Positions 1 through 46,459 of a DNA stretch of 46,459 nucleotides are shown here, piece after piece. Source of the stretch: Persicobacter psychrovividus (GTDB lineage Bacteria; Bacteroidota; Bacteroidia; Cytophagales; Cyclobacteriaceae); NCBI RefSeq assembly GCF_036492425.1, contig NZ_AP025303.1, positions 1-46,459 of the forward strand, in the 5' to 3' direction. The translations under genes were made by a program, and so were the position numbers. The notes under the pieces are model-generated. The model had not been told where the DNA came from, made no database searches, and worked only from the letters and a program-made list of their open reading frames with translations. Positions within the stretch are counted from its first letter, which is position 1. Each line of letters opens with the position of its first letter.

Positions 1-2863
1 TACCAACATCAGCCCCTGTCAATTTACCTACGCCGACCAGCGACTTGACCGTCAAGTCACCCACATCCGACAAATACCCTCCAAATTTATGGAAAACAGC
101 AATATGATGATCTAAAATATTGCATAATTGATCATAAATAGAATCATCATCGTCAAGTGTGCCAAAATTTTGAACCAATACGGGTTCAATCTGTTGTTTC
201 CAATTTTTTCTAAAGGCATTGAAATCAGGCTTTTTATCCTTATACTCCTTTGCATACTCTTGATAACTCGCCAGTTTCAAGCTCGCTACAATAGCAAAAA
301 AGGCATCGAGGGCATGGTTTTTTAAATTAACCCTCTTTTTTTGATGAGACAGCGTGGTTTCCATAAGCGCTGCCAAAGCACCTTCCTCTGGTAGGCTACG
401 GCTAAGGGCTTCTACCACCAGGTTCCTTTTTTTTACTCTATCCTGCTCCTTCTTAATTTTGTCATTTGGATTTTCACCCAACATCCCTTTAACTTCATTA
501 ATAAAAGAAGCACGAATGATCTTCAAATTGGTGCCATTTTCAAAATGACGGCATTTTCTGACCTGGGCAGTCAGATGTCTTACGATCGTTTGATTCTGTT
601 GCAACTCTGGCTCACCAAAAGCCTTAATGTGTTTGGGTAGATCAATATTTTGCTTATCATCTGTAGAACTGATCGCTTTGTAGCAGTTAGAGAAGAACCA
701 ATCCATATAGGCTACCTCAATAGGTTTTCCCTTTTTAAAGGCATACTTTTTTGTGCTCTGTTGCCATACATCTGTGTATTGCTCCTCCAGAACTTTAACC
801 TTCGTGTTTTTATAGGTCTCCTGGTAACGCTTAACTAATGGACTCTTCTCCAACAGGGATTTAAATCGTTTAAGGATTTGTTGGTATTCTCCCTCTGTCT
901 TCCAGTGCTTAATGGTTTTGTTGCTCTTTTTGCCATTTTCATCCATTGAGGTCAGTACCAAGTTCCAGTCAGCATCATAACGGCGGAAACTTTGGGGATA
1001 AACATGGTCAACATCGAACTGGGAAGAGAAAATATTTTTCCCTATCGGCTTGTTGGTGTAAAGGTCAATACCATTTGTCAAGAGGTAAGCCTTGTAGCGC
1101 CGCTTATTAATTCTATAAGTGGCATAATCGGTAGGTCTCTTTTTATTAAAGTCTTCTTTGCAGTATAATTGATAAAGAAAATAATCCTGCTCGTTTTCAG
1201 CCTTTTGCTTATCCTGAAAGGTTTTGATATCAGCACCTCGCATAAAGGAACGGGAAGACTCAAGGACAATCTCTAAAGGCAAGCCCTGATCTTGAGCTTG
1301 CCCCAATACTTTATTGAATAGACTGATGGTATGATTGACCCTCGAACGAATCAGGGTAGAATTACAGTCTATTGAATTCAAATAAGGTATCTGATCTGAT
1401 AACGTTTGTGCCTGGTCAATGATGTAACGAGCCGCTTCGTAGGATCGAGGCCCATGATCTGAAGACAGGTACATTTTGTCTTCAAAGAATGATTTGTAAA
1501 AACTACTGGAGTAGGCAGCTCTTTGTCCACAAAACTTGGAAATACGATCGTACAGTTTTTCTAAGAATGCTTCTGAAATGGAATAATCCCATCTATTTGA
1601 CGTGCTCCATTGCTCAATTAAAACAGTCGCTTCTTGTTTAAACTTTGCTTGTTTGATTGGAATAAACGCCTGTGCATTACTGTATATTTCTGATAGTTGA
1701 GTCAATAATTGATGAGCTTCTGAAAAAAGCTGACTACCTAAAACAGGTACTTCTTTCCATACTTCAGCATTGATCAATACCCCATCAAAAAGTTCTACAA
1801 AAGAAAGTATCGCAGGCTTACTACCTGATTTTAATTCAAACTCACTGTCATTGCGACGAACCTTGTAGCCCTTATCCCTCCAGTGTTTATTGAAATTAGA
1901 TTTATTAAAAGACTGATCTCCTTTAATGAAATCATTAATCAGGGCAATCACTTCTTCTGGGGATGGATGAGTCGCTTCTCCACCTTCTGTTTTCGTTATT
2001 GTTGTATTAATATTATAGTCAAAAACAGCTGCTAATTGACCATATAAGTCACTTTTGTAACCCTTTACCTCTTGCTTACCTTGTGCAGAAAGTACTGGGC
2101 AATAACCTCGACTACTGGCCAATTTGTAGTTTCTTCGGAATTGAAAAACCGCTTTCTTGAGTCCTTTTAGCGATACTTCCTTCTTGAAGCAATGCGCAAT
2201 ATACCCTTCAAAATTGCCAATTATAGCCGCATAGACCTTTATATTTTCCTTTCTGTTGGTATCTAATTTGGCTCCTGGACTTTCCTTTATTTGTTCATAT
2301 TTTACCAAATGCGGAACCTTCCCCGCTGAAGTAGAAATGATTGGATTACCATCCTCTTTACCTTCCTTCTGCTCTTCCTCATCTGCATTTTCACCTGGGA
2401 TGCGACCTCTGTTTTTGGTGAAATAAACCGAAAGAATATACAACAACTTTAATGTTACTTCTGGATCAGGACTTTGAACATCCAAATGTTGCTTCATCAC
2501 ATAACCGACACTCTTGTGGTACAGGTCATTGATGAGTCGAGCTTTACATACCTCGGACCATTCATTTCTGAATGAAGAAAAAGAATCATAACTCAAACCT
2601 AAGTCTTCAGCAACATGAACAAGAATCCTGTCAATATCATGCTTACGCTTGGCACGCTTGACCGTCACAGAATTAGCATTTGCGGGACGCTGAATATTGG
2701 TGATACTCGCATCACTAAAAATATCATTCACACTGTCCCGCTCATCAGCGTAAGTATAGCCAAAACTACGATCTAAAAACAGCTGATCATCCTCCGCATA
2801 AGCAGTGAAAATCCCTGTGTGCTTCAAGCCTGTATCTGTTGATACAATGATTCTCTTCTTCAT
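1..2863 (-). CDS. cas9: Cas9-A, N-terminal 954 residues (gene continues at 46459)
   Basis: RNA-guided DNA endonuclease, highly divergent from the other two Cas9s here. Translating the minus strand from ATG at 2863 gives MKKRIIVSTDTGLKHTG, a RuvC-I motif with its Asp (D10). A short basic bridge helix follows (VKRAKRKHDIDR, about residue 70), then RuvC-II with LEIVLESSR (Glu, about 534), an HNH core FDVDHVYPQSF (Asp-His, about 620, close to the SpCas9 form) with a downstream NLVLT Asn, and RuvC-III NHALDAF (His and Asp, about 850). All catalytic positions are present. The frame is open at base 1 and continues in frame at 46459 down to a stop at 45189 (junction codon AAA, ...GADVGKLKKH...), giving 1377 aa. 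No cas1 or cas2 is adjacent on this side. Array 1 lies just upstream, divergent in sense, with its own tracrRNA beyond it. Family assignment is firm; the subtype is uncertain (type II, not close to the II-C pair). Confidence 0.9.
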   Translation of the reverse strand, partial: MKKRIIVSTDTGLKHTGIFTAYAEDDQLFLDRSFGYTYADERDSVNDIFSDASITNIQRPANANSVTVKRAKRKHDIDRILVHVAEDLGLSYDSFSSFRNEWSEVCKARLINDLYHKSVGYVMKQHLDVQSPDPEVTLKLLYILSVYFTKNRGRIPGENADEEEQKEGKEDGNPIISTSAGKVPHLVKYEQIKESPGAKLDTNRKENIKVYAAIIGNFEGYIAHCFKKEVSLKGLKKAVFQFRRNYKLASSRGYCPVLSAQGKQEVKGYKSDLYGQLAAVFDYNINTTITKTEGGEATHPSPEEVIALINDFIKGDQSFNKSNFNKHWRDKGYKVRRNDSEFELKSGSKPAILSFVELFDGVLINAEVWKEVPVLGSQLFSEAHQLLTQLSEIYSNAQAFIPIKQAKFKQEATVLIEQWSTSNRWDYSISEAFLEKLYDRISKFCGQRAAYSSSFYKSFFEDKMYLSSDHGPRSYEAARYIIDQAQTLSDQIPYLNSIDCNSTLIRSRVNHTISLFNKVLGQAQDQGLPLEIVLESSRSFMRGADIKTFQDKQKAENEQDYFLYQLYCKEDFNKKRPTDYATYRINKRRYKAYLLTNGIDLYTNKPIGKNIFSSQFDVDHVYPQSFRRYDADWNLVLTSMDENGKKSNKTIKHWKTEGEYQQILKRFKSLLEKSPLVKRYQETYKNTKVKVLEEQYTDVWQQSTKKYAFKKGKPIEVAYMDWFFSNCYKAISSTDDKQNIDLPKHIKAFGEPELQQNQTIVRHLTAQVRKCRHFENGTNLKIIRASFINEVKGMLGENPNDKIKKEQDRVKKRNLVVEALSRSLPEEGALAALMETTLSHQKKRVNLKNHALDAFFAIVASLKLASYQEYAKEYKDKKPDFNAFRKNWKQQIEPVLVQNFGTLDDDDSIYDQLCNILDHHIAVFHKFGGYLSDVGDLTVKSLVGVGKLTGADVG

Positions 2864-3064
2864 AAAATAAAGGTTAAAAAAGTGAAATTGGATCGTTACG
2901 TTCCATTTGTTATGAATTTATTAATTTATTTCATAAACAAAAAGTACTTTTGATGATTCTTAACTCATTAAAGTTAAAAAGTAATTTGTTTTTAAATATT
3001 TGTTATTAGACTTAATAAGGTTTAGTTTACAAGAGAAATCACCATAGCAACCATGGAATGAGTT

Positions 3065-4798
3065 ATTGTGATTGCTTTCAAATTACAGACCTGGCACCGG
3101 TTCTCATTATCCGGTTGTCGGTTGTAATTTGCTTTCAAATTGGTACCTTTCACAGGAATTATTAGAATCAAAAGACCCTCTACCTGTTTTGAATTGCTTT
3201 CAAATTGGTACCTTTCACAGGCTGCTTGCTCTGCGACAGGCCTGTTATTGGTTGTGAATTGCTTTCAAATTGGTACCTTTCACAGGATGCTATCATTTTT
3301 GGAGAGTGGATGAATGGTTGTGAATTGCTTTCAAATTGGTACCTTTCACAGGGGCATGAAGGTCGAAATGACTGACAAGCTGTTGTGAATTGCTTTCAAA
3401 TTGGTACCTTTCACAGGACGACCGCCCTGCTGCATCTTGAGCGATCTGTTGTGAATTGCTTTCAAATTGGTACCTTTCACAGGTAGCTTTCAATTTGTCG
3501 CATTAAGTATGTAGTTGTGAATTGCTTTCAAATTGGTACCTTTCACAGGATTGACGAAAATTCAGTAAGAGAAGAAACAGTTGTGAATTGCTTTCAAATT
3601 GGTACCTTTCACAGGAGCATCCTCATGTTTGGCTTTCCAGTCGTTGTTGTGAATTGCTTTCAAATTGGTACCTTTCACAGGGTGCTCGGGTGATATTGTA
3701 TTCTACCTTAAGTTGTGAATTGCTTTCAAATTGGTACCTTTCACAGGTCTATCGCCTGAATGATGGTAATTTGCGGGGTTGTGAATTGCTTTCAAATTGG
3801 TACCTTTCACAGGTAAAAAAAAATTAAGTCCCCTACTGCTATGTTGTGAATTGCTTTCAAATTGGTACCTTTCACAGGCCTCACAAAGTCGATGTGCAGT
3901 TTCCGATTGTTGTGAATTGCTTTCAAATTGGTACCTTTCACAGGACGTGAGGACGGAAAGGTAATGCGTATAAGTTGTGAATTGCTTTCAAATTGGTACC
4001 TTTCACAGGTGAATAGCAGATTTAACCTCCAGTGCTTGTGTTGTGAATTGCTTTCAAATTGGTACCTTTCACAGGTCATCGAAATTTCACGACCACTTTC
4101 GGTTGTTGTGAATTGCTTTCAAATTGGTACCTTTCACAGGGTGGAGGTGAAAAGGTGCGGCCATTGCGGCGTTGTGAATTGCTTTCAAATTGGTACCTTT
4201 CACAGGTTCACCAACCGCAAGCGAATAGCCCACGTGTTGTGAATTGCTTTCAAATTGGTACCTTTCACAGGATTGGATCTTATCAATGCGGCAGATGAAC
4301 AGTTGTGAATTGCTTTCAAATTGGTACCTTTCACAGGATGCGTTTTCAGTGGCAAACAAACACGGTAGTTGTGAATTGCTTTCAAATTGGTACCTTTCAC
4401 AGGTCAATTCCTGTCCGATCCGATCAAATACCTTGTTGTGAATTGCTTTCAAATTGGTACCTTTCACAGGCCGTCATGACGGCGCACCAGCAATTTAACG
4501 GTTGTGAATTGCTTTCAAATTGGTACCTTTCACAGGTAGCGACGCAGGAAATTGTCAAGGCGATAGTTGTGAATTGCTTTCAAATTGGTACCTTTCACAG
4601 GTGAATCCCGTGCCTTTGATGCTTTTTAGGGGTTGTGAATTGCTTTCAAATTGGTACCTTTCACAGGCCCCCATTTCAAGAAACACCCCATGCCTCGTTG
4701 TGAATTGCTTTCAAATTGGTACCTTTCACAGGTGCCTGCCCCTGAGCTGTGCACCAGTACCGGTTGTGAATTGCTTTCAAATTGGTACCTTTCACAGG
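3065..4798 (+). CRISPR. CRISPR array 1, 27 repeats and 26 spacers
   Basis: The 36-bp repeat begins GTTGTGAATTGCTTTC and ends GGTACCTTTCACAGG. Repeats start at 3121, 3186, 3251, 3317, 3382 and so on to 4763, with spacers of 29-31 bp and a period of 65-66 bp. The first repeat (about 3065) is degenerate in its 3' half, and those at 3121 and 3186 carry one or two changes, so the old end is on the left and the leader end on the right. Pairing with the tracrRNAs requires crRNA transcription on the plus strand, so transcripts run towards the leader, as known in several type II-C loci. Every intact repeat has GG at positions 22-23, where array 2 has AT. The array sits between cas9-A and tracrRNA-A. 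Confidence 0.97.
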
Positions 4799-4863
4799 AG
4801 ACCCCATGGTAATCAGCTATATACCTGATGGTTACATAGGTTTTCCTCGAAAAAAAATGCCGT
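4799..4863. promoter_or_regulatory. Leader-like flank of array 1
   Basis: The sequence right of the last repeat (AGACCCCATGGTAATC...GGTTACATAGG...AAAATGCCGTAAAAATGA) is clearly similar to the right flank of array 2 (39899 onward). Shared flanks at the non-degenerate end of both arrays suggest a leader recognised by one Cas1-Cas2 complex, that of locus C. This is inference from position and conservation. Confidence 0.6.
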
Positions 4864-4902
4864 AAAAATGACTCTTTCACTTGCTGAAGAGTCATTTTTT
4901 TT
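4864..4902 (+). terminator. Terminator after array 1
   Basis: A hairpin with arms AAAATGACTCTTTC and GAAGAGTCATTTT is followed by a T run on the plus strand, so it should end the array transcript. A hairpin of related sequence is at the same place after array 2. Confidence 0.65.
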
Positions 4903-5028
4903 CAAAAAAAAGTCTTCCTGAGGGAAAAGAACTCAATTAAAATAAGGTTCCGAAGTGTATGAATGTATCACTGTATGATTTGAGGAAATCAGTATTTGAG
5001 TGTATGTTGGTGGCTTAAAAAATTGGGC

Positions 5029-5115
5029 AAAAAAAAAGAGACACACGGCCTCTATTAATTTCGATTGGTTATCCTGCTAAGGATAACATTGTATGAATTG
5101 CTTTCAATACAAATA
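5029..5115 (-). ncRNA. tracrRNA-A (putative), minus strand
   Basis: On the minus strand, TTGAAAGCAATTCA (5092-5105) is the exact complement of repeat positions 5-18 and is followed by TACAA, which continues the pairing with a one-base bulge. A perfect hairpin follows (GTTATCC-TTAGCA-GGATAAC, 5068-5087), then AGAGGCC...GTCTCT and nine Ts, a factor-independent terminator. The body lacks the AATAAGGATTATTCC module found in the tracrRNAs of the other two Cas9s. A distinct scaffold next to a divergent Cas9 points to Cas9-A as its partner. The 5' end is not determined. Confidence 0.7.
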
Positions 5116-5166
5116 TGGGAAATTCATTTCAAATGAAAAAATTTCATTTAACTATTTTAGTTAAAT

Positions 5167-5437
5167 TTATATAATTACCATTAAAATAAATCCCAGCAAT
5201 TTCTCAATCGCATGAATGGTCTTGTAAGAAGCGTTTGATTTACGGTTGGTCAATTTGCTCAGCGTTTGGCGGGACACCTGCGAACGCTCCGACATTGTAA
5301 TTGACACCGATCCCTTTAATCGGCTCGCCCAACGCACATAGGTACTCCTCAGCAGTAGCTTCTTTTTTGAACTCACGAAGGAAATCAATTTTCTCTGAGG
5401 TGGTTTCGAATAAGTGGATGGCGCTTGGTGGTTTCAT
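5167..5437 (-). pseudogene. XRE-like HTH regulator, frameshifted
   Basis: Two overlapping minus-strand frames make one protein. The first starts at ATG 5437 (MKPPSAIHLFETTSEKIDFL...ATAEEYL). The second carries RWASRLKGSVSITMSERSQV then SRQTLSKLTNRKSNASYKTI, a helix-turn-helix, and stops at 5167. The frame must change near 5335-5345, at about EEYL/YVRW. The HTH style resembles small plasmid regulators and antitoxins. It could be a decayed gene or a sequencing indel. Confidence 0.5.
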
Positions 5438-5555
5438 GGTTTCTAAATTAGCGTTTTGAATTACTAAATCAAATTTTATTGGTGCCGTGGTACAAAGAAC
5501 AAAGGAAATTATGTCGTATTTATGATGTATATTTATTGGACTAATTAATAATGAT

Positions 5556-5828
5556 ATGGAAGGAAGAAAACGAAAGTTGATTGATATTAAGGAATCTACC
5601 TTCAGGGTTTTATCCATTCAGGCGACGCTTAATGGTGCTAACCTTAAATCATTCATAGAGAAAGAATTGGATAAGTTAGTAGAAAGTATTGTTTACAATC
5701 AGGCTTATCGCTCGCTTTTGACTTCAGAGCCTGATGGACAAGTTTTGTTGTCGAAGAAAGAGAAAGGTGATTTTGAGAGAGACCTGAGCAATTGTGCCGG
5801 CAGTGGCGGTAAATTTACCACAAAGTAG
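5556..5828 (+). CDS. Small RHH-like protein (possible antitoxin or regulator)
   Basis: 90 aa starting MEGRKRKLIDIKESTFRVLS. The N-terminal 45 residues (a short beta strand, then two helices, ending NLKSFIEKELDKL) look like a ribbon-helix-helix DNA-binding fold. The C-terminal half has DGQVLLSKKEKGDFER. It is divergent from the HTH remnant on its left, with about 120 bp between that could hold both promoters. No toxin-like gene follows. The fold is inferred from pattern only and no family name is claimed. Confidence 0.5.
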   Translation: MEGRKRKLIDIKESTFRVLSIQATLNGANLKSFIEKELDKLVESIVYNQAYRSLLTSEPDGQVLLSKKEKGDFERDLSNCAGSGGKFTTK

Positions 5829-5886
5829 GCGTAAAATGGCTCGTTCCATATAACTGCAAACCTGGCACGAAACTGTTTGAGGGAAA

Positions 5887-6069
5887 TCACCTCCCGTCAT
5901 CGCGCCACTTAGAAATACTCCCACGACTCACCCCAGTCATATGATGAATAGCCGTTATGGATAAGCCTGCCTCTAAATGTGCCATCACGCTATCGTACAG
6001 ATGGTGGGGATGGACATTTTTACTTCCTGGTGGGTAAATACCTATTGAAATAACGGGCCCAATATACAT
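5887..6069 (-). CDS. Short HTH protein or recombinase C-terminal remnant
   Basis: 60 aa. The C-terminal half (AHLEAGLSITAIHHMTGVSR then GSISKWRDDGR) has the shape of the homeodomain-like HTH found at the end of Hin-type serine recombinases, in which GVSR is typical. No catalytic domain precedes it, so it is either a very small DNA-binding protein or a fragment. It lies between dcas9-B and the RHH gene. Confidence 0.3.
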   Translation of the reverse strand: MYIGPVISIGIYPPGSKNVHPHHLYDSVMAHLEAGLSITAIHHMTGVSRGSISKWRDDGR

Positions 6070-6121
6070 TTCAAAAATTTCTTACTACCTTAGCACCCGA
6101 CCGTATTAATTTGATAAGGTT

Positions 6122-6163
6122 GTTGTGCTTTGCTTTCACTCTCACCCCTCGGGGTGGCACAGC
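6122..6163 (+). repeat. Lone CRISPR-repeat-like element next to dcas9-B
   Basis: The element begins GTTGTGCTTTGCTTTCA, matching 14 of the first 17 repeat bases, and ends GGCACAGC, like the repeat end CACAGG. Between them is a CACCCCTCGGGGTG hairpin. It lies 50 bp past the dcas9-B stop and about 1.3 kb from array 1. It could be an array relic or a stand-alone guide RNA of the scaRNA type. No second copy with 66-bp spacing was found beside it. Confidence 0.4.
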
Positions 6164-6202
6164 AAAAAGCCATTAGTTCAGTTGAATGAACTAGTGGCTT
6201 TT
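6164..6202 (-). terminator. Terminator of dcas9-B (possibly bidirectional)
   Basis: A long hairpin, AAAAGCCATTAGTTCA / TGAACTAGTGGCTTTT, with a 5-base loop and flanking A and T runs, lies 13 bp past the dcas9-B stop. Confidence 0.7.
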
Positions 6203-6214
6203 GTACTTTATCGG

Positions 6215-9200
6215 CTATTTTATGATCCGAATATCCCCTAAACGCGATATTTTCACTTTGATCGCATCTTTGATTGTTCCTTTGGAGCCAAACCTTGCCC
6301 GGCCAACCAGCTTATCGCTTACCGATTCTCTCGCTTGAACTTCGTATTGATGATTGAACCAATAGTTGCTCCTTGCCAATTTTCTTACAAAAAACAGGTT
6401 TGGGGCTATAAGCTGTTTTTTATCTTTATCAATCGCCTCTTTTAGGTCCTGTAAGGTCATATCAAAAACAAAGGCATCCCCTTGCTGAAGATCCGTAACG
6501 TATTCCCATTCTGGATCTGGCGGAAGCTTTTCTAATACAGCAGGATCTATATCCGTTCGATTTTCCACTGCTTCCCACAACTGCTGAGGATCTTTAATGA
6601 CCACTGGTAAGCCGAACCTTTTTCTACTGACTGCTTGCCAAAAGCTTACTACATGCTCATGCAGTTTGCCTTTTTTATCTTGATACAAAGCAATGTGATG
6701 ATTATTCCCAGGAACAACATACTTCTGATAATGTATGTCATTAGGATGGTCGTAAACATTTATCGGTTCAGCGTCCGATATGCCTGTAAAGCATTTGACC
6801 GTCTTGATCGGAATTTTCTGTTCTTCATTCTGGTACAATGGTTTTTGCCCATTGGCATTAGAGAAAAAACGATTTCCTTCTTCCTTATGCTTTTGTGTAA
6901 TCAACTCACGAAGACGATGATCTATGATTTTAGGCAATTGAGCCTTGGTTAAGAATTGTAGTGGTCTTTTAATCACATATTCCTCCTCCCAAATTTCGAT
7001 CTCGACCTTATCGATGAACTGTTCATACCTGGGGTGTTTGATGGGGTTCTTCCGATACCCCTTAAAAGCTGTTTTAGGATCATTGTTAAAATTAGCCAGA
7101 TGCTCCAGTACCACGGTACGAACTTCACGATCAATAATCGTTTCAGCCACTTCCAAGGTCATTTTAGCATTTAATGAAACCAACCGTGAACTACGGGACT
7201 TATTTTTACCATATATCGACTCCTCAGACAATATACCACGAGGAACAACAATATCGCTTTGTACTGTCCGACCATTCACCTTTCGAAGCCCATTAACAGT
7301 AACCCTTTTCCCAACTTTCTTACTGACAATAACTTCCTTCAGACGATCCTCCATCGATGCCTTCGAAGCAAAAGGAAGTTTGAAAAAGTAACTTGATTTC
7401 CCACTACCAGTATTTGCACCTATCAATAAAAGGTGCTGGTGGCTGGTGCCTGCTACCGTCATGGCATTGAGTGCAAAATACCTTCTATCCTCTCTTTTTT
7501 TCCAAGAGATAATATCCTCATATTCATTATGTTGCTTTTTTACCGTTTTCGTTAAGTCTGCCTGCTGAAAGCGGCTAATATTTAGCCCTTTAATGAGGTT
7601 ATCAAGTCCCCACTCTTTCTTCAAAAAGGTAGTTATAGCGGCATCTGTACTATGTACCTGATGACATACTTTACCTAAAACTTCTTTGGTCTTTTGAACA
7701 AAATATTTGTGCTCCTTTAGTCTAAATTCAATAAAATACGATCCCTCATCAGGGTACTTTTGAAGAAACCGCTTATGTTTGGTCGGGCTGATCTTTCGAC
7801 TGTATGCCTTTATGAACTCAATATATTCCAAAAAAATCTTTTCCCCTTTTTGCTTCATATATCCATAAACAGTATGGTCAGCACGGTTTTCACCGAACCG
7901 TTCCTTAGTAGGGACAAGCATTTTATTATTGAATCCCTGATCAATTTTTGCCCCCAATGAAATCGGTAAGACCTCGTAAGCTCCCTCTCTAAATAATTCG
8001 TCAATAGCAATCTCCTTGTTTAGGGCAATAGGAGAAAAACCGCCGAACTCTTCCCATAGCTGGTATTTTTCAATATTTCGAAGCGTCCCAGGTATTCCAT
8101 CCTGCTCAAGAATATCACGAATGTGCTCCTTTTCTTTTTTTACTTGTTCAGCGTGTCGGTAAGCATTTTGCCGTTCCCGAAGACTTTGCTTTAACTCTCT
8201 CCCCACTTCAAAGATTATCTCATCAGGCCTCCCAAAACGATCATCACCAAGGAATGAATTGAGCTGGTGGATCAATTGATTCATCACCTTTTCAAGCACT
8301 GGTTGCAACAAAGCTCCTTGTGGTACCAGCTCCAACTTATCCAACAATTCAGTTTCTACTTCTTGATAATTATGCTCAGGAAAAGTATTGTACCCTGCTT
8401 TTTTTAGGGATTCAGCAGCAGTATTTCCTTCCATCAAATAAGGAAGGGTCTTTCTTATTGCTTTCACGCTTTTATCCCCATAGCCCATATCAAAAAGGTT
8501 GAGCTTGGACAATGCTTCAGCTTCGTGCTCGCTCACGGGTAAATCTTTTAAAATCTTTGCCTGAGCATGTTTTTGAGGTAAGGAATAAATAATATGCCAT
8601 AGCCTGAACAGGGGAGTATGTTCAAATTTATTTGAGACCTGCTTTCGGTTATTCTCTATGGTTTCTACGCTATAATGAAAGCTCAAAATTTCACCTTTGC
8701 GTTCATTCAACCGAAGAATATCATTTAACATGACATAAATTGGAAAGCCCTCCAAGCCACCACGATCAATAGCGTGTCCCAACGACCATCCCTGTTCAGG
8801 GCTCAACTTCAAAATAGACTGTATCTTCTTAGCCGTTAGTTTCTTTGCAGTCATCCCCGCCTCAAAAATGGCTTGACGCTGCTCTTGATCTAATGTCAAA
8901 CAATGCCCTTCTCTATTGGTAATTCGAAGGTCATTGATACTTTCCCATAAACGAGCCACCTGATAAATTGGACTACTCAAAGGAGCTACTTTCGGTCCAA
9001 TCCATTTATCGCCTTGTTGCTTTCCTTCCAACTTACAGATCAGCAAAGGATCCCTTTTTGCCTTTAATGGACGCTGATAGAAAAGGGTTTCTTCCTTTAT
9101 TTTGCGATAATTGATTTTATTGAAAATTTCAGGATAGTAAGTTTTTTGCGTGTTCCAAATAGAATCAAATTCTTGTTCGTATGCCGCCCTTGGAAGAATA

Positions 9201-9763
9201 ATTCCCCTAACTTGAAAGTGTTGGTCCCTAAGCATTCGCTCATAAAAATATTGCCCAACCGTCTGTCTCTCCCTCAGTATCCGCTGATGCCAATCTTTCA
9301 TTTGAGCAATAAATTCTGAGTTATTTCCGGAGAATTCTTTTCCATTATCGGCGTACCCTCTTCTTTGGATAAGATGCATGAAAACACGACCAATTTCAGA
9401 CAAAGGTAACTTTTCCGTAGCCGCTTTGGCTCGAAGCTCCCACAATGGAAGTTTATCCATCCGAAGCACCTGCTCTTCTGTTGGCGCCATATTCAGTGAC
9501 TTCAAAATAATAGCCAACTGAGATTTACGTTGCTGAAACCGATCCAGTCTTCTCCTTTCCAGCCTATGATTTGTCCGGACTTGATTTTTGGAAAAGGCAA
9601 CACCCCGCTTAAATTTAATGATCTCCTCCGGATCCAAATTCACCACCCGAACACCTGCTCCAATTATTTTGTACTCATCATTGGTTTGCTTCTCTACAAA
9701 AGCCCAACCGATATGCTCCGTTTCAATGGAAAGTCCTAAGATTTTTTTTGAGGAATTAGACAT
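6215..9763 (-). CDS. dCas9-B, catalytically inactive Cas9 (1182 aa)
   Basis: A full-length paralogue of Cas9-C; the C-terminal domain aligns almost without gaps. The nuclease residues are lost. RuvC-I reads ILGLSIETEHIGW (Asp to Ser at 12; Cas9-C has ILGLDLGPASLGW). The HNH core reads YEVLPISLGA at about 599 (Cas9-C YEVEHIIPKS, so Glu-His to Leu-Pro). RuvC-III reads YFALNAM at about 764 (Cas9-C HHALDAI, so His to Phe and Asp to Asn). RuvC-II Glu (IIFEVGREL) is kept. The arginine-rich bridge helix (HRLERRRLDRFQQRKSQ), the QRRGYA motif and the PAM-side domain are intact, and the frame has no stop or shift. The ATG at 9763 is preferred to the GTG at 9766. It should bind tracrRNA:crRNA and DNA without cutting. 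Its own tracrRNA is divergent upstream. A P-loop-like ANTGSGKS lies at about 784, in a segment that differs from Cas9-C. There is no cas1 or cas2 here. Confidence 0.93.
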   Translation of the reverse strand: MSNSSKKILGLSIETEHIGWAFVEKQTNDEYKIIGAGVRVVNLDPEEIIKFKRGVAFSKNQVRTNHRLERRRLDRFQQRKSQLAIILKSLNMAPTEEQVLRMDKLPLWELRAKAATEKLPLSEIGRVFMHLIQRRGYADNGKEFSGNNSEFIAQMKDWHQRILRERQTVGQYFYERMLRDQHFQVRGIILPRAAYEQEFDSIWNTQKTYYPEIFNKINYRKIKEETLFYQRPLKAKRDPLLICKLEGKQQGDKWIGPKVAPLSSPIYQVARLWESINDLRITNREGHCLTLDQEQRQAIFEAGMTAKKLTAKKIQSILKLSPEQGWSLGHAIDRGGLEGFPIYVMLNDILRLNERKGEILSFHYSVETIENNRKQVSNKFEHTPLFRLWHIIYSLPQKHAQAKILKDLPVSEHEAEALSKLNLFDMGYGDKSVKAIRKTLPYLMEGNTAAESLKKAGYNTFPEHNYQEVETELLDKLELVPQGALLQPVLEKVMNQLIHQLNSFLGDDRFGRPDEIIFEVGRELKQSLRERQNAYRHAEQVKKEKEHIRDILEQDGIPGTLRNIEKYQLWEEFGGFSPIALNKEIAIDELFREGAYEVLPISLGAKIDQGFNNKMLVPTKERFGENRADHTVYGYMKQKGEKIFLEYIEFIKAYSRKISPTKHKRFLQKYPDEGSYFIEFRLKEHKYFVQKTKEVLGKVCHQVHSTDAAITTFLKKEWGLDNLIKGLNISRFQQADLTKTVKKQHNEYEDIISWKKREDRRYFALNAMTVAGTSHQHLLLIGANTGSGKSSYFFKLPFASKASMEDRLKEVIVSKKVGKRVTVNGLRKVNGRTVQSDIVVPRGILSEESIYGKNKSRSSRLVSLNAKMTLEVAETIIDREVRTVVLEHLANFNNDPKTAFKGYRKNPIKHPRYEQFIDKVEIEIWEEEYVIKRPLQFLTKAQLPKIIDHRLRELITQKHKEEGNRFFSNANGQKPLYQNEEQKIPIKTVKCFTGISDAEPINVYDHPNDIHYQKYVVPGNNHHIALYQDKKGKLHEHVVSFWQAVSRKRFGLPVVIKDPQQLWEAVENRTDIDPAVLEKLPPDPEWEYVTDLQQGDAFVFDMTLQDLKEAIDKDKKQLIAPNLFFVRKLARSNYWFNHQYEVQARESVSDKLVGRARFGSKGTIKDAIKVKISRLGDIRIIK

Positions 9764-9829
9764 CACAAATTTTAAAGAAAAGGTATTCTGAAAAGAAAAA
9801 TTAAATTAGGTATTCTGCTGAAGAATTAT

Positions 9830-9918
9830 TCAATTTGTATCGAAAGCAAATCACAATAAGGATTATTCCGTTGTGGAAACATTTACGGTAGTACTGAAAA
9901 GTATTGCCGTTTTTTTTG
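9830..9918 (+). ncRNA. tracrRNA-B, divergent from dcas9-B
   Basis: The anti-repeat GAAAGCAAATCACAA (9842-9856) pairs with repeat positions 2-16 with one mismatch. TAAGGATTATTCCGTTGTGG follows, the nexus type of II-C tracrRNAs, and the end is a stem ACGG...CCGT with eight Ts (to 9918). Upstream CAATTTG can also pair with the CAAATTG of the array 1 repeat. It is very similar to tracrRNA-C. Retention of a well-formed tracrRNA argues that dCas9-B is functional. Confidence 0.88.
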
Positions 9919-9950
9919 CGATATACCTTCCGTCAAGGAAGGGTCATTGA

Positions 9951-10364
9951 TTAAACTTCAGAAAGCCCAGTTTTAAACTCATTGACGAACTTCCAACCTT
10001 CAATCATACCTTCAGCATCGATATTCAATTCAATGTAATCACCATAGGAGTCTCCCAAACAAGCTAAAGCATATCCGCCACGTTCTGCAACGACCTTATT
10101 TTCGGCATCCAAAAGGTAATACATGCCTGTGTCACGAACTTTGTAGAAAGTCTCGGCGCTAACACCTTTTTCCCAATTAATGATTCTGCCAGTTTCAATC
10201 TCGATGCAAGGCTTCCACATATCACCCTGACGACAAGGAATCTTCCCTTCTTTATCTCGAGAACCATCAATTCTGGCATCTTCCCAAAAAGGGATAAATG
10301 CCTCAACACGCAGGTATTTCACATCGTATTCTTTCTTGATCGTAACTTCTAACTCTATTTTCAT
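9951..10364 (-). CDS. Conserved-looking hypothetical protein, 137 aa
   Basis: Starts MKIELEVTIKKEYDVKYL. It is acidic and beta-rich, with no signal peptide or membrane segment. It has repeating strand-like stretches (RVEAFIPFWEDARIDG, GDMWKPCIEIETGRIINW, YYLLDAENKVVAERGGYALA, GDYIELNIDAEGMIEGW). It looks like a small soluble protein, and similar proteins are in my memory seen as hypotheticals of unknown role. It lies beyond tracrRNA-B, separated by that RNA's terminator, so it is not co-transcribed with dcas9-B. The ATG at 10364 is followed by an open frame to 9951. Confidence 0.6.
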   Translation of the reverse strand: MKIELEVTIKKEYDVKYLRVEAFIPFWEDARIDGSRDKEGKIPCRQGDMWKPCIEIETGRIINWEKGVSAETFYKVRDTGMYYLLDAENKVVAERGGYALACLGDSYGDYIELNIDAEGMIEGWKFVNEFKTGLSEV

Positions 10365-10484
10365 TATTTAGCGTTTTTATGCATCGCTAAATTACAAGGG
10401 TTTCCCCTTAAACGCAATCCAACAGCCGCTTTCAGCAAAAGGCCTCCTGTATTAAGCCCAAATCCTTTCACGTGGCTTTTGCAT

Positions 10485-10542
10485 TATACCCGATGAGGTA
10501 TAAACAAACAATTTATTTCCAACATATACCCTTTAGGGTATA
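10485..10542. promoter_or_regulatory. Paired operator-like palindromes without a gene
   Basis: Two copies of TATACC-N6-GGTATA (10485-10502 and 10525-10542) lie 40 bp apart, about four helical turns. They precede a GTG (10554) that opens only 16 sense codons before a stop. The layout is that of an autoregulated toxin-antitoxin promoter whose genes are gone. The rest of 10365-10879 holds no gene I can support. Confidence 0.5.
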
Positions 10543-10738
10543 AAATTAAGATCGTGAGCCAACTATTCTCGATAAGGAATGATAACAAGGTGGGGAGTGA
10601 GTAATCCTATAATTAATCTGAATCAATGGAAAACCTCATTCAGGTACTCAATATCTTAATAAAAAGGATTTTCCATCTTGATCGTGCTGTTTACTCCTTT
10701 TAATAGGAGCATCATATCAGACTGTCTATATGGCTTGT

Positions 10739-10791
10739 GTTTGTAAATTCAACTTTACAAACACAGGGGTAATTGTAAAATTAAATTTACA
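10739..10791. promoter_or_regulatory. GTAAA-N6-TTTAC palindromes downstream of rloB
   Basis: GTTTGTAAA-N6-TTTACAAAC (10739-10762, perfect 9-bp arms) and TGTAAA-N6-TTTACA (10774-10791). The same motif occurs at the rloA promoter (12822-12840), so the operon is bracketed by it. A protein-binding site is more likely than a terminator because no T run follows. Confidence 0.45.
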
Positions 10792-10879
10792 GAAGCCTCT
10801 TTTTACTTGCCCAAAAATGCCTTTTCGTATTTGCTTATTGTTTGGTTGTAAAAAAGCTATACACACATCCATACAGGAC

Positions 10880-11518
10880 TCAAATCGACCGGATGACTTC
10901 CAATAATCGAAACATTTCGCTCTTTGCTTGGCTCATTTCTTGAATATCAAAATTCCCCAAGCTTGTAGCTCTGTTATTCGCCGTAACTTGCTCTGGTTGG
11001 AGTTTTAGATATAAATCTAAACGTCCTTGTTTGTAATATCGCTCTGACTTTTCATAGCCTTCCAATACCGAACCCTTAAATAATTTGACTACGTTCGCAT
11101 AATCACTAAAATATCGGCTTGTTTCCCTGAGGTGCAACAAATACCAAAACTCCAAGCAAGGCGTATTCACAAAAATATGTACATTCTCCAACCCTGAAAT
11201 CTCACGGTAATACTGCTTAAATTCCTGTTGAGGTGAAGGCGACTGTTTTGCCGACTTATTCTCCCATTCTCGTTGTTCTTTTAGTATGACATCCAGGTCA
11301 ATGAGCCAAATCACCTGGTCATAGATCCTTGAATTGACCATGACTAAATCATATTGATCCGCCATTTTTTTCTTTTTGGGGAGCTCAGGTTTGATATCTA
11401 TATGTCGAAGATTTTCATGCTGTTTGAGCATTTGGAGGTACCATATTTCAGTTTCTCCATCGACTATGATAGAATATTTCGGTTTTGCCTTTCGAACTTT
11501 CCTATTTGATCTGCCCAT
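10880..11518 (-). CDS. rloB: RloB-like Toprim-type protein
   Basis: 212 aa. The N-terminus is basic (MGRSNRKVRKAKPKYS), then IIVDGETEIWYLQML, the Toprim-like Glu motif in its GETE form. VIWLIDLD follows (DxD, about residue 70), then NTPCLEFWYLLHL (about residue 115), the diagnostic RloB signature. Known RloB-family proteins are predicted metal-dependent nucleases working with an SMC/ABC-like ATPase, in the general logic of OLD and PARIS-type defence. It overlaps the 3' end of rloA by 17 bp, so the two are translated from one mRNA. Likely role: the effector of a two-gene anti-phage or abortive-infection system. Family call is firm; the substrate is unknown. Confidence 0.8.
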   Translation of the reverse strand: MGRSNRKVRKAKPKYSIIVDGETEIWYLQMLKQHENLRHIDIKPELPKKKKMADQYDLVMVNSRIYDQVIWLIDLDVILKEQREWENKSAKQSPSPQQEFKQYYREISGLENVHIFVNTPCLEFWYLLHLRETSRYFSDYANVVKLFKGSVLEGYEKSERYYKQGRLDLYLKLQPEQVTANNRATSLGNFDIQEMSQAKSEMFRLLEVIRSI

Positions 11519-12809
11519 CCTCGAAATTTAAAAAATAGTCATTCAATTGAGGGGTAGCACCGAGCTTCCCGATTTTATAGGCATTATACACTGAGCTGGT
11601 ATTACGAATAGTTTCCGAACCAAAATCATCCAGTGCGTACAAATCCACCGCTCCAGAATTTTCTTCCTTCTCGGTAAACCAAATGGTGTCATTCCGTAGC
11701 AAATCTTTCTCTAAAAACAACTCCCTATTATGAGTAGTGGCGATTAACTGAGCATCTTCACTGTTCGTAAGGAAGGTTAATAAAAAGAATTTAAGCAAAT
11801 CGGGGTGCAAGGAAGACGCGATTTCATCAATGGGAAAAATAGAAGCGGTGCGTGTCATCATTTCTAATATTCCACTGAACTGATAATATCTTTGCGTGCC
11901 TCGGGATTCTTGCTCGTAAGCAAGTGGGTAAGTTTTTCCTTCGATTTGATGATCAAAAAACAACCGAGTGTTATTGATCTTTTTTTGACCTTTCAAGTCC
12001 TCAACAACCTGTCCTGGTAAATTCAACTTCATAAACTGAAGCAAATCATCGGTTACCTCTATTTCCTGCTTCTCCAAACGGATTTCAGAAATATTAAAAT
12101 CGGCTTTTTGAAGGATCGTTATTAATCGATCAGCTTGAATCTGCCCCGCTTCAATTCTTTTTGTGATGTAAGAAAATAGATCAGTTGAAGGAAGGACAAT
12201 CGGTTTTAATGCATGCTTAAACCAGTCATGTACATTCTGAAGTTCCGGTGCATCGAAATTGGTCTTTAAATATGCCCCAAGCACAGTATTATTCCAAAGT
12301 GTATTAGCGACCAGGCTGTTCTTATACTCACTACTAACTTTGACCTTGGAGCCGAAAGTAATCTTGGCCAATTTTTTATCTACATCCGTTGTTCTGGAAA
12401 AAACCTTGGCTTTGTTCGGAGAGAAGAAATAAAGTGTTTCAGCCAATACAGCCGAAGTGTTCACCTCCAACTCGTACAAATATCGAACATCCTTATATAC
12501 AAATTCTAAACTAAAGTTAGAAGGTTGGTTTCTACTTGTCTGATCTAATAAAAAAGGGCTAAAATCAATGAGGCTGTCTTTTGTATCTAAAGGATCCAAT
12601 ACCAGTTGGCGAACAAATTCCAAAGCTTCCAAAATAGTGGTCTTACCTGAGGCATTAGCCCCAAAGATCAAAGCCATCTTTAAGATACGCTTATTTCCTT
12701 TCTTACATACATAATAGTCTTCCAGCTCTTCAGATTTGGTAGCTTCAAACGAAAGACATACCTCCTCCTTAACCGCTTTAAAGTTCGAAAATTTAAAGTT
12801 TACAATCAT
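11502..12809 (-). CDS. rloA: RloA-like AAA/ABC ATPase
   Basis: 435 aa. It opens MIVNFKFSNFKAVKEEVCL, the typical start of AAA_15/OLD-like ATPases. The Walker A is LIFGANASGKTTILEAL (about 48-64). The C-terminal half has a signature-like ESRGTQRYYQFSG (about 303), Walker B IFPIDEIASSLHPDLL (about 323) and a switch-His region QLIATTHNRELFLEKD (about 355), as in SMC/RecF-type ATPases. It is the sensor or motor partner of the overlapping rloB. The promoter region carries a perfect TTTGTAA-N5-TTACAAA palindrome 13 bp before the ATG. Intact and of normal length. Confidence 0.82.
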   Translation of the reverse strand: MIVNFKFSNFKAVKEEVCLSFEATKSEELEDYYVCKKGNKRILKMALIFGANASGKTTILEALEFVRQLVLDPLDTKDSLIDFSPFLLDQTSRNQPSNFSLEFVYKDVRYLYELEVNTSAVLAETLYFFSPNKAKVFSRTTDVDKKLAKITFGSKVKVSSEYKNSLVANTLWNNTVLGAYLKTNFDAPELQNVHDWFKHALKPIVLPSTDLFSYITKRIEAGQIQADRLITILQKADFNISEIRLEKQEIEVTDDLLQFMKLNLPGQVVEDLKGQKKINNTRLFFDHQIEGKTYPLAYEQESRGTQRYYQFSGILEMMTRTASIFPIDEIASSLHPDLLKFFLLTFLTNSEDAQLIATTHNRELFLEKDLLRNDTIWFTEKEENSGAVDLYALDDFGSETIRNTSSVYNAYKIGKLGATPQLNDYFLNFEDGQIK

Positions 12810-12821
12810 TTTACCCTCATA

Positions 12822-12840
12822 TTTGTAAGTCTTTTACAAA
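12822..12840. promoter_or_regulatory. Palindromic operator of rloAB
   Basis: TTTGTAAGTCTTTTACAAA, a perfect 7-bp inverted repeat with a 5-bp spacer immediately upstream of rloA. It is related to the two palindromes downstream of rloB, and no obvious cognate regulator lies beside it. Confidence 0.5.
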
Positions 12841-12971
12841 TATAACGTAAAAACCATTATTTGAGGTAGGTTTTAAGCGTAAAACTAAGAGTTAATTATA
12901 AAAATCCTTAACTCTGGTTATGTTGCCCTTAAGCGGAACCATAAAAAACAAAAAGTAAATCATGAGGCTAT

Positions 12972-13022
12972 CTATTCCCCCCTTACCAAGCTCGACACCT
13001 TCTGCACCGTATTCAGAGAACA
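12972..13022 (-). repeat. Duplicate of the recombinase gene 3' end
   Basis: This 51-bp stretch aligns without gaps to 14163-14213, the last codons of the serine recombinase, with about 42 identities including a run of 17 (CACCTTCTGCACCGTAT). Both copies are in the same orientation and bracket the AbiE genes. Confidence 0.7.
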
Positions 13023-13036
13023 ATTTGCATTCTCTT

Positions 13037-13087
13037 GTTCATTTATTTATCTTGTTCATGAATTATGAACATTATTAAAAAATGAAC
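13037..13087. promoter_or_regulatory. AbiEi operator half-sites
   Basis: GTTCAT half-sites at 13037 and 13054 and ATGAAC half-sites at 13065 and 13082; the central pair forms GTTCAT-N5-ATGAAC. The last one overlaps the abiEi start codon. Known AbiEi antitoxins repress their own operon through inverted repeats, so this is the likely autoregulatory site. Confidence 0.55.
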
Positions 13088-13999
13088 ATTTCGCATACCA
13101 AATCCCTTTTCAGCTATTTCCAAAAAGAATATGGTTTGAGGCTTTCTTCCACTAAAAAAGGAATAAAAAGTGAGCATCCCGCCTTTTCATTGGGCTTTAC
13201 CGATAATCCTAATGGGCAGGCTGGAACGCTGTATTATAACGACCGCATTCCCAAGGCTAAACAGGAGGCTTTGCGCAAAGTAGGGCAGTCTTATTTGGAT
13301 GCCAAAGGGAATTTGTTTGTGCGTCATGAACAGGTTTTGATTCATATAGAAGGCAAGCGAGCGTTGCCTGAACATTTACAGCCTAAAGAAGAAATCTTTA
13401 CCAAGAGTGGAATGTCGGTGGTTTTCTGCCTGTTGGTCATCGGCGATGATGCACCCAAGATGAGTCAAAGGGACCTTTCTGAGGTAGCCAATGTATCTTT
13501 GGGGGCGGTGAACAAATGCCTGAAAGCACTGAGTCAAGAAGGATATATCAAATCCAAAAGACTGTTGCACATTGAAAAATTAAGGAACCTATGGGTGCTT
13601 CAATATGCTTCATTCAAAAATAAACTGGTGCAAACATTGGATTCTTATAGCCTTCCGAAAGAGCAGAAAACCGAGGGTGCAGGAACATTATTCTTGTTTG
13701 GCGGGGAAGATGGTGCAGAAATCCATACTCAAAATTTAACACCTGAACAGCACACCCTTTATGCTTTGGCGGATAAGGTAGAAGTCATGCGCAAACTGAA
13801 ATTGCGTCCACGGCAGGAGCCACAACAGGCGAACCTGCAATTGCTGATCCCTTTTTGGAATCATGATTTATTGAAAACCTACATAGAGGGTACCCAAACA
13901 ACGGTCCCCTTGCTGTTGATCTATGCAGATCTTCTACAAAGCAAGGAGCCAAGAAATACAGAAGTTGCCGAGCATCAAATTAAGCCCTTGTTGTCATGA
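13082..13999 (+). CDS. AbiEi-like antitoxin / winged-helix regulator
   Basis: 305 aa. The middle carries KMSQRDLSEVANVSLGAVNK and CLKALSQEGYI (about 127-158), a winged helix, followed by LLHIEKLRNLWVLQYA, a pattern I recognise from the AbiEi_2 (PF09952-type) antitoxins of type IV toxin-antitoxin systems. The N-terminal 110 residues and C-terminal 120 are less recognisable. The stop overlaps the ATG of the toxin fragment by four bases (ATGA), the normal arrangement of AbiEi-AbiEii. It probably still represses its own promoter through the GTTCAT/ATGAAC sites. With a broken toxin it may be an orphan repressor. Confidence 0.7.
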   Translation: MNISHTKSLFSYFQKEYGLRLSSTKKGIKSEHPAFSLGFTDNPNGQAGTLYYNDRIPKAKQEALRKVGQSYLDAKGNLFVRHEQVLIHIEGKRALPEHLQPKEEIFTKSGMSVVFCLLVIGDDAPKMSQRDLSEVANVSLGAVNKCLKALSQEGYIKSKRLLHIEKLRNLWVLQYASFKNKLVQTLDSYSLPKEQKTEGAGTLFLFGGEDGAEIHTQNLTPEQHTLYALADKVEVMRKLKLRPRQEPQQANLQLLIPFWNHDLLKTYIEGTQTTVPLLLIYADLLQSKEPRNTEVAEHQIKPLLS

Positions 14000-14148
14000 A
14001 GATGAATAAATCCCTAAAATCATTGCTGAACGACTTGAAGGAAGTATTGGCACAATTCGAAGTAGATTTCTTCATCGTGGGGGCTACGGCTCGAAACCTA
14101 ACCATTGAAGGCGACAGTCGAAGACAAACGAATGATGTTTACAATTAA
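13996..14148 (+). pseudogene. AbiEii-like nucleotidyltransferase toxin, truncated to 50 aa
   Basis: The reading frame MKMNKSLKSLLNDLKEVLAQ continues to FFIVGATARNLTIEG and RRQTNDVYN, then stops. Intact family members have G-A-T-A-R-(D/N) and T-x-D-(V/I)-D, with two metal-binding Asp. Here the frame ends at the point of the second Asp, so the active site is incomplete and the rest of the protein is missing. The break lies 14 bp from the end of the recombinase gene, suggesting recombination at this point. Confidence 0.7.
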
Positions 14149-14162
14149 GCCAAATTGAATTG

Positions 14163-14786
14163 CTATTCCCCTCTCACCAACCTCGCCACCTTCTGCACCG
14201 TATTCGGTGAACACTTACACAACCGCTGAATCTCTCGATAAGAAAAACCCTTTTTCAGGTACTTGACAATATCAGCGTGTTTGGACAAAAACTTTTCATC
14301 AGACTCTTTACTGCCAACCTTCCGTCCCGTGTGCAAGCCTTTTTCTTTTCGGGCACGAATACCACTTTTGATCCGGTAGGACATCTGCTCGCTTTCGAGG
14401 CGAGCAAGGTCTGCCATTAGCGTGATGATGAGTTTTGAAAATGCCTCTTCTTTAGCATCGCCGGTATTGATCGTTAGTCCAAGATTGTGAATGTAGATTT
14501 TTATTCCTTCTAATCTCAACTGCTCGATCAGTGAAAGTACATCAAGTGTATTTCTCCCAAGTCGCGAAATCTCGTGGACCATCAGGCAGTTGATTTCCGA
14601 ATGCGCTTTCAAGTAGGCGAGTGCCCTGCCTAAAGCTGGGCGTTCGGATGCCGTCTTGGTGAAACCGCTGATCTTTTCATGAAAGACCTTTTCGACTTCG
14701 AAGCCGGGCACGGCTTTGAGCTCCTGCACCTGGCGGGTAGTGGATTGTTCCTTGGTGGATACACGGGAGTAGATGATGGCTTTCAT
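14163..14786 (-). CDS. Serine recombinase (resolvase/invertase)
   Basis: 207 aa. AIIYSRVSTKEQSTTRQVQE has the nucleophilic Ser (residue 9) and Arg of the Tn3/Hin family. EISRLGRNTLDVLSLIEQL and ALMADLARLESEQMSYRIKS complete the catalytic domain. A C-terminal HTH of the Hin type follows (KKGFSYREIQRLCKCSPNTV). It is a small DNA resolvase or invertase, likely for plasmid multimer resolution or module exchange. A duplicate of its 3' end lies 1.19 kb away at 12972. Confidence 0.88.
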   Translation of the reverse strand: MKAIIYSRVSTKEQSTTRQVQELKAVPGFEVEKVFHEKISGFTKTASERPALGRALAYLKAHSEINCLMVHEISRLGRNTLDVLSLIEQLRLEGIKIYIHNLGLTINTGDAKEEAFSKLIITLMADLARLESEQMSYRIKSGIRARKEKGLHTGRKVGSKESDEKFLSKHADIVKYLKKGFSYREIQRLCKCSPNTVQKVARLVRGE

Positions 14787-14826
14787 ACTATTTATGCTTT
14801 AGCTTGAATGATAACACAAAGGTAAA

Positions 14827-14879
14827 GAAAAATCCCTGCTGTGTGTTGCTGACAGGCAAAACAATAGCAGGGATTTTTT
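14827..14879. terminator. Hairpin between fic and the recombinase gene
   Basis: The arms AAAAATCCCTGCT and AGCAGGGATTTTT enclose a 26-base loop and have A and T tails on both sides, so it could act in both directions. It lies upstream of the recombinase ATG (14786), so on the minus strand it would stop read-through from fic. Confidence 0.65.
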
Positions 14880-14963
14880 AGTAACGTTTTTTTGTTAATT
14901 GTTGGGGTTTTGGTTCAACTTCATGAACCGACCTTAACTTTAGCCCACATCATCAAAACACAC

Positions 14964-16082
14964 CTAAACCCCCAAACCAAATTTCTGCTTTCGCTGTCCA
15001 TCGGTCAGTGGTTTCAATGCTCCTTTCTCGACCAAATAGTCAATATCTCGCAAAGCGGTATCCAATGAACACTTTCCTAACTTGGTCCACTTTTGAGCGG
15101 TGAGGTCTCCGACGAATTCACCTGAGAGTAATAGCTCCAAAATTTTGCGTTGTCGGTCGTTAAGACTCATGCCTCTGAACTGTCGCCAGAATCTTTCTTT
15201 AATCAGGATTTGATCCAACTTTTCAGAAGTCATTTCCAAAGCTGCTTTGGTTGCATTCAAAAACCAAAGCACGAAATCAGTAGCGTCCAAATTGCCTTTT
15301 GAATGATAGTTTAGCTGCTGGTAATACTCCTTTTGGTTTTGCTTCAGAAAAGAAGACATGCCCAGTAAGCGCAATGAGCTACGATCATGCTGAGCCAAAA
15401 TCCTGTCAATCAGCAATCGACCAATTCGGCCATTTCCATCTTCAAATGGATGAATGATTTCGAAATAAAGGTGAGCGATACCCGCCTTGATGAATGCGGG
15501 CATTTGGGCATTGGCATTGAACCACGAAAGAAACATGTTCATCTCCATATTGATGCGTTCCACCGGTGGCGCCATGTAAATCACCTGATCCTCTCCAGAC
15601 TGAATCACCATTCGATCTTTGGTAAATGCGCCAACATTCATCGACTGCCCGTGTCCATCTTTTTGATCCGGAAACAATAAACGATGCCAATGAAAAAGGC
15701 GATCACGGGTCAAAGGTGCATCAAAATCCGAAACAGCATCAATCAAAGCCTCCGCAAAACCATCCGTGTTTCGGTAGCGCTTATCCTCTGAATGCTTATC
15801 AAACAAAGTCTTTTTGATCGAAGCAATTGCATCCTGCTCCTTTAGGTACTCCCCCTCAATTTCGGCAGAACTCACAATTTCATCGGCCATCATTTTAGTG
15901 ATCACCTCATTGGTAATTTCAAGAGAACTGTCTGTAAAACGCCCTTTTACCGCTCCATAATGTTCCATTACATCCGCCAAAAGCATATAAACCTTCTGCG
16001 GATCGAAAGTGAAATTTGGCCAATCTTGATGGTTGTATTTAAGACGTGGGACCTCGATCAATTCGTATTCATTTGCGTTCAT
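14964..16082 (-). CDS. Fic-family AMP-transferase
   Basis: 372 aa. The core motif HPFEDGNGRIGR (about residues 211-222) is the complete HPFx(D/E)GNGRxxR signature. An inhibitory-helix motif SSAEIEGE (about residue 72) fits (S/T)xxxE(G/N), so it belongs to the class with N-terminal self-inhibition. A C-terminal winged-helix-like region (SLNDRQRKILELLLSGEFVG) fits the DUF4172/Fic_N-containing regulators. Known members transfer AMP from ATP to protein side chains and can act as toxins. It stands alone, with its own promoter, between the recombinase and the mobilization genes. The target is unknown. Confidence 0.88.
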   Translation of the reverse strand: MNANEYELIEVPRLKYNHQDWPNFTFDPQKVYMLLADVMEHYGAVKGRFTDSSLEITNEVITKMMADEIVSSAEIEGEYLKEQDAIASIKKTLFDKHSEDKRYRNTDGFAEALIDAVSDFDAPLTRDRLFHWHRLLFPDQKDGHGQSMNVGAFTKDRMVIQSGEDQVIYMAPPVERINMEMNMFLSWFNANAQMPAFIKAGIAHLYFEIIHPFEDGNGRIGRLLIDRILAQHDRSSLRLLGMSSFLKQNQKEYYQQLNYHSKGNLDATDFVLWFLNATKAALEMTSEKLDQILIKERFWRQFRGMSLNDRQRKILELLLSGEFVGDLTAQKWTKLGKCSLDTALRDIDYLVEKGALKPLTDGQRKQKFGLGV

Positions 16083-16229
16083 GTTTAATAATACGCAAAT
16101 TTTGCGAGTTATTGAGTGTAGTTGAATTTTTTATTCTCAAAAAATGAGAAATACGCTTATTTTACCTGAATCTATCACCGCAACCACGAGCTATATTCGT
16201 CACTAACCACCTATTGACCTTTAGTAAAA

Positions 16230-19200
16230 CTACATCGACATCCCCTGCGACGGCTTCGGCATCGAAGGCTTAATGGACTTCTTGCGTTTCTTCCGTTTTT
16301 CCCACTCATCCTCATCTTCCACATTTTTAGCAGGAACCCCGGCTGCACCACCGCCGCCGCCGGCTAATAAAGCAGTCATAAATTCCACCAAAGCAGATTC
16401 ATTACTACCACCTCCTCCGTTGTATGCATGCTCAGCCTGACTATGGCTCACCGTACGCTCTTCTCTGAAATTATCCTCCGCTTGATTATAGAATCCAAAC
16501 TCCTCAAAATCCATTTGGACGTCTCGCCAACCAAATCCTAAATCTCTGAGTGGAATCAAATTATCCGGGCTGCCCAAAGCCAAACCATCATAGTTTTCAA
16601 ATACCATCAAATTATCTATAAACAAGATATCATTTAACTCATTTAAACTGCCTGCTTGCTCAACTGCATTGACCAAAATATCGATCGGCTCTTCATTTTT
16701 GGATAAATCCTTTGCAAGTATAATTGCAAAAGTCGAGTGAGAAATCTTGAGATCTCGCAAATTAAATTCAGCATCATCGGGTCCCGTAAAAACTGACATA
16801 AATCCCCTCTTACCAAGAATGTTCTCTTTCATGACATACCCTCGCTTTCCAATTGTTTTCTCAAAATCATCAAGGTTACGGGTTTTATGCAAGGCTTGAA
16901 TAATATGTAATCGAGTCAATTGATGCTTCATCAATTTCTCAAAACCATCCGCCCTCAATCCAAAATGAGTACTCTTAAAAGTGAAATCAGGGTGTTTGAA
17001 AATTGCAATATTTTTATGATCCACTTCAGTCTGAACACCTATTTTATTCAGCTCATCAATAATACTACCTCCATTTTTTGAGCGTAAAAAAGCATCAAAT
17101 AGCACGGCGTCAAACTTAGTTGTATGCTTCTTCATAATTAAAATCCGCTTTTTTAATTGCGGAGTAATCAACCGCTCAAGAGCATTAACATCTAATTGAT
17201 ACTTACCAAAACTCAACTGCTTATCCGAGTATTCTATCTCAGGGTGAACCGTCCATTTAAAGGCCATATCATATTTTTCAGGCTTATAACTTTGCTTTGC
17301 CTGCGACCAAGCCATCGCATTGATAATATTTCTCGGAACAAGCTCCGGTTGATTATGTTCAATAGCATTTTGAAGTTGCTGCATCAGCATATTTGCTTGC
17401 AACATTTTGTCAAAATCTTCAAAAGCAGTAGCACCTACCGGAATTTTCTGATCATTATCTATCAAACGGAACACATGCTCATTTCCATCCTTTTCCCAGT
17501 TAATACCCGCTTCCTTAAGGGTTTCAATAAACTCATTGCGGTTAGTCGATTCGGAAATTGTAGTTTGAACCACCTCTTTCTTTTGAGCAAAGACCTTAAA
17601 GTGATTCTTCAATTGATGAATAGAAATACCTGCATCACTGCCTTTTACTTTTGTCCCATCTGGTTTTATAAACCGAACCCCATAGGCTTTCTTCGTATTT
17701 CTATGCTCCAATATCCGAGTTTCAATATTGAAATTCGTCTTCAAATAATTTTTAAAGGTATCGATACATGTAGATTTCTTTAGTGCCTCTGATACGGCGT
17801 CAGCAACTTTAACATGCTCAATAAATTTCTCATTCATCATCTTAAATGAAACCCTCGAAATGCTACTTTTCATCTTGGTTCCATTTGGCAGATGATAGAT
17901 CATACCATATTCTATACCGCTTTTCAAATGACGTGATATTTCTAATTTAATGTCTTTTTCGGACAATCTATTGATAAACTCAGTCCTACTTCTACTTTGT
18001 TCAAATGCTTGCCGAATGCATAATTTTGCCTCGATTTCAGTAGTCTTTCGAGGCAGTAAAGCAGATTGTACTTTCTTATAACTCCATCCAATTTTACTCC
18101 CTTTGATCACTTTCCCATCAGGCAAATGAAAATGTAATCCCCTCGTTTTTTGGCTAATAGAATGCTTCAAAACTTCCATTTTTACACCCCGATCGGCAAG
18201 CTGCTGTGATAGTTCTTCCATCGTTGTTGATTGTTTCAACATTACGCCAACAACCTCCTTCAAATTCTCTTGTGTTATCTTCGCATCAGAAGTAAACATC
18301 GCTGAAAGTTCCTTGACTTTTACACCAGCCCGGTGCCCCATTATTTTTTTCCCTGATGCAAATTGATAAGTAATTGAAGTTGGTTCCTTCGTTATCGGTT
18401 GAATATTCACGTCTGCTTTAATACCATATTGTCTTTCAAGAACAGAAACATAATCCTTAAAATTTTGGCATTTAGGCGCTATAACTTCATTAACTTGCTG
18501 CAATAACTGCTCTTGTTCAAATACTCCTTCAAGTTGTTTTTCGATAGTCGGCAAACTCCACCCTATCTCACTTCCCTTAAATGCTTTGTCTTCATAAGAA
18601 AAAGAAATCCCTTTTACCGTGCCTTTCACCTCCTTCAGTTCAGAATCAATTCCTTGCTTTTCTAGGCACTCCAATAACGCATCAACGTTCTTAACCTCTC
18701 CCGAAATGACGGCTTTATCAATAACGGATTTTACAAATACCTTCGCCTCCTGAGTCTTTTCATTCTTATCTTGCGGAACAAAAGTCAATCCCATTTTTTG
18801 ATTGTTATCAAACTTCGATTGCAAATTGTATTGCTGCTCCAGACGGTTTGTGATTGCCGTATTTTTGAAATAGTTGTTGTCAATATTCACAACACTACCC
18901 GATTCATCCACCCGATTAAGGACTAAATGTACATGCGTATGCTCGGTATCAAAATGCTGAATCACCACGTATTGACAATCTTCATAGCCCTTTTCGATCA
19001 TAAATGCTCTGGCAATTTCAAGCAGCTCTTGCTCGTTTAGCTCATCTTGATACCCAAAACTCAAAGAAGTATGGTCCACCACATTTTTAAAATCGGACCG
19101 AAGTGTATGCCGATAATCAGCAACATGTCCCTCAAACTGTTTTGCAAAAAACAAGGGATCTCCATCCCCTTTCATGATAATGTCCTCCGAAAAACCGAGC

Positions 19201-19280
19201 ACTTTTGCTCCCTTCTTTTCTCCCAAACAGTAATTAAATACTCCCTGAAAGTTAGTACCTATCACAGTATTCGCAATCAT
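16230..19280 (-). CDS. Relaxase / mobilization nuclease (MOB-type), 1016 aa
   Basis: The N-terminal 170 residues are a relaxase: MIANTVIGTNFQGVFNYCLG with a likely catalytic Tyr, and FDTEHTHVHLVLNRV (about 109-123) with the three-His metal site. It would nick oriT and lead the strand in conjugative transfer. The remaining 800 residues are unusual: modules of about 80-90 aa recur, each with a form of G-(I/V)-x(2)-E and K-G-S-x-(I/A)-G-(W/I)-S (for example FKGSEIGWS, IKGSKIGWS, VKGSDAGIS). A low-complexity Gly stretch (LLAGGGGGAAG) and a basic tail close the protein. Its start overlaps mobC by 4 bp. No type IV secretion genes are present, so transfer would need a helper. Confidence 0.88.
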   Translation of the reverse strand: MIANTVIGTNFQGVFNYCLGEKKGAKVLGFSEDIIMKGDGDPLFFAKQFEGHVADYRHTLRSDFKNVVDHTSLSFGYQDELNEQELLEIARAFMIEKGYEDCQYVVIQHFDTEHTHVHLVLNRVDESGSVVNIDNNYFKNTAITNRLEQQYNLQSKFDNNQKMGLTFVPQDKNEKTQEAKVFVKSVIDKAVISGEVKNVDALLECLEKQGIDSELKEVKGTVKGISFSYEDKAFKGSEIGWSLPTIEKQLEGVFEQEQLLQQVNEVIAPKCQNFKDYVSVLERQYGIKADVNIQPITKEPTSITYQFASGKKIMGHRAGVKVKELSAMFTSDAKITQENLKEVVGVMLKQSTTMEELSQQLADRGVKMEVLKHSISQKTRGLHFHLPDGKVIKGSKIGWSYKKVQSALLPRKTTEIEAKLCIRQAFEQSRSRTEFINRLSEKDIKLEISRHLKSGIEYGMIYHLPNGTKMKSSISRVSFKMMNEKFIEHVKVADAVSEALKKSTCIDTFKNYLKTNFNIETRILEHRNTKKAYGVRFIKPDGTKVKGSDAGISIHQLKNHFKVFAQKKEVVQTTISESTNRNEFIETLKEAGINWEKDGNEHVFRLIDNDQKIPVGATAFEDFDKMLQANMLMQQLQNAIEHNQPELVPRNIINAMAWSQAKQSYKPEKYDMAFKWTVHPEIEYSDKQLSFGKYQLDVNALERLITPQLKKRILIMKKHTTKFDAVLFDAFLRSKNGGSIIDELNKIGVQTEVDHKNIAIFKHPDFTFKSTHFGLRADGFEKLMKHQLTRLHIIQALHKTRNLDDFEKTIGKRGYVMKENILGKRGFMSVFTGPDDAEFNLRDLKISHSTFAIILAKDLSKNEEPIDILVNAVEQAGSLNELNDILFIDNLMVFENYDGLALGSPDNLIPLRDLGFGWRDVQMDFEEFGFYNQAEDNFREERTVSHSQAEHAYNGGGGSNESALVEFMTALLAGGGGGAAGVPAKNVEDEDEWEKRKKRKKSIKPSMPKPSQGMSM

Positions 19281-19615
19281 GATTTCCGCTTTAGTTCGAC
19301 CAAATAATCCAGTACCTGATGAATTCTTTCGACATCCGAATCATACATCTCATTCATGTTCATTCGGCGAGCAATCTGGTTGAGGTTATTGCCCAGGCGG
19401 GCAATTTCAATTTTGAGCTCATGGAAGTTCGTAGCAGAAGCAATGGTATTATCCATCGGTTTTTCATGAACCTTACTCAAGGTCATTTCTCTACAAAAAG
19501 CGGGGATGTTGCGCCCCTTATCAAGGGCATTCTTCTGCAATACTTCATATTCTTCTTGATCAACAAAGAAGTTGATACGCTTCTTCCGAAGCGATTTTGA
19601 CTTAGGTCTTGCCAT
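19277..19615 (-). CDS. MobC-like relaxosome accessory protein
   Basis: 112 aa. A very basic N-terminus (MARPKSKSLRKKRINFFVDQ) precedes an RHH-like segment and EIARLGNNLNQIARRMNMNE (about 70-89), the characteristic helix of MobC/RHH relaxosome proteins. It binds oriT DNA and helps the relaxase melt the nick site. It overlaps the relaxase gene by 4 bp and sits next to the oriT candidate. Confidence 0.85.
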   Translation of the reverse strand: MARPKSKSLRKKRINFFVDQEEYEVLQKNALDKGRNIPAFCREMTLSKVHEKPMDNTIASATNFHELKIEIARLGNNLNQIARRMNMNEMYDSDVERIHQVLDYLVELKRKS

Positions 19616-19716
19616 AGACTTATATTATTTAAATTAAAAAAAAAGCGAAGCGTAAAAAGTAATAAATTAGCGTAGCGGAGAGATATTTTGAAAGCAAAGC
19701 GAACAAAATCGGGGCA

Positions 19717-19753
19717 GTTTAGGGGCTAAAATTCATTTTAGTGGCACCTAAAC
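19717..19753. other. Putative oriT hairpin
   Basis: A nested inverted repeat, GTTTAGG..CTAAAA-TTCA-TTTTAG..CCTAAAC, lies 100 bp upstream of mobC and is followed by TATGCCTCGCTCCC, a plausible nick region. The rest of 19616-20087 holds GCGAAGCG-type short repeats and the palindrome and hairpin listed separately; I see no gene. Confidence 0.5.
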
Positions 19754-19941
19754 TATGCCTCGCTCCCAGCTAAAGCTGGTGATTTCTTTAAACTGATCTA
19801 AGTCATTTGATTTTCAATAGAAATATACGCCATCAAGGCTAATAAACAAGCATTTGAGCAGTATTTAGAAGAGGATATTTCAAATTAATCATCATATTAT
19901 CATCCACTAAAAATTTGAATAATCATATCTTACCTCCTATG

Positions 19942-19959
19942 GTTCCGTGTACACGGAAC
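19942..19959. promoter_or_regulatory. Perfect 18-bp palindrome
   Basis: GTTCCGTGTACACGGAAC, followed at once by a second half-like TACACGGTACAC. It is a possible operator in the region before the zinc-ribbon membrane protein gene; the binding protein is unknown. Confidence 0.4.
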
Positions 19960-20010
19960 TTACACGGTACACACATAAAAATAGTTCAATAATATTTCAA
20001 GCTAAAAAAA

Positions 20011-20040
20011 CACCTCAAATCATCGATAATGATTTGAGGT
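20011..20040 (-). terminator. Hairpin terminator
   Basis: CCTCAAATCAT/ATGATTTGAGG has 11-bp arms. On the minus strand it is followed by seven Ts, so it would end transcripts entering from the right. Confidence 0.55.
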
Positions 20041-20087
20041 ATTGTAAAAAATAGATTAACTTAAAATAGTTATAAAATAATCAACCT

Positions 20088-20615
20088 ATGAAAACGAAAA
20101 TATGCCTTCAGTGTCAGACTCCTCTGATCAATAAAAAATCAACTGCTAAATTTTGTGACAAGAAGTGTAAAGATGATTTTCACAATCACTGTAAAACGGT
20201 TACTCAATCAGCCGGAAGAAAATTTCAAACACAGCAAACAGCCCTGAGACAAAATTACAGAAACCCTAAATTTACCGCTGCCTTATTGAAAATCGATGAA
20301 AGGCTAAAGATATATATAAACGAAAAGAACATACTTCGAATCGCCTTTGTGTTTTGTTTCTTCACCTTGATCGGTGCCTTATCTTTAGGATATCACAAAT
20401 CAATCAACCTTGTAAGGTATAATGATAATCTATATAAAAAACAAACTGATATTTTGCAGACAGTTGATGCAGTACGCACGCAAAAGAACCGAACAGCCTA
20501 CGGTGCCTTAAAAGAAAAATTTCCGAAGGACATCAAAAAATATGAGCAACAAAGAAAAGAGGAGGCCGGAAGCGCGAAAGCTAAAAGATCGAGAAAGGGA
20601 AAGGAGAAAAAATAG
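20088..20615 (+). CDS. Zinc-ribbon single-pass membrane protein, 175 aa
   Basis: The N-terminus has four Cys in two pairs (CLQCQTPL and KFCDKKCKDDFHNHC), the DUF2116-like zinc ribbon. One hydrophobic segment follows (LRIAFVFCFFTLIGALSLGY, about residues 83-102), then about 70 charged residues ending in a Lys/Arg-rich tail. It is likely anchored in the inner membrane with a cytoplasmic metal-binding head. The role is unknown. A T-rich stretch and GCGCC repeats follow at 20635-20660, and no gene is seen up to 20993. Confidence 0.55.
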   Translation: MKTKICLQCQTPLINKKSTAKFCDKKCKDDFHNHCKTVTQSAGRKFQTQQTALRQNYRNPKFTAALLKIDERLKIYINEKNILRIAFVFCFFTLIGALSLGYHKSINLVRYNDNLYKKQTDILQTVDAVRTQKNRTAYGALKEKFPKDIKKYEQQRKEEAGSAKAKRSRKGKEKK

Positions 20616-20993
20616 AAGGGCACTTCCTTTGACGCTTTTTCATTAGCGCCTTTCTTATAAAAAAGGCTTATCACTTTTTTCCTGTCCGAAAATCAGCAAC
20701 AACAAATTTACGGCATCACTAAAGTGTCACACTAAAACACAAAATGTATATTATTGACATCTTGTGTTTTTTACCCCTTGAGAAGATTGAAAGAAGGTAG
20801 TTCATTCTGTATGAGAGCTGGTCGGTTGAGCAATACTCAAACAACGTTTGATTACCAACCATAATATACAGCGTTAAAAGAAACGCAAATGCTGGCTTGA
20901 ACAAGTGGTGGATTTTCTAATGTTGGCGAACATGAATTTCAGGGATACCTATCAAAAAATATTCCCACATATTCACCAACATTGGAACCACGA

Positions 20994-21164
20994 CTACCTC
21001 TCCGCCAACAAATTATTGATCGTATTTGCTATGGCTTTCTTTGAAGGCTCCGTTACTCCGGCCTGGTTTGCAAATTGCGTCCAGTTGGACAAAGCATCTT
21101 TGACCTGCTCAATAATTTGGCTTACATTATTTACACTAAAATATTTTGCTAAATTGTATATCTG
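20994..21164 (-). pseudogene. HipA-like C-terminal remnant
   Basis: The minus-strand frame reads YNLAKYFSVNNVSQIIEQVK, then DALSNWTQFANQAGV and KAIANTINNLLAER before a stop. This resembles the C-terminal tail of HipA-family kinase toxins (helix, IIxxV, W-x(2)-A-x(3)-GV, then a final helix). An in-frame stop (TGA at 21165-21167) lies just upstream, so only a fragment remains. Assignment is from pattern memory and moderate. Confidence 0.4.
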
Positions 21165-21255
21165 TCATGAGATAGGTTCAAAAACAAAATAGCTCAAATA
21201 TTGGCTATACACATCCATTATAGTGTAAAAAGGATAATATTTGAGCTACAATCAA

Positions 21256-21681
21256 CTAACTCTCCTTCAAAAAAGTATTTGACAAGAAGCCAAAAGCCCA
21301 AAGTGGTAATGCTTGTAAAGCTCCCCGTGTGATACCGTCTTGAACATTAAAAGCATTCTCCAAGCCTTTGATTTGTTGCAGCGTCTTGTTTCTACCGCCA
21401 ATTTCAAAGGTCCATTTTCTGCTTACCAAAAAGTCTGATTTTTTAGATTCATTCACCGCTAAGCCAGCATTCTTCATCGCATTAAGAAAAAAGGTTTCCC
21501 GCACATTACCTATTTCAGGCTCACTACTTAGTGCATACGCCAGATTAGTGTTTTCAAAATAAATCTTTTCTGGCTTTGGTATCGGCAATCAGAAGATTTA
21601 ATATTCGTGCCCGTTCCAACAAGTGAAATGCAAGCGATATTTCATCCCGGTGAATATTGATTGATTGAGGAGAGATGATTT
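21256..21681 (-). pseudogene. DUF4143-type ATPase remnant, frameshifted
   Basis: The last part reads PKPEKIYFENTNLAYALSSE, then GNVRETFFLNAM and SRKWTFEIGGRNKTLQQIKG, the recognisable C-terminal DUF4143 domain of AAA_14 ATPases. The part before it is in another frame (IISPQSINIHRDEISLAFHL then LERARILNLLIADTK, up to 21681), so there is a frameshift near 21580. The N-terminal ATPase domain is absent: the IS256-family element begins two bases beyond. Confidence 0.65.
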
Positions 21682-21682
21682 T

Positions 21683-23128
21683 GGTACTGTCCTAAAATCT
21701 GTGTAAACCCCATTTTCTCCTAAGCACGAGAATGGGGTTTACTCTCGAAAATTTTGGGGTCTTTTTGTGTAGCAAAAAGGCAACTAAATTTTGAGAAATA
21801 GCAATGAAAGCGCAGCTTTTATTGCGAACTACAAGACAAAGTGTGTGATGATTTATTAACTTATAATACAACATCATACCATTATGAACAGAGAAGATTT
21901 ATTGAATGACGATGCTTTCTTAAAGCAATTCAAAGATGGAAACGATCTAAACCAATTTTTTAAAGAATTGCACACCAGGGCAGTTGAGAAAATGCTTGAA
22001 GGAGAGCTTGATGAGCATTTGGGCTATGAGAAGCACAATGGAGCTCCTGAACAGAATCGTCGCAATGGATACACAAAAAAGATCATAAAAAATGCTCATG
22101 GTGAAGCGGAAATCAAAGTCCCTCGTGATCGTGATGGCTCCTTCAATCCGATGATTGTTCCCAAAAGAAAATCCACTGCAGAGGGTGTAGAAAATGTGAT
22201 TATATCCCTGTATGCCAAGGGGATGTCCGTTTCTGATATTGAAGAGCAAATGCGTGATATTTACGGGTTTAACCTTTCAGAATCGACCATTAGCCGCATA
22301 ACTGATTCTATCAATGAAGACATCGTTCAGTGGCAAAATCGACCTCTTGAACAGCAATACCTCATCGTTTGGATGGACGCCATTGTGATGAAAGTCCGTG
22401 AAAACAGCAAGGTTGTCAACAAGGCCATTTACATTGCTGTCGGTCTTCGGGAGGACGGCAGAAAAGAGGTTTTGGGGCTTTGGCTTGGCAAGAATGAAAC
22501 ATCTGCCTTTTGGATGCATGTACTGACCGACATCAAAGCCCGTGGTGTTGAAGACATAATCATTACCGTAACGGATAACCTCAACGGTTTTACCGACGCC
22601 ATTAAGGCCTCTTTCCCTGAAGCTGTCACTCAGATTTGTGTCGTTCACCAAATCCGAAATTCATGCAAATATGTGGTTTACAAGGAAAGAAAGGCCTTTT
22701 CAGCAGATATGAAAGAAATCTACACCGCTCCCAATCAGGAAATGGCCAAGGTTGCTCTTGAACAGTTCGAGAAGAATTGGGGAGAGAAATACCGATATGC
22801 CATTGAAGGTTGGAAGCGCAACTGGAATGAATTAACAGCGTTTTTTGAGTATCCTCCAGAGATTCGGAAAATTATATATACGACCAACTTGATCGAAAAT
22901 CTAAATGGAAAAATTCGAAAATATACCAAAAACAAACTATCTTATCCGACCGATGATGCGGTGAAAAAATCCGTTTATTTAGCCTTGAGAGAAGTCACCA
23001 AAAAATGGACGATGCCTATCCGAAATTGGGGACAAATCTTGAGTCAATTTATGGCAATACATGAAAATAGGATCCAATAAAATTATCAGATCCTAAAAAG
23101 TAGTTTACACACTTTGTGGGATAGTGTC
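21683..23128. mobile_element. IS256-family insertion sequence
   Basis: The element is about 1446 bp with one transposase gene and imperfect terminal repeats, 21683-21708 and the complement of 23103-23128, matching at about 18 of 26 positions and both ending in TGTGTAAAC. The bases just outside both ends are ATTTT (21678-21682 and 23129-23133). A longer 8-9 bp target duplication, usual for the family, is not seen. The left flank is a DUF4143 remnant and the right flank a DUF1778 gene, so DNA has probably been lost around it. Confidence 0.85.
21884..23080 (+). CDS. IS256-family transposase
   Basis: 398 aa, the normal family length. DDE residues are visible: [15 protein letters not shown] (first Asp, about 164), [11 protein letters not shown] (second Asp, about 232) and [14 protein letters not shown] (Glu, about 340). 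The segment [18 protein letters not shown] is diagnostic for IS256/Mutator transposases. It is intact and so possibly active. It moves by a copy-out route with circular intermediates, as known for the family. Confidence 0.95.
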
Positions 23129-23131
23129 ATT

Positions 23132-23365
23132 TTATTTTTCTTGATCTATGAGCTCATTATGTCTTTTCATCGCCTTTTTTAAAGCTTCATTTGGCTCAGG
23201 TGGATTTTCAAGTGCATCAAAAAATATCTGCGTATCTTCTTTCGATAACGAAGTTGTGTTTGGTTTAAAGTTGTTCTTAAGGGCCCTTAGAAGGGCCTTA
23301 TCTTCTGTATTCGAAAATTTAGATTGATCTTTCATAAAAGTCTTTCGTAATTTAATCGTTAGCAT
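23132..23365 (-). CDS. DUF1778/TacA-like antitoxin (partner missing)
   Basis: 77 aa. The C-terminal half LSKEDTQIFFDALENPPEPN followed by EALKKAMKRH is the conserved DUF1778 toxin-binding tail. The N-terminal 35 residues do not match a normal ribbon-helix-helix well, so the DNA-binding part may be altered or the start rebuilt. The usual GNAT toxin should follow, but the IS begins three bases past the stop. It is therefore an orphan antitoxin or remnant. Confidence 0.6.
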   Translation of the reverse strand: MLTIKLRKTFMKDQSKFSNTEDKALLRALKNNFKPNTTSLSKEDTQIFFDALENPPEPNEALKKAMKRHNELIDQEK

Positions 23366-23462
23366 AATTTGTATAGACGAATAAATTTAACACTATTTTA
23401 TCCCCCACCCATCTATATCATCAAAAAAGGGTTGAGTACTAAAACCTTACATCAGCCACCTA

Positions 23463-24881
23463 TCAAAAACCCGAAAAATCAAACGTCCCCTGTACAGTCT
23501 CCTCCTTTTGCTGCTCCTTTGCCATTTCTTGGATCATAAATTCGATCCATGGCTTAGGATTTGCCCGAAGAAAAAACTTACGTTCATAATCACTCCCCTG
23601 CTGTTCGATCATGAAAGTACCGAACTTCAGCCAGGCAGCGCTTGACAATTCTCGTTTGTCAATTTGATCGAGTATTTTCTGTTTATCGATAATGGAGCCC
23701 TTTTCTTGATACCAAGCTCGGAATGATTTAATCAAGTCTCTATTTGTGCCCGCCATTTTACAGTACGGAACCCTTACTTTCTTGTATTCCTCCCCATAAG
23801 CATTCTCCCACTCGGTCATCGCAACCTGTTGTTCCTTCTGTTGCTTACTTCTCTCTTTCTGTCGTTTTTCCTTTTCTACCTCCTGTTGTTTCTCTTGATA
23901 CTCTTTATCAAACGACTCGTCCTTCATCAACTTATTTTTGTAAGCCTCCGTATTTTTCACCATGCTCCCCTTTTCAGCGATCACCTGATCCGCATAATCA
24001 GATTTGCTTTGTACTTCCTCAAATGTCGTATCCACTGTTATGCCCCTAGCTTTTTGTTTGAGTACAGGCTCTGTGGACTCTTCATGCTCATTATTTGGAT
24101 TTGGTTTGATAAAAAACTTAATCGCATGAATGGTCTTTCCCCTTTTTACCTTCTCATAAGTGATCCAGATATCACTATGCTTATTGATCTCTGCCTGAGC
24201 CACTTCCAAAATCCGCTTATTAAAGTTATTGAATAAGCCATATTTTGTTTTGACCTTTCCTGAAGACAACATAGCCTCTATTTCCTCATCCTTATAGCCC
24301 TTATCCTCAAAAGCGACTAATAACCCTAAGCGTTGGCGCAAAAAGGCCATAGTGCACTCCCTTTGACCTTTAAACAGGTGTTGTTTACAGAGTTCATATA
24401 TTCGAAAAGAATAAGAGCTCTCAAACATGGATACTGATCGAAGTAAATACTTAGTGAAGTTACCACTCAGATTCAGCAAAAGATCTCGTGCATCATCAAC
24501 AAACTTAATCTCAATCAATCGAGTCTTATCGTTACCCCTTGCCTGAAGAAAAGGAATATTGTGCCACTCACCTGATTCCTTTTGGATGAAGATCGAAAGC
24601 GAACCCATAGTCCGAATGGCTTGTTTGACCGCCTTGTATTGTGTTCCTCCAATTTTGGAACCTTTAGGGTACAGGTCATTGAAAGGAAAGTTCATCCACT
24701 CAAATTTCTCCTGACCTTTAGGAATTTGTGCCAATGCCAGACTAATGATGCGTTGCTGGGTCAAGGAAAAGTAATTCTTGCTTTCGATTAGACTATTTGA
24801 CTTTACAATCATCAAATCCAAATATTCCTCTTTCATAAAAATGTGCTCAAGTGGGCTAAAAACTAATTGATCCTTACCCAA
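23463..24881 (-). CDS. Rep_3-family replication initiator, Rep1
   Basis: 472 aa. LDLMIVKSNSLIESKNYFSL then TQQRIISLALAQIPK begins the first winged helix. MGSLSIFIQKESGEWHNIPF and SVSMFESSYSFRIYELCKQH mark the Rep_3 (RepB/RepE-like) initiator, with the second winged helix around residues 165-260. The C-terminal 200 residues hold a long coiled region (KEYQEKQQEVEKEKRQKERS) and a folded tail. It would bind the 21-bp iterons just upstream (24947-25131) and start plasmid replication. Several Met codons near the N-terminus leave the start uncertain; the conserved part begins at about residue 20. Confidence 0.88.
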   Translation of the reverse strand: MGKDQLVFSPLEHIFMKEEYLDLMIVKSNSLIESKNYFSLTQQRIISLALAQIPKGQEKFEWMNFPFNDLYPKGSKIGGTQYKAVKQAIRTMGSLSIFIQKESGEWHNIPFLQARGNDKTRLIEIKFVDDARDLLLNLSGNFTKYLLRSVSMFESSYSFRIYELCKQHLFKGQRECTMAFLRQRLGLLVAFEDKGYKDEEIEAMLSSGKVKTKYGLFNNFNKRILEVAQAEINKHSDIWITYEKVKRGKTIHAIKFFIKPNPNNEHEESTEPVLKQKARGITVDTTFEEVQSKSDYADQVIAEKGSMVKNTEAYKNKLMKDESFDKEYQEKQQEVEKEKRQKERSKQQKEQQVAMTEWENAYGEEYKKVRVPYCKMAGTNRDLIKSFRAWYQEKGSIIDKQKILDQIDKRELSSAAWLKFGTFMIEQQGSDYERKFFLRANPKPWIEFMIQEMAKEQQKEETVQGTFDFSGF

Positions 24882-24946
24882 AAGTTAGTTCACCTATACA
24901 AATTGCCTATGTTCAACTTTATCAGAAGGATTTCTTCCTACTATAT

Positions 24947-25131
24947 TAGGCATATTTGTATGCATATACAAGTCTAAAATAATAATTAGGCATATTTGTA
25001 TGCACGAAACGGCAATTTGTATGCATATATAGGCCAATTGTATGCATGAAACGGCAATTTGTATGCATATATAGGCCAATTGTATGCATGAAACGGCAAT
25101 TTGTATGCATATATAGGCCAATTGTATGCAT
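24947..25131. repeat. Iterons of Rep1 (origin 1)
   Basis: Three identical 42-bp units (from 25006, 25048 and 25090) each hold two related 21-bp iterons with the core GGC(C)AATT(T)GTATGCAT. Two looser copies of GGCATATTTGTATGCA lie at about 24949 and 24990. The spacing of two helical turns and the position before a Rep_3 gene identify a replication origin. The AT-rich stretch 25132-25347, before parA, may be the unwinding region and promoter. Confidence 0.85.
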
Positions 25132-25347
25132 GAGCGCTTGTAATTCACTCAAAATCAACAAGTTGCAAACCCCTAAACAATAAACAATAAACTAATAAAC
25201 AACAAACGGGAACAGTCGGTGTGATTTAGGTGAATTTAAAACATTAGTGAATTGAACACCAATACACTTATTATGACAAAAATAATAATACATTTTGGCT
25301 GTTTTAAAAAAAATGCCTTAATTAGTGATGTTTTGTAGCCATTTCAG

Positions 25348-26451
25348 GTGAAATGGTTTCACTTGAAAAAATTTTTTGTCATAAGGTTTATGAAAATTTT
25401 AAATTTGCTTACGTGGCTCTCTAAGGAAAAGAGAAATTTGAATATCAGGGGGATTTGCGAACAAGCAGGCATTCCGCATCAAAATGTAAATTCGGCGATC
25501 AACTCACTTGATTCAAAATTTATTTCCGCCGAGACTGCTCAAAAGATTATTCCGGTCATTGAAAAATTTGGTTTTGACACCAATGCCAATTATTTCGGTA
25601 AAGGAACTGTTTTGAGTCTTTATAACAACAAAGGAGGCGTAGGTAAAACCACCAGTGTAATCAACATCGGGGCTTCGCTTCACCGCCAAGGCTACAAAGT
25701 TATTTTGATTGATACAGACCCTCAGGCAAGTTTGACTCAAGATGCTTTGGATATCCGTCCAAGAAAAGAGGGGTTGAATGAGTTAGTAGATATTTTGAAT
25801 GATGAGGTTCCGGTTGAGGAAGCAATTTATCAGGTCTATGAATTTGAAGAAGATGAGCTGAACGAGAAGTATCAGCATTTTGATATCATTCCAAGCTCAA
25901 CCAAAAACCGAGCGCTATCCAAAGCTTTGGTGTCGGGTACTTCAGCGATTTCATCTGTTCGGTGTATCTACGAAAAAGTGATTTATCACCTTCGAGATAA
26001 ATACGATTTCATCATTTTGGATTGTCCACCAGAAGAGCTTACCGCAGAACCTGCCCTCTATGCCAGTGATTATGTGATTGTGCCGATGGCCCCAAATAAA
26101 ATGGATGCAAGTAAGGCCGTCAATGTAATACAGACAATCAATGACGCCAATCGATCCAAAAAAGAAAATGTAGCCTGTTTGGGATTTTTGTTCACCAGGG
26201 TAAAAAAAGAAACCAAGCTACATGGCAATATCATTCATGATTTAGAGGCATCCTTCCCAACATTCAACACCGTGATACGATCAAATATCATTATGGAGGA
26301 GTTTGCTTCGGCAGGGGTGGATGTGTTCCGCTATGTTGAAGAAGAACTGAATAAATCTAACGGCACAATTGTTCCGGCAAGGGAAGACTACAAAGCATTG
26401 GCCGAAGAATTAATTTTAAAATTAGGAAAAAATGGCGCTGAGAAGAAGTAA
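25348..26451 (+). CDS. parA: ParA plasmid partition ATPase
   Basis: 367 aa. After an N-terminal HTH-like part (IRGICEQAGIPHQNVNSAIN) comes the deviant Walker A YNNKGGVGKTTSVINIG (about 91-107). IDTDPQASLT (Walker A') and FIILDCPPEEL (Walker B) follow. It is a type I partition ATPase of the long form with DNA-binding N-terminus, which usually also represses the parAB operon. The likely start is the internal ATG at 25390 (MKILNLLTWL), though 25348 is possible. The stop overlaps parB by 20 bp. Confidence 0.92.
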   Translation: MKWFHLKKFFVIRFMKILNLLTWLSKEKRNLNIRGICEQAGIPHQNVNSAINSLDSKFISAETAQKIIPVIEKFGFDTNANYFGKGTVLSLYNNKGGVGKTTSVINIGASLHRQGYKVILIDTDPQASLTQDALDIRPRKEGLNELVDILNDEVPVEEAIYQVYEFEEDELNEKYQHFDIIPSSTKNRALSKALVSGTSAISSVRCIYEKVIYHLRDKYDFIILDCPPEELTAEPALYASDYVIVPMAPNKMDASKAVNVIQTINDANRSKKENVACLGFLFTRVKKETKLHGNIIHDLEASFPTFNTVIRSNIIMEEFASAGVDVFRYVEEELNKSNGTIVPAREDYKALAEELILKLGKNGAEKK

Positions 26452-27379
26452 GCAATCAAAAGGTTCTAAAGCTAATTTGGGCTTAGGGTTGAGCGAGCAG
26501 ATGCAACAGGACCTCCAGCCAATCCAAAAGTCCGAGGCAATAAGTTTTGAGATTATGCCTGAGGTGGAGAAATATATTATGCCCCTCTCCCCTATTGAGC
26601 GTCAAAATTTGAGGAATAATATCCAGTCTTCCGGCAAGGTGTATGAAAGCATCAAAGTTTTTGAGCATGAAGATGGCAAACATTACATTGTCGATGGTCA
26701 CCATAGATTTCAGGTGATTCAGGAATTGGGATTGACCTACGGGGAACAATGGACAGCCGAAAAAATCGTTGGGATCAAGACCCTCGAAGATGTGTACCAA
26801 TGGATGCTTTCTTACCAGTCTGCGAGAAGAAACCTTTCGAATGAAGAAAAATCATTCTTAGTAGGTCGGGAATTTCAGCGAAGAAAAGGCCTTGCACAAG
26901 GGCGTGAACAAGTAAGAGAATCGGTAGCAGATATTTTTGGGGTAACGCCAAGAACGGTAACCAACAATTCCTTTTTCTACTTGGGCGTAAATAAAATGCC
27001 TCAGGATTTACAATTCAAATACCTGAAAAAAGCGGAATATGATGCCGAGGATAATGACATGGAATTGGTGGCAAAATTGACCAATGGCAAATTGATTGAC
27101 CTCGGGAAATCAGAAAATAGCTGGGATGAATTTTTGGAAAAGCACTTTCCAGCGGAAGCGGTGAAACCAGAAAGCAAGACACCGGAAAAGCCTGCTGACA
27201 CTGCAGATAAGTTTAATCGCCATTTGGATAAATGGTTCCACACATTCAACAAAGAGGTTTCAAAAAAGGGATTTGTATCCAAGTTTAACAAGAGTAGTGA
27301 AGAAAATAAGAAAGCTTTTTTGGATAAGATTGACCAGCAGATGGAACTGTTGAAAAGCTTAAAAGAAGAAGTGAAGTAA
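26432..27379 (+). CDS. parB: ParB-like partition protein
   Basis: 315 aa. The ParB/sulfiredoxin-like nuclease fold is marked by IMPLSPIERQNLRNNIQSSG and YIVDGHHRFQVIQELG (about 49-97). A central HTH follows (SVADIFGVTPRTVTNNSFFY, about 162-181), and the C-terminal third is charged and helical. It would bind a centromere and stimulate ParA. The centromere itself is not identified, though the iterons or the 34-35 kb repeats are candidates. Confidence 0.85.
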   Translation: MALRRSKQSKGSKANLGLGLSEQMQQDLQPIQKSEAISFEIMPEVEKYIMPLSPIERQNLRNNIQSSGKVYESIKVFEHEDGKHYIVDGHHRFQVIQELGLTYGEQWTAEKIVGIKTLEDVYQWMLSYQSARRNLSNEEKSFLVGREFQRRKGLAQGREQVRESVADIFGVTPRTVTNNSFFYLGVNKMPQDLQFKYLKKAEYDAEDNDMELVAKLTNGKLIDLGKSENSWDEFLEKHFPAEAVKPESKTPEKPADTADKFNRHLDKWFHTFNKEVSKKGFVSKFNKSSEENKKAFLDKIDQQMELLKSLKEEVK

Positions 27380-27474
27380 GAATCCGTATTTAATTTGGAA
27401 TGCAAATCCAGTGCATTTTTGTAGATTAGATTGTGGGGAAAATGTAAGTTTCATCCATTTAATCACGAGAAGCT

Positions 27475-30400
27475 ATGGAGCATTCCAAATCAACTTATCC
27501 AAATCCGCTGAAGACTATCCTCAAGGATAAAATCACAAAGGGATTTAATAAGGGCATTGATCAAATTAACCTTCAAACTGGTGGGGGGAAAACCTTTACC
27601 ACCTGTGAAGTGATTGCTGAGGAAGTCATTCTAAGCGATGAACATGATATTGAACGTGTACTGTTCACAACGCTTCAGTATAAAAATTTACCCGATGACT
27701 TAATGCTTGAGTTGTTGGAGAAAAAAGGAGTGGAAGATGCTTGGCAACATGTGCTGTTGCTGGAATCAAACCGAAAATGGGCTGAAAGGGTTTTTGGTGA
27801 AGGCAGATTACTCGCAGACCAAGACTACTTGAACGCCGTTATTTCATGCTTTAGGGATAGAGAGACTGAATTTAAGGAGATCTTCGATAATCTTAACAGT
27901 GCAGCACTTGAGTACCTTGAGGATCGAAAAAATAAAAGGAAAGGTCAGGAGTCAGAGAAAAATTTCACAAGTGCCTTGTCTCGCATGAAGCAGGCTGTTT
28001 TCGAGGAGGTCACCAAAAAATTAACCGATTGCCAAGAGCAAATAGGAGTTAAGGATTTAACACGGAAACAAACTCTTGGGCTATTTTTTAAAGAAGCGAA
28101 AGCCTGGAGATCAGACGTGGACAGAGATTTGGTGAACGAATTTATTCCCTACCGTTGGCTGGGTGAGTTGTTCCCTGAGATGCGCTGTTGGGAGGCCAAG
28201 GTGATTTTTTTAACCTTTGATAAGCTGTATTATGCCAATAAGATCAATAGCCACCTTTTTGATTCATTGCCGTTAATTCCTGGTTTGAGTGATCCTCAGA
28301 ATTACCTTTTGATTATTGATGAGTTTGACCTGTTCAAGAAGAAGATTGAGGATGTTTATCTCAATAGCACACTCAACCAGCCTTTGGGGCTTTATTCAAG
28401 TGTCAAAAAATTGATTCTTTTGACCGATGAACCCCAATCAGATGTCTCCATTTACCTGAATAATTTTTGTGATAAGTATAAAATAGATCGTCCCTCTTCG
28501 GAAAAATTAGAGAAGAAACGTGAAGGTTTCTCTACGAAGGTGAAAAACCTGAGCGGATTGATTGACATCTACCGTCATTTGGAAGATCGAACGGAAAGTG
28601 CATCCATCCAAAACACGACTTTTTCAACCGATAGAACTAAATTATTTCTTCCCAAATATTCTTATGGTGAACGGGTGCGTAAGGCAGAAAATAGAAATGA
28701 GATCATCACCAATAAGATAGAATATGAACAGGTAGATGATGTTTCCTTAAACTTTTTGACTCGGCAATTACAGCGGTTGCTTACTGAATTTGTTTCGACT
28801 TACGTGAACCTGAGCCTTCAATTATCAAAACAGATAAGTGCAAGAATGTACCAGGAGCATAATGATCAGACCCATGATGTTCAGCTTTTGGTTACCGATG
28901 AAACCATCTTTAAAGCGATTTTATACCATTATGGTATCGCACCTGGGGATCCATTGTATGTGGGAATGATGGAGCTGAGGTTTATTTTTACGGTTCTGAG
29001 AGGGAATAAGATATTAGATGTTCAGGAACCATTTTTGGATTTGATTGCTGTCAAAACGGAGGGATCTACCTCTATTGACCAATGTGATATTCACCTTTTC
29101 CGGTTGATGCGTGCCGAATACCTGATGGCCAGCTTCTCGGACCGATATCAAATCATTGGACTTTCGGCAACGGCATTGCTTGAAGGATTGGGCACAAACT
29201 TCAATCATGAACTTCTCGAAAAAATATGTAGCAGATTTGACTCACTGAATGCCAAAGAGTGCAAAAGCATTCAAAAGGTGCATGATGACTACCAGCAAAA
29301 ATCCTTCGAGAAAAGAGATATAAAGACGGGGATCATCAAATGTCCGAAGAAGCCGAAAGTGGATGATCTAAAAGTTTTGTTGCCATCTTATGCGACTGCA
29401 CCCGCTAAAATTGCCAAGCTATCCACCTTTGCCGGAAAATTTGAGGGGAAGTCATATCAATTAAGAAGATTGATCAAATTAGCCATGGCCTACAAAGAAA
29501 TGATTACCCGACCACGATTAGTTACGGGGCTTTTCTTTGCTCCCAATTTATTTTCTGAAAGTACGGATGCTGACTACCAGCGTAAGGAATTGAAAGAACT
29601 ATTCACGATGGTTTATCGGGATGTTTTTGATGTGGATCATAAAGTGGCTAAGGAGAAGGTAAATGAAGCTATAAAGTTTATTTCTACCGATAAGTTTGAA
29701 GAGGGTATGAAAGCCTTTGACGATTCTCTGAAAGACATCCAGCCAGACGATTTTGGGAAGTTTAGAGATCATCGGATTATCATCACTTCCTATGGCACGA
29801 TGGGGGCTGGAGTGAACCCGCAGGTTAGCCGACGTGATTGGATGGAAGTGGTACAGGTGGATCCTGATCATCCCAATAAATCAGAAAAGGTCGATGTGCA
29901 ATTTATCTACTGCGAACAGAAAAGTTTTATCACACCTGTTTTGAGCGGAAATAAGGCGGTTGAGCTGAAAGATAAATTGAGCGCCATTTACACCATAACA
30001 GATATGGTGGATTTTGGGATGATCAGCCACTTCGGTGGAATAAAGGCGATGCAGTCGTTCATTTCCTCTCCACGTTATCCAAAACACCCAATTATTGTTA
30101 ATGAAGTAAAAAAAGGTTCTTCTTATTATGTCGATGCCGTGAATTATTGGGTAATTCAGGCCTTAGGTAGGGGATCAAGATCTAACTGGAAGCCGATTGA
30201 TTCGATGTATATGGTAGATGATGAAACGGCTGAATTTATAGCCTTACACGAACTCTCGGATAAAAATTACTACACGGCCGAGTTTCAACTTCTACATCAA
30301 TATTGTGTCGAGCATAGTGGGGAAAAAACCATAGAAAGAGTGAGCCCAGAGCAAAGTCATATTCTGAAGATGGTCAATAAATCTATTGAAAGTGCGAACT

Positions 30401-31200
30401 ATATGCAAAGGACTTTCGGTAAGTATCGCCGTACGCCCTTTGAGGGGCACGAGATTGATAAATGGAATCTGACCAAGGAATTTATCCTCAAACATCCGAC
30501 TGTCAATAAATCTGATCTACCGGATGGAAAAGATTATATGCACCTTCAGGACCTGTACCTTTATCCAATAAAAGGGAAGTTGAATGGCTATGGGTATTCG
30601 AAGGAAGCAGATTTCAAGAACGTGGAAATAACTTTTAACAAGGAAGACTTTTCGGATTATTCGGTATTGAATGAGCAGGCGATGAACCTTGATAAAATAC
30701 ATAAAATCGGAGGGAAGTTACTGGAGTTTTGGAAAGAAAAGGGCTTTGCGGATACAGTTGCTAAAAAACATTATATGTTGCACCCACCTGCATTCACCAA
30801 CCTATACAAGGGCTATCAGGGAGAGGTCATTGGGAAATGGTTTTTTGAAAACTACCTTTTTAAAGATAAAAAATTGGTCGGTCTTGGTCCGGATCACTAC
30901 GAGCGTTTTGATTTTGTTTTGGAGGGTACAGGTCTTTACTTTGACTTCAAAAATTGGAGTAATGACACACAATACAATTCTGAAGAATGGTTTTTCAAAA
31001 AGCTGGAAAAAGTAGGTGGGCATACCGCTGTGATCTGCAATATTTTTTCATTACCCAAGGCGGATCTACCTTTCATCATTGAAAACAAGGGCTACCCCAA
31101 TAGGAAACTGATTTTCGTTCCCTATCTCTATCATTTCGACGAAGAAGGTGAAGTACTTCCTCTACAACTATCCACACTTAAAAGCCAATTGTCATGCTAA
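27475..31200 (+). CDS. SF2 helicase with C-terminal PD-(D/E)xK nuclease domain, 1241 aa
   Basis: Helicase motifs in order: Walker A LQTGGGKTFTT (33-43), motif II YLLIIDEFDLF (about 279-289), motif III IIGLSATALLEG (about 560), an ITSYGTMGAGVN motif (about 768-779) and motif VI QALGRGSRS (about 895-903). The C-terminal region has YERFDFVLEGTGLYFDFKNW (about 1142-1161), which fits the D-x(n)-(D/E)xK core of restriction-type nucleases. The large insert between motifs II and III is not recognised. The stop codon overlaps the ATG of the next gene by 7 bp, so translation is coupled. The architecture, one helicase-nuclease plus one large unknown partner, is that of a defence system; I cannot match it to a named one. 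Confidence 0.75.
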   Translation: MEHSKSTYPNPLKTILKDKITKGFNKGIDQINLQTGGGKTFTTCEVIAEEVILSDEHDIERVLFTTLQYKNLPDDLMLELLEKKGVEDAWQHVLLLESNRKWAERVFGEGRLLADQDYLNAVISCFRDRETEFKEIFDNLNSAALEYLEDRKNKRKGQESEKNFTSALSRMKQAVFEEVTKKLTDCQEQIGVKDLTRKQTLGLFFKEAKAWRSDVDRDLVNEFIPYRWLGELFPEMRCWEAKVIFLTFDKLYYANKINSHLFDSLPLIPGLSDPQNYLLIIDEFDLFKKKIEDVYLNSTLNQPLGLYSSVKKLILLTDEPQSDVSIYLNNFCDKYKIDRPSSEKLEKKREGFSTKVKNLSGLIDIYRHLEDRTESASIQNTTFSTDRTKLFLPKYSYGERVRKAENRNEIITNKIEYEQVDDVSLNFLTRQLQRLLTEFVSTYVNLSLQLSKQISARMYQEHNDQTHDVQLLVTDETIFKAILYHYGIAPGDPLYVGMMELRFIFTVLRGNKILDVQEPFLDLIAVKTEGSTSIDQCDIHLFRLMRAEYLMASFSDRYQIIGLSATALLEGLGTNFNHELLEKICSRFDSLNAKECKSIQKVHDDYQQKSFEKRDIKTGIIKCPKKPKVDDLKVLLPSYATAPAKIAKLSTFAGKFEGKSYQLRRLIKLAMAYKEMITRPRLVTGLFFAPNLFSESTDADYQRKELKELFTMVYRDVFDVDHKVAKEKVNEAIKFISTDKFEEGMKAFDDSLKDIQPDDFGKFRDHRIIITSYGTMGAGVNPQVSRRDWMEVVQVDPDHPNKSEKVDVQFIYCEQKSFITPVLSGNKAVELKDKLSAIYTITDMVDFGMISHFGGIKAMQSFISSPRYPKHPIIVNEVKKGSSYYVDAVNYWVIQALGRGSRSNWKPIDSMYMVDDETAEFIALHELSDKNYYTAEFQLLHQYCVEHSGEKTIERVSPEQSHILKMVNKSIESANYMQRTFGKYRRTPFEGHEIDKWNLTKEFILKHPTVNKSDLPDGKDYMHLQDLYLYPIKGKLNGYGYSKEADFKNVEITFNKEDFSDYSVLNEQAMNLDKIHKIGGKLLEFWKEKGFADTVAKKHYMLHPPAFTNLYKGYQGEVIGKWFFENYLFKDKKLVGLGPDHYERFDFVLEGTGLYFDFKNWSNDTQYNSEEWFFKKLEKVGGHTAVICNIFSLPKADLPFIIENKGYPNRKLIFVPYLYHFDEEGEVLPLQLSTLKSQLSC

Positions 31201-33479
31201 ATAATAATTCTAAGACCATCAAACATCATATCAACCGTTATTCCGTTGAATTTACTCCAAAATTTAAAAGGAGTCATACCGTCTTTTGTTTGGAGAAAAG
31301 GGACAAGGATGAAAAGTTTACTTATAAGGAAGTGGAAGCGTGGAGTGAGCAGACAGAAGAGAAATTTACGATCGTATATGATAATTTTGGAGGAAAGCTG
31401 TATTTGTTATTCTTCATGGATTTGCGTGAACTACCGGCTCTGCTTTATGGACAAGTGAAGGATAAGTTTACCGTTCGGAAAATTCAATTTGAAGAGGCTG
31501 AAATTAAAGGAGTGTGTGGGGATGAAAAATGGCGATTGAACAGTATGATACTAAACCTGTGCCTGAATGCTGCGGTAGGGGAGAAAGGCCTTCAGGCGCT
31601 TGGGGTGTCCGATAAAATGCCCAAATACTATGCATCATTGGTCTATGGGAAATTGTGGGTGGTTCCAACGAAACAAAGGAAAAAGGAGGGGCCTATCGAA
31701 GCGCTCAACTTGAATGTAGATCATAGGGGCTATGCCCAATTATCAGTGGCTACCTTTAGACCATTGAAGGATATCAGGAAGTATTACAAGGGAGATAAGC
31801 TTGCCAAATTATTGAAGAGGGAGCGTTACCTTTGGTCCGAATCGGATGATTTTATTGGGCAGTTAAGCCGTTCTTATGGTGATACTGACGGGCAATATAT
31901 CAAAAAAGGATATGAGAATAGTAAAGCCAAAGGTTTGCCTTATTTTAAGTTCAAAGGCGATGAGCGTTATAAAACCAAGTGTTTCTTTTGGTATTTGGCC
32001 TGTGATGAGCTGAACAAGGCGTTCAAAGGTGCTGTAAAACTAAAACAGGATGATATTAAAGGAAACCTTCAAAGCTCGTATATTAAGGATGCGACTACCG
32101 TAAAGAACGCAAAGCAACGGGTAAATATCTTACCTGAACCGATCATTGTTTATGGGGTAGATCATGTTCGCCAACAGCGGATCAAAACAATTATTGAGCA
32201 GCATATACAAGCGATTCCAATAAAGGATAAACAGATTAGTATTGAAAAATTTGAGTGGATTCAGCCAGAAGAAATTTCGAGTTTACCGTCTGATGCCTTG
32301 GTGCTGAATTTCAATGATGTCAATGAAAAACAAGAAGAAGGGGATACTTACATTGATTCGAGCAGAGAAAGGGTTCTTCAGAATATTTCTTTACAAGTAT
32401 TGTTCGGGGATAAGTGGGTGAATAGTGGCGTCTTTCAAAAGCTGGATTTTGAAAGGGAATTGAGAAATTCGGACTCACCATATCATAGCTTAGATAAGAC
32501 AAGGGTTGCCATTTTGCGAAAAGCAATTTATGAATGTGCCTTCAAGCATGAAGCTGTGGTACCTAATTACCTTTTGGATTTGTTACCTAACTGGACCTAT
32601 TTGGAAATGATCACGAAGAAAGATGATCAGGGGAAAGTTATAAGTCAGTACCCTGTTTCCATCCAACTGAAGGGAGAACAATGGGACATTCAGGTTTATT
32701 CCGAATTATGTGAAATCCCTTATTTCAATGAAGGGGCCCACCGTGGCTTCTTTGATGATTATTTCTTTTATGGCAAAGAAAATAAGCCCTATGTAAAATC
32801 GGTGGTTGAGGGGATATTTTTCTTCCCAAAAATTGAGCAGTATGCTTTGATGTTGAATCATGGTGAGCGGCCTACACCAGCCTTGTCAGAATTAAAGGTC
32901 CTTTACGGGACTGCACATCATACGGTAGGAAAGAGTAAACTGCTTCAGTGGGTAACGGCATATGAGGATACCGAAGAAAGCAATGATCAAGTTATTGCGT
33001 TTTTAGAGGTGTTGAGGGATAAGCAAACACCAGAAAAGGTGGGCTTAGCGTACTTTAAAGAAAAGCATGGTGCGCTTGTTACTCATAAAGGGTTAGACGG
33101 CCTGAAAAGCTACTTGTTGAAAAAACATAATTTCCATTTGCATGACTCCTATGGATCAAAGGAAGTATCGCATTACCTCTATCCAGTCCTTCAGGATTTT
33201 CGTTTGATTGTGAAAGGAAACCAGGACTTTCATTTTTATGCTGGCCAAAACCGAGGCGTCAAGAGTCCTTTCACCAAAGCCTCGATTATCCGGACATTGA
33301 AGTTCCCTTCGCAAGACAGTACCATGCGAAAGCGAAAAGCCATGGATGGCTTCGAACGCCTGTTTTTTGTAGATGGTGTTCGTACAGCAGATGATTTTAC
33401 AGCCAAACCAATCTTCCATAAGATCTTCAGCGAAATGAAGCGAATGGGGATGTTTGAGCTGGAGCAGCAGGTAGGGTAG
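31194..33479 (+). CDS. Unknown 761-aa partner of the helicase (possible MID/PIWI-like)
   Basis: No family is recognised with confidence. It is soluble, with no signal peptide or membrane segment. The centre has PEPIIVYGVDHVRQQRIKTI (about 321-340), then SDALVLNFNDVNEKQEEGD (about 367-385) and SRERVLQNISLQVLFGDKW. This order, a Rossmann-like strand and helix followed by a strand, an acidic turn and a helix leading to an SLQVL-like strand, recalls the MID-to-PIWI passage of divergent prokaryotic Argonautes. No complete DEDX tetrad can be picked out by eye. The start overlaps the helicase stop, so the two proteins probably act together. Defence or plasmid-conflict function is inferred from the partner and the neighbourhood. 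Confidence 0.6.
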   Translation: MLNNNSKTIKHHINRYSVEFTPKFKRSHTVFCLEKRDKDEKFTYKEVEAWSEQTEEKFTIVYDNFGGKLYLLFFMDLRELPALLYGQVKDKFTVRKIQFEEAEIKGVCGDEKWRLNSMILNLCLNAAVGEKGLQALGVSDKMPKYYASLVYGKLWVVPTKQRKKEGPIEALNLNVDHRGYAQLSVATFRPLKDIRKYYKGDKLAKLLKRERYLWSESDDFIGQLSRSYGDTDGQYIKKGYENSKAKGLPYFKFKGDERYKTKCFFWYLACDELNKAFKGAVKLKQDDIKGNLQSSYIKDATTVKNAKQRVNILPEPIIVYGVDHVRQQRIKTIIEQHIQAIPIKDKQISIEKFEWIQPEEISSLPSDALVLNFNDVNEKQEEGDTYIDSSRERVLQNISLQVLFGDKWVNSGVFQKLDFERELRNSDSPYHSLDKTRVAILRKAIYECAFKHEAVVPNYLLDLLPNWTYLEMITKKDDQGKVISQYPVSIQLKGEQWDIQVYSELCEIPYFNEGAHRGFFDDYFFYGKENKPYVKSVVEGIFFFPKIEQYALMLNHGERPTPALSELKVLYGTAHHTVGKSKLLQWVTAYEDTEESNDQVIAFLEVLRDKQTPEKVGLAYFKEKHGALVTHKGLDGLKSYLLKKHNFHLHDSYGSKEVSHYLYPVLQDFRLIVKGNQDFHFYAGQNRGVKSPFTKASIIRTLKFPSQDSTMRKRKAMDGFERLFFVDGVRTADDFTAKPIFHKIFSEMKRMGMFELEQQVG

Positions 33480-33504
33480 GTTGTTGGATGATGGAAAAAA
33501 AATC

Positions 33505-33540
33505 AGGAGCACTACGGTTGTGGTGCTTTTGTTTTTTTAT
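33505..33540 (+). terminator. Terminator of the helicase operon
   Basis: An imperfect stem, AGCACTAC / GTGGTGCT, is followed by a T-rich tail ending at about 33540, 28 bp past the stop of the 761-aa gene. It also faces the end of the convergent 33540 gene. Confidence 0.55.
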
Positions 33541-34076
33541 TACACGTCATAATTTGAAGTAGATTTTTTGTAATTGTACTTATTAAGTGACTCGTAGACT
33601 TCTTTAAAAGTCATTTTTTCAAAATTGAAATTATCACTTATGTTCAATAATTCATCATATAAATGATCTACAAATTGTTTGTCAAGCTCAGAAATTTGGT
33701 GATTGATTACTAACATAAATTCTTCAGCTGATGTCATTTCAATTGCTTCGATGTCAGATTTATTAGTAAAATCAATTTTGTCATTACATAAAAACTGCGC
33801 TGAGTAAATTCTAATCATATACCTTTGATATTCAGGTAATTTAATAATATGATACTCTATTTCTCTTCTTATTTCTGAAGAAATATTAATATTAATTTCC
33901 CAATTTTCGGCCGTCAAAATTTGAAAAATTTTTGTAGCGTTCAAGCTATTATCTTTAGAAATAAGCGGCTGATCAAAAATTAATGAACTAAAAATTTGAG
34001 GTTTAATTAGTTTATCAACGTAGTCAAGATTCATCACTGCAAGTGTCTTTATTGTTTTCTCTAAAATTGTGTTCAT
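33540..34076 (-). CDS. Hypothetical protein, 178 aa
   Basis: Starts MNTILEKTIKTLAVMNLDYV. It is AT-rich, acidic and mostly helical, without signal peptide or membrane segment. Notable stretches are SSEIRREIEYHIIKLPEYQR and SAEEFMLVINHQISELDKQF. No family recognised. It is convergent with the helicase operon and stands alone, with its upstream side facing the repeat-rich region. Its base composition is even more AT-rich than that of its neighbours, suggesting separate acquisition. Confidence 0.5.
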   Translation of the reverse strand: MNTILEKTIKTLAVMNLDYVDKLIKPQIFSSLIFDQPLISKDNSLNATKIFQILTAENWEININISSEIRREIEYHIIKLPEYQRYMIRIYSAQFLCNDKIDFTNKSDIEAIEMTSAEEFMLVINHQISELDKQFVDHLYDELLNISDNFNFEKMTFKEVYESLNKYNYKKSTSNYDV

Positions 34077-34263
34077 GCTTATAATTTTAATTGATAAGGT
34101 TTAAAAGAACAAAAAAATTATTGTGAATCAAATTATTTCAGAAATATTTTAATCAATTAACTAATAAGTAAACCATGTTTACCCTCCTACAATCAACTTA
34201 CCCTCATGTGCCAGTAGTTCCAATAAACGTTACTTTTCTGGTTTTTACAGCTGAAAAAAATCT

Positions 34264-35379
34264 AAAAGTGGGGTGGTTTCCCGATTTTTAGGTGGTTTAT
34301 TAATATATTTTACATATATAATACATTAAAAGAAGAGAACCTGATCCTTTTAGGAGTAGGTTTACTCCATTTTTGCATTGAAAGAAAAAGGTTACCTCAT
34401 ATATTTTAAGTTTAGACGGCTGTAAGTACCTAACTAACAGGTATATATAGTTAGGGGGGTGTGAATTCCCACCGACTCATTTTTTAATTGGATCAGGACT
34501 TTTTAGGCTTAATTTCCTGCAAGAGTTAATTTTTTAAGGTGTGTTATTGGCTGTTGTTCAGCTTTTTATAGATTTAAAAGTGAAGTGTTGCCCACGAAAG
34601 GTGTAGTATTGTCCCGTGTAAAAGTGGGGTATTTCCCACCAGGCTTGTCGAAAAGTGAAGTATTTCCCGTGTAAAAGTGGGGTACTTCCCTCCGGACGCA
34701 TCGAAAGTGGGACCTTGACTTGGGGAATAGACTAATCCTTTACTTTTATCCGCTGTATTTGATCTTTAATTGTTTTTGAGATTGAAATCCTGTGTACTTG
34801 GAAAGGTATGGAATTCCAGATTTGCGGTTTTTTTGAGGCGGTAAATCATGGAATACACTTACAAAGGTGGAAGATTTACCCGAAGGGGTTTTAATCTCAA
34901 AAGGCGAGGCTTACTCCCTCATCTCTTATAAAAACTGAATACTGTTAGTTTATTTAGTTATTAGTTAGGGGGGGAATCGTTTGCTTTCAGCGACTTACGC
35001 GCTTAACTATGTAGTTTACTTCCCCCAACTATGTAGTTCACTTCCCCAAGTGGATTACCTCAGTAATTTGTGCGGATGAATACCCGCTGATTCATCACCT
35101 TGAAACTCATTTTCAACCCATAAATGACTGTAATACCCAGTATAGTAAGTGTTTATGTGTTTCATTAGCTGCCACGTAGAAAAATTCGCTGGCATATAAG
35201 GACAAGGTTTATTTTTTGCTTTTTTGTCTAAATATGTAGTAGTAGTTTCATAAATATTTAAAATAAGTAATATTTAAAATAAATAAAGTAATATTTTAAC
35301 CAAGATCGCATCCTAAAAGGAGTGCTTTTTATATGATTTGGGATGGTATGACCTACTTAACTATGTAGTTTACTTCCCT
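34264..35379. repeat. Dispersed short repeats in a 1.5-kb gene-free region
   Basis: Copies of AAAGTG(A/G)(A/G)GT(A/G)NTT(T/C)CC lie at about 34264, 34576, 34621, 34651 and 34673, with a partial one at 34704. A second form, AACTATGTAGTTTACTTCCC, lies at 35005, 35027 (22 bp apart) and 35359. The two forms share GT(A/T)xTTCCC. The region 34077-35584 holds no gene I can support. It may be iterons of a lost replicon, a partition centromere, or operators of the XRE protein downstream. A TAACTA..TAGTTA inverted repeat is at about 34430. Confidence 0.55.
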
Positions 35380-35584
35380 AAACATGGAAGATACATCCGC
35401 CATGTCGGTTGCCACGAAAGAAGTACGGATCAAGTGACCACCACCCGAAAACAACACCATCTTTACCAGATTGATTCTACTGAGGGAAAGTGTCTTGGTA
35501 TGCCTTCGAAAGGCCCTGGATATACCGTTCAAATATGTTCAAACAGGATTATTCGCTATATTCATTCAAGCAAAAACATTTACC

Positions 35585-35920
35585 ATGGGAAATATACAAG
35601 ACAAATTGAAAGCGCAGGGGGCCATTTCATTCGGCGAACTAAAAGACAAATTGTATGGCAAAAGGGGAGAGGAGCAGCGGGAGGCTCACGAGTTGGATGC
35701 TACCGTTTTTTTGCTTGGTGCGCTGATACAAAAGGAGCGAAAAAATAAGAAGATGACACAAGAACAACTGGCTGAGAAGTTAGGGGTAAGTAAAACCCGT
35801 ATTTCCCAAATTGAAAACGGAGCGGATATGAGCATCAAGTTATTCCTGAAAGTTATAATGGTGCTTGATCTATCTGCTAAAATCGTCGTTGGAGATGATT
35901 TTGAATTGCCTTTGAGCTAA
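35585..35920 (+). CDS. XRE-family HTH regulator (HigA-like)
   Basis: 111 aa from MGNIQDKLKAQGAISFGELK. Around residues 55-80 it has KKMTQEQLAEKLGVSKTRIS then QIENGADMSIKLFLKVI, a classic XRE/Cro helix-turn-helix of the HigA or MqsA-like antitoxin kind. The ATG at 35585 is preferred because upstream codons in the frame look non-coding. No toxin-like gene is adjacent. The TATGTAGTTTACTTCCC repeats upstream, one 206 bp before the ATG, are candidate operators. Confidence 0.7.
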   Translation: MGNIQDKLKAQGAISFGELKDKLYGKRGEEQREAHELDATVFLLGALIQKERKNKKMTQEQLAEKLGVSKTRISQIENGADMSIKLFLKVIMVLDLSAKIVVGDDFELPLS

Positions 35921-36033
35921 AGGGATTGGTAATGGGAAGGAAATAAGTGATTTATTAATATTTTATATATTTTTATTTGATTTAAGTTCGCTTGTTAGTA
36001 ATTTAAAATATCAATCTTAAGAATTCCTGAAAT

Positions 36034-36330
36034 ATTTATACTTGTAGTTGTTTGAAATTGAAAACTGTTCGCTGGATACAGCATTTATCACTGAAAGATA
36101 AAAATTGACATTATTTGAAATTGAAAGATTGATTTAGGGCGAGCTTCATAAAGATGAAGTAGAAATTTACTTGCAGTTATTTGAAATTGAAAGATCGACT
36201 TAGGTCGGGCAAGTCTTAGCGGGGTAGCAGTTTTACTTGCAGTTATTTGAAATTGAAAGTTAGCGCAACTATTCCCAATTCCTGTTTCAAACAACGTTTT
36301 ACTTGCAGTTATTTGAAATTGAAAGATCGA
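36034..36330. CRISPR. Degenerate five-unit array with 66-bp period
   Basis: The core ACTTGCAGTTATTTGAAA followed by TTGAAAG occurs at 36169, 36235 and 36301, with diverged copies at about 36040 and 36104. The period is 64-66 bp, the same as in arrays 1 and 2, and unrelated sequence lies between cores. The conserved core is about 27 bp and differs from the other repeats. No Cas gene or tracrRNA with a matching anti-repeat was found nearby. A relic CRISPR array is the best reading; iterons of Rep2 are the alternative. Confidence 0.5.
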
Positions 36331-36372
36331 AAATATCTTGATGAAATGCTTCGCCCATTTTTCCTCTTTTTC

Positions 36373-37311
36373 CTATCCTACTAAATAGGTCCACATCTCT
36401 TCGGTAAAAATAAACTTATACCGTTCTCTCGCCACTGCTTGCACCGCTTCAAAGGATTGCCCTTCGTCGATCATTGGCTTCAGGATTTCCATATGGCGTA
36501 GCTCGTTGTTGGAGAAATCACCTTGGGAAGGCTTTGTCTTTACTGATTTGGGGGCCGTATAGACCGTCTCTGTCTTTTGCTTGTTCTTCAGGCTTTGGGC
36601 GTAGGCGTGTGGATTGTCCGCCTGTTGGTCGATGGCTGTTTGTAGCTCGGGGGAAATTTCCTTCTGTTGGTATTTGTTGAATTTGAATTGGATGTGAGAG
36701 AATTTTCGGCCCGTTTTAAAGAGTTCGTAAGACAGATTCAATTTGCTGATCCTGTTGATTTCAGCTACGGCGTCATCAATTAGAATACGCAACATATTGA
36801 AACGATCGTAGCGAACTCCCTCCGCATCGATGTAAGCCCGTAGGTCAGTAAGTGACATTTTTCTTGTTTGCCCGACCTTCTTCCAGGTTTGAATCAACTG
36901 AAAAATAGGAGCTGTATGCTTGCTCTTAAACTTCAGAATAGCATCCAGATTATAGGCTGTATAATTTTTCAGATCTAAGAAACACTCCTTACCAAAGGAT
37001 GTCAGTTTGATGGAAATCTCCCCCTGATCATAGGTGAATTTTTCAAACACATTGGCCAGCTCCCACTTCTCCTCTGTATTTCTGATTTCAACTTCCTGCA
37101 TCAATCGCTTAGCCGATTCCTTTATACGATCTCCGTTCAAATCGACTCCCAGTTGTGCTTCAAGGTCAGATTTGTTCAAATGACACAGATTGGTATCCAC
37201 TGTTAGCTGGATACATAGCAAAGCCACGATTTTGAAGTCCAAAAGCTCCCATTTACGTCGACTATGAGTCAATAAATGCGATTGAAAGACGTCTTTTTGA
37301 GTAATTTCCAT
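36373..37311 (-). CDS. Rep_3-family replication initiator, Rep2
   Basis: 312 aa from ATG 37311 (MEITQKDVFQSHLLTHSRRK). KWELLDFKIVALLCIQL and YTAYNLDAILKFKSKHTAPI followed by FQLIQTWKKVG match the two-winged-helix Rep_3 fold, with SLTDLRAYIDAEGVRYDRFN the start of the second domain. An upstream extension to 37389 in the same frame is rejected because it would be encoded by the iterons. The C-terminus has a helical tail after an NPHAYAQSLKNKQKTETVYT linker. With Rep1, the molecule has two replicons. Confidence 0.85.
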   Translation of the reverse strand: MEITQKDVFQSHLLTHSRRKWELLDFKIVALLCIQLTVDTNLCHLNKSDLEAQLGVDLNGDRIKESAKRLMQEVEIRNTEEKWELANVFEKFTYDQGEISIKLTSFGKECFLDLKNYTAYNLDAILKFKSKHTAPIFQLIQTWKKVGQTRKMSLTDLRAYIDAEGVRYDRFNMLRILIDDAVAEINRISKLNLSYELFKTGRKFSHIQFKFNKYQQKEISPELQTAIDQQADNPHAYAQSLKNKQKTETVYTAPKSVKTKPSQGDFSNNELRHMEILKPMIDEGQSFEAVQAVARERYKFIFTEEMWTYLVG

Positions 37312-37338
37312 ACACAAAGGTAATAAAAGACACAAAGA

Positions 37339-37443
37339 AACCAACTCATTGTGCTTATTCCGTACCAATCTGTGTCTTTTCCACACCAATTTGTGTCATT
37401 AGCACACCATCTTGTGTCTTTTCGGCACCAATCTGTGTTGTTT
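37339..37443. repeat. Iterons of Rep2 (origin 2)
   Basis: Five head-to-tail 21-bp units begin at 37339 (diverged), 37360, 37381, 37402 and 37423, with the core CACCAATCTGTGTCTTTT. They lie directly upstream of the Rep2 start. The stretch 37444-37748 that follows has a GC-rich hairpin (about 37517-37537) and a direct repeat pair (37559-37581 and 37705-37729) but no gene. Confidence 0.85.
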
Positions 37444-37748
37444 CACGCTGTAACTTGTTGATAATCATCGCCGTTCCACGGCCCTAAAATAGTAAAATAA
37501 GAAAATAGTAAAAATCGGGCGCTACGCGCGGTTTTTTGATTGATTGACCAGGAGTGTCAGACGTAATGAATTAGGCCTTTACAGGATAATCTCAATTGAA
37601 CTACAAAGCTTACCTGCTTTAGCGGGTTTGACTCTGTTAGCCCATTGCTTCAGCTGTGGGGTACAATATCATTCGAGTGATTTTATTGATTATCCTTGGC
37701 TGTAAGACGGTAATAAATTACGCCTTTATATGGTGATTTTCCATTCCC

Positions 37749-38147
37749 TCACACCATCAAAGCCTCCAACTCCTCCTTGGTTTTCTGCCAACCGGGTGCC
37801 ACTTGATCCAATAGGTCGTAGAAAGCGAGGCTATGATTAAGGTGGACGATATGGCAAAGCTCATGTTTGATGACGTACTCGATGCACTTCTTGGGGGCTT
37901 TGATCAGCTCCAGGTTTAAATGAATTTGTCCCTTCAGGTTACAGCTTCCCCATCGTTTTTCCATCCATCTGTAACTTAAAGAGGGTTGCTGATCGGTATA
38001 GGGTTTTATGGCTGGAGTCAGTTGCTGGAACAGGGTTTTAAAGTGTTTATCGGCTTTTTCCTTGTACCATCCTTTGAGTAGTTTTTCGACCTTCTTTTTG
38101 TCTTGAGGGTTCTTGCAGGATACCCATATATTTCCCGCGTGTAATTT
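37749..38147 (-). pseudogene. YgjP-like (DUF45) metallopeptidase remnant
   Basis: The frame reads KKVEKLLKGWYKEKADKHFK, then YRWMEKRWGSCNLKGQIHLN and YVIKHELCHIVHLNHSLAFY. This is the C-terminal DUF45/SprT-like domain with the zinc motif HELCH and a distal H-N-H. The frame is closed by a TGA at 38148-38150, and the N-terminal half of the family is missing, so it is a fragment unless translated from an internal start (MEKRWG at 37964). Such genes often sit in type I restriction operons, but none is seen here. Confidence 0.6.
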
Positions 38148-38222
38148 TCAGACATTCTTCAATCAGGTGGTTTATTTCGTCCCAGTCGATTTCCAAATCA
38201 TGCTTTTGAAGTAGATGATGAA

Positions 38223-38465
38223 TCAAATCCCCAAGATCAATTTTGATCCTATTATGTCAGATTTTCTATCCCAGTCAATGACCTTTTTATTATTGAGGAA
38301 AATATGATCCTTTACGGCCTGGTCAATGGTCAATCCCATTTCAATATGAAATTTGGTTTTGAGTAATTCCTCATCCTTGTATATCGACTTGCTGTCATTG
38401 TAAAAAGCAATCGCCACCTCACGATTCACCAAGGGGTATGTTCCACATAACTGCAAATCCGTCAA
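38223..38465 (-). CDS. Hypothetical 80-aa fragment
   Basis: MTDLQLCGTYPLVNREVAIA then IAFYNDSKSIYKDEELLKTK and LTIDQAVKDHIFLNNKKVID. Not recognised. It lies just upstream of the YgjP-like remnant in the same sense, and the intervening sequence reads as sense codons in other frames (HHLLQKHDLEIDWDEINHLI), so both may come from one decayed region. Confidence 0.3.
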   Translation of the reverse strand: MTDLQLCGTYPLVNREVAIAFYNDSKSIYKDEELLKTKFHIEMGLTIDQAVKDHIFLNNKKVIDWDRKSDIIGSKLILGI

Positions 38466-38615
38466 GAACCGTAAAATCCATCACATTTAGCAAACCAATG
38501 ATTCTGGAATGTTATCTATATTGAGTACAAAATTGCCATCTCTTCGATATGTGATCAATCAGATAGGAACTGTCAAATTACTAAATAGTATTTTTCTGGT
38601 TTGTAAGATTATACA

Positions 38616-39898
38616 GTTGTGAATTGCTTTCAAATTATTACCTTTCACAGGAGGATGGGGACACGATGAATTGCGATCTGGTTGTGAATTGCTTTCAAAT
38701 TATTACCTTTCACAGGTATGTGGATCGGGACACCTTCACATCTTCGAGTTGTGAATTGCTTTCAAATTATTACCTTTCACAGGAAAGACTACTAAGGCTG
38801 TCTACCCGGATAGTTGTGAATTGCTTTCAAATTATTACCTTTCACAGGATTTTTTCGGCTTGACTAAGGACGAAGTTCGTTGTGAATTGCTTTCAAATTA
38901 TTACCTTTCACAGGGACGGGTTCTACTCTTCGTTCGCTGTCACGTTGTGAATTGCTTTCAAATTATTACCTTTCACAGGCGTATTGGTGAGGCTTCATAG
39001 AAGTATTGGTTGTGAATTGCTTTCAAATTATTACCTTTCACAGGGAACACCTTTTGAATGTCCTCAATTTCGGGTTGTGAATTGCTTTCAAATTATTACC
39101 TTTCACAGGCGGATCAGTTCACTCACGACTTTGGCTTCGTTGTGAATTGCTTTCAAATTATTACCTTTCATAGGAAGACTTTGAGCATTCGGTGTTTTCA
39201 CTTCGTTGTGAATTGCTTTCAAATTATTACCTTTCACAGGCACTGTAATAAAGGTATTGCTGTCTGTTCAGTTGTGAATTGCTTTCAAATTATTACCTTT
39301 CACAGGTTGAGTGATGTTAGTTCGGTTAAGCCGAGGTTGTGAATTGCTTTCAAATTATTACCTTTCACAGGTAGCCGAACAAAAATCATTAAACGGATGA
39401 TGTTGTGAATTGCTTTCAAATTATTACCTTTCACAGGACCCCTACGTGGTGCATAAGGTTTTGATTAGTTGTGAATTGCTTTCAAATTATTACCTTTCAC
39501 AGGTTATTGCCGATATGATCGGGAGTGCTGCTGTTGTGAATTGCTTTCAAATTATTACCTTTCACAGGTGTACTTCCTCCTTTTGGGTGGTTGGTATTGT
39601 TGTGAATTGCTTTCAAATTATTACCTTTCACAGGCGTTCGTTACATTCATCCTACTAAAAGCCCGTTGTGAATTGCTTTCAAATTATTACCTTTCACAGG
39701 AATGTAAAAATACATACTAATCCCCCCTGCGTTGTGAATTGCTTTCAAATTATTACCTTTCACAGGTCCGATTTCATTCACATTGCACTTCCCGGCGTTG
39801 TGAATTGCTTTCAAATTATTACCTTTCACAGGAAAACCGACTACCAGACGGCTAAAAATATTGTTGTGAATTGCTTTCAAATTATTACCTTTCACAGG
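38616..39898 (+). CRISPR. CRISPR array 2, 20 repeats and 19 spacers
   Basis: The 36-bp repeat begins GTTGTGAATTGCTTTC and ends ATTACCTTTCACAGG; starts are 38616, 38681, 38748 and so on to 39863, with spacers of 29-31 bp. One repeat (39139) has CATAGG for CACAGG. The array lies beyond cas2 and the leader flank and belongs to locus C. crRNA sense is plus, opposite to the cas genes. Each repeat holds GTTG-N19-TACCTTTC, close to the Bacteroidota promoter form TTTG-N19-TAnnTTTG, so transcription may begin inside each repeat. Confidence 0.97.
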
Positions 39899-39962
39899 AG
39901 ACCCTAATGTAATCGGCTATAAATGTGAAAGTTACATGGTATTTTTGTGAAAAAAATGCCGT
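39899..39962. promoter_or_regulatory. Leader-like flank of array 2
   Basis: AGACCCTAATGTAATCGGCT and the following AAAAATGCCGTAAAAATGA match the flank of array 1. Position next to cas2 and at the end without degenerate repeats suggests the spacer-integration leader. Confidence 0.6.
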
Positions 39963-40001
39963 AAAAATGACCTTTTCTATGATAGAAAGGTCATTTTTTT
40001 T
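39963..40001 (+). terminator. Terminator between array 2 and cas2
   Basis: Hairpin AATGACCTTTTCTAT / ATAGAAAGGTCATT with eight Ts on the plus side. It ends the array transcript and may also serve the convergent cas operon, whose last stop lies within it. Confidence 0.7.
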
Positions 40002-40335
40002 AGAATAATTCCAATTGTTGGGGAGTATCGGGTCGATCTTTCACGTGTTTTCCTCTGAAAAATTGCATGCGTCCAAACTGGGCATCAGTAATCTCAAATA
40101 TGATTACTTCTCCTTGTGGGGGCAACCATTTTTTTACTCTCCGAGTGTGTACTTCTGCATTTTCTCTACTTGGGCAATGACGTGCATAAATGGAATACTG
40201 CATCATGGAAAAACCATCTTTGAGCAGTAGTTTACGGAACAGAACGTAGTCCTTCCGCTCTTTTTTGGTGGTGGTCGGAAGGTCAAAATATACAAATACC
40301 CACATGACTCGATATTTAGAAAGTCTAACATTCAT
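40000..40335 (-). CDS. cas2: Cas2
   Basis: 111 aa. [20 protein letters not shown] carries the first-strand Asp of the Cas2 ferredoxin fold; [20 protein letters not shown] and [20 protein letters not shown] follow. It is the structural centre of the Cas1-Cas2 integrase. It overlaps cas1 by 4 bp, and with no other cas2 on the plasmid it would have to serve array 1 as well. Confidence 0.95.
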
Positions 40336-41240
40336 TGGAATTGAGGATAAAGAATTTGCTTTTCGTCTCCTTCATAACATCTCATCAAACTGGCGGTGGT
40401 TCGTTGGGATGCGACCATCAATGGACTGATTTTATCACTAATCTGCACGTCCAATGTGGGGATTTCAAGTAATCTAATCTTATCACCTTGTGTTAGTTCC
40501 TCTCCTGGTAATATCCCCTCCAACTCCTGTAAATATTGAAAAATCCAAGCATCCACAAAAGGGCGATATGGTTCCATGACATCATCTGCCAAGCAAAAGG
40601 GATTGTATTTATTCTTATGAAAAATCCCCAATGACGGGTGGCATCCACTGCTCACCAAGGAGCGTGCGATGATCGCCCTTAATACCGCATACCCATAGTT
40701 AAACAAGGCATTGGGAGGACCTGCCTCTCGCCCTCTGCCAACGCCATAGGGGCCAAGTAATTTACTCCAATAATAAGCGGCCGCACGGGCTTCCTTATTA
40801 TCAGTATCCCCACTTTTGACTTCTTCAGCCCACCTGATCAATGGTTGTGGACAATGCCCAAATACCTCCAATACCACCGCCTGATTTTGTATTTTGGACT
40901 GTATTGTTTGTTTCCATAATTGCTTTTTGAGTGGTTGAGCAACCGCAATTTGTCTATGCAATTTCTCTGTGAAGGTTTGATTAGACTCAAAGGGCAATAA
41001 CATGCCATGCGGCATATGTTTTTCATTGCACCAAAGCATGGCGGCATTATTGGCTATCAAAGCATTGCTTAGACCATGAGTGATGCTTACCTGTGGGTGG
41101 TCAATCACGACCAGTCCAATGTCTTCCACAGGAACTTTTTTGCTTGCTTTCCCCACGGCCTCAGGATAAGTTGCCTGAAGCTGACCCAACTGCACATTCA
41201 ATCGACAAGCATTACCGAAATAAAGGGTGCGTTTGATCAT
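40332..41240 (-). CDS. cas1: Cas1
   Basis: 302 aa from ATG 41240 ([20 protein letters not shown]). [20 protein letters not shown] and [17 protein letters not shown] are the N-terminal beta domain. In the catalytic domain are [14 protein letters not shown] (Glu), [17 protein letters not shown] (His) and [15 protein letters not shown] (Asp/Glu), the metal-binding set of Cas1 integrases. It is of the type II-C kind, 11 bp past the cas9-C stop and overlapping cas2. No csn2 or cas4 is present, which fits II-C. Confidence 0.95.
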
Positions 41241-41251
41241 AATAAAAAATT

Positions 41252-44200
41252 TTAGATGATTTCTATTTCTCCTAATCTGCTTATTCTGACTTTTATGGCG
41301 TTGACTATTGTTCCTTTTGATGCTTGAATACACCTCATGGCTTTCTTATCTTTAGGTAAGGATTTTGGTTGTGTCTCGTATTGTTGATTAAACCAAAAAT
41401 TACCTTTGGTCAGCTTCCGAACATAGAATAAATGGGGTGCAATGACTTGCTTTTGATCAGCATGGATCGCTGCTTTTAATTCATCCAGCTCCATATTAAA
41501 AATAAAGTATTCACCCTGTTGCATGGAAAGACGGTACCTCCAATTCAGCTCCTGGGGTAATTTTTGCAATACTGACTGACTAATATCTTCTCTCAGGCCA
41601 ATCTGATCCCATAGCTGTTCAATATCCTCAATAACCACTGGCAAGCCTTCTGTTTTGCGATTCACTGCATTCCAAAAAGTAACCACATGCTCATGCAGTG
41701 CCCCTTGTTGATCTTCATAAATGGCAATTTGATGGTTGTTCTTTGGTGACACATATTGCGTTATCTTATTACCATGAGGGCGATCATCCGTAATGATGGC
41801 TTCTACCTCTTTTAAACCTGTAAAACACCGAATCGATTTTACAGGAATCTTAGAGGCTTCACTTTGATAAATGGGCCGTTCAGTAAAGGTATTTTTAGCT
41901 TTTTCAAAACTACCTTCTGCCTCAATTCGCCTCTCTATTGCAGTCCTGATAGTGTCATCAACAATTTTGGGTATTTGAGCGGCCGTTAATTCAGCCAATG
42001 CTCTACGGATCACATAATCCTCCTTCCACTCATAAACTTCCACAGTAAGCAATGGCTGATTATTTTGCGCATCAATATAGATGGGATTTAGGATATATTG
42101 TTTAAAAGCCTTCTTTGGATTATCTTCAAAAGAGGCCAATCGATCCAATACTTTTTTCTTGAGAAAAGAATTCGTAATGGTTTGTGCGATATCCTTTGTC
42201 AGGCTGGTATTGACTTTGATCTCATTTTTGATCCTATATCTCTTTTTCCCATAGCATGTATCTTGACTCAATGCACCTCTTGGTACAATAATATCCTTCT
42301 GAACCGTCTTTCCCTTTACTTTACGTTTAGAGGTCGTGGCCACCCGCTTACCCGCCTTCCTGCTGATTAAAATACTATTCAGTGCTTCAGCAATTTGTTT
42401 CGGTCGGAAAGGTCGCAACGATTGAACATATTTTTCTATCAGAATCTTTTTCCTCTTGGGGCTTGTTGCCCTACGCTGCTGTTGACTAACCCATTCCATC
42501 ATTTCCTCCCGTGTAGATTGTTGAGCATAAGTATTCAGGCGTTGAATTAAACTGTGAGAGGTGCAAGCGATCACTATTGCATCCAGGGCATGGTGTCGAT
42601 GATCATCCCGCTTGCTCCAGCCGATGATTTCTTCTCTTTCATGTTGTTGCCCATTGTGTTGATAGGGAACCATCTCTGTTTGATCTGCGGTTCTGTATTT
42701 TTCAAGGTTAATTTGCTTTAGTACCTCCTCATAGCCCCAATGTCGGCGCAAAAATGCGGTAACGGTACCACTTGTACTATGAACATGATGACAAACCTGG
42801 TTCAAGATCCTTTTGGCTTCCTTGGCAATGTATTGACTTTCCCTCAGTTGTCGGTTGATGAAATCCTGGGGTATTTGGTCCGCTTTGCATAATAATCGAG
42901 CCATTTTGGTCCGGCTTATTTTTTTTCGGTGTTTACCGATAAAAGCCAAATACGCTTCCAAAGCATGAGCTCCTTTGGTCGCCATATAATCATAAGCGGT
43001 CAATTTATTTTTTGCTCCCTGCCCACTGTTCAAATGGTAAGGACAAAGGGTTTTATTGGCAAAACTATCGTCAAAGAAGACTGATTTTGGAATGATATGC
43101 TCCACTTCATAAGTTGCTGTTGGCCCAAAAACCTCTGAAAAGCCGATCTTTTTACCAGGCTCATAAGGCGACTCATAATCAAACTCCTTCCATAGTTGAT
43201 AGCGCATAATATTTTTGTTTGAAGCCTTGATATTAGCCTTCTGGAGCTCTTTTGCTATTGTTTTTCGCTTAGCCTCACGACTTGTTTGTGTCTTAAAGGT
43301 TTTGTTTCGTTCTTCTTTGCTTTGCTTCAACGCTCGCCCCAACTCAATGCAGATTTCATCTGGTCGTCCATATCTTGGATCTTCCAAGAAAGCATTAAGC
43401 TGATGGATCAACTGATTTAATACTTTCTCAACGATGGGTTGCCGCAATGCACCTTTGGGGATCAGCTCCAAGTGATCCACTAATTCCTTCTTTTCTATTT
43501 CTTCCTTAGAAAGACTTTCGGAATGTCGATATCCCGCTTGGATACATGCCTCAGTATAATCAGCACCGCTTTGCAAGTAGGGCAATATTTTACGGATAAA
43601 ACGAATACTTTTATTGCCAAAACCTTGAGTGGAAAAGTCAATTCGAGCAAGTGCCTCTGCCTCCTGTTCTGTTAGGGGGAACTCTTTTAGTAATTTGGAT
43701 TTAGCTTGATCTTCTGGTAGTGAATAAACAATATGCCAAAGCCTGTATAAAGCACTGTGCTCAAAATCATCTGAAATGATTTCGGTCTGCCTACCTGTTT
43801 GTTTATTGACAAATGGTTCCCCTGTTTTTTTAATAACCCGAGTGCGAACTGTTAACTTCATCGCAAGCAGCTCCTCTACTTTAGCATTGCCTTTTAAGAT
43901 GTCTTTAAGTTTGGCATAGGTCAAATTGCCTTGGAGTCCCTTTGTTTCTATGTTTTTATTCGTGTACCACCCATCATCAGGATCAATATTCAATAAATTG
44001 AAAAGCTCCTTTTGACTCAGGTGGTCGGCCTGGTTTAAGGCATTAAATAGCTGGGTCTTTTGTACCAAAGACATTTTCTTTCGTTTCCCATTACTATTCT
44101 TAATACGGATATTATGAATACTTTCCCAAATCTTTTCAATCTGGAATAAGGGGTTACTTTTAGCGGCTACTTTTGGACCAATAAGTCTTCCGTTCTTTAG

Positions 44201-44941
44201 TTTTCCCTCAAATTCACAAACACTTACCAATCTTTTTTGAGATTTAAGATCGCGTTGGTAGTAAATCGTTTCCTTCTTGATTTTCTTATAATTGGCTTTG
44301 GTGAAAACGTGAGGATAATAGGCTTTCTGTGTGTTCCATATCTGATCAAACTCTTCCTCATAAGCTGCTCTTGGAAACACCTTATTCTTTACTCTGTAAT
44401 GTGGGTTCTCTTTTAATTTCTGATGAAAATATTGACCTACTGTAATCTTCTGCCGATGGATTTCTGCATAGCGATTTTCTAATCCTTCGAGGTAATCACT
44501 CTTTTTACTTTCCTCGTCCTGAACCCTTTTTTTGCTGGCGTATCCTCTCCTTTGGTTGAGCTGTAAAAATATCCGACCGATCTCCTCCAAAGAGATTTGT
44601 GTCGTTACCGCTTTGTGCCGAAGTTCCCATAGCTTATTCTTTTCTATATTTAAGATTAAGTCCTCCGAGGGATACATCGATAAAGCTTGAAGGATAGCTT
44701 TTAGATGACTGCGACGTTGTTGATAACGGTCTAAATTTCGCCTTGCCTGACGCTTGATCGTTCGCTGCTGGTTTTTAGTGAACGTTTGTCCTTTGGTGAA
44801 ACCTTCAGCTTCTTCGGCATTCAGTGGAATAATCCTAACGCCTGTTCCAATGATTTCGAAGGTACCATCATCATCTGAGACAACATAAGCCCATCCCAGT
44901 GAGGCGGGACCAAGGTCTAATCCGAGTATTCGTTTTGACAT
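41252..44941 (-). CDS. cas9: Cas9-C, active type II-C Cas9 (1229 aa)
   Basis: RNA-guided DNA endonuclease with all catalytic sites: RuvC-I ILGLDLGPASLGWAYV (Asp 9), RuvC-II DEICIELGRALKQS (Glu, about 531), HNH YEVEHIIPKS with FANKTLCPYHLN (His about 613, then Asn) and RuvC-III HHALDAIVIA (about 784). The bridge helix is RTIKRQARRNLDRYQQRRSH. The C-terminal PAM-side domain closely resembles that of dCas9-B. The start is one of two adjacent ATGs (44944 or 44941); a longer frame to 45058 is rejected because it would overlap the tracrRNA. First gene of the cas9-cas1-cas2 operon. Confidence 0.96.
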   Translation of the reverse strand: MSKRILGLDLGPASLGWAYVVSDDDGTFEIIGTGVRIIPLNAEEAEGFTKGQTFTKNQQRTIKRQARRNLDRYQQRRSHLKAILQALSMYPSEDLILNIEKNKLWELRHKAVTTQISLEEIGRIFLQLNQRRGYASKKRVQDEESKKSDYLEGLENRYAEIHRQKITVGQYFHQKLKENPHYRVKNKVFPRAAYEEEFDQIWNTQKAYYPHVFTKANYKKIKKETIYYQRDLKSQKRLVSVCEFEGKLKNGRLIGPKVAAKSNPLFQIEKIWESIHNIRIKNSNGKRKKMSLVQKTQLFNALNQADHLSQKELFNLLNIDPDDGWYTNKNIETKGLQGNLTYAKLKDILKGNAKVEELLAMKLTVRTRVIKKTGEPFVNKQTGRQTEIISDDFEHSALYRLWHIVYSLPEDQAKSKLLKEFPLTEQEAEALARIDFSTQGFGNKSIRFIRKILPYLQSGADYTEACIQAGYRHSESLSKEEIEKKELVDHLELIPKGALRQPIVEKVLNQLIHQLNAFLEDPRYGRPDEICIELGRALKQSKEERNKTFKTQTSREAKRKTIAKELQKANIKASNKNIMRYQLWKEFDYESPYEPGKKIGFSEVFGPTATYEVEHIIPKSVFFDDSFANKTLCPYHLNSGQGAKNKLTAYDYMATKGAHALEAYLAFIGKHRKKISRTKMARLLCKADQIPQDFINRQLRESQYIAKEAKRILNQVCHHVHSTSGTVTAFLRRHWGYEEVLKQINLEKYRTADQTEMVPYQHNGQQHEREEIIGWSKRDDHRHHALDAIVIACTSHSLIQRLNTYAQQSTREEMMEWVSQQQRRATSPKRKKILIEKYVQSLRPFRPKQIAEALNSILISRKAGKRVATTSKRKVKGKTVQKDIIVPRGALSQDTCYGKKRYRIKNEIKVNTSLTKDIAQTITNSFLKKKVLDRLASFEDNPKKAFKQYILNPIYIDAQNNQPLLTVEVYEWKEDYVIRRALAELTAAQIPKIVDDTIRTAIERRIEAEGSFEKAKNTFTERPIYQSEASKIPVKSIRCFTGLKEVEAIITDDRPHGNKITQYVSPKNNHQIAIYEDQQGALHEHVVTFWNAVNRKTEGLPVVIEDIEQLWDQIGLREDISQSVLQKLPQELNWRYRLSMQQGEYFIFNMELDELKAAIHADQKQVIAPHLFYVRKLTKGNFWFNQQYETQPKSLPKDKKAMRCIQASKGTIVNAIKVRISRLGEIEII

Positions 44942-44999
44942 CATTGACAGCGGTTGAGTGGTGAATTTATAGGTTAAAAAACATGAATTTTTGGATCGA

Positions 45000-45107
45000 A
45001 TTTTCGATATTATATACCGAAGCAATTCACAATAAGGAGTATTCCGTTGTGAAAACATCTACGGTAGTGTCATTACTTTAAAAGTATTGGCATTGCCGTT
45101 TTTTTAT
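45000..45107 (+). ncRNA. tracrRNA-C, divergent from cas9-C
   Basis: The anti-repeat GAAGCAATTCACAA (45019-45032) complements the repeat start with a one-base bulge. It is followed by TAAGGAGTATTCCGTTGTGA, a TACTTTAAAAGTA hairpin, and a stem ACGGTA...TGCCGT with seven Ts. Order and spacing match tracrRNA-B, and the CACAATAAGG start matches well-known II-C tracrRNAs such as that of Neisseria. Confidence 0.9.
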
Positions 45108-45140
45108 GTTTATCGTATTGGCGAACGCTCTGATTAGGCT

Positions 45141-45176
45141 AAAAAAAAGAGGTGCCACAAATATGCAACACCTCTA
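45141..45176 (-). terminator. Terminator of cas9-A
   Basis: On the minus strand AGAGGTG / CACCTCT encloses a loop of about 14 bases and is followed by Ts, 12 bp past the cas9-A stop. It separates cas9-A from locus C. Confidence 0.75.
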
Positions 45177-45188
45177 CAATTGATCTTT

Positions 45189-46459
45189 TTAATCAGATAT
45201 GACAATATCCTGAACAAGAGCTTCCAGTCTGTTTTTGACTAAAATATTAAACTTGATACAGTAAGTATTGTAAGGAATAGACAACCAAGAACTTTCCTTG
45301 TTACTTATCTCTTTCAACAGTCCACTGCTTGCCTGAAACCCAAAGCCATCTATTGGAGCATCTTGTGATTTCAACGCTTTAACTCTTGAAGTGTAATCAG
45401 AGGTCTCTTTGAAGCCTTTGGGGGTTTGTTCATAGAAATTACCAGCAAAGGTATTGGCTAAAAAGATTTTCTTTTGCTTATCCAAACTTGCCAGGTAATA
45501 ACTATTATTACTAAAGAACAGCTCCTCCTGTCCATCGGGCAAAAAGAAATCACCTTTGGTATAAGTTGGCTTAAATGCTCGATCAAAAATCGGATTCCAC
45601 TTGCTATCATAACCCTTTACTGTCCCCATGAGCATCTTCAAATCATATCGGTTTCCATTTTCTACCAAGTGAATGATATAATTAGGGAATAGCTCCTGAA
45701 GTATTTCCTGGGTTTGAGATTTATTCTCATTCGTAATATTTCCTGTCAAGCACAATCTCAGGTTAGGATTGTCGCAACAATGGCCTTGTTTGCTTTCGGG
45801 ACTCAATTTTTCAAAAGCACTCAATTCAATATAGCACTTATCCTTTTTCTCCCCTGCATCCAAAATTACAGGAAAACGATTGTCATAATTACTTATCAAA
45901 AGACGATTATCAAGCGTTACCTGCTCTATCCGCTCTTCTTTTTCATCCTTTATCTTATGATAGCACAAAGTCTCTCCCTCATTGCCTTTAAAGGTTAGAA
46001 AGGAAGGGATCACCGATTGATCTTTAAATACAGGAGCTGTTGGCTGAATGGCTTCAGCATCCATAAAGTATCGTGTATCAGTAAACGTCTCCGTACGGTC
46101 CAAAAATTGGGTGAATTCTCCTTTAAATTGCTTAAAGGTATAATCACTGCCCAACAGTTCGGTCAGAATTAAATTTTTGCGATGTTCTGTTGTGTTGGTC
46201 AGATCCACTCTTAAATTTTTCCGTGCTTTTGGATAAGCTAAGGGCAAATCTTGATAAGGTTTGGGTAAAGCTGCAGCATGATAATCAATAAAGGACAGCC
46301 CCAACGGCACCTCTTTATTAAAGGTCAGAACACCTTGTTGTATTGCTTTCGTTAAGGCACAGTCCTTCTGTTCTTCTTCTAATTTTCCAGCAGAAATCAT
46401 CGCTCTTCTGGCTTTAATTTCAGTGGCAGAGAAATCAATCAATCGGTGTTTTTTGAGTT
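45189..46459 (-). CDS. cas9: Cas9-A, C-terminal 423 residues (gene begins at 2863)
   Basis: The frame is open to the window edge (LKKHRLIDFSATEIKARRAM) and joins base 1 in frame to complete the 1377-aa Cas9-A. This part follows RuvC-III and would form the wedge and PAM-interacting domains; it has beta-rich stretches such as NGNRYDLKMLMGTVKGYDSK and a C-terminus ending VQDIVISD. It shows no similarity by eye to the PAM-side domain of the other two Cas9s, so a different PAM is likely. Read alone, this stretch would be an unrecognisable 417-aa hypothetical with a TTG start. Confidence 0.82.
   Translation of the reverse strand, partial: LKKHRLIDFSATEIKARRAMISAGKLEEEQKDCALTKAIQQGVLTFNKEVPLGLSFIDYHAAALPKPYQDLPLAYPKARKNLRVDLTNTTEHRKNLILTELLGSDYTFKQFKGEFTQFLDRTETFTDTRYFMDAEAIQPTAPVFKDQSVIPSFLTFKGNEGETLCYHKIKDEKEERIEQVTLDNRLLISNYDNRFPVILDAGEKKDKCYIELSAFEKLSPESKQGHCCDNPNLRLCLTGNITNENKSQTQEILQELFPNYIIHLVENGNRYDLKMLMGTVKGYDSKWNPIFDRAFKPTYTKGDFFLPDGQEELFFSNNSYYLASLDKQKKIFLANTFAGNFYEQTPKGFKETSDYTSRVKALKSQDAPIDGFGFQASSGLLKEISNKESSWLSIPYNTYCIKFNILVKNRLEALVQDIVISD

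What the first reader, a model, noticed from the sequence alone, without database searches (positions are those of the whole stretch)
6215..9763. Natural dead Cas9 kept as a full-length gene
Four nuclease residues are replaced (RuvC-I Asp to Ser, HNH His to Pro, RuvC-III His to Phe and Asp to Asn), while the frame, bridge helix, REC and PAM-side domains are intact over 1182 aa. Its own well-formed tracrRNA lies beside it. Cas9-C on the same plasmid is an active relative for comparison. Decay would be expected to leave stops; loss confined to active sites suggests selection for RNA-guided binding without cutting, for example gene repression of host or rival plasmids.
Basis: partly seen in the sequence, partly recalled or inferred. 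Interest (0 to 1): 0.93.

Follow-up and report, generated by a model that had tools for sequence, protein, structure and literature searches.

The report
Natural nuclease-dead Cas9 on a plasmid
A bacterial plasmid carries a Cas9 that has lost both of its DNA-cutting sites but seems to have kept the parts that hold the guide RNA and read the target, so nature may use a 'dead Cas9' that binds DNA without cutting it, beside an active sister Cas9.

Summary
The 1182-aa ORF (minus strand, 6215-9763) is a full-length II-C Cas9 homologue whose RuvC and HNH catalytic residues are replaced at six positions; E519 and N613 remain. None of 125 relatives is substituted there. Its nearest relative found is the active-looking Cas9-C on the same plasmid (44%). 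It does not look like decay: against Cas9-C its nuclease regions evolve 3.4 times faster, the C-terminal third 1.2 times (the last 122 residues alone give 2.1), the last 122 residues are unusually similar to Cas9-C, 32-65 stops would be expected without constraint and none is seen, and its tracrRNA core is one change from consensus. Best reading: kept for guide-loaded, PAM-dependent DNA binding without cutting, probably as a roadblock. Decoy, adaptation and fixed-guide roles remain open: no convincing target and no orthologue was found. Nearest prior art is a phage II-C Cas9 with dead RuvC but live HNH (PMC10910872). A double-dead plasmid Cas9 beside arrays and an active sister is a new variant.

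The parts
6215..9763 (-). dCas9-B, full-length Cas9 homologue without RuvC-I, RuvC-III and HNH catalytic residues
   Evidence: Open frame; Cas9/Csn1 E 1.1e-90; motif columns
9840..9917 (+). tracrRNA-B: anti-repeat (9841-9857), nexus, terminator hairpin (9885-9910) and T run
   Evidence: the start is inferred
6122..6163 (+). Solo repeat-like unit beside the dCas9-B stop; the 30 nt before it (6092-6121) could be a guide. Read on the minus strand it is a long anti-repeat.
   Evidence: 2 mismatches in 17 nt; pairing energies; terminator-like hairpin at 6165-6202
3121..4798 (+). CRISPR array 1, 26 repeats of 36 nt, 25 spacers, no cas1-cas2 beside it
38616..39898 (+). CRISPR array 2, 20 repeats of 36 nt, 19 spacers, next to cas2-cas1-cas9-C; same downstream flank as array 1
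41252..44941 (-). Cas9-C, sister of dCas9-B with all eight checked catalytic residues
45015..45106 (+). tracrRNA-C
   Evidence: the start is inferred
40332..41333 (-). Cas1 (type II), the only adaptation module seen on the plasmid
   Evidence: TIGR03639 E 4.3e-80
40000..40335 (-). Cas2
   Evidence: TIGR01573 E 1.9e-19
5037..5110 (-). Third tracrRNA-like RNA with a different nexus, perhaps that of Cas9-A
   Evidence: Anti-repeat at 5090-5106, fold, terminator-like hairpin; assignment to Cas9-A is inference

Best explanation
dCas9-B shares its most recent found ancestor with the plasmid's active-looking Cas9-C. It lost both nuclease sites and has since been kept by selection as an RNA-guided DNA-binding protein that reads the same or a similar PAM. 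It loads tracrRNA-B with crRNAs of the plasmid's own arrays, whose repeats pair with tracrRNA-B with one mismatch. Bound to a matching target it most likely blocks transcription or replication of competing DNA without cutting it, as Cas12m does. Shown from sequence: catalytic residues lost, frame intact, bridge helix and C-terminal guide/PAM part constrained, tracrRNA constrained. Inferred: guide loading, PAM identity, DNA binding, silencing.
For: Six catalytic columns replaced, none substituted in 125 relatives. Branch of B against C: nuclease regions 3.4 times, REC 2.7, residues 801-1182 1.2. Conserved columns kept: bridge helix 9 of 9, WED/PI 23 of 26 (Cas9-C 23 of 26), HNH 10 of 22 (Cas9-C 22 of 22). 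Last 122 residues 53% identical to Cas9-C, against a mean of 30% and a maximum of 47% between Cas9-C and 112 relatives; PI/overall 1.24 and nuclease/overall 0.83 lie outside all 1929 comparison pairs. 32-65 stops expected without constraint, none seen. tracrRNA-B core one change from consensus in 31 nt, 6.6-11.3 expected. No gene conversion. Cas9 fold predicted with mean pLDDT 83.
Against: A tree of the last 122 residues alone gives a B/C branch ratio of 2.1, so the PAM end is not wholly frozen. REC, which holds the guide-target duplex, lost 17 of 51 conserved columns. No spacer target found. No orthologue, so the pattern rests on one sequence. Array repeats pair with tracrRNA-B with a mismatch. 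PI and WED also touch RNA (recalled), so their conservation does not prove DNA binding. No expression data.
Confidence: 0.5

Rival explanations
1. Decoy or brake: dCas9-B with tracrRNA-B takes up crRNAs and so lowers the activity of Cas9-C or Cas9-A, or of a rival element's II-C system, as proposed for the phage RuvC-dead Cas9.
For: All three tracrRNAs can pair with both array repeats. With the full array-1 repeat tracrRNA-B gives -22.5 kcal/mol against -22.2 and -21.9 for the other two. A precedent is in print (PMC10910872, passages). REC is relaxed.
Against: With the array-2 repeat tracrRNA-B is the weakest of the three (-19.5 against -21.0 and -20.0), so it would compete poorly. A pure RNA decoy needs no PAM reading, yet the last 122 residues are held close to Cas9-C.
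Confidence: 0.18
2. Fixed-guide repressor: the solo repeat unit at 6092-6202 makes one dedicated guide RNA, and dCas9-B with it represses a plasmid or host promoter.
For: The unit pairs with tracrRNA-B at -18.7 and with the other two at -14.8 kcal/mol; terminator-like hairpin after it. Its presumed guide has two 11-nt seed matches on the plasmid against 0.06 expected, one 15-25 nt upstream of ORF 33540-34076; control: 46 array guides gave 2 against 1.27 expected.
Against: Chosen after the fact. With the guide end moved by 2 nt the longest match is 9 nt. The other 11-nt match lies inside the Cas9-A gene. The oldest repeat of array 1 shows the same preference for tracrRNA-B (-18.2 against -16.0 and -10.7), so the unit may be a relic of an older repeat type. 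On the minus strand the unit is a long anti-repeat (-32.4 and -34.1 kcal/mol with the array repeats), so it may be another tracrRNA-like RNA.
Confidence: 0.12
3. Adaptation-only Cas9: dCas9-B picks PAM-flanked spacers for Cas1-Cas2 without endangering the cell.
For: PAM end held close to Cas9-C; the two arrays share a downstream flank, so one Cas1-Cas2 could serve both. That dead Cas9 supports spacer uptake in type II-A is recalled, not checked here.
Against: Cas9-C could do this itself. I found no passage on a role of Cas9 in II-C uptake with the terms used in one paper (PMC6008519, find only). No cas1-cas2 beside dCas9-B.
Confidence: 0.1
4. Decaying gene caught early.
For: Long branch (1.02 against 0.39), fast REC, no orthologues found.
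Against: 0 stops against 32-65 expected (on the assumption that lost nuclease columns were neutral after inactivation). Loss is region-specific: 35 of 80 conserved nuclease columns against 3 of 26 in WED/PI, Fisher P 0.004. tracrRNA intact.
Confidence: 0.05
5. Still a nuclease by another route, for example a remodelled RuvC centre with E519 and new ligands.
For: E519 and N613 are kept.
Against: RuvC-I Asp, RuvC-III His and Asp and the HNH pair are all gone; HNH_4 is no longer recognised.
Confidence: 0.03

Closest known systems
Phage-encoded II-C Cas9 with inactivated RuvC (PMC10910872, passages read; review PMC11656645, section 5 read)
   Same: A II-C Cas9 homologue on a mobile element with lost nuclease residues and a tracrRNA nearby.
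   Different: There HNH is active, no CRISPR array is associated, an SNF2 helicase is, and a decoy role is proposed. Here HNH is also dead, two compatible arrays lie on the same plasmid and an active sister Cas9 is present.
Cas12m, type V-M (PMC10442227, abstract)
   Same: RNA-guided effector that does not cut dsDNA, in print as protecting by strong binding and transcriptional silencing; enriched in plasmids (PMC11656645, passage).
   Different: Cas12, not Cas9; function shown by experiment there, inferred here.
TldR, nuclease-dead TnpB repressors (PMC13418256, passages)
   Same: Nuclease domain inactivated while guide and target binding is kept; mobile-element setting.
   Different: TnpB family, fixed guide with known targets; here no target is known.
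Cas9-C on the same plasmid and other Bacteroidota II-C Cas9 (e.g. CbCas9, PDB 8wr4)
   Same: Sequence family, predicted fold, tracrRNA core, repeat type.
   Different: They keep the catalytic residues; dCas9-B does not and has no cas1-cas2 of its own.

Membership tests
Cas9, II-C clade, by descent | Sequence and fold of Cas9 | tested here: met
   TIGR01865 E 1.1e-90; sister of Cas9-C, support 1.0; Foldseek best match CbCas9 E 4e-42, TM 0.37-0.43
Cas9, II-C clade, by descent | Bridge helix and tracrRNA with II-C nexus | tested here: met
   9 of 9 conserved columns; core 1 change in 31 nt
Active Cas9 nuclease | RuvC catalytic residues | tested here: not met
   S12, Y762, F763, N766; only E519 kept
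Active Cas9 nuclease | HNH Asp/Glu-His pair | tested here: not met
   L599/P600, or a gap at the His in another alignment
Complete II-C CRISPR-Cas locus | cas9-cas1-cas2 with array | tested here: not met
   Present for Cas9-C, absent beside dCas9-B; array 1 is 1.4 kb away
Phage decoy Cas9 (PMC10910872) | RuvC inactive | tested here: met
Phage decoy Cas9 (PMC10910872) | HNH active | tested here: not met
Phage decoy Cas9 (PMC10910872) | No CRISPR array | tested here: not met
   Two arrays on the plasmid
Phage decoy Cas9 (PMC10910872) | tracrRNA pairs with the repeat better than the resident tracrRNA | tested here: inconclusive
   Array 1 repeat: -22.5 against -21.9 and -22.2; array 2 repeat: -19.5 against -20.0 and -21.0
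Binding-only interference effector (works like Cas12m) | Binds target DNA and silences without cutting | not testable with these tools
   Needs binding and silencing assays
RNA-guided transcription factor with fixed guide (works like TldR) | A dedicated guide that matches a regulated promoter | tested here: inconclusive
   Solo unit with two 11-nt seed matches, 0.06 expected, choice made after the fact

The most novel reading that the evidence does not exclude
A natural counterpart of laboratory CRISPR interference: a Cas9 dead in both nuclease domains, kept beside its active sister with its own tracrRNA and possibly a dedicated single-repeat guide, acting as a programmable repressor on the plasmid or its host, its PAM reading kept in step with the active Cas9.
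Probability: 0.2. Interest if true: 0.95.

Novelty: new variant of a known kind. Interest (0 to 1): 0.8.

Why it matters
Dead Cas9 is the best-known engineered repressor (recalled), and nuclease-dead relatives of Cas12 and TnpB occur in nature, but a naturally double-dead Cas9 did not turn up in the listings (phrase searches of an open-access library; most listed papers were not opened). This gene comes with a tracrRNA, two compatible arrays and an active sister as built-in control, so binding against cutting, guide sharing and PAM sharing can be tested directly.

Tried and rejected
Gene conversion between B and C at the C-terminal end (suggested by repeat family D7): rejected. Four-fold sites agree at 0.32 overall against 0.26 by chance, with no region standing out, and B and C are sisters in all five region trees, support 0.954 to 1.0.

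Self-targeting by array spacers: not supported. Apart from the arrays themselves, the best own-genome match is 23 nt at 91%, E 0.77, for array 1 and 34.6 bits, E 0.31, for array 2 (3 genomes of the genus). No array guide matches the window elsewhere with up to 7 mismatches. One exact 23-nt match (G163, E 8.4e-4) covers 20 nt of spacer A1_s18 and 3 nt of repeat; over 196 genomes it is unconvincing. Array 1 matches in Riemerella phages are repeat sequence in the two looked at; in plasmids 3 records matched, one with 11 pieces at 79% and two with 22-25 nt. Array 2 was not searched in phages, and in plasmids only inside a 4-kb query at E 1e-5.

All listed matches except Cas9-C are at or below 39% identity.

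Rows dropped before counts: 5 identical duplicates, own slices L001-L003 and L070. The 125 relatives include pieces of one gene fetched twice (e.g. L013 and L020, L016 and L021). The 1929 pairs are not independent; a nearest-neighbour control of 23 pairs had PI/nuclease at most 1.08 and nuclease/overall at least 0.90, against 1.50 and 0.83 for B-C. The GC3 figure for Cas9-A is wrong (frame off by one) and unused. Rfam gave no match in the window. A paper on II-C spacer uptake gave no passage for the terms tried.

On re-checking I added the PI-only branch ratio of 2.1, the full-repeat energies and the minus-strand reading of the solo unit, all against parts of my reading; the decoy rival is rated a little higher for it.
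Full report
What is there. The window is one whole 46,459-base contig, C12 of 13. A 1377-aa Cas9 (Cas9-A, counted from its ATG) reads across the joined contig ends, so it is most likely a circular plasmid. It holds two CRISPR arrays with nearly the same repeat and three Cas9 homologues: the divergent Cas9-A, Cas9-C with Cas1 and Cas2, and the gene of the finding, dCas9-B. Mobilisation, partition and replication genes were recognised by eye only. The source is unnamed. For one 5-kb stretch the plasmid records matched are mostly Persicobacter, Flammeovirga and other Bacteroidota at 64-73%, plus short transposase matches in Acinetobacter; a Cytophagales-like host is an inference. The other genome of the same species (G049) and of the same genus (G113) show no match at E 1e-20, so the gene is accessory.

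Catalytic residues. Against 26 relatives plus Cas9-C and then 125 relatives, dCas9-B has S12 for the RuvC-I Asp, L599/P600 for the HNH Asp/Glu-His pair (or a gap at the His), and Y762, F763, N766 for the RuvC-III His, His and Asp. E519 and N613 are kept. No relative is substituted at the six changed columns: 111 to 123 of 125 have the canonical residue and the rest are gaps. Three further relatives are canonical. Cas9-C keeps all eight. By the known RuvC and HNH mechanisms (recalled) no catalytic centre is left.

Not decay. dCas9-B and Cas9-C are sisters, support 1.0, with branches of 1.02 and 0.39. The excess is uneven: B/C ratio 3.4 in nuclease regions (1-50 and 481-800), 2.7 in REC, 1.2 in 801-1182; the last 122 residues alone give 2.1. 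Of columns conserved in at least 90% of 112 full-length relatives, B keeps 4 of 8 in RuvC-I, 9 of 9 in the bridge helix, 34 of 51 in REC, 15 of 24 in RuvC-II, 10 of 22 in HNH, 16 of 26 in RuvC-III and 23 of 26 in WED/PI; Cas9-C keeps 8, 9, 49, 18, 22, 23 and 23 (domain limits set by me). If the lost nuclease columns clock the time since inactivation, a gene without constraint would have gained 32-65 stops; there are none.

PAM-side end. In the last 122 residues, taken as the PAM-interacting domain from position (recalled), B and C are 53% identical; between Cas9-C and relatives the mean is 30% and the maximum 47%. Among 1929 pairs of other relatives with overall identity of 38-48%, PI/overall averages 0.85 (maximum 1.23) and nuclease/overall 1.08 (minimum 0.86); B-C gives 1.24 and 0.83, outside both ranges. 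Gene conversion is not the cause. My reading is that B and C are held to the same or a similar PAM. This is the main argument for DNA binding over mere RNA capture, and it is not proof.

RNA partners. tracrRNA-B (about 9840-9917, plus strand) has anti-repeat, nexus, terminator hairpin and T run. Its 31-nt core differs at one position from a consensus that 66 of 83 loci match exactly; 6.6-11.3 changes would be expected without constraint. tracrRNA-C also differs at one. With the first 22 nt of the array repeats the three tracrRNAs A, B, C give -21.0, -19.5, -20.0 kcal/mol; with the full array-1 repeat -22.2, -22.5, -21.9 and with the full array-2 repeat -21.0, -19.5, -20.0. So all three Cas9s could share guides. 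Array 1 has no cas1-cas2 beside it but ends in a flank like that of array 2, so one adaptation module could feed both.

A possible private guide. Beside the dCas9-B stop lies a lone repeat-like unit (6122-6163, 2 mismatches in 17) with a terminator-like hairpin after it. It pairs at -18.7 with tracrRNA-B and -14.8 with the others. Its presumed guide has two 11-nt seed matches on the plasmid against 0.06 expected, one 15-25 nt upstream of ORF 33540-34076, the other inside Cas9-A. Against this: the choice was made after the fact, a 2-nt shift of the guide end cuts the longest match to 9, the oldest array-1 repeat shows the same preference, and on the minus strand the unit is a long anti-repeat (-32.4 and -34.1).

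Structure. AlphaFold2 on 48 sequences gives mean pLDDT 83.3 and pTM 0.61. The 50 PDB rows shown are Cas9 structures as far as titles tell, CbCas9 first (E 4e-42); TM 0.33-0.56 and rmsd 11-23, so the arrangement of domains is unsure. No viral model matched at E 0.001.

What is known. A phage II-C Cas9 with inactive RuvC, active HNH, no array, an SNF2 helicase and a tracrRNA is described as a likely crRNA decoy (PMC10910872, passages; review PMC11656645, passages and section 5). Cas12m silences by binding (PMC10442227, abstract). TldR are nuclease-dead TnpB repressors (PMC13418256, passages). No naturally double-dead Cas9 appeared in the listings.

Verdict. A real, full-length, double-dead Cas9 kept by selection: well supported. 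That it binds DNA chosen by the shared arrays and blocks it: likely, unproven. It works, by this reading, like Cas12m; by descent it is a II-C Cas9 that fails the nuclease test; it is a new variant of a known kind and rests on one sequence.

Noticed in passing
45189-46459 joined to 1-2863, minus strand: Cas9-A (1377 aa) is very divergent: PADLOC Cas9 E 7e-12, no plasmid match, 4 other genomes of 196 with 28-30% identity over about 200-230 aa. Catalytic motifs look present by eye. Possibly an undescribed Cas9 lineage.
   Followed up: partly
27475-33479, plus strand: DdmD-like helicase (PADLOC E 3e-11) followed by a 761-aa ORF without family match that looks Argonaute/DdmE-like by eye: a possible anti-plasmid system on a plasmid.
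   Followed up: no
10880-12809, minus strand: AbiL-like pair: AAA ATPase (PADLOC AbiLi E 2e-73) and RloB (Pfam E 1e-20).
   Followed up: no
36036-36330: Orphan array of five degenerate repeats at 63-66-nt spacing, unlike the II-C repeat; no matching cas genes noticed.
   Followed up: no
7394-7417, minus strand (dCas9-B residues 783-790): A Walker-A-like string, unlike the aligned Cas9-C sequence, in a low-confidence loop after RuvC-III. Probably chance.
   Followed up: no
L178 and L179 (Riemerella phages RAP44 and CRP19): Phage records hold one and three copies of a II-C repeat in an unannotated gap: candidate RNA anti-CRISPR or mini-array.
   Followed up: partly
6048-6071: 24 nt upstream of the solo unit recur at 96% on another contig (C7:16928-16951, E 9e-4); meaning unknown.
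   Followed up: no
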